Below, in pieces: positions 1 to 48,368 of a stretch of DNA of 48,368 bases (position 1 is its first letter; each line of letters begins with the position of its first letter). The stretch lies in contig JAJTBZ010000096.1 of the NCBI GenBank assembly GCA_021286645.1, positions 1 through 48,368 of the forward strand. The letters run 5' to 3'. Made by a program: the position numbers and the translations under genes. This DNA is from Ignavibacteria bacterium (GTDB lineage: Bacteria > Bacteroidota > Ignavibacteria > Ignavibacteriales > Ignavibacteriaceae). The notes under the pieces were generated by a model, which saw only the letters and a list, made by a program, of their open reading frames with translations, was not told where the DNA came from and searched no databases.

Positions 1-213
1 GGTAATTGTTGATTCGGGGTCAATATAATCATCCGTGCTCCGGGATCGTACCTCAACAAATGCATAGATATCATCTTTCAGAGCAATGATATCAATCTCA
101 CCGTTTTTACCCATTGTTACATTTCTTGCGATTATCTCGTACCCTTGTTCTTTTAGATATTCAACGGCAAGATTTTCCCCTTCTTTCCCCAGTTCCTTAT
201 TTAAACAGCTCAC
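1..213 (-). CDS. yraN: YraN/UPF0102 family protein (partial, cut by window start)
   Basis: The reverse strand encodes the N-terminal 71 residues of a UPF0102 (YraN) protein, a small nuclease-fold family of uncertain role. Visible family features are GKEGENLAVEYLKEQGYE near the N terminus, then GEIDIIA and AFVEVRSRS, which correspond to the conserved E-I-D and EVK-type positions of the restriction-endonuclease-like core. The start is GTG at 213, preceded by GGGAG with a 4-base spacer. It overlaps the 3' end of rnhB by 17 bases, a common rnhB-yraN arrangement that implies translational coupling. The C-terminal part lies outside the window, so completeness cannot be judged. Confidence 0.85.
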   Translation of the reverse strand, partial: MSCLNKELGKEGENLAVEYLKEQGYEIIARNVTMGKNGEIDIIALKDDIYAFVEVRSRSTDDYIDPESTIT

Positions 214-823
214 CTTGCTCCCAATTTGAAATATTTTTTAAAAATGATGGTCGGTGATACGGGCACGCGCCGTGCTCCAGAATTGCTCGAATATGCTCCC
301 GCGTTGGATATCCTTTATTCTTTTTCCAATGATACTGAGGATATAATGCGTCGTATTCATCCATTATTCTATCTCTGGTAACTTTTGCAAGAATTGAAGC
401 AGCAGCTATCGAAAAAGATTTCGCATCACCTTTAACAACAGGAATAATCGTCTCATGCTCCCGAAATACTTTGTTGCCATCAAGCAATATAACATGTGGT
501 TTAACACTTAATGCTCCCACGGCCTGCTCCATAGCGAATAAGGATGCTCCGAGAATATTCTTTTTTTCAATCACCTCAATTGGCTGCACGCTCACTGAAT
601 ATGCTGTGGCATATTTTATTATCATTGGGAAAAGATATTCTCGCTTTTTCTCTGAAATTTTCTTTGAATCATTAATACCTTCTATTTGTACCCCCGGAGC
701 AAATAGCACTGCTGCAGCAACAACCGGGCCTGCCAAAGGGCCGCGTCCGGCTTCATCGACACCACAAATGAGCGTTGCCCCGTTCGTTCGATAGGAATCA
801 TCGAAATCAGTCATAATGCCCAT
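197..823 (-). CDS. rnhB: Ribonuclease HII
   Basis: This enzyme cleaves the RNA strand of RNA-DNA hybrids and removes single ribonucleotides from DNA. The 208-residue protein has the normal length. The catalytic acids are visible: D23 and E24 in GVDEAGRGPLAGP, D115 in ILLDGNKVF and D151 in AKVTRDR. The C-terminal Y-P-x-H-x-x-K-N-K-G-Y block is also present. The listed start overlaps the upstream prenyltransferase gene by 13 bases. An internal ATG three codons later (MTDFDD) is equally plausible. It sits in a tight minus-strand run (tgt to yraN) and is probably cotranscribed. Confidence 0.95.
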   Translation of the reverse strand: MGIMTDFDDSYRTNGATLICGVDEAGRGPLAGPVVAAAVLFAPGVQIEGINDSKKISEKKREYLFPMIIKYATAYSVSVQPIEVIEKKNILGASLFAMEQAVGALSVKPHVILLDGNKVFREHETIIPVVKGDAKSFSIAAASILAKVTRDRIMDEYDALYPQYHWKKNKGYPTREHIRAILEHGACPYHRPSFLKNISNWEQGELFK

Positions 824-1656
824 AGGAGCCCTGCCAAACCGGTAACCATAATGATTTTAAGCAACATACTAACTTTGTGCAATATTGGGTTCGATAAACC
901 TGATCGGTTGAACATCACGAGTACCAGAATTAGCAATGGGTTGATTATTATTGTTGCATACAACGAAAACGCGGGATGCAGCAGGGTGGTTACCAGAGGT
1001 ACATAGGTTAGAATTATTAATAGCGAACCGGCAAAGGTTAGTAAAACCCTGGTAAATCCCAAGCCGTACCTTCCCGGGAAGGTAATTACCCCAAGTTGCA
1101 AATCCCCTTGCATGTCCTCTGAATCTTTCACCAGTTCACGTAAAAATGTAACCAAGAATGCGAACAAAGCAGGAATTAGTGTTCTTATTACACTTCCCGC
1201 TATTATCCCGGCATAGATAAACGAAAACCCGGAGAGCAGTGCAATGGTAATATTCCCTGCCAGAACTGTTGCTTTCAGACGAAAAGAATACCAATAGAGA
1301 ATTCCGTTAACAAAAGCCATAATTAGTAAAAAGCCGGCACCAAAATGAATTACCGGAGAGAATGAAAGTACAAGAAATACTTTATATATGGTAACAGCTT
1401 CGTTTGGATGTAGTAAGCCGGTAACTAAAGGGCGCTCCGGGTGATTAATTTTATCGGCGGGCAGATCGACAAGGTCATTGATAATGTATCCGGCCGCGGC
1501 AGCAAATGCCATTCCGAGACCGGATAAAATTAGCTTAATAACAGACTGATGAGGATTTATGATATAGGCCGTTCCGTAAATACAAGCGAGCCCAATTAAC
1601 AGATTTACCGGGCGTACAATTTGTAACACTGCTCGTAATTTACCGGCAAACATCAT
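811..1656 (-). CDS. UbiA-family prenyltransferase (geranylgeranylglycerol-phosphate geranylgeranyltransferase-like)
   Basis: This is an integral membrane prenyltransferase of 281 residues with about eight hydrophobic segments. The first Asp-rich motif, NDLVDLPADKINHPERP (about residues 60-76), matches the N-D-x-x-D-x-x-x-D pattern that binds the prenyl diphosphate. The second motif is RELVKDSEDMQGD (about 168-180). The INHPERPLVTG context most resembles the digeranylgeranylglyceryl-phosphate synthase subgroup often annotated in Bacteroidetes/Chlorobi genomes, but quinone or (bacterio)chlorophyll-type substrates cannot be excluded from sequence alone. Its ATG overlaps the ribBA stop in an ATGA junction, so translation is probably coupled to ribBA. 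Confidence 0.85.
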   Translation of the reverse strand: MMFAGKLRAVLQIVRPVNLLIGLACIYGTAYIINPHQSVIKLILSGLGMAFAAAAGYIINDLVDLPADKINHPERPLVTGLLHPNEAVTIYKVFLVLSFSPVIHFGAGFLLIMAFVNGILYWYSFRLKATVLAGNITIALLSGFSFIYAGIIAGSVIRTLIPALFAFLVTFLRELVKDSEDMQGDLQLGVITFPGRYGLGFTRVLLTFAGSLLIILTYVPLVTTLLHPAFSLYATIIINPLLILVLVMFNRSGLSNPILHKVSMLLKIIMVTGLAGLLWAL

Positions 1657-2861
1657 TTATCCAGAATCAAATGCCCCAATTTATCGCGTTTAGTCTGTAA
1701 GTACCGAAGATTGTTTTCATTCGGTGCAATTTCAATCGGTAATCGTTCAACAATTTCGAGTCCATAACCTTTCAGCCCAATTACCTTACGGGGATTGTTG
1801 GTAAGTAACCGAATTTTACGAATGCCTAATTGACGAAGAATTTGAGCTCCTAAACCATAGTCGCGTAAATCAGCCGGAAAACCTAGAGCTTCATTTGCTT
1901 CAACGGTATCTTTGCCATTATCTTGCAATTTATAAGCAAGAAGTTTGTTGTGCAACCCGATACCCCGGCCTTCCTGACGCATATAGACTAAAACGCCACT
2001 TTCTTCCTGACTAATACGTTCGAGTGAATTATTGAGCTGGTCATGGCAATCGCAGCGTAAAGAATGGAACACGTCACCCGTGAAGCATTCTGAATGCATA
2101 CGCACCAAAACAGGCTGTTCCGGATCAATTGTACCCTTTACGAGAGCCAAATGTTCTTTCTGATCAATCTTACTTTTAAACATATATAACTGAAACTCAC
2201 CTAAATGAGTCGGCAGTTTTACATCAACAAGATTTTCAATGACGGTTTCTCTCTGTATACGATATTCAATAACATCCTTCACGGTAAGGATTTTCATGGA
2301 GAATTCTTCCGCGATTTTTGTTAACTCAGGTAAACGAGCCATTTCGCCATTATCTTTTAGAATTTCGCATAATACACCGGCGGGTTTAAGTCCGGCCAGT
2401 TTGCATAAATCAACTACAGCTTCGGTATGCCCTGCTCTGCGAAGCACACCCTCGCTGGCGGCTTTCAGGGGAAAGACATGTCCGGGGATAGCAAAATCTG
2501 ATTTTGTATTCCGTTCGTCAATCAACTTTTTAATTGTAACCGCTCTGTCGATCGCCGAAATACCGGTAGTGTTTCCCGTTACAGAGTCAACACTTACGGT
2601 AAACTGAGTACCGTGTAAGGCATTGTTGTTATTCGCCATCAGGGGCAACTCGAGTTCCTGTACACGTTCCTCGGTTAAGGGAACACAAACAAGGCCCCTG
2701 CCATGAGTAATCATAAAGTTAACGATATCAGGAGTAACAAATTCGGCAGCACAAACAAAATCGCCTTCATTTTCTCTCTCCTCATCATCAACAACAATAA
2801 TTACTTTACCGGCACGAATTTCCTCAATGGCCTCTTCAACTGAACAAAAAACTTTTTCCAT
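1653..2861 (-). CDS. ribBA: Bifunctional 3,4-dihydroxy-2-butanone-4-phosphate synthase / GTP cyclohydrolase II
   Basis: This protein supplies both committed precursors of riboflavin. Residues about 1-205 form the RibB domain, with the acidic loop DDEERENEGDF that binds Mg2+ and ribulose 5-phosphate and a later HTEAVVDLCKLAGL block. Residues about 206-402 form the RibA domain, with the zinc ligands in SECFTGDVFHSLRCDCHDQL, the RQEGRGIGL GTP-binding segment and DLRDYGLGAQIL. The length (402 residues) is normal for the fused enzyme and both active sites look intact. It follows yajC after 28 bases and overlaps the prenyltransferase by 4. Confidence 0.97.
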   Translation of the reverse strand: MEKVFCSVEEAIEEIRAGKVIIVVDDEERENEGDFVCAAEFVTPDIVNFMITHGRGLVCVPLTEERVQELELPLMANNNNALHGTQFTVSVDSVTGNTTGISAIDRAVTIKKLIDERNTKSDFAIPGHVFPLKAASEGVLRRAGHTEAVVDLCKLAGLKPAGVLCEILKDNGEMARLPELTKIAEEFSMKILTVKDVIEYRIQRETVIENLVDVKLPTHLGEFQLYMFKSKIDQKEHLALVKGTIDPEQPVLVRMHSECFTGDVFHSLRCDCHDQLNNSLERISQEESGVLVYMRQEGRGIGLHNKLLAYKLQDNGKDTVEANEALGFPADLRDYGLGAQILRQLGIRKIRLLTNNPRKVIGLKGYGLEIVERLPIEIAPNENNLRYLQTKRDKLGHLILDK

Positions 2862-2889
2862 GTGCGTATTGCAGTTTCCTAATGACTAA

Positions 2890-3222
2890 TTAGTTAGCTT
2901 TTTTTTCTTCAACCACCGCAGCGATAGAAGCTTTTTCAAAAGTTACTTTCACACCATCGGCAATAACAAGCTCGATAGTTCCTTTTTCATCGTCTACTTT
3001 ATGGATAGAGCCGTGAATGCCGCTATTTGTAACAACTTTTGTACCTTTATCCAATTTACTCAGCATATCTTTGTGTTCTTTCTGACGCTTCTGCTGAGGA
3101 CGAATAATCATGAAATAAAAGATTGCAAAAATAGCACCGAACATAACCAATGTACTAATCATGCTTCCTGAACCGCCATTGGGATCTTGCTGGGGTGCCA
3201 TAGCCAATAAATAGTGAACCAT
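2890..3222 (-). CDS. yajC: Sec translocon accessory subunit YajC
   Basis: This is a single-pass inner-membrane protein that associates with SecDF-YidC/SecYEG. The 110-residue product has one hydrophobic segment at about residues 23-41 (VMFGAIFAIFYFMIIRP), immediately followed by the conserved RPQQKRQKEHKDML and GTKVVTNSGIHGSI blocks of the family. The N-terminal stretch is Gly/Pro/Gln-rich, as is common in Bacteroidetes-type YajC. It starts two bases after the tgt stop. The tgt-yajC pairing is widely conserved. secD and secF do not follow here. Confidence 0.95.
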   Translation of the reverse strand: MVHYLLAMAPQQDPNGGSGSMISTLVMFGAIFAIFYFMIIRPQQKRQKEHKDMLSKLDKGTKVVTNSGIHGSIHKVDDEKGTIELVIADGVKVTFEKASIAAVVEEKKAN

Positions 3223-3224
3223 AT

Positions 3225-4391
<1,167 letters not shown>

Positions 4392-4448
4392 TTAAATGGT
4401 AAAATTACTTTAAAAATGGGAGGTTTTCAAGTCAATTATCCTGCAAGT

Positions 4449-7034
4449 TCACGAGAGCACTTTCATGAGTACCAATGTCATATCATCGTGCTGTTGCTGC
4501 TGCTGTTGATGGGTTGTAACAGTGTTCCAGATTTTTTCTGCAATTTCTTTACACGAGGCACCATTAGATCTGCTAATTACTTTTTCGAGGCCTTCGAGAC
4601 CAAGACAATTCATGCCACTATCCATTGATTCACTAATCCCGTCAGAGATAAAGGCATATATCTGGCCTTGTTGCAAGGGTATCTGTTCCTCAACCAAAGA
4701 AGCGGCAAATACAGGGCCTTTATCTAAAGCCAGACCAATTCCCCTGGATTTGATTTCGATTAGCTCGTTGTTTTGCCTGAGAATGAGCGGTACATGACCT
4801 GCCCTGCAAAAACGTACGACCCCTTCGGCGAAATTAAAATGAGCAATACTCATTGTTACAAACGAGCGTCGATCCATAACATTGTATAGCCGTTTATTAA
4901 CTTCTATAAGTATTTCACGCGGCGAATTGCGCAGTCCGCATTCTACCTGCACCAAAGTTTGAACCTTAGCCATGTATAAAGAAGCAGGCAGCCCTTTTCC
5001 GGATACATCACCGACGACAATAAAAAGATTATCATCATCTTTCTTTATAACGTCAAAATAGTCGCCGCCTATCTGTAACGCGGGTATCATTTTACCATAA
5101 AGATCGATACGATTGTCGGTCGGTAAAATGCCCGGCAAAAGATTTTGCTGGATATTCCGGGCGAGCTCAAGTTCCCGCTCTAATTTTAGTCTCTCGGCTT
5201 CACTTTCATATAAACGGGCATTTTCCAGTGATAATGCAAATTGGGTTGAAACGCTTAAGAGTAATTCCTGATCTCCCCGATCGAACTGAAGACCTGAATG
5301 CTTTACACCCAATAAAATAAATCCCGGCAAATTATTTCCGCTAATGAGCGGGATAATTGTATGAATATCATTCTCGATAAAACCATCGGCATCTTTAGGA
5401 AAATATTCACCAAAAGCGGGCTGATCAATCTGAGTTTGATAATTATACTCCATACGAAATTGCATCAGCTGCTTTAAAGAACTCGCGTGGACGAAAACAC
5501 GTGAATGAGGTATAGAAATGCCTTTATATCGAGCATAATAAAATGTATGCGAATCATTATCGGTTAACAGTATTGCGTATTTTTTTACCCGCAGTGTATT
5601 GCTTAACAGAGAGTCAAACAGGTTAAGTAGTTTTTCCCGGCCCGCGGTACCAGCTAATTTCTGATGAAATAAGGCCAGTTCCTTGCGATAAGCATATTGT
5701 TCCGGATAAAAATGCCTGGTTAACAATTCAAGAAAATAATCTTTGCTTCGCTGTAAAAGCAAGGCGAAAAGAATAAAGAAAAATGCACTTACAAAATCAC
5801 GGTAATTCTGATTAACAAAAAAGCCAACCATATTACCTAAACCATACACCACGCCAATGTACAACACAGCAACCATGAATGTAGCTATTGCATACGAAAT
5901 TGTATTTTTCACTACGTAGCCAACATCCATCAATTCATACTTAAAGATAGCATAGCCAAATGAAACTGGTACAATGGCCAAAAGAATTATTACGGTATAA
6001 AATTCAGGACTGTTGTATTTTATATACCCTAATGCAGGAAATAAAAATGTGTATAATGCGTAGCCGATAAGCGCTAACCCGTAGCCCACGAGAATAATAA
6101 AAATTGAACTTCTGTCAACCTTAGACTTCATTTTGATGTAATTCGCCAGAAGCAGACCAAAGCCCGCATAAACCATGAGACCAATAAAAACGGAAACCGG
6201 GGCAAGGTAGTTATCGAATGAAAACGAATACAAATACCCGTTTCCTGCTTCATGAGTCCGCAATGCGGAAATATAACGTCCGATACTCGAAATTGCCGGA
6301 AAAATCGCAATAAATACCAGCACCTTAAGCCAACGAGCCTTATTATAGGACAGCCAGGGGCGGGGGAAAACTGTAAAAAAACGCAGATAATAAATAGGCC
6401 ACATACAACACGAGACAACAAAACCAATGTAGTAGATCAGGAAAAAAGGAGTCGTGGCAACTCCCGGCAGGAATGGCCGAATGATAGGAAAAGAGGTACT
6501 TATTGAAATAAGTACCCCTATCTTAAAAAATAAGCTTTGATTTCGACCCTCGGGCTTTGCCAAAATAATAGCGTAAGCTATTATAAACCAGATTAACGCG
6601 AACAATCCAAAACCAAGAGAATTATAGTCTACGAGTTTTTTTATGGACACCGATGTAGTGAAAATCGTTGAATCGCGTTGTACAGTATAAATTGCCGGTT
6701 CACCTGCCGGTATTTTATTTAGAACTTCCTGTGCCTGAAATGATGAAAACACCGGGATATGGTTAATTTGAAGCAGGCGGTCATTATCCTTAATTCCGGC
6801 TTGAGCAGTACAACCATTCGGTTTGATATTACCGAACAGTAAATTAACTTTTTTTGCCCCTCCTCTCTCCTGACACATTATCACTTTCCAGATACATTCA
6901 TCATTTGACATTCTGGCTATTGTAAGAGTCGCGTAGAGAGAAAGAAGGTTGAGCAGTAAAACAATAATAGAAATTGTTTTAATAACCGCCATGCGGTTTT
7001 TTACATACCAAACATGTAACCCGCTCATGCTCAT
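4449..7034 (-). CDS. PDZ - multi-TM - GAF - PP2C (SpoIIE/RsbU-type) serine phosphatase
   Basis: This is an 861-residue membrane phosphatase. It has an N-terminal TM (about 16-38), then a PDZ-like domain (about 65-133; GCTAQAGIKDNDRLLQIN and HIPVFSSF resemble the ligand-binding fold). About nine further TM segments follow (about 140-430), then a GAF-like region (about 455-610), a short coiled coil (ERLKLERELELARNIQQNLLPG) and the PP2C domain (about 650-861). The metal-binding motifs GGDYFDVI, VGDVSGKGLPAS, FISDGISES and HDDMTLVL are intact, so it should be active. The PDZ domain is predicted to be extracytoplasmic and could sense peptides or protein termini. It is the last gene of the partner-switching operon, 3 bases after the preceding gene. 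A six-Gln run lies just before the final metal-binding Asp pair. ATG at 7028 is an alternative start. Confidence 0.88.
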   Translation of the reverse strand: MSMSGLHVWYVKNRMAVIKTISIIVLLLNLLSLYATLTIARMSNDECIWKVIMCQERGGAKKVNLLFGNIKPNGCTAQAGIKDNDRLLQINHIPVFSSFQAQEVLNKIPAGEPAIYTVQRDSTIFTTSVSIKKLVDYNSLGFGLFALIWFIIAYAIILAKPEGRNQSLFFKIGVLISISTSFPIIRPFLPGVATTPFFLIYYIGFVVSCCMWPIYYLRFFTVFPRPWLSYNKARWLKVLVFIAIFPAISSIGRYISALRTHEAGNGYLYSFSFDNYLAPVSVFIGLMVYAGFGLLLANYIKMKSKVDRSSIFIILVGYGLALIGYALYTFLFPALGYIKYNSPEFYTVIILLAIVPVSFGYAIFKYELMDVGYVVKNTISYAIATFMVAVLYIGVVYGLGNMVGFFVNQNYRDFVSAFFFILFALLLQRSKDYFLELLTRHFYPEQYAYRKELALFHQKLAGTAGREKLLNLFDSLLSNTLRVKKYAILLTDNDSHTFYYARYKGISIPHSRVFVHASSLKQLMQFRMEYNYQTQIDQPAFGEYFPKDADGFIENDIHTIIPLISGNNLPGFILLGVKHSGLQFDRGDQELLLSVSTQFALSLENARLYESEAERLKLERELELARNIQQNLLPGILPTDNRIDLYGKMIPALQIGGDYFDVIKKDDDNLFIVVGDVSGKGLPASLYMAKVQTLVQVECGLRNSPREILIEVNKRLYNVMDRRSFVTMSIAHFNFAEGVVRFCRAGHVPLILRQNNELIEIKSRGIGLALDKGPVFAASLVEEQIPLQQGQIYAFISDGISESMDSGMNCLGLEGLEKVISRSNGASCKEIAEKIWNTVTTHQQQQQQHDDMTLVLMKVLS
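4491..4508 (-). repeat. Polyglutamine tract (CAG/CAA) next to the PP2C metal site
   Basis: Six consecutive Gln codons (mixed CAG and CAA, residues 843-848) lie between the last helix of the phosphatase domain and the HDDMTL metal-binding motif. The run is flanked by His on both sides. The other two PP2C proteins of this operon have only single Gln or Ser residues at the same place. Confidence 0.8.
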
Positions 7035-7037
7035 GGA

Positions 7038-8729
7038 TTATAAAACTTTAATTACAAGTATGGTAATATCATCTGATTGAGCGGCACCGGCGGTAAATAA
7101 TTGCAAATCCTGCAGGATAGCTCTGACCAGATCACGGGCAGAAATTGATGAGTGATTTATGAAGAATTTCTCCAGGCGTTCATCCGAGTACTCGTTGTCA
7201 TCGGTATTTTTTGCTTCGGTAACACCATCCGTAAACATTAGAATGCAGTCCCCACTCTGCAATTCGACTTCATCAACTGAATAAGGAACCAGAGTGCGCA
7301 TTACTCCCAGTATAATTCCACCCTTATCCAGATAAGTTAGCGAATTATTTCTGAATAGTAATGGAGGGTTATGGCCTGCATTTACATAGGTAAGTTTTTT
7401 GTTAAGAATATCAAGGTACGACCAGAAGAATGTAATAAATCGGCCGTCAGAGGTATTTTCGGCTACCAAGTCATTTATGAGGGCTGTTGCCTGACCAATT
7501 GGTTCTTCCTTTTTACAAATTGATTTCAAAAAAGCCTGAAGGTTCGCCATTAGTAAAGAAGCAGGGACACCTTTGCCGGAGACATCAGCAATTGCAAAGC
7601 AAAGCTTTTCCTCATTGAGTTTAATAATATCATAGTAATCGCCGCCAACATGCTTAGAGGGTATCGTAAGAGCAGCAAATTCGAATCCCGGATATACAGG
7701 AATTTCTTTGGGCAATAAATTCTTTTGTATCTGTTGAGCTATTTGTAATTCTTCTTCGAGACGCTGTTTTTCGAGTGCTTCGCGGAATAATCGTCTGTTC
7801 TCCAGGGAAATAACAGCAAGACTGACAAAGGACGTGATAAACTCTATATCTTCAGTATTATAGATTGATTTATCAAGCTTGGGTCCTAAAAGCAGCATTC
7901 CCTTCGTTTCCTTCTGATGAACCATAGGAACAGCAACTTCAAAATGGAGTTCTGCCAATAAGGGAAATACCAATGCTAATTCATTTCCCACGAGGGGTTC
8001 TGAGAAATGGATAAAAGCGTTAAGTTGGAAATTTTCCTGAATGACCTTTTTGGGGATTGTGGAGTGTAATACCCTGAGTTTGCCATCAGAAAAATAGATT
8101 ACCGCATAATGCGAGTTAAGGAAATGACCGAGCAACGAATAACTGAGCAGTTTCCCAATTCTCTCTTCTTCGGTAAGGATCCCAAATTCTTTACTTAACT
8201 CGAATAATGAATTTAATCGATTAACTTTAGAATCAAGACGCCGATTCAGGTTTTTCAAATCGGCAATCATCATAGAATTCTGAATTGCAGTTGCAGCAAT
8301 GTTCAGAATAACTTTTAAGAAATCAATCTCTTCTTCAGTATACGGCTGCTTATTAAATTTTTCACCAAGCAAAATATAACCGATTGGCTGATTACCGATT
8401 AATATAGGCTGGCAAAGCAAACGGGAAGCCGAACAAAAGCATTCTACCTGAGAAGAAATATCGGGGCTCTCCGGAGTGATTTCAGGAGGGAATTTATCGA
8501 GTATATCCTTAGGTATTCCTTTCGATGCAACTATTTGCATTTTTTGATCGCGCAGTAACACAACCATACCTCGCGATGTAAGGAATTTACCGAAACAGCT
8601 TAATAACAGATTATTCAGCGTAAAATCTATATCAAGACTGGCGTTGATATGCTTACTGAAATCAATTAACGCTGTAAGGTTTCTACGAACGCGTTGGAAC
8701 TCGATATTCTCCTGATCAGGAAGACTCAT
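7038..8729 (-). CDS. GAF-GAF-PP2C (RsbU/SpoIIE-type) serine phosphatase, cytoplasmic
   Basis: This is a 563-residue soluble protein without membrane segments. Two GAF-like sensor regions (about 10-160 and 175-320) are followed by a linker helix (EKQRLEEELQIAQQIQKNLL) and a PP2C domain (about 360-563). The phosphatase metal motifs are complete: GGDYYDII, IADVSGKGVPASLLMA, MFTDGVTEAKN and SDDITILV. The inferred role is dephosphorylation of the STAS antagonist encoded two genes upstream, in response to a small ligand or redox cue at the GAF domains. The start overlaps the kinase stop in an ATGA junction. Confidence 0.92.
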   Translation of the reverse strand: MSLPDQENIEFQRVRRNLTALIDFSKHINASLDIDFTLNNLLLSCFGKFLTSRGMVVLLRDQKMQIVASKGIPKDILDKFPPEITPESPDISSQVECFCSASRLLCQPILIGNQPIGYILLGEKFNKQPYTEEEIDFLKVILNIAATAIQNSMMIADLKNLNRRLDSKVNRLNSLFELSKEFGILTEEERIGKLLSYSLLGHFLNSHYAVIYFSDGKLRVLHSTIPKKVIQENFQLNAFIHFSEPLVGNELALVFPLLAELHFEVAVPMVHQKETKGMLLLGPKLDKSIYNTEDIEFITSFVSLAVISLENRRLFREALEKQRLEEELQIAQQIQKNLLPKEIPVYPGFEFAALTIPSKHVGGDYYDIIKLNEEKLCFAIADVSGKGVPASLLMANLQAFLKSICKKEEPIGQATALINDLVAENTSDGRFITFFWSYLDILNKKLTYVNAGHNPPLLFRNNSLTYLDKGGIILGVMRTLVPYSVDEVELQSGDCILMFTDGVTEAKNTDDNEYSDERLEKFFINHSSISARDLVRAILQDLQLFTAGAAQSDDITILVIKVL

Positions 8730-9157
8730 ACGAACCTTTTACGGAGAGTTAATTTATTCAAATTTTTTCTATTTGACTCATATTCCAAACCATCCATCAG
8801 GGTTCTGATAAGGTAGAGGCCTAAACCGCCAACCCTTCGTTGTTTCAGATATTCCTGCATATCTGGCTGTGGAACGAGTGATGGATCGAATGGATCGCCA
8901 TAATCGGTAAGAGTGATTGTACATTCGCCATCCTTGAACAGCATGTCAACGAGGATATCCTGATCCGTTTTCTGGTGATATGCATGTTTAACAATGTTCG
9001 TAGCCGCTTCATCCGCTGCTAAAATAAGCGCTTCGATAACTTGCGGTTTAACATTGTTTTCTTCCGCATGCACCTGAATAAAGGAACGAATAGCCGCCAA
9101 CTGACTAGTGCTGCTTTTTACAACAAGATCATACTTGGGATATTCTAATTCTTTCAC
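8726..9157 (-). CDS. RsbW-like anti-sigma factor / serine-protein kinase (HATPase_c_2)
   Basis: This is a 143-residue GHKL kinase of the RsbW/SpoIIAB class. The N box is ALILAADEAATNIVKHAY, the G1 box is ITLTDYGDPFDPS, and the G2 region is RRVGGLGLYLIRTLMD, so ATP binding should be intact. In known partner-switching modules the kinase phosphorylates a STAS antagonist on Ser and, when unengaged, holds a sigma factor or other target. No sigma-B-family gene is present nearby, so its target is unknown. Translation starts at GTG 9157, overlapping the STAS gene stop by 4 bases. Confidence 0.93.
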   Translation of the reverse strand: MKELEYPKYDLVVKSSTSQLAAIRSFIQVHAEENNVKPQVIEALILAADEAATNIVKHAYHQKTDQDILVDMLFKDGECTITLTDYGDPFDPSLVPQPDMQEYLKQRRVGGLGLYLIRTLMDGLEYESNRKNLNKLTLRKRFV

Positions 9158-9519
9158 GATGCAGCTTCATTATTGTTTGTAAATTTTTGAATTGCTTCTT
9201 CTACTGTAGGAAATATTTCGTACAACAACGGGAAGCCGAGTAAATCGAAGATATTAAACACATTTGGCTGCATTGCCGCGAGTTTAATATCGCCGGCATT
9301 CCCACGCATTGTTTCAATAAACGCCATGAATACGCCTAAACCGGCACTATTGATGTATTTAATATTGGTGAAATCGACCACTAACTTATAGCGGCTTCGT
9401 TCTACCTGATTCGTAAATGCCTCCTCAAGCATCGGGTATGTATGAGCATCAATATACCCGTTGAGGTGAATGATTGTTAAATCGTCAATATCTTGAATCG
9501 ACGTTTGAAATTCAGCCAT
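9154..9519 (-). CDS. STAS-domain anti-sigma factor antagonist (RsbV/SpoIIAA-like)
   Basis: This is a 121-residue single STAS domain. The signature VDFTNIKYINSAGLGVFM contains S58, the position phosphorylated by the partner kinase in RsbV/SpoIIAA. It is the only antagonist in the operon, between one kinase and three phosphatases, and is the likely hub on which they act. Its ATG overlaps the stop of the upstream phosphatase gene by 8 bases, and its own stop overlaps the kinase start by 4, indicating coupled translation and controlled stoichiometry. Confidence 0.94.
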   Translation of the reverse strand: MAEFQTSIQDIDDLTIIHLNGYIDAHTYPMLEEAFTNQVERSRYKLVVDFTNIKYINSAGLGVFMAFIETMRGNAGDIKLAAMQPNVFNIFDLLGFPLLYEIFPTVEEAIQKFTNNNEAAS

Positions 9520-11581
9520 GAATTGTCTCCACTTTATTTAAATTTCTTTGCAAAACAAGCAATGTCATATCATCATGTTGTGTTGTATTCTGCGAATATA
9601 AACTAACTGCCTGTATAATTCTTTCTACAATAATTTCTGAGCTTTTGCCGGTATATTTTAGCACTTCCGATTTGAGGCGCTCAATACCAAAATCTTCCAA
9701 ATCTCCGTTTTTAGCCTCGGTAATCCCGTCGGTAAATAAAACCATGGCTTCACCATCGTGAAGTTGAAATGGCATCTCTTCCAGAAATTCGGGAAATTTA
9801 TCAGCATAATTAATACCTAAACCAATACCCTTCGGAACTAATTCCCGAACAGCACTTTGCGAAACCAATAATATCTGAGGATGCCCGGCGCGACAGAGGC
9901 TGCCTGTGCCCGAAACGGGATCAATGACACCGTATATAGCGCTGATAAAATGTCGCCGGTCGAGAGTGCGTTGCAACACTTCGTTTACTTTAATGAGGAC
10001 TTCGCGAGGATTCGAAAGTACTGAACTTACCGTTTCAAAAATCCCCCGCGTTTCAGCCATAATAAATGCAGCAGAAATTCCTTTACCCGAAACATCGGCA
10101 ATAATAAAACCCAGCTGCCCGTTCTGCAACATGAAAAAATCATAATAATCGCCGCCTACTTCGAAGGCGGGAATAAACGCGGCAGCAATATCCAGTGATG
10201 AGTATTTTGGTAATTCAATTGGAATGAGTTTTCGTTGCATATCCCGGGCAACATCGAGTTCTTTCTCAAGACGTTCTTTTTCGATGGATTCCTGCAGCAA
10301 ACGAGAATTTTCAAAAGCTATTGCGGCATTATGCGCGAAAGATTCGAGCGTATTTCTATCATCGTCATCAAACTGAACGGCTATTTTCTTTATTGTAATC
10401 AAATAACCAATGTTTTTTTGATGCGAATTTAATGGAACCACTGCGGCATAACTGAATTTTTCTTCTTTTGACTCGATGGTATGTGTAGCATTCTTCAGGT
10501 CAATAAAACTCACACCGGAAGCGCTTCCATCAATCCGTTTACGGATAATCTTAGATAATTCAGCGGCACTTACGTAACTGATATTTTTCGGAGCTATCAG
10601 ATTTTCGGCCCCCGCATCGTCTAACACAATCCAGGCCGCATCGGCACTGCATACACTGGTAGCTAAATCGGTAACTGTCTGCGCAAGTTCCTTAAAATCA
10701 AAAACCTGATTAAGCATATTACTAACGTATTGCAACGATGAGATTTCTTTTGTGCGACGGTCAAACACCTCGGCAGTTGGTAAATGAAAGAGGGTAGTAA
10801 AAAACAAAAACGCCGCATAAATAACAGAATATATCATTGAGAGCCAAACAAAAGTACGCAGGCCCAATGAGTAATCCGTCATCATTCGTGCGTGCTCGGT
10901 TTCCTTCATATTTACCATATTAATGATAAAAACAACAAGAATGACAATTGACAGGAGAAGTAACTTCCATTTTTCCTTTTTTGTCAGGAAGGCGATCCAG
11001 GCTATCCTGCTTGAATTTATAACAATTAAGAGTATAGTTATAAATTCGAAAGTCTGGTTAATAAATTTTAAATATTCTCGTCGGGTCAGGACGGTAGTTA
11101 CCGAGGATAGAATTACAAACACAATAAGGGCGTTTGAGTAAACGGAAAGATCACGTTTCTGACGAAGGCTGAACAGTGTAAGAAGAGCAAGAAAAATATA
11201 AGCGGCAGAAAATGTTATCAGGAGCAGGTATATGGTACCAATTACCGAATAGAGCATTGGTACTGTTTTCATCGCCTCGACCTGCAAGTTAACCATTTCC
11301 AGCAAACTTGGGCCAAGGCTGGCAACTGAGAGCAGGATTGCACCGGCGAACGCGATATTAAATGTAAGATTTACCGGCTTCGAGGCCTGTTTACGAACCA
11401 CAGGCAATCCATTCATACAGAGTAGATAGACAAAAACCAGTAAAAGGACTTCGTTTATCGCTAACAATACACCATGGGTAACAACCCCAAAAACCAGCTT
11501 ATAAACAAAGACGGCTGCGAGTGCAATCAGCAAAAATTGCATACGAACCCCATTGTTTTTAAACCAGTTTGTTACTTCCAT
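9512..11581 (-). CDS. Multi-TM - GAF - PP2C serine phosphatase
   Basis: This is the 689-residue first gene of the partner-switching operon. Residues about 12-270 hold roughly eight hydrophobic segments (a sensor with short loops). A GAF-like domain follows (about 285-430), then a coiled linker (EKERLEKELDVARDMQRKL) and a PP2C domain (about 475-685). The motifs GGDYYDFF, IADVSGKGISAAF, LFTDGITEAKN and HDDMTLLVL are all present. Unlike the 861-residue phosphatase it has no PDZ domain. The region upstream (11582-11680) must contain the operon promoter, because a strong terminator closes the preceding ECF operon. Confidence 0.9.
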   Translation of the reverse strand: MEVTNWFKNNGVRMQFLLIALAAVFVYKLVFGVVTHGVLLAINEVLLLVFVYLLCMNGLPVVRKQASKPVNLTFNIAFAGAILLSVASLGPSLLEMVNLQVEAMKTVPMLYSVIGTIYLLLITFSAAYIFLALLTLFSLRQKRDLSVYSNALIVFVILSSVTTVLTRREYLKFINQTFEFITILLIVINSSRIAWIAFLTKKEKWKLLLLSIVILVVFIINMVNMKETEHARMMTDYSLGLRTFVWLSMIYSVIYAAFLFFTTLFHLPTAEVFDRRTKEISSLQYVSNMLNQVFDFKELAQTVTDLATSVCSADAAWIVLDDAGAENLIAPKNISYVSAAELSKIIRKRIDGSASGVSFIDLKNATHTIESKEEKFSYAAVVPLNSHQKNIGYLITIKKIAVQFDDDDRNTLESFAHNAAIAFENSRLLQESIEKERLEKELDVARDMQRKLIPIELPKYSSLDIAAAFIPAFEVGGDYYDFFMLQNGQLGFIIADVSGKGISAAFIMAETRGIFETVSSVLSNPREVLIKVNEVLQRTLDRRHFISAIYGVIDPVSGTGSLCRAGHPQILLVSQSAVRELVPKGIGLGINYADKFPEFLEEMPFQLHDGEAMVLFTDGITEAKNGDLEDFGIERLKSEVLKYTGKSSEIIVERIIQAVSLYSQNTTQHDDMTLLVLQRNLNKVETIHG

Positions 11582-11679
11582 TATTCAGCCGATAATATAG
11601 ATTATGTAATTACAATTCCAATTTAATAAAATCCTGCAAAACATTGCAAGAAAGATGATTAACGGCGAATAGAAAGGAT

Positions 11680-11725
11680 AAAAATGCAGAAAACGGAAGC
11701 CTCGGTATGAGGTTCCGTTGCTGCA
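11680..11725 (-). terminator. Rho-independent terminator after the ECF sigma/anti-sigma operon
   Basis: A long imperfect hairpin spans 11685-11725. The arms are TGCAG/CTGCA at the base and AACGGAA-CCTC/GAGG-TTCCGTT near the loop, with small bulges. On the minus strand it is followed by five T (11684-11680). It lies 32 bases beyond the anti-sigma gene stop and insulates the ECF operon from the phosphatase operon. Confidence 0.75.
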
Positions 11726-11756
11726 TGCAGATAAATTGGGAGAAGAGTAAACTTAG

Positions 11757-13340
11757 TTAAATTTCGACCGGGTTTTTCGTATCCTGTGTTTTAGCTTTCT
11801 TTTGCTGTTCCGCTTTAATTTCTTTCCTCAAACGTTCGATTTCTGCACGAAACTGTTCCATTTCGTGCTTGAAATCATCAAGACCTTTACTCAGATTCGA
11901 GGGAGTGGGCCCTTGAAGTGAATCATGTAAATAAATACGCATGATTTTGTTCAGGGAATCCAGCACTTCCATCTGATATATTTTCCGGGAACCGCTTCCC
12001 TGCTGCGAAGTATTGCCATCTCTTTCAGGAGCAGAATATTGCCGATAGTAAGATTGTGGATTGCTGCCAACAAGTCTTTCATTGCCATTGCCGTAATAAA
12101 GCTGATTACCGTTTTTATGAAGCTGAAGATCAACATCTACCTGACGTCCGTTTCCAAATATTGCCATATTTGGGTTAAAATCTTTAAATGTTGAGAACAC
12201 ACTATCTATACGCTTGGCAGCAAAATCTACCTTATGGCGGGATTTTTGCGGCATTGTTTCACTGGGTATAATAACACGACAAACATTCGAATCAGTATTA
12301 AATTCAATGGAATACCCCGAATTCAAGGCCATATTTAATTTACCGAGTTTCCGTAATTCAAGGTTAACTTTTTGCCAGGTTTTCGCGGCTTTTGCTCCTT
12401 GTTCATTAATCTGGCTCTTATACTCGGCGATCTCCTGTTTAATTTGGTTGCGATTAACAGGTAATTGCGATGTAAAGAATGTATCCGGCGAAAGATAGTA
12501 GAAAACTTCGCCCAATTCAGCAGGTTCTTTCGGTGCAGGAATATTTGCCAGTTCATTACGAACTGATATAGCAACACCTGATTTACTATTTTCAGAAACA
12601 AATCCCAGTAATTCACGCCTCAACTGCTGATGACAGTCCCACAATGCAGAACTGACCGCTACACCATTCTGTTTTACCAACACCGCAGAAGCAATTTTAT
12701 CGGAATATTTCTGTAATATTCGGGTCACATCAGGTTTTTTCCCGGCATCAATACCAAATTTATGCATAAAAGCATCGACATTTGTCTCAGTTTTCGTATT
12801 CACAACATCTTTAACTTCCAGTATATCTTCACCGGAATGACCGCTGCCAAAACTTAATACCTGGTGATTCTCTTTATTGATTGGCAGCACCTGATTAAAA
12901 GCGAAATTAAGGATATCATCATTGGTTAAACTTGTAGCGTAAAACAACGGTTTAAGATTCGCCGCGTAGAATTCGGCGGCGCTCTTTTTATTTGCCTCGA
13001 GAATATTATCTATAAATCCCGGGTTAAATCTAAAAACCACCAGAATTACAATTGTAAAGGTTGTAAGGGCAATAACCGGTTTACGGCTCAATAAAAGCGT
13101 AGCTAAATTATCATGCTTCCTCGAAATTTTTTCAAAAAGTCTGGTTTCGAAATAGGGATCGTACTGCAAACCCTTGAGGCTACCTACCTGATTTTTGGTT
13201 TCAGCAAGCTCATGCAGTTTTTCCCGCAGGGAGGGTGACTGTTGCAGCCGCTCTTCCATTTTCTGCTTGTCGCTGGCAGAAAGCTCGCCATCCAGATAAG
13301 CGGATAATTGTTCAAAATCCTTTTCATTAAATTGCTTCAT
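11757..13340 (-). CDS. Membrane-anchored anti-sigma factor-like protein with large extracytoplasmic domain
   Basis: This is a 527-residue protein encoded directly after the ECF sigma gene (ATGA overlap). The N-terminal segment (about 1-75; YLDGELSASDKQKMEERLQQ) resembles the anti-sigma domain of the zf-HC2/RsiW type, but the H-x3-C-x2-C zinc ligands are absent. A single TM follows at about 88-105, then about 420 residues predicted to be periplasmic, ending in a charged coiled coil (about 480-520). Two features, FYYLSPDTFFTSQLP and the Gln/Asn/Gly-rich stretch near 415-445, have no family I recognise. The likely role is to sequester the sigma factor until an envelope signal triggers release. 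It is called by context and topology, not by a full-length family match. Confidence 0.75.
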   Translation of the reverse strand: MKQFNEKDFEQLSAYLDGELSASDKQKMEERLQQSPSLREKLHELAETKNQVGSLKGLQYDPYFETRLFEKISRKHDNLATLLLSRKPVIALTTFTIVILVVFRFNPGFIDNILEANKKSAAEFYAANLKPLFYATSLTNDDILNFAFNQVLPINKENHQVLSFGSGHSGEDILEVKDVVNTKTETNVDAFMHKFGIDAGKKPDVTRILQKYSDKIASAVLVKQNGVAVSSALWDCHQQLRRELLGFVSENSKSGVAISVRNELANIPAPKEPAELGEVFYYLSPDTFFTSQLPVNRNQIKQEIAEYKSQINEQGAKAAKTWQKVNLELRKLGKLNMALNSGYSIEFNTDSNVCRVIIPSETMPQKSRHKVDFAAKRIDSVFSTFKDFNPNMAIFGNGRQVDVDLQLHKNGNQLYYGNGNERLVGSNPQSYYRQYSAPERDGNTSQQGSGSRKIYQMEVLDSLNKIMRIYLHDSLQGPTPSNLSKGLDDFKHEMEQFRAEIERLRKEIKAEQQKKAKTQDTKNPVEI

Positions 13341-13936
13341 AAAAGCTCCTTCTGCAATGGTTGAAGCATTTTTTTCAGGGTCTCCCGCGCCCGGAAAATG
13401 CGCGATTTAACTGTTCCGACTTCTGTACCCAGAGTTTCTGAAATTTCCTGATAACTTAGTCCCTCAAAATCGCGTAGTACAAGTGGTATTCGCAATTTTG
13501 TTGGCAACAGGGCAATTTTAGCCTGAACGATTTCCTGAATATCAAAATCCGGTTTGTGATGTTCAGCCGGATGTTGTGTATCATCTTCGTGGGACAATGG
13601 TGAGAAAAACGAACGCAGCTTTATTTTCCTAATATGATCCCTGCATTTGTTTACTGTTATGGTGTATAACCATGTAGTAAATTGTGATTCAAACCGGAAA
13701 AATTTCAGCTTCCGATATACCTGTATAAAGACTTCCTGTGAAATGTCATCTACGGCATCTGCATTGCCAATAGTGACATATATTAGATTCCGAACTTTTT
13801 CCTTATGGCGATTGACCAATGTTCGGAACGCTGATTCGTTACCGTCATTGAACGCACGGATAAGCGCGAAATCATCATTAAGACTCAATATGGCACTTTG
13901 TTGCTGCACTTCTGTTTTCTCTTTGTTATCTGACAT
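13337..13936 (-). CDS. ECF-type RNA polymerase sigma factor (sigma-70 family)
   Basis: This 199-residue group 4 sigma factor has the sigma2 region at about 28-105 (AFRTLVNRHKEKVRNLIY, DDISQEVFIQVYRKL, FTTWLYTITVNKCRDHIRK) and the sigma4 region at about 140-195 (LPTKLRIPLVLRDFEGLSY, EISETLGTEVGTVKSRIFRA). No sigma3 domain is present. It is followed by its probable anti-sigma factor with a 4-base overlap. A near-consensus ECF promoter lies directly upstream, which suggests autoregulation and possibly a leaderless transcript. Confidence 0.95.
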   Translation of the reverse strand: MSDNKEKTEVQQQSAILSLNDDFALIRAFNDGNESAFRTLVNRHKEKVRNLIYVTIGNADAVDDISQEVFIQVYRKLKFFRFESQFTTWLYTITVNKCRDHIRKIKLRSFFSPLSHEDDTQHPAEHHKPDFDIQEIVQAKIALLPTKLRIPLVLRDFEGLSYQEISETLGTEVGTVKSRIFRARETLKKMLQPLQKELL

Positions 13937-13943
13937 ATATTAA

Positions 13944-13968
13944 GACGCCTGGATTTTGAAAAGGTTCC
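13944..13968 (-). promoter_or_regulatory. Predicted ECF-sigma autopromoter (GGAAC - N16 - CGTC)
   Basis: On the minus strand GGAAC (13968-13964) and CGTC (13947-13944) are separated by 16 bases, matching the well-known GGAAC-N16/17-CGTC pattern of ECF promoters. The -10 element ends only 7 bases before the ATG at 13936-13934. A transcript starting 5-8 bases downstream would have almost no 5' leader. The functional assignment is inference from motif and position. Confidence 0.65.
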
Positions 13969-14060
13969 ACAAAAAATACTACAAAATACAAACCCAAATA
14001 GTTTCTTTTGGCTAATTATGACAAACGGAAAATTGCTTTGATAATTGGGAAATTATTTTA

Positions 14061-14105
14061 TAAAAAAAATCCTGCCAGGAGAATAGTGAACTCAAGTGGC
14101 AGGAC
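14061..14105 (-). terminator. Rho-independent terminator of the three-paralogue surface gene run
   Basis: An 8-bp perfect stem (TCCTGCCA at 14070-14077 with TGGCAGGA at 14097-14104) is followed on the minus strand by an A/T tract containing eight T. It lies about 30 bases after the stop of the secreted protein at 14133. Confidence 0.75.
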
Positions 14106-14132
14106 TTTCAATTATGGTTTTTATACCCGAGT

Positions 14133-15629
14133 TTACTTCAAATACATCATTTTTTTTGTTACTGTACCGGAATGAGTGCGAAGGCTGTAAAAATACACTC
14201 CGCTTGCCATATTCCCGGCAGTAAACACTATTCGAAAATTCCCTTTTTTTTGCATACCATCAAATAACGTTGCGACTTCCCGACCCATAACATCATAAAT
14301 TTTTAGACTTGCCTCGCCATCATACGGAAGGGTTACCTGAATGGTAGTACTCGGATTAAACGGATTTGGATAATTTTGATCTAATTGGAATTCATGAGCC
14401 GTAACCGGAGTTTTTTCATGAATAACATAATCGGTATAATAACCGAATCTTGTATTGCAGGTAATTGTTAGCGCGTTAAGAAGGAAAAACTTATGAGAAA
14501 GGCTATCCGGCCCTTCGTTATTCAAATAAGCCACACCGCCATTTACCGTCTCTACCCCCGGATAATAAACCCCATATTTGTAGGAAACATCGCCCATGGG
14601 GGTATTTTTAGGAAAAAGTATGGTGGTACGGTATATCTTATCACGCGCAGGCTTATCAGTTAGAGTTTTCATTTTACTTGTGCCCCTCCAGCGCCCTACG
14701 GTATCTTCCAAGGTCCATTTTCCACCCCAGCTGCCAAGTGTAGTATTACTACCCATGATTCCGACAAATTTTATACTGTCGGTATTTATGGCAGTATTGG
14801 TGTACCTGTTAATGGGCTGATTTGACATATCACAATTAAATTCAACATATACATCCGCAGTCAGGGTACCAAAACAAGTTAAATTGGGCACAATTTCCGG
14901 TACTGAAATCGTGCTTCCATCCTGTCCATACACTACCCACCTGTCCGCCCCCGATTCCCATCCGGCATTCGCGAAATCTATATCAGGGTAAGCTTTGAAT
15001 TTCCAGGCTGTAGAATCACCAAAATATCCTTTTACCGTCACTGAAGTTCTAAAGCGATGAACAGGGGAAGTAATCTCTGACATTTTCCGTTTACCACTAA
15101 TTATGGTGCCATTACCGTTTAAATCCAGCCCCGTAATTAGTAATGAATCTTTAGAGGGATCGAAAAATCCTTTGCCGTATCCATAAAATTCGCGCATATC
15201 TGCCGTAAAGATAAAGGTATTTGAAACAGACTGTGGTACAAGTGAATCATTTGAAAAATAACAGACCGGTAAAACTTGTGTGCCGCTGCCAGATAAAGTA
15301 AATGAGCGGGGCAAAGCATTTTCTTTGGCAGTACCATTCTTCACGAAATTAAAATGGAATACTGTTCCTGCCGAGGTTAACGGGAAAGAAACCGTAGCAG
15401 TATATATCGAATCATTGTCCGGATCAGAAAGCCTAAATTTTCGTCCACTCCAATTTCCGGTGTCACCGGCAGCAACCTGAAAGTCGCCTTGTATAAACAA
15501 GCTATCCTTAAGCAGATCAAATTTGCCCTTATACATCTGGTTTTTCATGTTTACCTGAAAAGAAACAGGAATAGTACCAGCCAAAAGCAAAGTAGATACA
15601 AGATAAATGAGGATTGATGATTTAATCAT
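14133..15629 (-). CDS. Secreted T9SS protein with three starch-binding-like modules (paralogue A)
   Basis: This is a 498-residue exported protein with a signal peptide at 1-17. It has three tandem beta-sandwich-like modules (about 20-128, 135-255, 262-395). Each opens with an F-x-V/C/A-[ND]-M-type strand and carries Gly/Trp and Asp-rich signatures (GNWSGRKF, DPDNDSIYTAT, KFKAYPDIDF, FVGIMGSNTTLGSW, YKYGVYYPG). A canonical T9SS type A C-terminal domain occupies about 415-498 (QNYPNPFNPSTTIQV, LKIYDVMGREVATL, ASGVYFYSL). The module pattern resembles CBM20/CBM48-like starch-binding domains, which is inference. It shares architecture with the next two genes but is the most diverged copy. No catalytic domain is seen. 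Confidence 0.85.
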   Translation of the reverse strand: MIKSSILIYLVSTLLLAGTIPVSFQVNMKNQMYKGKFDLLKDSLFIQGDFQVAAGDTGNWSGRKFRLSDPDNDSIYTATVSFPLTSAGTVFHFNFVKNGTAKENALPRSFTLSGSGTQVLPVCYFSNDSLVPQSVSNTFIFTADMREFYGYGKGFFDPSKDSLLITGLDLNGNGTIISGKRKMSEITSPVHRFRTSVTVKGYFGDSTAWKFKAYPDIDFANAGWESGADRWVVYGQDGSTISVPEIVPNLTCFGTLTADVYVEFNCDMSNQPINRYTNTAINTDSIKFVGIMGSNTTLGSWGGKWTLEDTVGRWRGTSKMKTLTDKPARDKIYRTTILFPKNTPMGDVSYKYGVYYPGVETVNGGVAYLNNEGPDSLSHKFFLLNALTITCNTRFGYYTDYVIHEKTPVTAHEFQLDQNYPNPFNPSTTIQVTLPYDGEASLKIYDVMGREVATLFDGMQKKGNFRIVFTAGNMASGVYFYSLRTHSGTVTKKMMYLK

Positions 15630-15665
15630 GGATTTCTCAGCCTTAGAATAATTGCCACACTGTTA

Positions 15666-15694
15666 ATTATCGTATAATAAAGTTAAGAAAACAA
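15666..15694 (-). promoter_or_regulatory. Possible sigma-70-like promoter for paralogue A
   Basis: On the minus strand TTGTTT (15694-15689) and GATAAT (15671-15666) are spaced by 17 bases, about 37 bases upstream of the ATG at 15629 and downstream of a terminator. It fits a generic housekeeping promoter, but the region is AT-rich and promoter rules in this phylum may differ. Confidence 0.3.
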
Positions 15695-15731
15695 GGGCGT
15701 ATTACAAAACCTTATACCGATTCAGAGCAAT

Positions 15732-15765
15732 AAAAAAAGCCCGCAACTTATTCAGCGCGGGCTTC
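15732..15765 (-). terminator. Rho-independent terminator after paralogue B (duplicated element)
   Basis: The stem AAGCCCGC (15737-15744) pairs with GCGGGCTT (15757-15764) around a 12-base interval, and a run of A on the plus strand gives the T tract on the minus strand. The core is identical to the terminator at 17401-17434, so gene and terminator were duplicated together. Confidence 0.85.
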
Positions 15766-15786
15766 TTGAAAATTACGCGAAGGTAA

Positions 15787-17292
15787 TTATTTCATTAACA
15801 TCATTTTGCGGGTAATTGAAACATTACCGGCTTCTAGTCTGTAGAAATATACACCACTTGCCATACCATAACCGTTAAAGGTAACTTTCACCTTACCTGG
15901 TTTCTGAACACCACTGATCAATGTTGTTACTTCCTGACCCATAATGTTATAGATTTTCAAGCTTACATTACCTTCTTTAGGGATAACTACATTAAATGTT
16001 GTTGTCGGGTTGAACGGGTTGGGATAGTTTTGTTCAAGAACAAAATCTATAGTCTTTGCAGGGAGTGGACGATATTCTGCCACATCGACAAAGGTACCAA
16101 ATCTATCTGACAATGTAATCAATTCAGCGGGGAAAAAAGTAAAACGGTGCCCACCGCCAGGTGCGAATTCATTATCTAGATAAGCAGAAGTTACACCAAC
16201 GGTATCATCTGTATAATGACATCCATATTTGTATTCAATAATACCGCCTTGTGAATAAATGGGCCAAATAATTTTTTTTGAATATATTTTATCGTTAGCA
16301 GTTATATCGCCATCTAATCCTTTATCGTTAAGCACGATCATTTTAGCAGTATCACCGCCAATTGTGTCTGTAGTTACCCAATTACCAGCCCAGTTACCAA
16401 TAGGTTTGGCTCCGCCCTTTACTCCAACAAAAAGAATTTTGTTAGGGTCGAAAATCACATTGGTTTTAGCATTTATTGGGTTCTTACCCATATCAACCTG
16501 AAATAATACAGGGACCGGAAAAGAAGTTACTGCTATAGGGTTTAATTCAGGCCAAATTTCGGGTACCATTACAGTATCACCATCACTTCGATATTTCACC
16601 CATCTATTATCACGTATCTCCCATCCACTATTTAAGTAATACACATCAGGGAATGCCTTCAATTTGAAGCTTGTTGAATCAGATTCAAATCCCCTGACAA
16701 CTAGAGTTGTTCTGAATCTCTTAACAGGTATAGGAATTTCATGTAATTTTCGGTTACCTGAAATGATTGTACCCTGATTATCCCAATCCAAGCCCATAAC
16801 TAGCAACGAGTCACGATTTGGATTAAAGTAACCATCACCTGTACCAAAGAGAGAACGCATGTCAACAGTAAATACAAAAGTATTTGTTACTAATTGTTTA
16901 TTTATTGAATCATTGGAAAAGTAGAGTACTGGTAAAATCTGAACGGGTGCATTCTTCAACGTGAACGTTCTATTCGGCCCAGTCTCCCAGCTATTATCTT
17001 TCTTTACAAATTTGAATGAAAATGATGAATCTATCCATGTGGCTGGTATACTAGCAGTTACCGTATAAATAGAGTCATTATCTCCATCTTCCATTTTATA
17101 TGTAAATCCTGCCCAATTCATTGCATCACCAGCAGGTAATTGAAAGCTCCCTCGTGCGAATATAGAATCGGTTGATTTATTAAATAAACCCTTTTGTATT
17201 TGAACCTTCATATTCACACGGAAAGTAACGGAAACTTGACCGGCAAAAATTGTGAGGATAAAAAAATTAATTAACAGAAGTACTTTTTTCAT
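15787..17292 (-). CDS. Secreted T9SS protein with three starch-binding-like modules (paralogue B)
   Basis: This 501-residue protein starts with a signal peptide (about 1-17). Module 1 (about 20-130) has FRVNMKVQIQKGLF, MEDGDNDSIYTV and FKFVKKDNSWETGPNR. Module 2 (about 135-255) has DPNRDSLLVMGLDWD and KAFPDVYYLNSGW. Module 3 (about 262-395) has VLFQVDMGKNPIN, VGVKGGAKPIGNWAGNW and MIVLNDKGLDGD. The T9SS C-terminal domain (about 412-501) has QNYPNPFNPTTTFNV and SGVYFYRLEAG. The conserved aromatic and Asp/Asn positions are those expected of a glycan-binding beta-sandwich, but binding is inferred. The last 90 residues differ from paralogue C at only a few positions, so the pair is a recent tandem duplicate. 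Transfer to the cell surface through T9SS is expected. Confidence 0.87.
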   Translation of the reverse strand: MKKVLLLINFFILTIFAGQVSVTFRVNMKVQIQKGLFNKSTDSIFARGSFQLPAGDAMNWAGFTYKMEDGDNDSIYTVTASIPATWIDSSFSFKFVKKDNSWETGPNRTFTLKNAPVQILPVLYFSNDSINKQLVTNTFVFTVDMRSLFGTGDGYFNPNRDSLLVMGLDWDNQGTIISGNRKLHEIPIPVKRFRTTLVVRGFESDSTSFKLKAFPDVYYLNSGWEIRDNRWVKYRSDGDTVMVPEIWPELNPIAVTSFPVPVLFQVDMGKNPINAKTNVIFDPNKILFVGVKGGAKPIGNWAGNWVTTDTIGGDTAKMIVLNDKGLDGDITANDKIYSKKIIWPIYSQGGIIEYKYGCHYTDDTVGVTSAYLDNEFAPGGGHRFTFFPAELITLSDRFGTFVDVAEYRPLPAKTIDFVLEQNYPNPFNPTTTFNVVIPKEGNVSLKIYNIMGQEVTTLISGVQKPGKVKVTFNGYGMASGVYFYRLEAGNVSITRKMMLMK

Positions 17293-17400
17293 ATAAGCCC
17301 CAAATTATTCTTATTCAGCTTTTATTTTCACCACAAGAGGAAAATACCAATAATATTTTTATTTTCAAAGCTCCTCTTAACTACCAGTATTTTAAAAAGC

Positions 17401-17434
17401 AAAAAGCCCGCAACTTATTCAGCGCGGGCTTTTT
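17401..17434 (-). terminator. Rho-independent terminator after paralogue C (duplicated element)
   Basis: An 11-bp stem, AAAAAGCCCGC (17401-17411) with GCGGGCTTTTT (17424-17434), has a 12-base loop. Its core sequence, including the loop, is shared with the terminator at 15732-15765. Confidence 0.88.
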
Positions 17435-17453
17435 GGAAATTACGCGAAGGTAA

Positions 17454-18959
17454 TTATTTCATTAACATCATTTTGCGGGTAATTGAAACATTACCGGCTT
17501 CTAATCTGTAGAAATAAACACCACTTGCCATACCGTAACCGTTAAAGGTAACTTTCATTGTTCCTGGTTTCTGTACGCCACTGATCAATGTTTCGACTTC
17601 CTGACCCATAATGTTATAGATCTTCAAGCTTACGTTGCCTTCTTTAGGTATAACTACATTAAATGTAGTTGTCGGGTTGAACGGATTTGGATAGTTCTGT
17701 TCAAGAACAAAATCTACAGCCTTTGCAGGAAGTGGATTATATTCAACTGAACGAACGAAGCAGCCAAATCTGTCTGATAATGTAATCAATGTAGCAGGAG
17801 CTAACTGGAAGAAGTGGTTCTGACCAAATCCGCCTTCGTTATCGAGGAAAGTAGATGTTACACCAACGGTGTCACCAGTATAATGGCAACCATATTTATA
17901 TTCAATTTTACCGCCCTGTGAATTTGCAGGCCATGTAATTTTCTTTGAATATACTTTATCATTAGCAGTAACGTCGCCATTTAATCCTTTATCGTTAAGA
18001 ACGATCATTTGAGCAGTATCCCCGCCAATAGTATCAGCAGTTACCCAGTTACCAGCCCAGTTACCAATAGGTTTCGAGCCACCCTTAACACCAACGAATT
18101 GAATTTTGGTAGGATCGAAAATAACACTGGTTTTAGCGTTCATCGGGCTCTTACCCATATCAACCTGGAATAATACAGGGATAGGAGTAGTTGTTATAAC
18201 TGAAGGAGATAAATCAGGAACGATTTCCGGAATTGTAACAGTGCCGCCATCAGCAACATATTTTACCCAACGATCCTGGCCTAATTCCCAACCGCTGTTA
18301 TTGTAATGAGCATCGGGATAAGCTTTGAATTTGAAACGGGTAGAATCGCCTAAAGAACCTTTAATAACTAAAGAGGTTTTAAATCTCTTTACCGGTGAAG
18401 GAACTTCTTTACATTTTCTGTCACCAGAAACATATGTACCTAAGTTATCCCAATCCATACCCATAACTAATAATGAGTCACGATTTGGATCGAAGTAACC
18501 ATCACCAGTACCGTAGAAAGAACGCATGTCAGCGGTAAAGTTAAAGGTATTGGATACAGTAGGTTTATAAACAGAATCATTTGAGAAATAATAAACAGGT
18601 AAAATCTGATTTACTACGTTCTGCAGTTTGAAAGTTCTGTTTGGATCTGGTTCCCAACCATTGTCATTCTTTACGAATTTGAATAAGAAGGTAGAGTCAA
18701 CCCAAGTAGTAGGAATGTTCGCGTTAACTGTGTAGATAGAGTCATTATCGCCATCAGTCAATTTGAATTTATAACCACTCCAGTCACCAGCATCGCCAGC
18801 AGGAGTTTGGAAGTTTCCACGAACACAAATACTGTCTGTGGCCTTGTTGAATAAGCCCTTCTGAAGCTGAATTTTCAAATTTACGCGGAAAGTAACCTGT
18901 ACATTTCCTGCAAATGCGAAAACGCTGAGAAGGACAACAGCCAGTAGAAGCTTTTTCAT
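17454..18959 (-). CDS. Secreted T9SS protein with three starch-binding-like modules (paralogue C)
   Basis: This 501-residue protein has the same plan as paralogue B: a signal peptide (MKKLLLAVVLLSVFAFA), three modules of roughly 110-130 residues (FRVNLKIQLQKGLF, DGDNDSIYTVNAN and NGWEPDPNRTF; DPNRDSLLVMGMDWD and NNSGWELGQDRWVKY; VLFQVDMGKSPMN and PIGNWAGNWVTADTIGGD), and a T9SS C-terminal domain with QNYPNPFNPTTTFNV. The ATG at 18959 is chosen over the in-frame ATG at 18971 because GAGG lies five to six bases before it, overlapping the upstream codon, and because it gives a standard signal peptide. It follows the PorV-like gene by 58 bases and could share its transcript. Confidence 0.87.
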   Translation of the reverse strand: MKKLLLAVVLLSVFAFAGNVQVTFRVNLKIQLQKGLFNKATDSICVRGNFQTPAGDAGDWSGYKFKLTDGDNDSIYTVNANIPTTWVDSTFLFKFVKNDNGWEPDPNRTFKLQNVVNQILPVYYFSNDSVYKPTVSNTFNFTADMRSFYGTGDGYFDPNRDSLLVMGMDWDNLGTYVSGDRKCKEVPSPVKRFKTSLVIKGSLGDSTRFKFKAYPDAHYNNSGWELGQDRWVKYVADGGTVTIPEIVPDLSPSVITTTPIPVLFQVDMGKSPMNAKTSVIFDPTKIQFVGVKGGSKPIGNWAGNWVTADTIGGDTAQMIVLNDKGLNGDVTANDKVYSKKITWPANSQGGKIEYKYGCHYTGDTVGVTSTFLDNEGGFGQNHFFQLAPATLITLSDRFGCFVRSVEYNPLPAKAVDFVLEQNYPNPFNPTTTFNVVIPKEGNVSLKIYNIMGQEVETLISGVQKPGTMKVTFNGYGMASGVYFYRLEAGNVSITRKMMLMK

Positions 18960-18962
18960 ATT

Positions 18963-18971
18963 GTACCTCAT
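18963..18971 (-). promoter_or_regulatory. Ribosome binding site deciding the paralogue C start
   Basis: The minus strand reads ATGAGGTACAATATG. The GAGG core is well spaced for the second ATG (18959), which begins an ideal signal peptide. The first ATG (18971) would make the Shine-Dalgarno sequence part of the coding region and has no such element of its own. Confidence 0.6.
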
Positions 18972-19017
18972 AATTTAGTTAGTAGAGTTAGTAAATATAA
19001 TGCACCTTGCATTGAAA

Positions 19018-20025
19018 TTAAAATCCTATTGTCACAGAAATTTTAGAAATTGCATCAAAACGTTTCATAGTGTTGTAGCTGTAATCAACTTTGGTAAAAT
19101 AACCGCCAAAATCGTATTTTAAGCCTACACCGCCGCAGAAACCTTCTTCAGCATCTTCTTTGAATAATGAATTCCAGCCGGCACGAACCGCGAACATATC
19201 ATTCCAAACAAGTTCACCACCTACATTAAGGTACGATGATTGATTATTCGGATAAACCGCGTCAACGTCCGTTGAAATCTGCCAGTTTTCATTCTTTATT
19301 ACTTCGTAACCTAAACCAACCGTAAACACCAATGGCAAAGGCCAGGTATCGGTATCAAGGCTGCCGGAGATATTTTCGTTATGCCCCGATGAAGCCTTAT
19401 GGTCAATATCAACAATTACTTTAGTGTCTTTACCTTCCAGCTGCATATCCGTACCAAAGTTCGCGATATTCATGCCGATAGAGAGACCTTTTAATTGTGT
19501 GTGGAATAACAACCCAATGTCCATGGCGAAAGCAGACGCGCTCATATGATAGATCTGCTGGCGTATGTATTTTACCGTAGCGCCAACAGAAAACCGGTCG
19601 GTCAGGTTTTTGGCATATGTCAACCCAAGACAAATATCCTGTGCATCCCACCTGTCACCTGTTCCATTCGGGTTTTCTACAGTTGTTACATCTTCTTCAC
19701 CATAATCTAACTGATTAAGACTTAATCCAATAGCATCATTATCTGAAAGCTTATAAACCAGACCAAACCAGTTAAAATGAGTTCCTACCAACCATTCAGA
19801 AAAGCTGGCAGTAAATTCGTTTTTATCGATCCGGGATATTGCACCCGGGTTCCAATAAATCGCACTTGCATCACTGCCTGTAGCAGCGAAGGCACCACCC
19901 ATACCTGTGGCTTTAGGGCCAACAGGTATGGTTAAAAAGTTAGCTGCAGTTGTACCAATTTTGGACTGAGCAAAAACTGATTGCATGGCTGCAAGAACGA
20001 TGATAAGATAAATATACTTTTTCAT
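19018..20025 (-). CDS. PorV/PorQ-family outer-membrane beta-barrel protein
   Basis: This 335-residue protein has a signal peptide (about 1-19, ending FAQS). The family N-terminal block includes ANFLTIPVGPKATGMGGAF, followed by SDASAIYWNPGAIS, as in PorV/PorQ (UPF0164-type) proteins linked to type IX secretion. Alternating hydrophobic strands continue to a terminal VTIGF, ending in Phe as outer-membrane barrels do. PorV works as the shuttle that delivers sorted T9SS cargo to the surface attachment complex. This copy sits between a TonB receptor operon and three T9SS cargo genes, so it may be a dedicated, locus-specific partner. The assignment to PorV rather than PorQ or a FadL-like relative is not certain. 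Confidence 0.85.
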   Translation of the reverse strand: MKKYIYLIIVLAAMQSVFAQSKIGTTAANFLTIPVGPKATGMGGAFAATGSDASAIYWNPGAISRIDKNEFTASFSEWLVGTHFNWFGLVYKLSDNDAIGLSLNQLDYGEEDVTTVENPNGTGDRWDAQDICLGLTYAKNLTDRFSVGATVKYIRQQIYHMSASAFAMDIGLLFHTQLKGLSIGMNIANFGTDMQLEGKDTKVIVDIDHKASSGHNENISGSLDTDTWPLPLVFTVGLGYEVIKNENWQISTDVDAVYPNNQSSYLNVGGELVWNDMFAVRAGWNSLFKEDAEEGFCGGVGLKYDFGGYFTKVDYSYNTMKRFDAISKISVTIGF

Positions 20026-20044
20026 ATTTTACTCCTGCATCCCA

Positions 20045-23000
20045 CTATTTAATAATCGCAATTTTACCGGTTTTCTTGTCACTGAAGCCCTGTGCTTCAA
20101 CAACATAGAAGTAAACACCGAAGGCAACATCAAGACCTTCTCTCGTACGCAAATCCCAATCCAATGTACTGTTAAAGAGATCTGAACCGGTTTCAAGTGT
20201 GCGAATCAAAGTACCGCTTGAAGTATAAATATAAACCTTCGCATTTATCGGGAGGTTCATAAATTTAATTACTCGGGTACCCCTGCCACGTAAACCTGAA
20301 GGTAATGGTGGTTCATATAAGTTTGTCACAACATACGGGTTTGGAACAACTTTAATATCATTCATTTTCGATTTTGCGGTAAACAGATCATAGTATGCCT
20401 GCTTCGTATTGATAATGAAAGCATCCTGTGATGTTAACGGAACAGTAAAGCCTATCCGTAAAGTATCACCAGCTTTTGGTGAGTAAACCGGAAGGTTCTT
20501 CACGTTCGAGGAAAATGTAACCATATACTCAATATCCGTTCCTGCAGCATTGCTCAGGAATATACGGCTATCGGGTGTAACAGTTGTATCTGTAGGATCT
20601 GCCTGCATAAATGCAAATTTGATCTTCTTAGGTGATTTCACATCAGTAACATCCCATATAGAGAAGTTAATTTTTGGTACGAAAGCAACAGAATCAAATC
20701 CACCTTTAATAAATAATTTATTTAAGGTATCAATTGCGTACGATGATTGTTTCGCCTGATTTTCAAATCTGAATTCATATTTCTTCGGGGCACGGTATAC
20801 CGGATAATTTGGAGTAAACCATGTAATGGAATACTGTGTTGATGCGATTGGAGTAAATTTACCAACCGTATCTTTAACATTTGTAAGATTCCAGAATATG
20901 GTATCTACCTGAATGTAATTTGGCGATTTCCAGCTGCTATCCATCTTAATAGCTAAACCACTGAAAATCTGGCCGTCCCTTGCATCAAAATAGGTTCCAT
21001 CTGTTAATAGATAATTTTTCGTAACCGTATCCTGAATGCTATAGCTTACAGCAACCGGTCCCTGCATTACAGAATCTTTGGTACCATAAGCTACCGGTAT
21101 ATATTTATCCTTAAAGGTTACTTTAAGAACACCACTTGGCACACGTTTCGAATCAACAATGCTGAACGTAGGAGCATGGTCGCTACCGCCTGAAACACGA
21201 GTTACATTATCGTTTCCGGTAGGTGCAACATATCCATTTGAAGGCGGGGCCGGAATAACTGCCAGGGCATTCTTTTCAAATGTGTATGTACCATACGCAT
21301 CACGAGAAATTGCACCCTGAATAGAATTTTCTTTCGGGTATGTCATACCATCATTTTTTCCATGATCATACGCGGTAAGGCAATAGAAATACTTTAACCC
21401 GGGTTTTACATCTGTATCAACATATTTATGAACTATACCACGGTCATCACCCAAAAATGGTGAGAAACCATTGTATAAAGAAGCTAACATCGGGCTTAAT
21501 GCATAGAAACCTGTAATGCTGTTCGCCAAATCCCATTGTTGGATTTCTTTGTATGCAACGGCATTGCCGCGAGCATCGGTTACAGTAAATACATCAGAGA
21601 AATCATATGAATTACTCTTATATAATTTGTAACCTTCAAAATCTTTTTCATGAGTTATATGGTCAATAGAAGCTTCAGCTTCTGCATCCCAATACAATGT
21701 AACTGATTTACCATCTGTCGAAGCAGACAATGTTGGTGTTGAAGGAGGTAACGGGAACGTATAGTTCGCGTTATAAATAATCTGTACAACTTTTTTAATA
21801 CGCATTACGTCTGCAAGGTTTTCGCCAAATGCCAACGCGAGTGAGAAGCGTTCAGTTGCCTTCGATAATAACGGGAAGTAGCCGGTTCCATATAGGAAGT
21901 CACCGTCTTCACCGCGAATTGCAATGTTATTCACGATGTTATCAGGTGTTTCGAACAAACCGGGTGTCATCTGACTCCAGGTTAATTCATCATCAGCCAT
22001 TTTTACCGTGCCTGCACCTTTAAAGTACTTGAACGATGTAAGGCCAAGCTGATCTGATTCATGAATATCTTTTTCGTCAAAGTTAGGCTCGCCATGTGTA
22101 GGAATACCATCTCCCTCACCCGGATCGTGAGTATTAGCTTTACCATCTTTACCTACGTCATCAAGCAACGTCCAGTCAAGATCATTATCAATATTATCAT
22201 CACGACGCTCATCAACCATTTGTGCTTTGGTCATTCCATGTAAATAATCGATGTATTGTGTTGCGTTAATAGTATCAATAAGTGTAACGCCTGCTGCTGA
22301 TTTTTTGAATTGGCGATAATGAACAGTATAATTCTCGTCAATTATACCATCCAAATCGTTATCTATTCCATCATATGCATTCGGGTTTACATAACTACCG
22401 TTTAATCCCATTTTCAGGTCACCTTCTACTAAAACTGTCTGACCCGAAACGAGATTCATTATCGTACCCATTGATTTTACAGTTACATTATCTCCCTTAA
22501 CGGTAATAACTGTATCCGGTTTTGTCAATGAGTTATCAACAATAACACCATCAGTTGTTGGAACTGTATATAATGTTCTCTTAAATGTTTCCTTGTTTAT
22601 CAGAACGACCTTGTCACCTTTCGTAAATACCCGACCGACAAAATCGTTAGGTGTAAAGAATGGTGCTGTTGATGCAAACTGCGAGTTATCATGGTCATTA
22701 TCTATACCATCGTAACCGTTGCCCGGCGATTCCAGAAAAGCATAAGCAATATAACCGACAGTATGCGGATCGGGAAGCCAACGCGGGTTAGCAGCCGGAT
22801 CAATATAATTATCATAATCCCATGTATAGGTGATTGATTCTTTAATTTCAAAGAATGAAGCATCATCATCATATTCACGGCCTTCAATACCAACATAAGT
22901 ACCTACCAACAAACCGAACACCGCTTTGTCATATGTAGTAGTACCATCATTTTGAATATTGTATAACCAGAACAGTACATTCTGTGCAACCGGGTCACCG

Positions 23001-23725
23001 CCCCATTGCAAACCGCGTACACTTACCTGAATACCCTGGCCTCTACGAGCAGGATCTGTGGAGTCAGGAGTGAATCCTAATTTACCGAAATAGGTAATAT
23101 CATCATTATCATCCATCCAGTAATAGCTTTCCTGGGTAGGTGATTTTTCACGTCCCCGGCCAAAATAACCATTCCAGTCTACTTTTGGGATATAGCCATC
23201 TTTATCGCCATGGGCTTCAGTAAAACCAGTATAATCCGGTTTATCCGGCCAAACCATTGGCCAGGATTTTAATAAATGACTCATCGCGACGCCGTAGGTA
23301 GCTCCGGTATATGCTGGATTAAAAAATCCTCCGATAGGTTCAAAACCAGAGAACTGGCCTGAGACTTCTTTACCTCCACCCGGGCGTTCAACCGCGGTAA
23401 TGATACTTACATGGTGAGTATCCAATACTGCGTTGTTTGTATCTTTCGGATAATGTTTTATCGGGAGCTGTAACCCAATAATAGGAGAAACATCACCCAC
23501 ATAACCATTATTATCGTACTTCCATGCACCACGGGGGTTCAACGTGGATGGTTGTGCAATAACACCATAGTTCGTGAAAACCGTATGAACCAAATTACCA
23601 TTATGCAGACCAACTCTACGATTAAGAATCGATCCGCGTGAGGTAATCGGCGTTTCCTGAGCCTGCATAAACTCAGGAATTAACACGAAACCAATCATTA
23701 ATAAAAATAAAAGTCTTTTACTCAT
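20045..23725 (-). CDS. Large exported surface protein with Asp-rich calcium-binding-like repeats, Fn3 segment and T9SS-like C terminus
   Basis: This 1226-residue protein has a signal peptide (about 1-22). The N-terminal part (about 30-330) is a family I do not recognise. Two DGIDND-type Asp-rich segments (about 355 and 452) and a third variant (about 505-550) resemble calcium-binding thrombospondin type 3-like loops. A fibronectin type III-like region is seen near 705-790 (PPSTPTLSASTDGKSVTLYW). The C terminus (about 1120-1226; VVPNPYV, KFMNLPINAKVYIYTSSG, FGVYFYVVEAQG) matches the T9SS type A sorting-domain pattern, with VPNPYV instead of QNYPNPFNP. It lies 21 bases after the TonB receptor gene and 19 before the PorV-like gene. 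The inferred role is a receptor-associated surface protein, possibly the functional counterpart of SusD. Confidence 0.8.
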   Translation of the reverse strand: MSKRLLFLLMIGFVLIPEFMQAQETPITSRGSILNRRVGLHNGNLVHTVFTNYGVIAQPSTLNPRGAWKYDNNGYVGDVSPIIGLQLPIKHYPKDTNNAVLDTHHVSIITAVERPGGGKEVSGQFSGFEPIGGFFNPAYTGATYGVAMSHLLKSWPMVWPDKPDYTGFTEAHGDKDGYIPKVDWNGYFGRGREKSPTQESYYWMDDNDDITYFGKLGFTPDSTDPARRGQGIQVSVRGLQWGGDPVAQNVLFWLYNIQNDGTTTYDKAVFGLLVGTYVGIEGREYDDDASFFEIKESITYTWDYDNYIDPAANPRWLPDPHTVGYIAYAFLESPGNGYDGIDNDHDNSQFASTAPFFTPNDFVGRVFTKGDKVVLINKETFKRTLYTVPTTDGVIVDNSLTKPDTVITVKGDNVTVKSMGTIMNLVSGQTVLVEGDLKMGLNGSYVNPNAYDGIDNDLDGIIDENYTVHYRQFKKSAAGVTLIDTINATQYIDYLHGMTKAQMVDERRDDNIDNDLDWTLLDDVGKDGKANTHDPGEGDGIPTHGEPNFDEKDIHESDQLGLTSFKYFKGAGTVKMADDELTWSQMTPGLFETPDNIVNNIAIRGEDGDFLYGTGYFPLLSKATERFSLALAFGENLADVMRIKKVVQIIYNANYTFPLPPSTPTLSASTDGKSVTLYWDAEAEASIDHITHEKDFEGYKLYKSNSYDFSDVFTVTDARGNAVAYKEIQQWDLANSITGFYALSPMLASLYNGFSPFLGDDRGIVHKYVDTDVKPGLKYFYCLTAYDHGKNDGMTYPKENSIQGAISRDAYGTYTFEKNALAVIPAPPSNGYVAPTGNDNVTRVSGGSDHAPTFSIVDSKRVPSGVLKVTFKDKYIPVAYGTKDSVMQGPVAVSYSIQDTVTKNYLLTDGTYFDARDGQIFSGLAIKMDSSWKSPNYIQVDTIFWNLTNVKDTVGKFTPIASTQYSITWFTPNYPVYRAPKKYEFRFENQAKQSSYAIDTLNKLFIKGGFDSVAFVPKINFSIWDVTDVKSPKKIKFAFMQADPTDTTVTPDSRIFLSNAAGTDIEYMVTFSSNVKNLPVYSPKAGDTLRIGFTVPLTSQDAFIINTKQAYYDLFTAKSKMNDIKVVPNPYVVTNLYEPPLPSGLRGRGTRVIKFMNLPINAKVYIYTSSGTLIRTLETGSDLFNSTLDWDLRTREGLDVAFGVYFYVVEAQGFSDKKTGKIAIIK

Positions 23726-23746
23726 TTCATTAATTCCTGTTTTATA

Positions 23747-26509
23747 CTAAAAAGAGAACTTGGCACCGAACTCAACGCGGCGAGGTTCGGAGTACCAATC
23801 CGGACGTTTATAGTAATCCTGAACTGTATTGATAATATCGGGGCGGGCACCTATAGAATTTTTAATATTAATTGTATAGCCTGCACGACCGCTGTCACTA
23901 TAAACATCATATTCGTTTTCTTTATCAAACAAGTTAAATACACGTAAGAAGAAACCGAGCTTATAGCTGCCTAATTGAAAATCTTTATATGCCTTAAAAT
24001 CGACATTAAAAAATCCGGGTTTAGTTTCCGCGTTGGTTAACAAATCAGAAATATTCATTGATTGACTTGGTGTATATGGGAAACCACTACCATACTGAGC
24101 AATAAAGCTAAAGCCCCACAGATCAGATGATTCATAATTAAACGTGATATTTAACGTATGAGTCTGATCCTGTCCTAATTTAATAATTTGCATTTCAGGT
24201 AACTGACCGTTCTGTACCTGATTAAAACTGGTTTTTGGATCGGTTGCATTACCTTTTGCCGACTGCAATGTATAATCCAAAGAAGCTGACCAATTGTTAG
24301 TTAAGCGTTTATTAATCGAAACAATAATACCACGCACAAAACCGAAATCGCTATTTGAATATTGCGCGTAGGTGCTCGTACCACCATACATCTGAATTAC
24401 TGCGCTGCTTGTTCCAACCAGATTTCTGATATCACGGAAGTAACCTGTTAAATCCATTGATATATCATCGGAAAGAGCAGTCTGCAAACCAACTTCACCA
24501 CTAATTGTCGATTCAGGCTTTAGATCCGGGTTACCCGCGATACGGCCGTTCAGACCTGTGCTGTGATCCATCTTATAGTTTGGATTCGTGAAGAGGAGTT
24601 CAAAACTGGGGATTTGGAAAAAGTGACCGTAAGAGAAGTGTACAACAGATTTATCGGTAATGGGGAAAGCTACACCAAGACGAGGGCTAAACTGGTGCTT
24701 AACTGTTGGTGATTTATACCAATATGTATAGCGTTGAGACAGAGAAACTGCTGTATCACTATTATTCGGGTTACGTGGCAGCATGATATCAGGATCTGTA
24801 GGATCATTTAAAATATATCCATCAGATTTGAAATAATCATAACGAATACCGACGTTAACAATCATTTCGTTTAATTCGATTTTATCTTGCAGATAAGCAG
24901 AAAATTCCGTTGGTTTTCTTGAATAAACATCATAACGCAGATAATCGGCCGGATTGTTTTGGTCCGGAACAATTAATTTAACATAAGGATTGCCACCGCC
25001 AACTACCAAACGAGGATCTGCTACATCAAGAGCCTGATAAGGTGTTATATCAGAATAATCTAATTTATGCGAATTAAATTCGAAACCACCTTTAATTTGG
25101 TGTATAGGAGTAACTTGCGATGTTAAATCGAATTTCACGCCAACCATACCGGTAGAACGTGAGAAATGTTGAGTCTTAATACCACCGGTATGGAAGCTAT
25201 AAATATAATAGTCATCCATTAAGACCGAGTTGACATAATTTGGATCTGTCATCGATTCATATGCATAATGGTAGTATTTTTTGTAGATATACGATAAGTT
25301 TAATTGATAAAACGTATTGCTGCCGAGGGTGTGAGTAAGTCCCAAAATATTCGTATTACTTTCTCTATGACGTTTAAAATCACCATCGGGTGCAAGCTGC
25401 ATCAGATAATCATAATCTCTGTATTGAACTCTCTCATACAGATAATTAAATGAAAGTTTCATGGTAGGAATAATCTTCCAGGTAACTTTTCCCTGCCCAT
25501 TAACTTTTTCATTAAAGTTCATCGAGATTATTTTATGATCGCCATCGCGATTAACAATCCATTGAATTGAACTGTTTGCAGGGTAATCAGGATTCTTCCA
25601 AATTACGTTATACGGGTTAAAAGCACGTTCGCCTTTTAACCAGCCATCAAAATAGATATAACGCAAATTTGTATAGAAAGTGAGTTTATCTGCAATAATA
25701 GGGCCGCTAAAAGAACCTTCCAGATTTCTGATAGCAAGCGGGTTAACCTTATCAACGGCACGGAATAAATCAGTATGATTACTGACATTATCACCGATAT
25801 AGGCTAAAACCTGTCCCGCGTATTTATTATCACCATCTTTTGTAGCGATATTTACATAACCGGAAAGAGCCTTACCGTATTCAGCATTGAACGCGCCAGA
25901 AACGAATTGCAACTCCTGAATTGAGTTTGCATTCACATCTATAACAGAAGAGCCGTCATAAACGTCTGTTACTGGAACGCCATCGATGGCATAAACAACT
26001 TCACCGGCACGGCCACCGCGGACTTTACCGCCAACCATACCAGCTTTTAATTTCAACACATCCTGAAATTCGGTAACCGGTAACGCAGCAATATCTTCAG
26101 CGCCAACAATAGCTGTTGATGCAGTAAGATCTTTTGTAACCAAAGGCCGTTCAGCAACCACTACCACTTCTTTGCTGAGTTGAAGTGTCGCATCAGACAA
26201 CTTAAAATCAACCTTCGCGGTAAGATCTATAGAAACTCGAACATTGGAAACTGCGCTTGGGCTAAAACCGATAGCAGAAGCTTTAATTGTGTACGTCCCG
26301 GGTCGGACATTGAGGATTGAATAATAACCATCGACATCTGTCGCAGCGCCTTGTTTGGTTCCTTCAATAACTACATTCACAAAGGGCAAACCTTCACCGG
26401 TTTTAGAATCGGTAATTCTACCGGCGATTTTACCTGATTGTGCAAAAAGTACTTGTGGAACTACAATAAAGGCAAAGAACAGTAATAAGCCTCGTAGCTT
26501 AGAACTCAT
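23747..26509 (-). CDS. TonB-dependent receptor with N-terminal carboxypeptidase-regulatory-like domain
   Basis: This 920-residue outer-membrane transporter has a signal peptide (about 1-23, ending FAQ), a carboxypeptidase-regulatory-like beta-sandwich (about 26-105; GRITDSKTGEGLPFVNV, YTIKASAIGFSPS), a possible TonB box (KEVVVVAERP, about 114-123), a plug domain (about 125-235; VYAIDGVPV, FNAEYGKALSGYVNIAT) and a 22-strand-type barrel to the terminal AKFSF. The layout is the SusC-like type, although no SusD homologue follows. It uses ATP-independent TonB energy to import large substrates. GGAGG lies 4 bases before the ATG. It is the first gene of a run through the large surface protein and PorV-like barrel. 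Confidence 0.93.
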   Translation of the reverse strand: MSSKLRGLLLFFAFIVVPQVLFAQSGKIAGRITDSKTGEGLPFVNVVIEGTKQGAATDVDGYYSILNVRPGTYTIKASAIGFSPSAVSNVRVSIDLTAKVDFKLSDATLQLSKEVVVVAERPLVTKDLTASTAIVGAEDIAALPVTEFQDVLKLKAGMVGGKVRGGRAGEVVYAIDGVPVTDVYDGSSVIDVNANSIQELQFVSGAFNAEYGKALSGYVNIATKDGDNKYAGQVLAYIGDNVSNHTDLFRAVDKVNPLAIRNLEGSFSGPIIADKLTFYTNLRYIYFDGWLKGERAFNPYNVIWKNPDYPANSSIQWIVNRDGDHKIISMNFNEKVNGQGKVTWKIIPTMKLSFNYLYERVQYRDYDYLMQLAPDGDFKRHRESNTNILGLTHTLGSNTFYQLNLSYIYKKYYHYAYESMTDPNYVNSVLMDDYYIYSFHTGGIKTQHFSRSTGMVGVKFDLTSQVTPIHQIKGGFEFNSHKLDYSDITPYQALDVADPRLVVGGGNPYVKLIVPDQNNPADYLRYDVYSRKPTEFSAYLQDKIELNEMIVNVGIRYDYFKSDGYILNDPTDPDIMLPRNPNNSDTAVSLSQRYTYWYKSPTVKHQFSPRLGVAFPITDKSVVHFSYGHFFQIPSFELLFTNPNYKMDHSTGLNGRIAGNPDLKPESTISGEVGLQTALSDDISMDLTGYFRDIRNLVGTSSAVIQMYGGTSTYAQYSNSDFGFVRGIIVSINKRLTNNWSASLDYTLQSAKGNATDPKTSFNQVQNGQLPEMQIIKLGQDQTHTLNITFNYESSDLWGFSFIAQYGSGFPYTPSQSMNISDLLTNAETKPGFFNVDFKAYKDFQLGSYKLGFFLRVFNLFDKENEYDVYSDSGRAGYTINIKNSIGARPDIINTVQDYYKRPDWYSEPRRVEFGAKFSF

Positions 26510-26941
26510 AGTGCCTCCGAACTAATGTGAAATATGCTAACTAAAAGTAATACTAAAATATAATAGCAATCTAATTTAGTTAGTTTGCTTATCGTGAGCA
26601 AGTGTTAATTTTCCGAGTACGTTTTCGCCTAAATTAATAAGGCCTCAGAAATTATTCCCTAATTTTTTTCAGATGAGGGGTGCGCTAATTTTCATGATTA
26701 ATTTGTTGTTTCAACCAACTATTAATTTAATTGGAAATTTGACCCGTTTTACAAATTTTTGCATAAATCGCAAAACTGTTTCTTTGTAATATCACCTGTT
26801 TTAATAAACTGCCGAATGTGGAAAAATACGTCCCGTTATTTATTTTTCTCGAAATATCTGAGTATTTTACCAATGTATTTTTTTAACTATTTTGTACTTT
26901 TATCAAAAAAAACGTTAAGTAATCCAGATTGAGGAGATAAA
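26510..26941. promoter_or_regulatory. 432-base divergent intergenic region between the TonB receptor and malQ
   Basis: This AT-rich spacer has no convincing ORF. It must contain promoters for both directions. Visible elements are GGAGG (26514-26518) for the receptor, GAGGAG (26931-26936) for malQ, and a 9-bp inverted repeat CTAACTAAA/TTTAGTTAG (26537-26545 and 26575-26583) in the leader or promoter of the receptor. I could not identify an unambiguous -10/-35 or Bacteroidetes-type -7/-33 pair. Confidence 0.5.
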
Positions 26942-28459
26942 ATGAAATTTCAAAGAAGTGCAGGTATACTCTGCCATCCTACTTCCTTTCCCGGCCGATA
27001 TGGAATCGGTGACCTGGGACCGGATGCATACCGATTTATCGATTTCCTGGAGAGTGCGGGTCAGAGCATTTGGCAGGTTTTTCCCCTGGGCCCTACCGGC
27101 TACGGCGATTCTCCGTACCAGTGCTTTTCTGCTTTCGCTGGCAATCCCCTATTGATCAGTCCCGATTTATTACTTCAGGATGGATTACTACATGAGCGCG
27201 ATTTGGAATTTATTCCGCCCAGCAATCCGACTTGCATTGATTTTGGCCATTTAATAAACTTCAAAAATCACTTGCTTCGGGTAGCTTATGAGCACTACAA
27301 AAAGAATAATGATACTAATTTGCAGGAATTAGTTTCTGCGTTTGGGAAAAAGCAGAAATTCTGGCTGGATGATTATTCTCTCTTTATGGCTGTAAAGAAC
27401 CATTTTAATGGCCGTTTGTGGACATCCTGGGATGAAGATATTGCCCTGCGTAAACGTGGCGCGATTAAAGAATGGCGAACAAAACTCGAAGATGAAATTC
27501 AATTTCAGGTATTTACCCAATACCTTTTCTTTACCCAATGGAAGAAATTACGTGAATATACGAACAATAAGGGTATTAAAATTATTGGAGATTTGCCAAT
27601 TTTTATTGCTTATGACAGCGCGGATCTTTGGGCAAATAAAGATCTGTTTACCGTGGATGAACAGGGTAAATTGCTAACAGTAGCAGGCGTTCCGCCGGAT
27701 TATTTTAGCCCCACAGGCCAATTATGGGGTAACCCTCTTTACCGGTGGGACAGAATGGCTGAAGACGATTACCTTTGGTGGCAGCGGCGCTTTAGCAGCA
27801 CACTTGAAATGGTAGATATTATTCGTATTGATCATTTCCGTGGATTTGAAGCATATTGGCAAATTCCCGGTGATGCCCTAACGGCAGAAACTGGTCGTTG
27901 GGTTAAAGCCCCGGGGAAACGTTTTTTCCGCACGATGCTTAATAAATTAGGCGATATTCCTATCCTTGCTGAAGATTTGGGATTGATTACTCCCGAAGTA
28001 GAAGAACTGCGTGATCACTTCAATTTCCCCGGTATGAAAATCCTCCAGTTCGCATTTGGCGCTAACATGGAAAAGAAATTTTTACCCCATAATTTTGTTC
28101 AGAACTGTGTTGTCTATACCGGCTCGCATGATAATGATACAACCCGTGGGTACTTTGAAAAAGTGAAGCATGAACCAAATGATATTTTTTCGTTCACGCA
28201 GCAATATCTTAATTACTATGGTGATGATATTTGCCCTGAACTTATCCGTTTAGCGTACGAATCGGTTGCCAATATTGTTATCATCCCAATGCAGGATATA
28301 CTGAATTTAGGGTCAGAGGCCAGAATGAATTTCCCTGGCAGACTGGGTGGAAACTGGACCTGGCGCTTTACCTGGGACAGGATTCCTCATTACATGCACG
28401 AGAGATACAAATATATGTGTTACCTGTATCAACGCGGTCCGGCATATCAACAGAAATAA
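26942..28459 (+). CDS. malQ: 4-alpha-glucanotransferase (amylomaltase, GH77)
   Basis: This cytoplasmic enzyme transfers alpha-1,4-glucan chains between maltodextrins and releases glucose. The 505-residue product is the standard short GH77 form. Clear family blocks are GRYGIGDLG, QVFPLGPTGYGDSPYQ, GDLPIFIAYDSADLWANKD, VAGVPPDYFSPTGQLWGNP, RIDHFRGFEAYW (nucleophile Asp), PILAEDLG (acid/base Glu) and GSHDNDTTRGYF (third Asp). A strong GAGGAG lies 5 bases upstream of the ATG. It is the only plus-strand gene in the window and diverges from the surface-protein locus, which supports an alpha-glucan theme there. It may equally serve glycogen metabolism. Confidence 0.96.
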   Translation: MKFQRSAGILCHPTSFPGRYGIGDLGPDAYRFIDFLESAGQSIWQVFPLGPTGYGDSPYQCFSAFAGNPLLISPDLLLQDGLLHERDLEFIPPSNPTCIDFGHLINFKNHLLRVAYEHYKKNNDTNLQELVSAFGKKQKFWLDDYSLFMAVKNHFNGRLWTSWDEDIALRKRGAIKEWRTKLEDEIQFQVFTQYLFFTQWKKLREYTNNKGIKIIGDLPIFIAYDSADLWANKDLFTVDEQGKLLTVAGVPPDYFSPTGQLWGNPLYRWDRMAEDDYLWWQRRFSSTLEMVDIIRIDHFRGFEAYWQIPGDALTAETGRWVKAPGKRFFRTMLNKLGDIPILAEDLGLITPEVEELRDHFNFPGMKILQFAFGANMEKKFLPHNFVQNCVVYTGSHDNDTTRGYFEKVKHEPNDIFSFTQQYLNYYGDDICPELIRLAYESVANIVIIPMQDILNLGSEARMNFPGRLGGNWTWRFTWDRIPHYMHERYKYMCYLYQRGPAYQQK

Positions 28460-28466
28460 CTTATAT

Positions 28467-28499
28467 AAAAATGGCGCCTTAAAAGCGCCATTTTTTTTT
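28467..28499. terminator. Bidirectional Rho-independent terminator between malQ and the convergent exonuclease gene
   Basis: The stem ATGGCGC (28471-28477) pairs with GCGCCAT (28485-28491). It has an A tract before it and nine T after it, so it can act on transcripts from both sides. It ends right at the stop codon of the minus-strand gene. Confidence 0.88.
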
Positions 28500-28500
28500 G

Positions 28501-29187
28501 CTAAAATTTCAGGAGTTGCTCCCATTTAGAATACAATTGATATGTAGCGAAAATATCTCGCGCGCAATAAGAGGCAACCTCTTTAATTCGTCCGGCTTCG
28601 TAAAGAGCCTGTACTTCCATACCGGTAACCCCCTTTGATTTCGGAGATTCGATACCAAATGCATGACAATAGAAATCCAGATTAAAAACTTTTGTAGTTT
28701 TGTAATAAGATAGCTGCTCAAGTAAATCAATATGCCGTGAATTATCATACCTATTCCCAAGAAAATTCTTACGTGGGCGTATCCCCAATAATGCTGATCT
28801 GAGCATCAGAAACGGGATATCAAAACCTCGTCCATTAAATGTAATAAGCTGATCAATTTTATCGGTATAGTCCCAAAATTTCTGTAGAAGTTCTTTTTCG
28901 GGTAACCCCTTAAATGTATTTCCTTCGCTTACCCATTTTTCTTCTTCAGGTTCAGACTCATACCAGACAAAAGCAGATTGCTTTTCAACAGAGTACATTC
29001 CCAATACAACCACTTTAGCCGTAAAAGGATACAGGCTCATCATGCGAATAGATTCTTCAATCTTTAATTGTTTTAAATCCTGATCTTCAATTTTTTCAGC
29101 TTCACGCAGGAGATATTCCTGTTGACTTTCGGATAATTCTTCAAAATCAATGTGCGCGGTTTCTATATCTACAACAACACGATTCAT
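28501..29187 (-). CDS. Predicted DEDDy 3'-5' exonuclease (ribonuclease H-like fold)
   Basis: This 228-residue protein has the exonuclease pattern: D7 and E9 in VVVDIET, a second Asp in FNGRGFDIPFL (about 124), and the Tyr-x3-Asp motif in SYCARDIFATY (about 208-212). That combination defines the DEDDy proofreading-type class. It matches small stand-alone proteins annotated as PolB-like or YprB-type exonucleases, whose substrate is generally unknown. It overlaps the thioesterase gene by 4 bases (ATGA) as the last gene of the threonine aldolase operon, with no obvious functional link to it. Confidence 0.85.
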   Translation of the reverse strand: MNRVVVDIETAHIDFEELSESQQEYLLREAEKIEDQDLKQLKIEESIRMMSLYPFTAKVVVLGMYSVEKQSAFVWYESEPEEEKWVSEGNTFKGLPEKELLQKFWDYTDKIDQLITFNGRGFDIPFLMLRSALLGIRPRKNFLGNRYDNSRHIDLLEQLSYYKTTKVFNLDFYCHAFGIESPKSKGVTGMEVQALYEAGRIKEVASYCARDIFATYQLYSKWEQLLKF

Positions 29188-29627
29188 TTATCCCTCATAA
29201 TTTGTACATCTGGTTCATATTCCACTATCGCTCGAATGAATTCTTCATCAAGCGGGGTACTTTTTCGGGTTACCGGATCAACTCGAACAATTATTCCACT
29301 GCCATCAACTATGCTTTCTCCTGTAGAAGCTTTCACCACTACATGATCAAATCCATAGGAGGAATTTTTGATAAAGCTTACCCGGTTATACACAATAAGC
29401 TCTTCATCATAATAGGCATGACCCCTGTAGTTGATTTCATTCCTAACCATGAAAAATAAACTACCATCACTAAAGATACCTCCGGGTGGAAGCAATCCGA
29501 GATGCTTGATATATTTAATCCGTGCTTCTTCAAAATAGCTAATATACACGGCGTTATTACATACTCCAAGCATATCAACCTCGTTAAAGCGCACGGTCAC
29601 ATTCATTGAGTGTTTAAATCCATCCAT
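29184..29627 (-). CDS. Acyl-CoA thioesterase, 4HBT hotdog family
   Basis: This is a 147-residue hotdog-fold thioesterase. The family signature is VRFNEVDMLGVCNNAVYISY followed by FEEARIKYI, with the conserved catalytic-type Asp in NEVD and the Asn-x2-Tyr pair. The frame is open upstream, but I chose ATG 29627 (MDGFKH) because it lies four bases after the threonine aldolase stop and gives normal family length. A longer version would start inside the aldolase gene and add non-homologous residues. The substrate is unknown; YbgC-like or fatty acyl-CoA hydrolysis is typical. Confidence 0.87.
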   Translation of the reverse strand: MDGFKHSMNVTVRFNEVDMLGVCNNAVYISYFEEARIKYIKHLGLLPPGGIFSDGSLFFMVRNEINYRGHAYYDEELIVYNRVSFIKNSSYGFDHVVVKASTGESIVDGSGIIVRVDPVTRKSTPLDEEFIRAIVEYEPDVQIMRDK

Positions 29628-29631
29628 AATT

Positions 29632-30657
29632 CTAACCGCGAATAACTTTCCTAAAAACTTCAATTGCCCTGGTGATATCAGCGCCGCTAACATCCAGATG
29701 AGTAAGAGCACGTACTTTGGTTTTGGTTGCCCCCGAAATAAGTACTCCTTCATTTTTGCAGGCATCAATCAACTCAGCAGGTGATTTCCCATCAACTTCA
29801 AAAACCACGATGTTGGTAGAAGGTTCAGGGGCATTTACCTGCACTCCCGGCAAGTCACTAAGAGCGTGTATAATCATGCGGGCATGCTCATGATCTTCCG
29901 CTAACCGTTCGTAATTATTTTGCAGTGCGTATTGCGCCGCAGCTGCCAAAATACCTACCTGTCTCATTCCCCCGCCCCAAGCTTTTCTTAATCGAAAAAC
30001 CGACTTAATAAAATCACGCGTACCGGCAACGATTGAACCAACCGGAGCACCAAGGCCTTTTGATAAACATACAGAAACCGAGTCAAAATTTTGCGCGTAT
30101 TCATTCGGCTGTAAACCTGTTGCAATGCAAGCATTCCATAACCGGGCTCCATCCAGGTGGTAATACAAGCCATTTTCATGAGCAATTTTTCTTATAGCAA
30201 TAATCTTTTCGAGGGGTACAACTGCCCCGCCAGCTCTGTTATGCGTGTTTTCAATAGCTATTACCCGCGTCCGAGGCATATAGTAGGCCTCAACGGGTCT
30301 AATAGCCTGAACAATATCTTCTTCACTCATTACGCCATTTATGCCAGAAATAGGGAACAATTGAATTCCGCTAATTCCTGCCGCACTACCCGATTCATAA
30401 TTTAAAATATGAGCATCGCGCTCACATATTACCTCATCGCCGGGAGAAGTATGAGCGCGCAAGCATAATTGGTTGCCCATCACTCCGCTGCTAACAAATA
30501 ACGCGGCTTCTTTTTTTAATAAATCGGCGCAATATTCCTGTAGAAAATTTACTGTCGGATCCTCTCCGTAAACATCATCACCGACTTCTGCGTCGGCCAT
30601 TAATCTCCTCATCTCTTTTGAGGGTTTGGTAACTGTATCGCTTCGTAAGTCAATCAT
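29632..30657 (-). CDS. ltaE: Low-specificity L-threonine aldolase
   Basis: This PLP-dependent fold type I enzyme cleaves threonine or allo-threonine to glycine and acetaldehyde. With ATG 30657 it has 341 residues. Family landmarks are [13 protein letters not shown] at the N terminus, [12 protein letters not shown], the PLP ring-stacking region [18 protein letters not shown], and the Schiff-base Lys in [17 protein letters not shown] three codons upstream (30666) is an alternative start. No strong Shine-Dalgarno sequence is seen. It is the first gene of a three-gene operon with the thioesterase and exonuclease. Confidence 0.94.
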
Positions 30658-30789
30658 TCTTAGCACACTTTAAAATAAAAAAAGGGTTCGTCTATTATAG
30701 CGAAATATTCTTAAAATCCGTCCATAAAAACTCTTAACAAAATACGGACAGGTGAATATTTACGCCTCTGTAAGGCAAACCCTTTGTAG

Positions 30790-33700
30790 TTAGGAAACTA
30801 TTTTCTTCTTAAGAATCTTCTCTAACGATTCAATCATTTTTTCCCGGAATATCGGTTTACTAATAAAATCGTTAAAACCTGCAGCAATAAACTTATCCTT
30901 ATCACCAGGCAGTACATAAGCTGTTACGGCGATAATTGGTAAATGCTGGAACTGCGGCATTTGGTGAATCATCTTTAATGCGTCCAGACCATTATATTCG
31001 CCCTGTAAGTTTATATCCATTACCAGAAAATCAAATTTGTGTGCATTTATCAAGGGTAACGCTTCTTCAAAACTTACCGCGTTTTTAATCTCTTTTAACT
31101 CCTTCATTTGAACTTTGAACAATATCTGACTATCGACCTGATCTTCAATATATAAACAACGTAATTCATTAAGCTTTACTTCACGTTGTGCCGGGGCATT
31201 TAAGGGTTTATCTTCAATTACAACAGGGGTTTCCTGCGGTCTGCTGGTAACCGGGGCATCAAAATCGAGTGATTTGTACAGAATTTCTTCATTTTTAGCC
31301 GGTGTTTCTTTTTTAACAGCGGGTGTATGGAAACTGAAATTTGAATCAACCGGTATTTCAAAATCTTCATCATCCAGGAATGGATTTTTTGCGTGTACTG
31401 GTTCAGGAGCTTCTGTTTCGGTAAATGAAGCAATTTCATTCTCCATCGGCGGTTCGATTATTTTCGAAAGCACCCTGCCATTGGCAAATGTATGCGTGGA
31501 TGTAACTGGTTTTGACTGCGGCACATTAGGCGAAACAGCTATAGGAGCAACCGGAATTGAAGCAGCCGGACCGGCTGGTTGAGCTTCGATTTGTACTGTA
31601 GCCTGTCTATGTGAAATAACAGGAATATCTTCAATTTCAGGTAATTGAGGACGTTCCTCAAAAATATTCATTGGAATTCTGAAACCAAGTTCATACGGTT
31701 TACCCGAGCGAAGTACTACTTCATAAGTACCATGGAAAAGATTTAATAGTTCATTTACACTTTGAAAATTATAGCGTGATAATTGGAAGTTTTTCGGACT
31801 GTTCTGACTTTTCCCCCGCAAAAACGGCTCAAAATTCGAGTGTAGCTTGTCCGTAATTTTTGAAAAGTTATCTCTAAATGAGATCATAAAATTATCGTCA
31901 TCATACTGCTGTGCCGAAACATAAATTTGTTTCTCATCAGTTATCTTTAAGCATATCTTAGCCAAAAGCGCGATGAAGTTCTTCAAACGGGTTTTATCGG
32001 AGTATACAGCAAGTGAAGAGGATATTTTACCTAATGAAATTTCTTTGTCAATTGACTGTAGAAATTCTTCTTCATCAAGTATTACCTTATCAACCACTTC
32101 AGGTATAGAGACTTCCTCAGGAACCAATTCATCATACGAACCTTTTATCTGCGCAAATTCAGAAATTGAATTCATAATATCGAGAAGGTTCTCTCTGTTT
32201 TGATTGATATAATCAATTGCTTCCGCCTGCTCTTCATTCGGTTTGCCTATGCTGTCTTTCAACTCCTGAACAAAACCTAATATAACGTTAATTGGGGTGA
32301 GTATTTCGTGGAAAATAGTTGATATTTGAGAAACATCTATACCCCGTGAAGGCGACGCAGGATTTGCCGTTCCATTGGCAGAGTTGACGAAAACCTCTTT
32401 GATTTTTTCAACTTCCTTTATCACTTCAACTTCTTTAACTACCTCAACCTCTTTAACAACTTCTTTAATTATTTGTTCAGGTTCAACAACAGGCTTTATA
32501 ATTAAATTGTAAACTTCAACTTTTCCATCCTGGTTAATGATAGGAACTGCAGTTACTTCTGCGTTCAGATCATCGGCTTTTCCGGTAATAAACGTAACAG
32601 ATACAGAAACAGGCTTAGTTGCTCCGGTATAAAATACTGAAGAGTTTAGCGATGCTCTATGCTCATCGATTATATATTCAATAATTGAAGAATTAATTAA
32701 ATGCTGCCGTGAATAACCTAATTGCTCAACACCCGCCTTATTAATATCCTGAATAAAGCCCGTACTATCGGTTAACACAATTATTTCCGAAGTGTTATCA
32801 TAAACCGCTTTAAATACTTCAACTTCCGAGCTACGATGCAGTTCATCGGACACATTGCGAACGATATTAAAATGGGCTTCCCTGTTTTCATAGGTAAACT
32901 GAGTCTTTGCAATTTGAACTGAAACTGAAGACCCATCTTTGCGCCGATGTTTATATGGCCCGGTAAACCCGGTTACTTTTTCGGTTGGTGAAGCCTCCAG
33001 TAAAGACTGAATATCTTCGGGTGAGTAAAGATCGGTTAAGTCCATTTGCAAGAACTCATCCCTTTGATACCCGTAAAGATTTAGTGCTGCTTCATTGACT
33101 TCGAGGAATCGAAGGTTTTCGGCATCATAAATAAATACAGGTTCCGGATTATATTGAATCAGCGTATCAAACATAGCGCCTTTGTGTTTTAATAAATCTT
33201 CAAAGCTATCGTAACTGAATACTTTATCGAGAGTAATAATAAACTCTGCCCATTCTCCGGCAGGATTAATATTCTTTTGAATTTCTAACGAAAATAAGGA
33301 ACTTTCACCATTTTTTAAAGGAAGGGTTATCTCAAACTTTCCGGATTTTAGCTCGGTTGCTATTATCTGATGAAGCTTAAAGTAAACCTCATCATCGAAG
33401 AATTCCGATAAATGTGCGTTTTTCCGAAAGTTATCCGAAAAAAGCCTTCCGAACGGTTTAGAGCAACTAACCAATTCTTCATCTTTAGAGAAGATAGCAA
33501 TAGTGTATGGAAGCTTATCCAACAGATTATCTTCAGCTACAACACGGGCCTGAGTAGCCGAATGATCTGCACGCCCTTTTTTTTGCGAGAATCCAATAAA
33601 AGCAAGAACATTATTATCGCTATCGCACAATGGAACTTCTACTGTCTGAAAATTCATCCACGATGAGAAACCACGAAATGGAATCCCTTCAATAACCAGA

Positions 33701-34401
33701 CTGTTCAAAGTATCTTTACAATAATTTTCCAGAGTCCTATGGAGATCGACAAAATATAAAGGCAAATAATTCTTTTCAGGCTTACCTTCAAGTTGCTGCG
33801 GTTTCAGCCCAATAGCTTCTGCAAATCGCCTGTTCACCATCTGATACACATCGTTCACGTCTTTTAGCCAGAATAATTCATCCAGTTTATTAATTTCCTG
33901 TTGAATTTTATTCTTGCCAATAAAAGTAAACGGATAGCTTGAACGGATATCATCAATTATCTGAAGAATTCTTTTGTTCCGTACAATTTTCTCAAGATCT
34001 TCTGTGCGTACGGCAATTTGAACCGGAATGTTATCTATTGATTCCCTGAGGTTTTGGTTTAATGTAATAATAAAGAACTGCTCATCCTGTTCACGAGCCA
34101 CTTCCCTAATAGAAAATTCAACTTTAATCAGCCGGTCATCCGAAATGCGAATTGTAAAAAATTCTTTCATAGTGGCCCTGCTCTTGGAAGCATCGGCAAA
34201 CACTTGAATTAATTTATTCTGCTCAGCGAAAGGAATCATCTCCAATAAGCTTGAAAAGCGGTCATTTATTTGCAGAAATGAGGAAGCTTTCGAGTTACAG
34301 CCAACAATTTCCCGGCCGGAGTTACATAATAATACCGGTAAAGAGATTGCTTCCGCAAACTTGAGGAGGATGTCAAACGAAAACTGATTTTTCACTTCCA
34401 T
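30790..34401 (-). CDS. Multi-PAS hybrid protein with degenerate histidine kinase core and C-terminal receiver domain
   Basis: This 1203-residue soluble protein has four or five PAS-like segments (about 10-115, 165-275, 290-395, 410-520, 525-640), a Lys-Glu-Val hexapeptide repeat (about 645-671), a HisKA-like dimerisation domain with H698 in FHEILTPIN, and an HATPase-like domain (about 790-912). ATP-binding features are lost in the last: the N-box Asn is replaced (LLAKICLKIT), the G1 glycines are missing (RDNFSKI), and the G2 glycines are missing. A Pro-rich linker (about 915-1075) leads to a complete receiver (E1086, D1087, D1129, T1160, K1182). It probably cannot autophosphorylate, so phosphate would come from another kinase. 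It is downstream of the exopolysaccharide-type genes and may sense for them. Confidence 0.87.
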   Translation of the reverse strand: MEVKNQFSFDILLKFAEAISLPVLLCNSGREIVGCNSKASSFLQINDRFSSLLEMIPFAEQNKLIQVFADASKSRATMKEFFTIRISDDRLIKVEFSIREVAREQDEQFFIITLNQNLRESIDNIPVQIAVRTEDLEKIVRNKRILQIIDDIRSSYPFTFIGKNKIQQEINKLDELFWLKDVNDVYQMVNRRFAEAIGLKPQQLEGKPEKNYLPLYFVDLHRTLENYCKDTLNSLVIEGIPFRGFSSWMNFQTVEVPLCDSDNNVLAFIGFSQKKGRADHSATQARVVAEDNLLDKLPYTIAIFSKDEELVSCSKPFGRLFSDNFRKNAHLSEFFDDEVYFKLHQIIATELKSGKFEITLPLKNGESSLFSLEIQKNINPAGEWAEFIITLDKVFSYDSFEDLLKHKGAMFDTLIQYNPEPVFIYDAENLRFLEVNEAALNLYGYQRDEFLQMDLTDLYSPEDIQSLLEASPTEKVTGFTGPYKHRRKDGSSVSVQIAKTQFTYENREAHFNIVRNVSDELHRSSEVEVFKAVYDNTSEIIVLTDSTGFIQDINKAGVEQLGYSRQHLINSSIIEYIIDEHRASLNSSVFYTGATKPVSVSVTFITGKADDLNAEVTAVPIINQDGKVEVYNLIIKPVVEPEQIIKEVVKEVEVVKEVEVIKEVEKIKEVFVNSANGTANPASPSRGIDVSQISTIFHEILTPINVILGFVQELKDSIGKPNEEQAEAIDYINQNRENLLDIMNSISEFAQIKGSYDELVPEEVSIPEVVDKVILDEEEFLQSIDKEISLGKISSSLAVYSDKTRLKNFIALLAKICLKITDEKQIYVSAQQYDDDNFMISFRDNFSKITDKLHSNFEPFLRGKSQNSPKNFQLSRYNFQSVNELLNLFHGTYEVVLRSGKPYELGFRIPMNIFEERPQLPEIEDIPVISHRQATVQIEAQPAGPAASIPVAPIAVSPNVPQSKPVTSTHTFANGRVLSKIIEPPMENEIASFTETEAPEPVHAKNPFLDDEDFEIPVDSNFSFHTPAVKKETPAKNEEILYKSLDFDAPVTSRPQETPVVIEDKPLNAPAQREVKLNELRCLYIEDQVDSQILFKVQMKELKEIKNAVSFEEALPLINAHKFDFLVMDINLQGEYNGLDALKMIHQMPQFQHLPIIAVTAYVLPGDKDKFIAAGFNDFISKPIFREKMIESLEKILKKKIVS
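32389..32469 (-). repeat. Hexapeptide Lys-Glu-Val repeat in the pseudo-kinase linker
   Basis: An 18-base period encodes four to five near-copies of K-E-V-E-V-[VI] (residues about 645-671) joining the last PAS domain to the HisKA domain. This is shown directly by the sequence. It probably forms an extended helical or beta spacer. Confidence 0.75.
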
Positions 34402-34442
34402 ACTATATTTAAAATCTAATATTAAAATTCAATAAATACCAT

Positions 34443-36599
34443 TTACGGCATTGTGACTTCGCTTACCGCCGTGTACGCCGAATATCCATAGCCATCTGTT
34501 ATTCGAACACGATACCTGTAAGTACCAGCGGTTGTTAATGTATTATCCTGATACATTCCATCGATTGTAGGAGGATTTGTCGGGATCGATGAAATTCCGG
34601 TAGCAACTGGAATAAACGTTGAATTATCCAACTGTCTTTCAATCTGAACAGAAACATTACTGAGAGAAAGATTATTCGTCCAGGTAACTTTAACAGCAGT
34701 GCCCGAAATTTTTTGCAGTGCCAAATTTGTCGGAGCATTTAGTGCAACTCTAACAACAGATGAGGCTTCATTCGAGGTAGCCGAATCGAAAGAAGCAATA
34801 GCTTTAACTCGATAAGTGAATTGATTGTTTACTCCCGGGGGGTAAACCGGAGTATCATCGTACGATGTAGAATTTGCTGAAAGAGCAGCGATACGCGTAT
34901 ACGCCGAATATGGACTTGAACGCTCGATTACATAGCTGACTTCATTATCAGAATTATCATTCCAGGTAAGCGAAATTTTATTCATACCGGAAGCAGTTGC
35001 AAGTAAATTAGTTGGTGCATTAACAACACCTAAAATTGGAACCACTTTTATTTCCGAAGTCCAGGCAAAATCATTCGCGGTTACTATTTTTACACGATAA
35101 TAATATTCCTGGCCTGCAGTTAAACCGGTGGAATCGATACACTGGGTTGAATTGGGGGCCAAGGTTGCAATGGTAGTCCATGCGGTATACTGCCGGCGTT
35201 CAACGATATAATTAATTTCATTCACTGCCGCATCGTTCCACATCAGCTGAACCTTCCTTTGCGGCAATGCGATACCCATAAAGCCCGTTGGGGCAACGGC
35301 ATCACACTGTAATGTGAATGTTGAGGAATATGGTGAACTGTTCGTTCCATCAGTAACGTACGCCCTATACGTGTACGTGTTTGGGGATGAAATGGTAGTA
35401 TCATCCCAGTAGTAGGGAGAATAAACGGTTGTTGTACCCACAGGCTGAAATGATTGATAGGGAGCTACACGTCGTTCAATTTTCAGACTCAATGCATCGC
35501 CTATACTATTGCTTTTCCATGAAACTCTTGCTGTCGTTTGGTTAATTTTTACAGCCGCCAGGTTAGTAGGTGCTAGAAGGTTATATGGCAAAGTACGCAC
35601 AGCCACTGATCTTGACCAGGCAGAATCATACGGAATTACTACTTTCACCCGATAGAGATACTGCCTATCAGCGGTTAACCCGCTGGCACTATCTGTATAC
35701 GTAGTGGTATTGGGCGGGAGCTGCTTTATTATACCAAAGTTGTTTTCATCACTGGAACTTCGTTCAATTTGGAAATAGCTTTCGTTATTTGAATTATCCT
35801 TCCAATTTAACAATACTGTGCTTGTCCCTAATGCCTGACATGTAAGGTTGCTGGGGGCTAAAACATTAACTGAACCGCCACTACCAAAAGTGCTAACTTC
35901 TGCTGAAAACGCTGTACCGTTCGCATTTACCGAGCCTATTTTGTAATATCTGATTTGTTCAGCATAGGCCAGAGTATCATTAATATTAAAATATGTTCTC
36001 TTGGGAAACGTATAAATCTTTTCCCAGTTGCCTTTTGCTTCAATTTTCCGCCATACTTCATATCCGGTAGTAATGCTTGAAGTATCTTCCCACATTACGT
36101 TGATAAGGACATCGGTAATTCTTTGTAACCGGATAGAAGTAACTGGTGAAGGCAACAATTTTGTAAAGACAACATATATACTATCGAATACAGAACTCGT
36201 TGCTACGTTATCACCGACATCAACAGCGGTTACAAAGTAGGATACCCGTTGACCTATTGAAGCTGAATCAACCGTCAGGTAGATGGAAGGTAATTTATTA
36301 TCAACCACCTGAAATGTTTTTTGCCATTGTCCTTTATAGAGAACATTGAGGTTTTTCATAACATTTTCAGAAGACACTGTATAGGCGATCGGAATTTGAC
36401 CATAGGCAACAGTATCCTTCGATTTAGGTGATGTTACATCCAACGTCGGAGGTACTTTGTTCACTCCTGTAATAGTGTCTGAACACCCATTAACCAAGGT
36501 AATTGCAAAAACGAGCAGGAAAGCTGAAAAATATGCTCGAAGCTTTTTCATCCATATTGCCTTACTACTATCCGAAATACGTTCCCTACAATATCCCAT
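34443..36599 (-). CDS. Lipoprotein with six fibronectin type III repeats
   Basis: This protein of about 718 residues has a lipoprotein signal peptide; the LVNGC box places the lipidated Cys at about residue 39. After an Ig-like segment (about 45-135), six Fn3 domains follow. Five begin with AP[ST][NG][LF] and carry the W-x-[DS]-x-[ST] and Y-x-[IV]-E-R-[RS] strands (for example NLTCQALGTSTVLLNWKDNS and NLLATASGMNKISLTWNDNS). The start at ATG 36599 is supported by AAGGA six bases upstream. ATG 36551 (MKKLRAY) would give a shorter, more typical signal peptide. It begins 12 bases after the deacetylase-like gene. It could be an outer-membrane or periplasmic scaffold in polysaccharide export, but no enzymatic function is visible. 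Confidence 0.83.
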   Translation of the reverse strand: MGYCRERISDSSKAIWMKKLRAYFSAFLLVFAITLVNGCSDTITGVNKVPPTLDVTSPKSKDTVAYGQIPIAYTVSSENVMKNLNVLYKGQWQKTFQVVDNKLPSIYLTVDSASIGQRVSYFVTAVDVGDNVATSSVFDSIYVVFTKLLPSPVTSIRLQRITDVLINVMWEDTSSITTGYEVWRKIEAKGNWEKIYTFPKRTYFNINDTLAYAEQIRYYKIGSVNANGTAFSAEVSTFGSGGSVNVLAPSNLTCQALGTSTVLLNWKDNSNNESYFQIERSSSDENNFGIIKQLPPNTTTYTDSASGLTADRQYLYRVKVVIPYDSAWSRSVAVRTLPYNLLAPTNLAAVKINQTTARVSWKSNSIGDALSLKIERRVAPYQSFQPVGTTTVYSPYYWDDTTISSPNTYTYRAYVTDGTNSSPYSSTFTLQCDAVAPTGFMGIALPQRKVQLMWNDAAVNEINYIVERRQYTAWTTIATLAPNSTQCIDSTGLTAGQEYYYRVKIVTANDFAWTSEIKVVPILGVVNAPTNLLATASGMNKISLTWNDNSDNEVSYVIERSSPYSAYTRIAALSANSTSYDDTPVYPPGVNNQFTYRVKAIASFDSATSNEASSVVRVALNAPTNLALQKISGTAVKVTWTNNLSLSNVSVQIERQLDNSTFIPVATGISSIPTNPPTIDGMYQDNTLTTAGTYRYRVRITDGYGYSAYTAVSEVTMP

Positions 36600-36605
36600 C
36601 GTCAA

Positions 36606-36610
36606 TCCTT
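36606..36610 (-). promoter_or_regulatory. Ribosome binding site for the Fn3 lipoprotein
   Basis: AAGGA on the minus strand lies six bases before ATG 36599, favouring that start over TTG 36605 and over the internal ATG 36551. Confidence 0.5.
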
Positions 36611-36611
36611 A

Positions 36612-38480
36612 TTAACTTGGTCTGTCAAAATCAATTAAATAAATACGCGACTCTCCTGATTTCATACCTGAAATAAACATATCCAATTTGCGAGTCTGTG
36701 GATTATACCGATACTCAGGTAATGGAGTACCAATAATTTCAGAAGATATTACCACGTTCCGGATAGCAAGTTGCAGGTCTATAGTCAAATTAAATCCTTG
36801 CATCACTTCCATACCCGAATTTGATAAAGTTACCGCTACACGGGTCGGGCTGCGTGGCTCTACACGCATTTCGATTTTATTTCTCTGAGTCCACCATTTA
36901 TGTAAATCTTCAACAGAAGTTACCCAAACACCTCTCTGCCTCAGGGAATCGACCAAAGAACTTAAAACATTTATATTTTCCGGGTTACCCTGCAAGCCTG
37001 AATGAGGCTTGAACACAAAGAGGCCGCCCTCGAAAATAACCTTTTCAATATCCTCATTGTATGTATACATTTGAAATTCCGGTTGAACTAGCCCGAGATC
37101 ACGGATAACTTCATAATCATCGCGAGCAGTTTTGGAACATATAATTAGAGGCTTATCGCCTTTAATTACTGTTTTGGGAACCGAGCGGTCGAGCATTGAA
37201 TCAGACATAACCAACTTAAACCCGGCTTTAGCAGCCGATGCCAGAGTACGGTCGTCGAATAACCCGAAAGCCGGTAAGATTGACGACGGGTTATACCCAA
37301 TTACCGCGCGCAGCTTATCTGAAGCTGTTTTTATTTTTTCAAGCTGTGTATTAATATCGTTAAGTTTATTTACGGTATCATTTACTGATGCCAAATAGCC
37401 GATATCAACGATAGCCCCGATTTCACCTTTTTGCGCAATCTGTTTAACAAACATTGGATTGTTTTCCGAGAGAGTCGGGTCGATAAAATATGTACCTCTC
37501 ACACCTTTGGACCGTAGTAGTGAGGCCATAGCAAGTAGGTTTGCGCCTGAAGGATCAGTTTGGACGGGTGTAATAATTGCTGCAGCCGTATACTTACCCG
37601 GCCAGTCCTGCAAACTAACAATGGGGCGGTAGAGCAGCCAGTCAATAGCATTATGAACAAGCCGATCCAAGTAGATATTTCCATCCTGAGAGCTGACTAC
37701 AGAGTTTAATTCAAAGCCAAACCACACGAACCTACCAGTTCCGTATGTACCATTAACAATACCCGCTGTTTTCAGCAAACCTTCACGAACCAGAGCGGTA
37801 TCGCGTTTATAATTAAACCAGTATGAAACCTGCGAAGTACGTGGTTCTAAAACTTCAACGGCAATAGGCATATCCCACGTTGCGACACGCATTGGATAAC
37901 CCGTAGGAATGTTTGCTGTTAATGGTGAGCCGCCGCGGAGTGTAAGAAGGCGGGTTATTTCCTCTTTGCGAATTTCTTTTGTAAATTTAATTCCGAATAC
38001 TTCTGAGAAAAATTCCCAACCACGCCATTTTTTATTATTGGAGAAAGAACTGGTGCCTGCAGTTGCGAATACTGAACCACCCCGTTCAATAAATTTTTTA
38101 AGATTACTTACTTCATCATCAGAAAGAGATTTAGCACCGGGCAACACAAGAAGATTATTCTCAAAAATTCTACCGGCATGTAAATCGGAATCGTGTATTA
38201 TGCGATACGGAAGTTTGTATTGGTCAAGGAACCTTTTCCACGTAGTAACGTTGTCATTAACCCACGTGCTTCCTTCAGGCAGCATAACTTCTGTATTATC
38301 TGAGTACAGAATGGCGATTTTAAATTCTTCACTTTTTTTGAAAACAGATCCAAACGGCAGTGATGAAAGATTTTCACTAAACTCAAACCTGCCATACACA
38401 CCCTTCAGGATGTACACATAGGTTAACAGCGAAATCAGAAGAATTAAAACTCCTGAACCAACCAGCAAAAGGGAATTCAT
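36612..38480 (-). CDS. Membrane-anchored protein with class I GATase-like and degenerate polysaccharide-deacetylase-like domains
   Basis: This protein of about 622 residues has one N-terminal TM (about 4-24) and is otherwise predicted to be extracytoplasmic. Residues about 50-300 resemble a glutamine-amidotransferase/ThuA-like fold (FKIAILYSDN, LLVLPGAKSLSDDEV, FIERGGSVFATAG) without a clear catalytic Cys-His-Glu. Residues about 300-540 follow the NodB deacetylase layout (VRGTYFIDP, EIGAIVDIGYL, AAKAGFKLVMSD), but the metal-binding Asp-His-His positions are replaced. The last 90 residues are beta-rich. The start at ATG 38480 is chosen because AAGGGG lies upstream; GTG 38510 would overlap the preceding gene. 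It may bind polysaccharide near the adjacent GT2 synthase, or be an inactive PgaB-like partner. Confidence 0.75.
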   Translation of the reverse strand: MNSLLLVGSGVLILLISLLTYVYILKGVYGRFEFSENLSSLPFGSVFKKSEEFKIAILYSDNTEVMLPEGSTWVNDNVTTWKRFLDQYKLPYRIIHDSDLHAGRIFENNLLVLPGAKSLSDDEVSNLKKFIERGGSVFATAGTSSFSNNKKWRGWEFFSEVFGIKFTKEIRKEEITRLLTLRGGSPLTANIPTGYPMRVATWDMPIAVEVLEPRTSQVSYWFNYKRDTALVREGLLKTAGIVNGTYGTGRFVWFGFELNSVVSSQDGNIYLDRLVHNAIDWLLYRPIVSLQDWPGKYTAAAIITPVQTDPSGANLLAMASLLRSKGVRGTYFIDPTLSENNPMFVKQIAQKGEIGAIVDIGYLASVNDTVNKLNDINTQLEKIKTASDKLRAVIGYNPSSILPAFGLFDDRTLASAAKAGFKLVMSDSMLDRSVPKTVIKGDKPLIICSKTARDDYEVIRDLGLVQPEFQMYTYNEDIEKVIFEGGLFVFKPHSGLQGNPENINVLSSLVDSLRQRGVWVTSVEDLHKWWTQRNKIEMRVEPRSPTRVAVTLSNSGMEVMQGFNLTIDLQLAIRNVVISSEIIGTPLPEYRYNPQTRKLDMFISGMKSGESRIYLIDFDRPS

Positions 38481-38486
38481 CGAGAT

Positions 38487-38492
38487 CCCCTT
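38487..38492 (-). promoter_or_regulatory. Ribosome binding site deciding the deacetylase-like gene start
   Basis: AAGGGG on the minus strand is six bases from ATG 38480. The longer reading frame from GTG 38510 would place this element inside the gene. Confidence 0.6.
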
Positions 38493-38500
38493 ATTTCTGA

Positions 38501-38989
38501 TCATCTCCACTTAACTGCTCCCTGTTTTTTTTCTTCTTTCGGAGCAATGTAACCTTCGGAAGTAACCTTACGGAATTTTTGATCTGCCGGGCCTGGTTGA
38601 AATTGCGCCGGACCTGGTTTCTGGATTTCCTGCTGACCCACTACCATACGCTGCGGAGCGGGCGCTGAACCCGGTGTAGGTGTAGTGATGGGTTGTGTAA
38701 TTTGTTTCTGAACAAAAATTGGTTCTACACTCGGTTTGTATGCAGGCGGATTGGGGCGCTCAAACTGACGCACCGGAGCTTTTTGTGTTTGTTCCACTGT
38801 TTGCCGATACTGCTCTACTAAAGCTTCCGGCGTAATTAACTCGGCCTGAATTGTTTGAGGCTGAATTGCCTCTACCTTGGCACCACGCCGTTCACGAATT
38901 TTATACAAAACATATGCACCAATAGCCAAAAAGAATGTGCTTATTGTTGCCATGAGAATAATTGTTGCTAAAATTGGGATTAATTCCAT
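38501..38989 (-). CDS. Small single-TM protein with Pro/Gln-rich tail
   Basis: This 162-residue protein has one N-terminal membrane segment (about 5-29), a basic stop-transfer stretch (YKIRERRG), and then a low-complexity tail rich in Pro, Gln and Ala (about 40-150). It ends in Lys/Glu-rich residues. I recognise no family. It lies 20 bases after the GT2 synthase gene and just before the deacetylase-like gene. This is the place where small accessory subunits occur in other exopolysaccharide synthase operons, such as PgaD beside PgaC. It has no detectable similarity to PgaD by eye. Confidence 0.75.
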   Translation of the reverse strand: MELIPILATIILMATISTFFLAIGAYVLYKIRERRGAKVEAIQPQTIQAELITPEALVEQYRQTVEQTQKAPVRQFERPNPPAYKPSVEPIFVQKQITQPITTPTPGSAPAPQRMVVGQQEIQKPGPAQFQPGPADQKFRKVTSEGYIAPKEEKKQGAVKWR

Positions 38990-39009
38990 ACGTACCTCTT
39001 ATTAAAACT

Positions 39010-40413
39010 CTATGATTGCGATGTTCCAATGCGTTCCAGTTTTCCCCAAGTCATATCGAACCCGAGAAATTCCTCAACTGTTGACATCGCTTTACATATA
39101 TCAATTGACAAAATGAAAAACATCCGGTAAATTAATGCATACGGGATCAGGCGAAATTCTTCTTTTTCCACGGCGACACAATAGAGAGCAGATGTAAGAT
39201 CGAGTAATGCAAGCAGTGCCCACCAGAAAAAAATCAAACTTGAAAGGCCGTACACAAGAGCCACAAAAATGAAAAACAAGTTTGAAAAAATATTCATTGC
39301 CGGCCAAATAAGTGCTTCATAAAACATCGACCACAGAATAATTGAATCGCCAAAATTAATGGTTGGATTAATTAACAGAATTTTATGTTTCCGGATGGCT
39401 TGTAATATACCACGAGTCCAGCGATAACGCTGTTTCAATAACTGCTGCATTTTTTCGGGTGCTTCGGTATATGAAATAGCTCTTGGCTCATAATATATTT
39501 TCCAATTGTGCGCCAATATTTTCAACGTCAGATCGGCATCCTCGGCAAATGTATCGCTGGAATAATAACCCGCGTTTTCAATTGCTTTTTTCCGGAACAA
39601 CCCTATAGGCCCAGGGATGATATTTACCAACTTAAAAAAACTCTGAGCAGCACGTGCCATATTCAAACCTTCGATATACTCAAGGGCCTGTAAATCCGTA
39701 AAAAGTTTACGACGATTAAGCACTTTTACATTGCCTGCCACTGCACCAATTTCAGGATCGGAAAAATGGCGTACGGCCATACGCAAAGTATCATCGGATA
39801 ACTGCGAATCACCATCCATACAAAGTACAATTTCGGCTTTCGAATAACTGATACCGGCATTAAGAGCCCGTGCTTTGCCGCCATTAGGTTTGTTAATAAG
39901 CGAAACTTTTACTTCTGAATAACGTCCCATCTGGTAACCAACCAGAGTTTTTGCTACTGCAGCAGTATCATCTGTAGAACCATCATTTACAATAATAATT
40001 TCATAATTTGAATAGTCAAGTTTCAATAAAGAACCTATCGAATCGGCAATCAACTTTCCTTCATTATAAACCGGAACAATAATGGATACGAACGGATAAT
40101 ATCCCTCAACCACTCCAAATGTATATTTTGTCAGATACAAATAAGCTGCGATAAGAACAACAAAGTAGCGGACCAGGAGGACGGTTAAGAAAATAAATAG
40201 CGAAACCAAAGTGGAGTATTCAAACAAAGAACTCACGGATAGAACTGTATAAGGTAAAGTATACCAAATAATTGCTATCATCAAAGCCGAAACGAAACCT
40301 GAAGAAAAAATCCTCCTGACGATAGTTCTTTTCTTTTCAGAATGGTCGGCAGTAGTAGCTTCAGTATTCTTTACTGTAATTGATGTTTGACGTATTTTTT
40401 GTTTCGCGCTCAT
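39010..40413 (-). CDS. Processive family 2 glycosyltransferase (PgaC/IcaA/NodC-like)
   Basis: This 467-residue inner-membrane polysaccharide synthase has two TM segments near the N terminus (about 38-95), a cytosolic GT-A domain, and further TM segments at about 355-430. The motifs are VPVYNEG (113-119), NDGSTDDT, the D-x-D type DGD (200-202), EDADLTLK (291-298, with the catalytic-base Asp) and QRYRW (328-332). QxxRW is the hallmark of processive beta-glycan synthases such as those making PNAG, cellulose or hyaluronan. The donor sugar cannot be determined. It is probably the catalytic core of the exopolysaccharide genes around it. Confidence 0.92.
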   Translation of the reverse strand: MSAKQKIRQTSITVKNTEATTADHSEKKRTIVRRIFSSGFVSALMIAIIWYTLPYTVLSVSSLFEYSTLVSLFIFLTVLLVRYFVVLIAAYLYLTKYTFGVVEGYYPFVSIIVPVYNEGKLIADSIGSLLKLDYSNYEIIIVNDGSTDDTAAVAKTLVGYQMGRYSEVKVSLINKPNGGKARALNAGISYSKAEIVLCMDGDSQLSDDTLRMAVRHFSDPEIGAVAGNVKVLNRRKLFTDLQALEYIEGLNMARAAQSFFKLVNIIPGPIGLFRKKAIENAGYYSSDTFAEDADLTLKILAHNWKIYYEPRAISYTEAPEKMQQLLKQRYRWTRGILQAIRKHKILLINPTINFGDSIILWSMFYEALIWPAMNIFSNLFFIFVALVYGLSSLIFFWWALLALLDLTSALYCVAVEKEEFRLIPYALIYRMFFILSIDICKAMSTVEEFLGFDMTWGKLERIGTSQS

Positions 40414-40557
40414 TACTTCACTTCTTGTTTACTCTTGTATGATTGCAACTATTATGCCATACAGATTATCACGTATTTTCGATAAATTGATAGAAAAGTA
40501 CATAAATTTATTTCAGAATGAGACATATTACCAATAGTACCGTCTCATTATAGAACA

Positions 40558-40590
40558 CAAAAACCCACTATAATACGTGGGTCTTTGTTA
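40558..40590 (-). terminator. Rho-independent terminator after the SGNH hydrolase gene
   Basis: The stem ACCCAC (40563-40568) pairs with GTGGGT (40577-40582) around an 8-base loop, with five A on the plus strand side giving a T tract in the minus transcript. It lies 32 bases past the gene at 40615 and separates it from the GT2 gene. Confidence 0.75.
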
Positions 40591-40614
40591 CATAAAACTT
40601 ATAGGATTTATATC

Positions 40615-41940
40615 CTATTTTTTCATTTCTTTCATCAAAGCTTCAAATAACAAATCTGCCAGTATCTTACCACCCTCTTGTTTCAAATGACAGTAGTCCT
40701 TATTAGCAAGCGGCGGAGTGCTTTCTACCCAATTCACTACCGAGTTTTCTCCTCCCATGGCCTGGAAAGAATTCCAAAATGCCACGTTGTTCTTTTCTGC
40801 TATAGTTTGCTGAGAACGAAGTAATGGAGGAATACCGGAATCGGTCATAAACCTACTGCCCTTTTTAACCGCTTTATCGCTAACACTAATCAGTAAGATA
40901 GATGCCTGAGGGAAAGCCTCACGCAAATGAGATATAACTTTTTCCATCCTGCCTTCGTACCATAGATAGTTGGAGTGCTCAGGAGAAATTACATTAACAC
41001 CAAAATTAATGATGAGCAATTTATAATTCATTAAACTATTAAACTCTTTTAACCGGGCAATCGGAATATCAGTTAACGAAGCCCCGGAATTTCCACGTAT
41101 CGGAAGATTATCCAGATACACACCTTCGCCATTTTCAAAACTAACACCGTAGAAATATCCCCCCTGGCAGTTATTAAAGACATACTTAATGGAAGTTGTT
41201 CCCGAAGGGCAAGTAATATTTAATTCTTTCAGATTTACCGAGGCATCTAAACGTGCAGTTTGTGGCGTAGAACTATTATTCAGATAGTACTGTATTGTTC
41301 CACCGGCGGGAACATTGCTATAAAAAAGCCTGGCAAGGGATAAATTCCGAATGGTTCTGCTTACTTTACCAATCTCGTATTTTACCCAACTACCCTGAAC
41401 AGGTTGATAAACCGCGCCACTTATTCCCAACGGTAGCTTTCCCGGATTCCTTTTTACTATCGAAGATTCTTTCCAATCTTCTGAAAATGATACGACAATT
41501 GAATTTCTCATGCCGAAATCATCGCAGTTAATTGAAATCCACCCTGCTCCATTACCGCCAAATTGTTTTTGAAAATCTTCTCGAAGGTTTTCAGAAATAA
41601 TATCACCAAGAATAATTGAATCGCCCCAATGTGCAATGTGCATTTTTTTTTGCTTAGCCGCGGTAAGCGCTGCAAAAAAACTCTTGAGTTGCTGAGTGTT
41701 GCATGATACCGGGACTTTATTCCCGACAGGAATAAGCATTCCGGCTACTTCACAGTTATCCTTTTCCGAGGGGGATAAGAAATTACTAACCGATAGTTGC
41801 GATTTCTCAGCTCCGTTAACTATACCGGGTGATAAGTAACTGTTTGCAGCGCTGACGGTTGACCGGTCCCCCGCGTACGTGATAAGAAAAGCAAGTCCCA
41901 AAACCCAAAAGAATACATTACGTATTTTACACTGAGCCAT
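40615..41940 (-). CDS. SGNH/GDSL-family hydrolase or acyltransferase, exported
   Basis: This 441-residue protein has an N-terminal signal peptide or anchor (about 8-25). The block I GDS motif has Ser108 in HWGDSIILGD, a block III Asn is in NFGVNVIS, and the catalytic Asp-x2-His is D415-Y-C-H418. The middle part (about 120-300) is beta-rich and carries an inserted carbohydrate-binding-like region. Relatives act on acetyl esters of glycans or peptidoglycan. With GT2, ligase and exporter genes close by, polysaccharide O-acetylation or deacetylation is a reasonable inference. A 271-base gap separates it from the upstream ligase-like gene. Confidence 0.85.
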   Translation of the reverse strand: MAQCKIRNVFFWVLGLAFLITYAGDRSTVSAANSYLSPGIVNGAEKSQLSVSNFLSPSEKDNCEVAGMLIPVGNKVPVSCNTQQLKSFFAALTAAKQKKMHIAHWGDSIILGDIISENLREDFQKQFGGNGAGWISINCDDFGMRNSIVVSFSEDWKESSIVKRNPGKLPLGISGAVYQPVQGSWVKYEIGKVSRTIRNLSLARLFYSNVPAGGTIQYYLNNSSTPQTARLDASVNLKELNITCPSGTTSIKYVFNNCQGGYFYGVSFENGEGVYLDNLPIRGNSGASLTDIPIARLKEFNSLMNYKLLIINFGVNVISPEHSNYLWYEGRMEKVISHLREAFPQASILLISVSDKAVKKGSRFMTDSGIPPLLRSQQTIAEKNNVAFWNSFQAMGGENSVVNWVESTPPLANKDYCHLKQEGGKILADLLFEALMKEMKK

Positions 41941-42211
41941 TATTCCTCGTAAGCTTTATTTATTAATCTATCAAATTCAAACATTTAAATATATCTAATA
42001 AAGATATAACATTTACCGGAAACAGAAAACGTAAAACTAACATGTAAACCTTTATAAGGGGTATAAGTCACACTCGTGTATAATACCGGAAAACCATTTT
42101 GCCATATTTACTTTTAATATCAATGAGTACTATTACTGACAGCCAGGATACGTACGTTTACCGATTAGAAATTATCGTTTTTTGAACATTCCTGATAAAT
42201 AATATCCGGCT
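41941..42211. other. Intergenic region upstream of the SGNH gene
   Basis: These are 271 AT-rich bases without a credible gene. The SGNH promoter should be here. A 28-base dyad (42060-42087) has GGTAT/ATACC ends and an inner ACAC/GTGT pair and could be an operator or part of a weak terminator of the upstream gene. No strong T-tract hairpin follows the ligase-like gene. Confidence 0.35.
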
Positions 42212-44290
42212 TCAATCGATTGAGTTTTCATTTGAACTTATTATAGTTCTCAGACGATACAAAGCAAAAAGCAGACCTATGTCCATCCATATAAAACTTA
42301 TAATAGCATGCCTGCCAAAATTCCATTCGGATAAACCTGCAACGAAAAATGCTACCAGAACCCCCACTATACCCAAGGCATACGGGGCTAAAGTTGCATC
42401 TTTGGAAATGGCAAAAAACATCTTTATGGTTTTATAAAAAAGGAAAAAGCAGAGAGATACAAAAGCAAGGAATCCAAAACCACCCAATGTTGCCAGAATA
42501 TGGAAAAAATTATTATGAAAGTGCCCGCGTACTTCCTTATCTGTCGGGCGCTTATATTTAACGAAATAATCTGCTACGTCAATATCGCCTATCCCGAAAA
42601 TAGGATAATCCTTAAAAATTTTAATGCTGGCGCGCCAAAACGCCAGTCGTGAATAATTAGTGCTGCTATAGGGATCAACAATGCTAAAGAGCTTGTTTTC
42701 AGGACTCCATGCAACAACCAAAGTAGAATCGCTTAAGCAGGCTGTATATTGCCTGTTTAGAGTCGGTTGCGATACAGAAATTTCATTAAAGCTTTTCATT
42801 GCAATATCATACGTAAGAACGGTACCCGGCTCCAGGCACACTACTTTTCCTTTATCTTCTGTAATCCAAAAGATCCCTTTTGATGGATGCGACGCTAAAA
42901 GTTTCACTGAGTCGCGGTCACAGTACAAAATATCCAGGTTCCCTCCCACTACAGCTGCGATTACTCCCTGCCGTACTTCTGCATAAAGTAGTTCCCTCGT
43001 GTTAATCGGTAGTTTCATCGGCTGCTTCACAGGAAGCCCGGAAGAATCCAGCTTATAAACTACTGCATTATCGTTTGGAGTATATAAGAGAAGAAGGCTA
43101 TCACCCATCCCTGACCGTAAGTAATTATTGTATTCCGGCAATTGTGCTATCGGCTTGGCAGGGTTAAATGAATCAAATATTGTTAATCCACTATCAACAT
43201 CGTAATAACATAACCGATTTCGATATGGCATACAGTTTCTTGTATCGCCCGGTGAATAAAACTTATTACCACGAGCAATGAAAGCATTTTGACGAAAGTC
43301 AAGAATCTGGGAACTGGTGTTCAAAGCATACGAACTATAGAGGGAATCATTTAATTTGAAAACTAAAATTAACGGGTCTTGTGTTTGTAAAGCATTAAAT
43401 GGTTTCCCGGATGGATTAACTCCGAATAATCCTTTTCTGTATCCGCTCCAGTAAATAGTAGAATCCTTAACAAAAGGATACCCATTCTTACCCTCGGTTA
43501 CTATTTTTCTACTCAGCGAGGCTACATTACTACGAACCGAATATATGTATATAGCATTTTGATTGCTATCTTTAGCTACAAATACTATTAAAGCCACGAA
43601 AATAAGCAGAGAAAGTATCCATTTGCGTGCAAGCAACAGCATAATTAATCCGCCAACAATAGCAGCCAACCACCCTGTTCGTTTATACGTGCCTAAGAGA
43701 GCTAGAAAAAACACAACACTAAGGAATATATTAATTACCCTGCTTTGCCACCGCTGCCCCCAAATAACAAAAGCAAGAGTCATAAGAAACCCGAATGCAA
43801 ATATCTGGCTGGCTGTAATTACATGTTGAAAAGGTTCCGGCCCGGAGAGGGTTCTGAACATTTCATTTGTAATATAGCTTTTATAAGCAAATCCTATGTA
43901 AATCAATGCAGCTATCGCGGTACAATACAAGACACTCTTATAAAAGAAATTGAGCCGGTCTTTAGAGGTAATAAATGCCGGTATCAGATAGAGAATGGGA
44001 ATTAAAAATGCACGCTTCAGGAAACTGTGCAGTGCCTCAAGATGTTGAGTGCTAAAAATGGCTGATATGAGTACCGCGGCTAAATACCATAGCAAAAGAA
44101 TTTCCAGCCCATTTTTTTGAAATGGATTCTTCCCGGTTTGTTTCCATTGAACAAGAAAGAAAAACAGGGCTCCATAGTACCCAACCTGATTCAAAAAAAT
44201 AGATGTTGCAAGCGAGGCGGTGAAAATAAAAATAAATACTATTTGAGCCTTTACTATGTTTGGGGATTCTGAATTCCAAATGCTTCTCAT
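42212..44290 (-). CDS. O-antigen ligase/polymerase-like (Wzy_C) membrane protein with large periplasmic insert
   Basis: This 692-residue protein has about eight TM segments before residue 240, ending in the arginine-bearing TYKRTGW motif. It resumes the Wzy_C/WaaL signature at about 547-600 (RLAFWRASIKIFKDYPIFGIG, HFHNNFFHILATLG) and ends with three to four TM segments. In between, about residues 241-545 form a hydrophilic beta-rich stretch with repeated strand pairs suggesting a propeller. Family members are typically 400-450 residues, so this is an insertion of about 300. It should polymerise or ligate lipid-linked glycans on the periplasmic side. Its start overlaps the ABC exporter stop (ATGA), and the lipoprotein upstream of that exporter also looks propeller-like. 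Confidence 0.85.
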   Translation of the reverse strand: MRSIWNSESPNIVKAQIVFIFIFTASLATSIFLNQVGYYGALFFFLVQWKQTGKNPFQKNGLEILLLWYLAAVLISAIFSTQHLEALHSFLKRAFLIPILYLIPAFITSKDRLNFFYKSVLYCTAIAALIYIGFAYKSYITNEMFRTLSGPEPFQHVITASQIFAFGFLMTLAFVIWGQRWQSRVINIFLSVVFFLALLGTYKRTGWLAAIVGGLIMLLLARKWILSLLIFVALIVFVAKDSNQNAIYIYSVRSNVASLSRKIVTEGKNGYPFVKDSTIYWSGYRKGLFGVNPSGKPFNALQTQDPLILVFKLNDSLYSSYALNTSSQILDFRQNAFIARGNKFYSPGDTRNCMPYRNRLCYYDVDSGLTIFDSFNPAKPIAQLPEYNNYLRSGMGDSLLLLYTPNDNAVVYKLDSSGLPVKQPMKLPINTRELLYAEVRQGVIAAVVGGNLDILYCDRDSVKLLASHPSKGIFWITEDKGKVVCLEPGTVLTYDIAMKSFNEISVSQPTLNRQYTACLSDSTLVVAWSPENKLFSIVDPYSSTNYSRLAFWRASIKIFKDYPIFGIGDIDVADYFVKYKRPTDKEVRGHFHNNFFHILATLGGFGFLAFVSLCFFLFYKTIKMFFAISKDATLAPYALGIVGVLVAFFVAGLSEWNFGRHAIISFIWMDIGLLFALYRLRTIISSNENSID

Positions 44291-46134
44291 TGCTCTCCGA
44301 ATTGCATTTCATAAAGCTTTTTATATAATCCATGCTCCTCAAGGATAAGATCGTCATGCGAGCCTGCCTGAACGATCTGCCCTTTATCTACAACCAGAAT
44401 CCTGCTTGCATTCCGAATGGTGCTCAATCTATGCGCGATAATAAAGCTTGTACGGTTCACCATCAGGCGTTCGATGGCTTCCTGAACCAAAAGTTCTGAT
44501 TCATTATCCAATGCAGAGGTAGCTTCGTCAAAAATCATAATTTCGGGATTCTTTAGCAATGCCCGGGCAATGGAGAGCCTTTGGCGCTGCCCACCGGAAA
44601 TTTTAACTCCTCTTTCGCCAATTACCGTATTATATCCGTTTGGCATTTCCTCAATAAATTTATGAGCATTGGCCATTTTAGCTGCCTGAATTATTTGCTC
44701 AAGGGGAAGGTCGTTTAAACCATAGGCTATATTATTCCGAATACTCTCATTAAATAATATGGTTTCCTGGGTTACTATACCCATGAGAGAACGTAAAGAT
44801 TTTATTTGTACACTTTTAATATCCTGCCCATCGATATAAATCGCACCGGAAGAGACATCATAGAATCGTGGAATCAGATCAACCAAAGTCGATTTTCCGC
44901 CTCCACTGGGTCCGACAAGAGCGATAATTTCGCCTTTCCTTACATTGAAGTTAATATTTGATAATACTGGTTCATCGGCATCATCATATTTAAATGTTAC
45001 ATCTTTAAACTCGATGTTGGATGTAAAAGTATTCAGTAACACAGGATTCGCAATATTTACAATACTGGGAGGAGTGTCAAGGATCTCAAATATCCTGTCA
45101 CCGGCAGCATCTGCTTCCTGAATTCTGCTGTTTACACCAGAGAGTTCCTTTATAGGAGGCATCATTTGAAAAATTGCGAAAAGGAAACCGAGGAATTCGC
45201 TGGCCTTTAATGTATTATCCACCAAAACCAATCTTCCACCAAAGTAAACTATTACTACGCCCACCACTACACTTAAAAATTCAGTTGTTGGGGGGGCCAA
45301 ATGCCTTACCCTGCTGATACGGATCATTAATTTAAAAAACCGCTGAATCTCAACAGAGAATTTACGATTTTCATATTCTTCCATTCCGAATGCTTTAACA
45401 ATCTTTACACCGGTAATCGTTTCTTGCAAAACATTGGTTATATCCGCCATTTTTTCCTGAATAAAAACGGCGTGCTTCCGTAGTTTTAGCCCCAGCCAGG
45501 AAATTATAAGCATGGAAAAAGGTAATATCAGGAAAGAAAAAAGAGTCAATTGCCAGGAAATACTGACTGCCATTCCCAGGAAGACCAGAATACTCAGAGG
45601 TTCACGGATTAAATTTACAAAGGATGCGGAAATGCTATTCTGAACAACATTTACATCATTAATGATTCGGGATATTAAATTACCAGTTCGTTCGTTTTTA
45701 AAATACCCTAAAGGAAGCTGATGCAAATGCCGATAGGCATCATCTCGAATATCTCTCATCGCCCCTTGTTCAACTACCGACATAAAATAGGCTGAAAAAT
45801 ATCCGAAAATATTTTTTAGTAGAAATGCACCAAGGATAATAAAACATATTCGAAGCAGCCCATCAAGTTTGTTTCCAGTCAGCACAAAACTTTGAACAGC
45901 ATGGTTGAGGCCGTTCTTTATGTCATCAATCATTCCCTGAGGAGCTACCTGTACATTGGGGACTGCCGGAGCCGAGAATGTTTTGGTTTCCTGAAATAAT
46001 GTATCAAGCAATGGTATAGTGAGATAGACGGAGATACCACTCGTTAGCGAAAACATCATACTACAGCTAATAGCAAAGAATAAATGCTTCCAATAGCGGC
46101 GAGCATAGGCAATAATTCTAAAGTAACTTTTCAT
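44287..46134 (-). CDS. MsbA-like ABC exporter (fused permease and ATPase)
   Basis: This 615-residue half-transporter has six TM segments in residues about 18-335 and an ATPase domain at about 370-610. The Walker A motif is GPSGGGKST, the signature is ISGGQRQRLSIARALL, the Walker B motif is IMIFDEATSALD, and the H-loop is IIAHRLSTI. It belongs to the lipid A/lipid-linked-glycan exporter group by overall resemblance (MsbA-like), though generic multidrug exporters share this layout. The tight coupling to an O-antigen-ligase-like gene (4-base overlap) and a lipoprotein gene (1-base TGATG overlap) suggests export of a lipid-linked glycan. Confidence 0.93.
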   Translation of the reverse strand: MKSYFRIIAYARRYWKHLFFAISCSMMFSLTSGISVYLTIPLLDTLFQETKTFSAPAVPNVQVAPQGMIDDIKNGLNHAVQSFVLTGNKLDGLLRICFIILGAFLLKNIFGYFSAYFMSVVEQGAMRDIRDDAYRHLHQLPLGYFKNERTGNLISRIINDVNVVQNSISASFVNLIREPLSILVFLGMAVSISWQLTLFSFLILPFSMLIISWLGLKLRKHAVFIQEKMADITNVLQETITGVKIVKAFGMEEYENRKFSVEIQRFFKLMIRISRVRHLAPPTTEFLSVVVGVVIVYFGGRLVLVDNTLKASEFLGFLFAIFQMMPPIKELSGVNSRIQEADAAGDRIFEILDTPPSIVNIANPVLLNTFTSNIEFKDVTFKYDDADEPVLSNINFNVRKGEIIALVGPSGGGKSTLVDLIPRFYDVSSGAIYIDGQDIKSVQIKSLRSLMGIVTQETILFNESIRNNIAYGLNDLPLEQIIQAAKMANAHKFIEEMPNGYNTVIGERGVKISGGQRQRLSIARALLKNPEIMIFDEATSALDNESELLVQEAIERLMVNRTSFIIAHRLSTIRNASRILVVDKGQIVQAGSHDDLILEEHGLYKKLYEMQFGEQ

Positions 46135-47180
46135 CAGGCATCATAGTCGGGTAGTTGAGGAATATCCTGGAGCCCACAGCCGCCAGTAATTTTAATTTCA
46201 TTAACTTTTTTCCCTGTTAAAAGAGAATGGATGATAATGGAGGCTTTTTTATCAAAACCTGTATCATAAATCAGTAAATCCCCAATTATCCTTGCGTTCA
46301 TAAAACCGCCACCATTATCACTATATAGCAATTTTTTTTCGGTAAGAGAATAAACAAATAAACGAGCTGTTTCAGGCTTTGCGCTATAAAGTGTTTCATT
46401 TTCAGGAGTTACCCGATGTATTATTCCGACCAGCACATGGTGTGGGATATCCCAGATTAATTGATGCGGAGTAAAAGGTGAAGGGCCGATAACCTTCGAA
46501 GTATCTCTGCCCGAAGCTAAATACAGCGCATGATGATTTTGTTCAAAAACTGTTGTACTTTCATCCGGCGATGACCATTGTATCGGCATAGCTCCCGCAA
46601 GCGGATAACCATCTGAAGTGAAGTCAAATTTCTTGTTTTCTGCGTAAAGTTGTTTGCCCTCTGCCGAAATAAGACGTTTCTTCTGCGTGATAAAAGTAGA
46701 GTTGGATTTATCCATTACATTATAAGTGATTCGAAAGGAATTTTTATCAACCCATTGAGCCATTACCTGCACTGCATCACCATAGGTACCTGCAGGGACA
46801 ACAGAATTCACACTATCAATTACATAAGCTTTAATTTTATGAACAAATGGAAAAACACCCAATTTACCTGTTTCAGAGGCAGTAAGGAAAAAACCACATT
46901 TCGTTTCATTATTGTTTAGATAAAGTATCACTTTTTCGCCGGCTTTATGCCAAACGATTTCAGTTTTGCCAATGGCAGTATTATATTTATACAGCGCTGC
47001 CCATCCACCATAATTTCCAACGAACAGAAATGTAGTATCACTGCCGGATTTTCTTATAGTTTGCTCACCGCCGCCATTCTGATTCACAACACTAGTATCC
47101 TGATGCCGGCACCCCATGATGGAAAGACCAATAAGGGCTAAACAAATAATCGAAATGTAATTTAGCAGTTTATGATTCAT
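46134..47180 (-). CDS. Lipoprotein, predicted beta-propeller-like, function unknown
   Basis: This 348-residue protein has a lipoprotein signal peptide with the box IMGC (Cys24). The mature part consists of repeated short beta strands around Phe/Tyr/Trp and Asp (FLFVGNYGGWAALYKYNT, LLYSDNGGGFMNARIIGDL). This looks like a WD/TolB-type propeller, but no canonical repeat signature is evident and no family is recognised. It opens the ABC exporter/ligase operon with a TGATG junction. By eye its strand pattern recalls the insert in the ligase two genes downstream, which would need profile comparison. It probably sits in the outer or inner membrane facing the periplasm. Confidence 0.75.
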   Translation of the reverse strand: MNHKLLNYISIICLALIGLSIMGCRHQDTSVVNQNGGGEQTIRKSGSDTTFLFVGNYGGWAALYKYNTAIGKTEIVWHKAGEKVILYLNNNETKCGFFLTASETGKLGVFPFVHKIKAYVIDSVNSVVPAGTYGDAVQVMAQWVDKNSFRITYNVMDKSNSTFITQKKRLISAEGKQLYAENKKFDFTSDGYPLAGAMPIQWSSPDESTTVFEQNHHALYLASGRDTSKVIGPSPFTPHQLIWDIPHHVLVGIIHRVTPENETLYSAKPETARLFVYSLTEKKLLYSDNGGGFMNARIIGDLLIYDTGFDKKASIIIHSLLTGKKVNEIKITGGCGLQDIPQLPDYDA

Positions 47181-47283
47181 TGTATATATAATTTTGTTTA
47201 ATCGGTAAAATTACTGAATAATTTCATAAATTTTTAGTCATTTAGAGAGTATATCAGATGGAATAACTTTGAAATGAAATATA

Positions 47284-48201
47284 TCATTTCCCTTTAGGAT
47301 GATAGTCTCTATGCTCTTGTTTCAGGAAATCGTTTTCGATATGTGTGTAGATTTGTGTTGTTGAGATATCTGAATGGCCAAGCATTTCCTGAACCGATCG
47401 CAGATCTGCTCCGGCATCTACAAGATGTGTAGCAAAAGTGTGTCGGAATGTATGGGGATGGATGTTTTCCGGTAATCCGGCTTGTTTCAAATACCCCCTG
47501 ATAATCTTCCAAATCCCCATGCGGGAGAATTTGCCTCCCCGCGCGTTTAGAAAGAGGGTATTTTGACTTTTCGCTATCTTCGAAATAAGTGGTCGCGAAG
47601 AATGCAGATATTTCTGTATCATAGCTATAGCGCTGCTTCCAATGGGAACTATGCGCTCTTTATCACCTTTACCGGTCACTTTCACAACTTCTTCCTGAAA
47701 ATGAATATCTGAGACTCGTAAATTGATCACTTCGGATACTCGTAAACCGCAGGCATACATTAATTCCAGAATAGCCCGATCTCTCAGCCCAAGAGTTGTA
47801 CCAATTTCCGGCAATGCAAGCAGCCGTTCTATATCTGCAATATTCATTACTGATGGCAATTCTTTACTAATCTTCGGCGACCGCAATTTTACCATTGGAT
47901 TAGATTGAATAAATCCAGCTTGAAGTAAGTACTTAAAAAAACCCTTCAACGCGGAAATTTTTCGCGCCAACGAGCGTGAAGAGATAACCCCTGTAAGCCC
48001 AACTTCGGTAAAATACGCAACAACATGTTGATAGGTTAATTCATCAAGATCGTTAATTTTTTCAGAAAAAAAATACAAAAATGGTTCAATGTCATTCCTG
48101 TAAGCAGAACAAGTATTAACAGATGAACTTTTGTGAAGACTTAAATGCATGATATATTCGTCAAGAAATGCAACGAATATAGCTTGGTTGGATGATTTCA
48201 A
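47284..48201 (-). CDS. xerD: Tyrosine recombinase XerC/XerD
   Basis: This site-specific recombinase resolves chromosome dimers at dif. The 305-residue protein has the SAM-like N-terminal domain (about 1-105) and the catalytic domain with R154 (ACGLRVSEV), K178 (VTGKGDKER), H250 and R253 (HPHTFRHTFATHL), H276 (LGHSDISTTQ) and nucleophile Y285 (QIYTH). I take TTG 48201 as the start because the next ATG would delete the conserved FLDEYI segment. An AGG lies 4 bases upstream, and the TTG overlaps the preceding stop (TTGA). XerD rather than XerC is suggested by overall resemblance only. No phage genes are nearby, so a housekeeping role is favoured. Confidence 0.9.
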   Translation of the reverse strand: MKSSNQAIFVAFLDEYIMHLSLHKSSSVNTCSAYRNDIEPFLYFFSEKINDLDELTYQHVVAYFTEVGLTGVISSRSLARKISALKGFFKYLLQAGFIQSNPMVKLRSPKISKELPSVMNIADIERLLALPEIGTTLGLRDRAILELMYACGLRVSEVINLRVSDIHFQEEVVKVTGKGDKERIVPIGSSAIAMIQKYLHSSRPLISKIAKSQNTLFLNARGGKFSRMGIWKIIRGYLKQAGLPENIHPHTFRHTFATHLVDAGADLRSVQEMLGHSDISTTQIYTHIENDFLKQEHRDYHPKGK

Positions 48202-48368
48202 TTTGCCTGTTCCAGTTTATCCTGATCCGGGTACCGAATTCTGCGGTAACTCTGCCCAATGAGAACCTCGGTGAAGGTTTCACGTATTTGTTGTATATCC
48301 GAAAATGTTATGGGGGATTCATTTAGCTGTCCATCGGATATTCGGGCATCGATAAGATTTTTTATCAG
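48198..48368 (-). CDS. HD-domain phosphohydrolase, PgpH-like (C-terminal end only)
   Basis: The last 56 codons of an upstream gene read LIDARISDGQLNESPITFSD, then ETFTEVL and RRIRYPDQDKLEQ before the TGA. This matches the C-terminal tail of the 7TM-HD (PgpH/YqfF) family, in which an R-x-x-DGQL-(D/N)-E-x-x-(L/I)-T segment and a terminal R-I-x-Y-P motif are conserved. Members hydrolyse cyclic di-AMP. The bulk of the gene is outside the window, so catalytic residues cannot be checked. It overlaps xerD by 4 bases. Confidence 0.75.
   Translation of the reverse strand: MIKNLIDARISDGQLNESPITFSDIQQIRETFTEVLIGQSYRRIRYPDQDKLEQAN

Follow-up and report, generated by a model that had tools for sequence, protein, structure and literature searches.

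Introduction

The locus described here bears on the question of how polysaccharide fragments enter bacteria in which susCD genes are rare. In a paddy-soil metagenome study (PMC10576277), susCD was scarcely detected in the carbohydrate gene clusters of Ignavibacteriales and undetected in those of Ca. Kapabacteria, which leaves the route of polysaccharide-fragment import in such bacteria open. In this study, we analysed a stretch of 48,368 nucleotides from an Ignavibacteria bacterium (hereafter the window), part of which an initial annotation had read as a candidate T9SS-based locus for the capture and uptake of alpha-glucan or another glycan. That reading is supported by the CBM20 fold of modules in a modelled surface protein, a conserved gene order and neighbouring enzymes in relatives. 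Most probably the locus captures and imports alpha-glucans by way of the T9SS and without SusD, as a branch of a PUL-like family.

Architecture of the locus

All seven open reading frames of the initial annotation were recovered at their positions, six on the minus strand and malQ on the plus strand. The operon begins with a TonB-dependent receptor (TBDT; 23747-26509, minus strand, 920 aa), in which Pfam recognises CarbopepD_reg_2, plug and barrel domains, followed by a 1226-aa surface protein, here called BIG (20045-23725, minus strand), and a PorV/PorQ-family outer-membrane barrel (19018-20025, minus strand). Beyond them lie three T9SS paralogues, namely paralogue 3 (17454-18971, minus strand), with a signal peptide, three CBM20-type modules and a type A T9SS C-terminal domain, paralogue 2 (15787-17292, minus strand), 74% identical to it, and paralogue 1 (14133-15629, minus strand; 47%). 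These genes form one minus-strand run, as had been proposed, and Pfam and NCBIfam matches agree with the proposed identities. The gaps between the first four genes are operon-like (21, 19 and 46 nt), and those from paralogue to paralogue measure 161 and 157 nt, with terminator-like hairpins in between. The hairpin 3' of paralogue 3 (17400-17435, minus strand) has fully complementary 12-nt arms and a T run in its 3' arm, that 3' of paralogue 2 (15734-15767, minus strand) has almost the same sequence, and a further terminator-like hairpin lies 3' of paralogue 1 (14062-14110 by hand count on the folded stretch, minus strand). Across a divergent intergenic region of 432 bp (26510-26941), malQ (26942-28459, plus strand) encodes a 4-alpha-glucanotransferase of family GH77 (PF02446, 601 bits; TIGR00217, 389.6 bits against a cut-off of 205.65).

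Surface paralogues with CBM20-type modules

The three paralogues had been described as T9SS-sorted, non-catalytic proteins with three starch-binding-like modules each, and our data bear this description out. Por_Secre_tail (PF18962) and TIGR04183, the type A C-terminal domain, are above cut-off in all three (43.9-45.8 bits, cut-off 23), and no catalytic family was matched in Pfam at E up to 1. The AlphaFold2 model of paralogue 3, the sole paralogue modelled, displays three modules and the C-terminal domain (mean pLDDT 82), and the other two are assigned their modules by alignment with it along their entire length. Foldseek alone placed multi-Ig proteins at the top for this model, with CGTases and a pullulanase among the 50 rows; this ranking was set aside because a multidomain model aligns poorly as a whole chain, and a second-look structural alignment, which is a re-ranking of Foldseek's own list, was preferred. 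In the latter, the first 40 of 50 rows were CBM20-containing chains, with module 1 superposing on the CBM20 of STBD1 (Z 11.8, 92 of 97 residues, 1.9 A). For module 3 the match was the CGTase 1cyg (Z 10.8, 103 residues aligned). The starch-binding-domain fold is therein found for modules 1 and 3, module 2 being barely probed by fold; as against an unrelated Ig-like fold, both modules fitted CBM20 best, and the starch-binding reading was not refuted.

Sequence comparison gave a similar picture for module 1, whose profile, built from 13 proteins, had the starch-binding domain of A. niger glucoamylase (1ac0) as its first match (E 6.5e-8). Among 22 aligned proteins, Lys98, Trp106 and Glu107 of this module are nearly invariant and Arg112 is invariant. 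Paralogues 2 and 3 keep the binding-site Lys and Trp of CBM20 in their module 1, and that of paralogue 1 has lost them, although paralogue 1 is the only one above the Pfam CBM_20 cut-off as a whole protein (26.1 bits, against 22.2 for paralogue 3 and 16.5 for paralogue 2; cut-off 23.3). Searched singly, three modules scored 19.2, 23.1 and 19.1 bits, and six of the nine gave no match. Judging from the model and these residues, the paralogues would bind alpha-glucan.

SusE and SusF are non-catalytic surface starch-binding proteins with tandem starch-binding modules, whose genes stand behind those of the importer. The paralogues share the tandem starch-binding modules, the missing catalytic domain and the gene position, but they differ in having CBM20-type modules and T9SS sorting, whereas SusE and SusF are lipoprotein-anchored.

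The receptor, BIG and the barrel

The TBDT does not belong to the SusC/RagA family in NCBIfam, scoring 61.6 bits on TIGR04056, far below the cut-off of 368.25. All six minus-strand proteins are free of Cys over their first 40 residues, and no lipobox was seen.

The model of BIG (residues 27-1226, pLDDT 80.6, pTM 0.70) is mainly beta with mostly short helices, and consists of a super-beta-sandwich-like N-terminal half, an FN3 domain, more beta domains and a PorZ-like C-terminal domain. Foldseek returned mainly FN3 and receptor chains, and by structural match the N-terminal half resembles GH94 and GH15 chains, including dextran dextrinase (Z 16.9-18.0), over 252-260 residues at 7-9% identity and without sequence support. 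BIG might on this resemblance be an enzyme related to the GH15/GH94 super-sandwich instead of a partner of the TBDT. In GH15 and GH94 enzymes the (alpha/alpha)6 barrel carries the catalytic residues, but the model of BIG has no such barrel, no Pfam enzyme family matches the protein, and its homologues adjoin GH53, GH144 and GH16 enzymes too, so we hold an enzymatic BIG to be very unlikely.

The C-terminus of BIG (residues 1152-1226) matches that of PorZ in the PorZ model NF052228 (E 3e-6), its only NCBIfam match and one far below the whole-protein cut-off, and aligns with PDB 5m11 over 93 residues (Z 11.7); TIGR04183 and PF18962 found no match in BIG. The adjoining barrel scores 198.9 bits on the PorV/PorQ family model NF033709 (cut-off 90) and matches PorV in the PDB (6h3i, E 1.9e-9). 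It remains below both equivalog cut-offs, with a higher score on PorQ (NF033711, 117 against 220 bits) than on PorV (NF033710, 84.5 against 250 bits). The barrel is probably the export or anchoring partner of BIG, and BIG would be the partner of the TBDT, anchored in the manner of PorZ and PorQ. According to a review (PMC10202324), the C-terminal domain of PorZ is retained and binds PorQ. Like the PorZ-PorQ and PorU-PorV pairs of the T9SS attachment complex, the locus combines a surface protein with a T9SS C-terminal domain, PorZ-like in the case of BIG, and a PorV/PorQ-family barrel. It differs in that both genes stand behind that of a TBDT in an uptake operon, that the barrel reaches neither equivalog cut-off, and that the rest of BIG has no PorZ match by sequence. 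Elsewhere, the genome also encodes SprA, a PorV match stronger than the locus barrel, and three GH13 frames that bear a T9SS domain as well.

Conservation of gene order and neighbouring enzymes

The same gene order was found again in dozens of genomes and is therefore beyond chance. Over 80 named loci from several phyla, counted where a gene exists at the given position, 70 of 74 have the TBDT immediately before BIG, 67 of 69 have the PorV-like barrel immediately after BIG, and 41 of 58 have a CBM-type protein at most two genes beyond the barrel. GH13, GH66 or GH77 enzymes were found nearby in 9 of the 34 relatives' loci fetched and in 23 of the 80 named loci. At an expectation of 5% per 20 kb, taken from about 10 such genes in the 3.7 Mb of the window's own genome, the 9/34 corresponds to p 6e-5 if genomes are independent. 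The conserved TBDT-BIG-PorV-CBM order and these neighbours sustain the proposed role in glycan uptake.

A different role for the surface proteins would be to adhere to or anchor a glycogen-like or exopolysaccharide glucan of the cell itself, with the TBDT importing something unrelated. Repeated, non-catalytic sugar-binding modules would suit this, as would an exopolysaccharide-type cluster at 34443-47180 of the window. However, the TBDT, BIG, barrel and CBM proteins form a single tight unit kept across phyla, and the neighbours of this unit in some relatives include GH13 and GH66 enzymes, a sodium/solute symporter and regulators of sugar type. Adhesion to a self-made glucan appears to us very unlikely. 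Capture and import is the reading we follow.

Within the window itself, malQ is the only alpha-glucan enzyme. The link that the initial annotation drew to it proved weak, and malQ was rejected as a conserved partner, given that GH77 occurs in 0/34 relatives' loci and 2/80 named loci. Enzyme content was also compared between named loci with and without a CBM protein (22/46 against 1/34), a comparison dropped because most loci without one are cut contigs; with 6 kb required on both sides, enzymes accompany 16/27 CBM loci and 0/2 non-CBM loci (p 0.19).

Paralogous cassettes and the choice of substrate

Paralogous cassettes were searched for four enzyme classes, and 27 of 40 carry a GH144, GH53, GH16 or GH13-type enzyme. 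In the first 20 alone, GH13/66/77 enzymes were found in 0/20 against the 9/34 relatives' loci (p 0.019), in a sample that left out a GH13-bearing sub-family, at least one locus having been skipped for a CBM match next to it; the second 20 include six with GH13-type enzymes. Pooling all 40 gives 6/40 against 9/34 (p 0.26, not significant), and the contrast was withdrawn.

This bears on the possibility that the locus imports another glycan or a broad range of them, the CBM20-type modules being a generic T9SS surface scaffold with a different ligand, comparable to the variable surface glycan-binding proteins of Bacteroides PULs. Besides the non-significant excess, 25 of the 34 relatives' loci have no GH13/66/77 enzyme nearby, and of the 21 paralogous cassettes with a CBM20-type protein, 6 carry GH53, 5 GH13 and 10 neither (the protein of the GH53 cassette L232 scores 28.3 bits). 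Because of these six, the module fold leaves the substrate unfixed, and CBM20-type proteins are not confined to alpha-glucan loci. Against another ligand speak the conserved CBM20 site residues, the position of malQ divergent from the operon, and the BIG tree, in which every labelled locus of the window's set has GH13/66/77 enzymes. We regard another glycan as rather unlikely. Starch is a likely rather than a proven substrate, because the malQ adjacency is unconserved and CBM20-like proteins also occur beside GH53.

In the larger BIG tree (142 proteins, 59 rows labelled by enzyme class), the classes sort cleanly, with 3 changes, as few as four classes permit. A set of 90 rows (support 97) contains the window, and all 31 labelled rows in it are alpha-glucan, including the window, whose own label derives from malQ; four of the 35 alpha-glucan rows lie outside this set, closer to GH53 rows. 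In the first tree (122 rows), all 29 alpha-glucan rows were within one 88-row set. The branch of the window's BIG is long (0.79-0.83).

Proposed mechanism and comparison with SusCD systems

We propose that the T9SS would export the CBM20-type proteins via their type A sorting domains, and that these would hold starch, glycogen or a dextran-like glucan at the surface, the job of SusE and SusF. T9SS-exported GH13 enzymes, encoded elsewhere in the genome, would cleave the bound glucan, and the oligosaccharides would pass to the TBDT, with BIG, encoded right after it in the way that SusD follows SusC, as its dedicated partner. BIG, which is no lipoprotein, would probably be T9SS-exported, and its PorZ-like C-terminal domain, lodged in the adjoining PorQ-like barrel, would probably hold it at the membrane, as with PorZ and PorQ. 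MalQ and intracellular GH13 enzymes may then process the imported sugars.

The claim that no SusD is present was confirmed for the whole genome with the two families searched, PF14322 and PF07980. SusD_RagB was found in 34 of 146 genomes searched, and BIG matches at E <= 0.001 in 144 of them, some partial only, with strong ones (E <= 1e-100) in 73. A strong BIG match occurs in 4 of the 18 genomes with a strong SusD (>= 100 bits) against 69 of the 128 others (p 0.021), a contrast given little weight because thresholds were chosen with the lists already in view and because of relatedness among the genomes. In the related Melioribacter roseus, a canonical sus operon with SusC, SusD and SusE is described for the same proposed substrate (PMC3534657), whereas the window's genome has no SusD_RagB.

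As in the Sus/SusCD PULs of Bacteroidota, a dedicated partner gene directly follows that of the TBDT, with genes for glycan-binding surface proteins next. Some of the loci have enzymes acting on a single polysaccharide in their vicinity, others are accompanied by a sigma factor, a Reg_prop/Y_Y_Y kinase or a LacI regulator, and there are paralogous sets for different glycans. The locus differs in a TBDT far below the SusC/RagA cut-off, a beta-rich partner where SusD is helical, a partner and binding proteins with T9SS-type domains and no lipobox, and a PorV/PorQ-family barrel within the core. The sister clusters with other polysaccharide enzymes suggest that the locus is one version of a wider, little-noticed uptake design. 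More tentatively, and with slightly less than even confidence, TBDT-BIG-PorV may be the core of a separate PUL class across the FCB group, in which BIG, built on the super-beta-sandwich of GH15/GH94 enzymes but lacking their catalytic barrel, would replace SusD as extracellular lid or docking partner of the TBDT, a protein barrel would anchor it in PorZ/PorQ style instead of lipid, and paralogous copies would serve alpha-glucans, beta-1,4-galactan (GH53) and the substrates of GH144 and GH16.

No description of a TBDT/PorV-like/T9SS uptake cassette was recognised among the papers listed in searches of open-licence PMC literature. The cassette is a concrete candidate answer to how polysaccharide fragments are imported without susCD; it would tie the T9SS to nutrient import and add a new, testable instance in which a PorV-family barrel retains a surface partner. 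BIG beside a TBDT and a PorV-like barrel would also provide an annotation handle for polysaccharide loci likely to escape tools based on SusCD.

Putative regulation

Expression of the locus is presumably regulated. A search of the divergent region (26510-26941) gave no convincing operator, and a promoter scan over 13900-28520 returned 52 sites against 49 expected. As a separate observation, an ECF sigma/anti-sigma pair lies at 11757-13936, here downstream of the operon and beyond a hairpin, and a weakly similar sigma factor is found upstream of the operon in seven relatives' loci.

Gene organization of the predicted glycan locus

The window is a complete contig (G000:C75) of a 3.7-Mb genome in 108 contigs, 99% complete. 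ORF calls and family searches placed the seven ORFs of the initial annotation where it had claimed them: a minus-strand run with a TonB-dependent receptor (TBDT, 23747..26509), a 1226-residue surface protein (BIG, 20045..23725), a PorV/PorQ-family barrel (PorV-like, 19018..20025) and the T9SS-sorted paralogues 3 (17454..18971), 2 (15787..17292) and 1 (14133..15629), from which malQ (26942..28459, plus strand) diverges. We consider that this locus is probably a SusD-free, T9SS-based system of glycan capture and uptake, with alpha-glucans as most likely ligand. The predicted function first proposed in the initial annotation is upheld, and widened to a family of PUL-like cassettes of which the window locus is one predicted member. 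No published description of such a locus was found in the open-licence literature searched.

The first four genes are tightly packed, with intergenic gaps of 21, 19 and 46 nt. Hairpins with T-runs of almost identical sequence lie 3' of paralogues 3 and 2, and a further hairpin lies 3' of paralogue 1. Folding detected a strong hairpin within 90 nt 3' of the CBM gene in all 16 relatives examined, with at least five T immediately at its end in 11 of 16 when counted by hand. Because of these hairpins, the ancestral unit was probably TBDT-BIG-PorV-CBM-terminator. Paralogues 2 and 3 are 74% identical and look like a recent duplication in which the terminator was copied along. A fourth, longer CBM20-type paralogue of 1109 aa, in which one module is present in an additional copy and the C-terminal region is extended, was noticed on contig C65 of the same genome (L036, 1873-5202); no TBDT cassette was recognised beside it in the fetched stretches of that contig.

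Absence of SusD and distribution of the cassette

In agreement with the absence of SusD claimed earlier, neither PF14322 nor PF07980 matched anywhere in the window's genome. The locus is predicted to work like a SusCD PUL, but it fails three defining features of the latter, namely the SusC family, SusD and lipoproteins. SusD_RagB was detected in 34 of the 146 genomes searched (the window's own included), and a sus operon is described for M. roseus in an excerpt of PMC3534657, so SusD-type and SusD-free designs both exist among such bacteria.

BIG was matched at E <= 0.001 in 144 of these 146 genomes, some matches being partial, and the CBM paralogue, queried without its CTD, in 109. Among the best 80 named loci of a larger set of matches, the closest named relatives by BIG protein were Ignavibacteriales-type records, so the organism probably belongs to that group. 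Where these loci have a gene in front of BIG (74), it is the TBDT in 70; the gene behind BIG is the PorV-like one in 67 of 69. In 41 of 58 a CBM-type protein lies at most two genes past the PorV-like gene. Records with the locus include Ignavibacteria, Kryptoniota, Neomarinimicrobiota, KSB1, Balneola, Fermentibacteria, Cloacimonetes and Calditrichota, with a deviating order, the barrel preceding BIG, in L204 (Calditrichota) and L212. Many records are MAGs, yet the same order was observed in the single-contig genomes G008, G020 and G027 and in chromosome CP053447.1 (L196).

Putative starch-binding modules and the BIG protein

Paralogue 3 was modelled with AlphaFold2 from 22 sequences (pLDDT 82.2, pTM 0.54), and the model displays three modules of beta-sandwich fold plus a CTD. 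In a second-look structural alignment of 50 rows, chains with CBM20 domains filled the first 40. Module 1 superposes over 92 residues on the STBD1 structure that contains maltotetraose (Z 11.8, 1.9 A); for module 3 the matching chains are CGTases and a five-domain amylase (Z 9.8-10.8), and the CTD matches that of PorU (Z 7.4) among further Ig-like rows. The top match of a module-1 profile (13 rows picked out of 22) was the starch-binding domain of A. niger glucoamylase (E 6.5e-8), with the common stretch WEsdpnRe. Arg112 of module 1 and Lys359 of module 3 are invariant across the 22 aligned rows, and six further residues are nearly so: Lys98, Trp106 and Glu107 in module 1, and Lys214, Trp228 and Glu229 in module 2. 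The starch-binding-like modules proposed earlier are supported by the CBM20 fold of modules 1 and 3 of paralogue 3 and by the kept site residues; against this, single modules score around the Pfam CBM_20 cut-off, six of the nine searched singly gave no match, and the Lys and Trp of module 1 are missing from paralogue 1.

The BIG model (residues 27-1226, 51 homologues, pLDDT 80.6, pTM 0.70) is mainly beta. The best alignments of its N-terminal half were to GH94 and GH15 proteins, in their super-beta-sandwich part, namely to 8rf0 (Z 18.0, 3.2 A over 253 residues), to the dextran dextrinase 9ju0 (Z 17.8 over 260 residues) and to 4zle (Z 16.9). FN3 rows for model residues 631-801 remained far below, at Z near 9. 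No sequence match supports the GH94/GH15 likeness, FN3 (E 0.27) being the sole PDB match of the profile up to E 1, and the likeness may therefore be taken as a fold lead only. No long-helix barrel was present in the model. In NCBIfam, BIG matched solely the C-terminal part of PorZ (residues 1152-1226 of BIG, E 3e-6). The adjoining PorV-like barrel scored higher with the PorQ model (117 bits) than with the PorV model (84.5 bits), below both equivalog cut-offs and above that of the PorV/PorQ family. According to a review (PMC10202324), PorZ keeps its CTD, which is bound to PorQ, the CTD of PorU is likewise kept and bound to PorV, and genes for type B cargo usually cluster with cognate PorP/SprF barrels; the BIG and PorV-like pair would fit this scheme.

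Predicted substrate classes of the cassettes

GH13, GH66 or GH77 occurred in 9 of 34 relatives' loci and 23 of the 80 best named loci, sets which share some contigs; the gene density of the window's genome predicts such a gene in about 5% of 20-kb stretches. GH13 lies near the operon in five loci of relatives' genomes and in L112. L127 has a GH66, its T9SS-type C-terminus slightly below cut-off, adjoining an 899-aa six-hairpin glycosidase, and L171 a phosphorylase with GH77. In Balneola the genes behind the core encode a T9SS protein with CBM48/AMPK-CBM, a regulator of the LacI type and two GH13. Some relatives carry a sodium/solute symporter, and in some a Reg_prop/Y_Y_Y/histidine kinase is accompanied by two response regulators.

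Forty further TBDT-BIG-PorV cassettes with other BIG copies were investigated in two sets of 20, the second comprising loci passed over in the first choice. The first harbored GH144-type (PF10091) enzymes in 10, GH53 in 4, GH16 in 4 and none of these in 2; the second GH13-type in 6, GH53 in 2, GH144 in 1 and none in 11. Since one of these four classes was present in 27 of 40, the cassette looks like the core of a polysaccharide locus. The excess of GH13/66/77 in relatives' loci (9/34) over these cassettes (6/40) was not significant (p 0.26). The 21 cassettes with a CBM20-type protein had GH13 in 5, GH53 in 6 and neither in 10, and the 19 without it GH144 in 11 (all the PF10091 enzymes of the 40), GH16 in 4, GH13 in 1 and none in 3. 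By this split, the CBM20-type protein accompanies alpha-glucan or GH53 enzymes, not GH144 or GH16.

On a FastTree tree of 142 BIG proteins with 59 labelled rows, the four enzyme classes need three changes, the minimum possible. The window, on a long branch and labelled by its own malQ, falls inside a 90-row set (support 97) whose 31 labelled rows, window included, are all alpha-glucan, and inside a nested 62-row set (support 100) where the same holds for all 23. Four alpha-glucan rows lie outside the window's set, near GH53 rows.

Among the cassettes with other BIG copies, L232 (3057-8585) and L243 (10879-16254) pair a CBM20-type T9SS protein with a GH53 (galactanase family) enzyme bearing a T9SS domain. 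In L235 (7221-17587) a PF10091 'glycoamylase' (GH144-type) protein is encoded 3' of the barrel, with a CBM9 T9SS protein 5' of the TBDT, and L246 (3903-19180) harbors GH16-malectin-T9SS, GH3, CBM9-T9SS and a symporter-like protein. L252 and L253 display a second alpha-glucan type: a sensor kinase, two regulators, TBDT-BIG-PorV, a 1400-aa GH13-T9SS protein, then a CBM20-type protein. Part of L258-L270 forms a sub-family in which BIG measures about 1220 aa, the CBM20-type T9SS protein 600-710 aa, and the four enzyme classes sought are mostly lacking.

Other features of the window

A minus-strand run (4449-11581) contains three SpoIIE-phosphatase proteins and a HATPase_c_2 kinase, adjoined by an ECF sigma factor and a zf-HC2 anti-sigma-like protein (11757-13936). 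An exopolysaccharide-type cluster (34443-47180) comprises an FN3 protein, a polysaccharide deacetylase, GT2, a GDSL-like protein, an O-antigen ligase and an ABC exporter. The ORF at 29184-29768, called with a TTG start, overlaps that at 29632-30666 by 137 bases, and its true start is probably an internal ATG.
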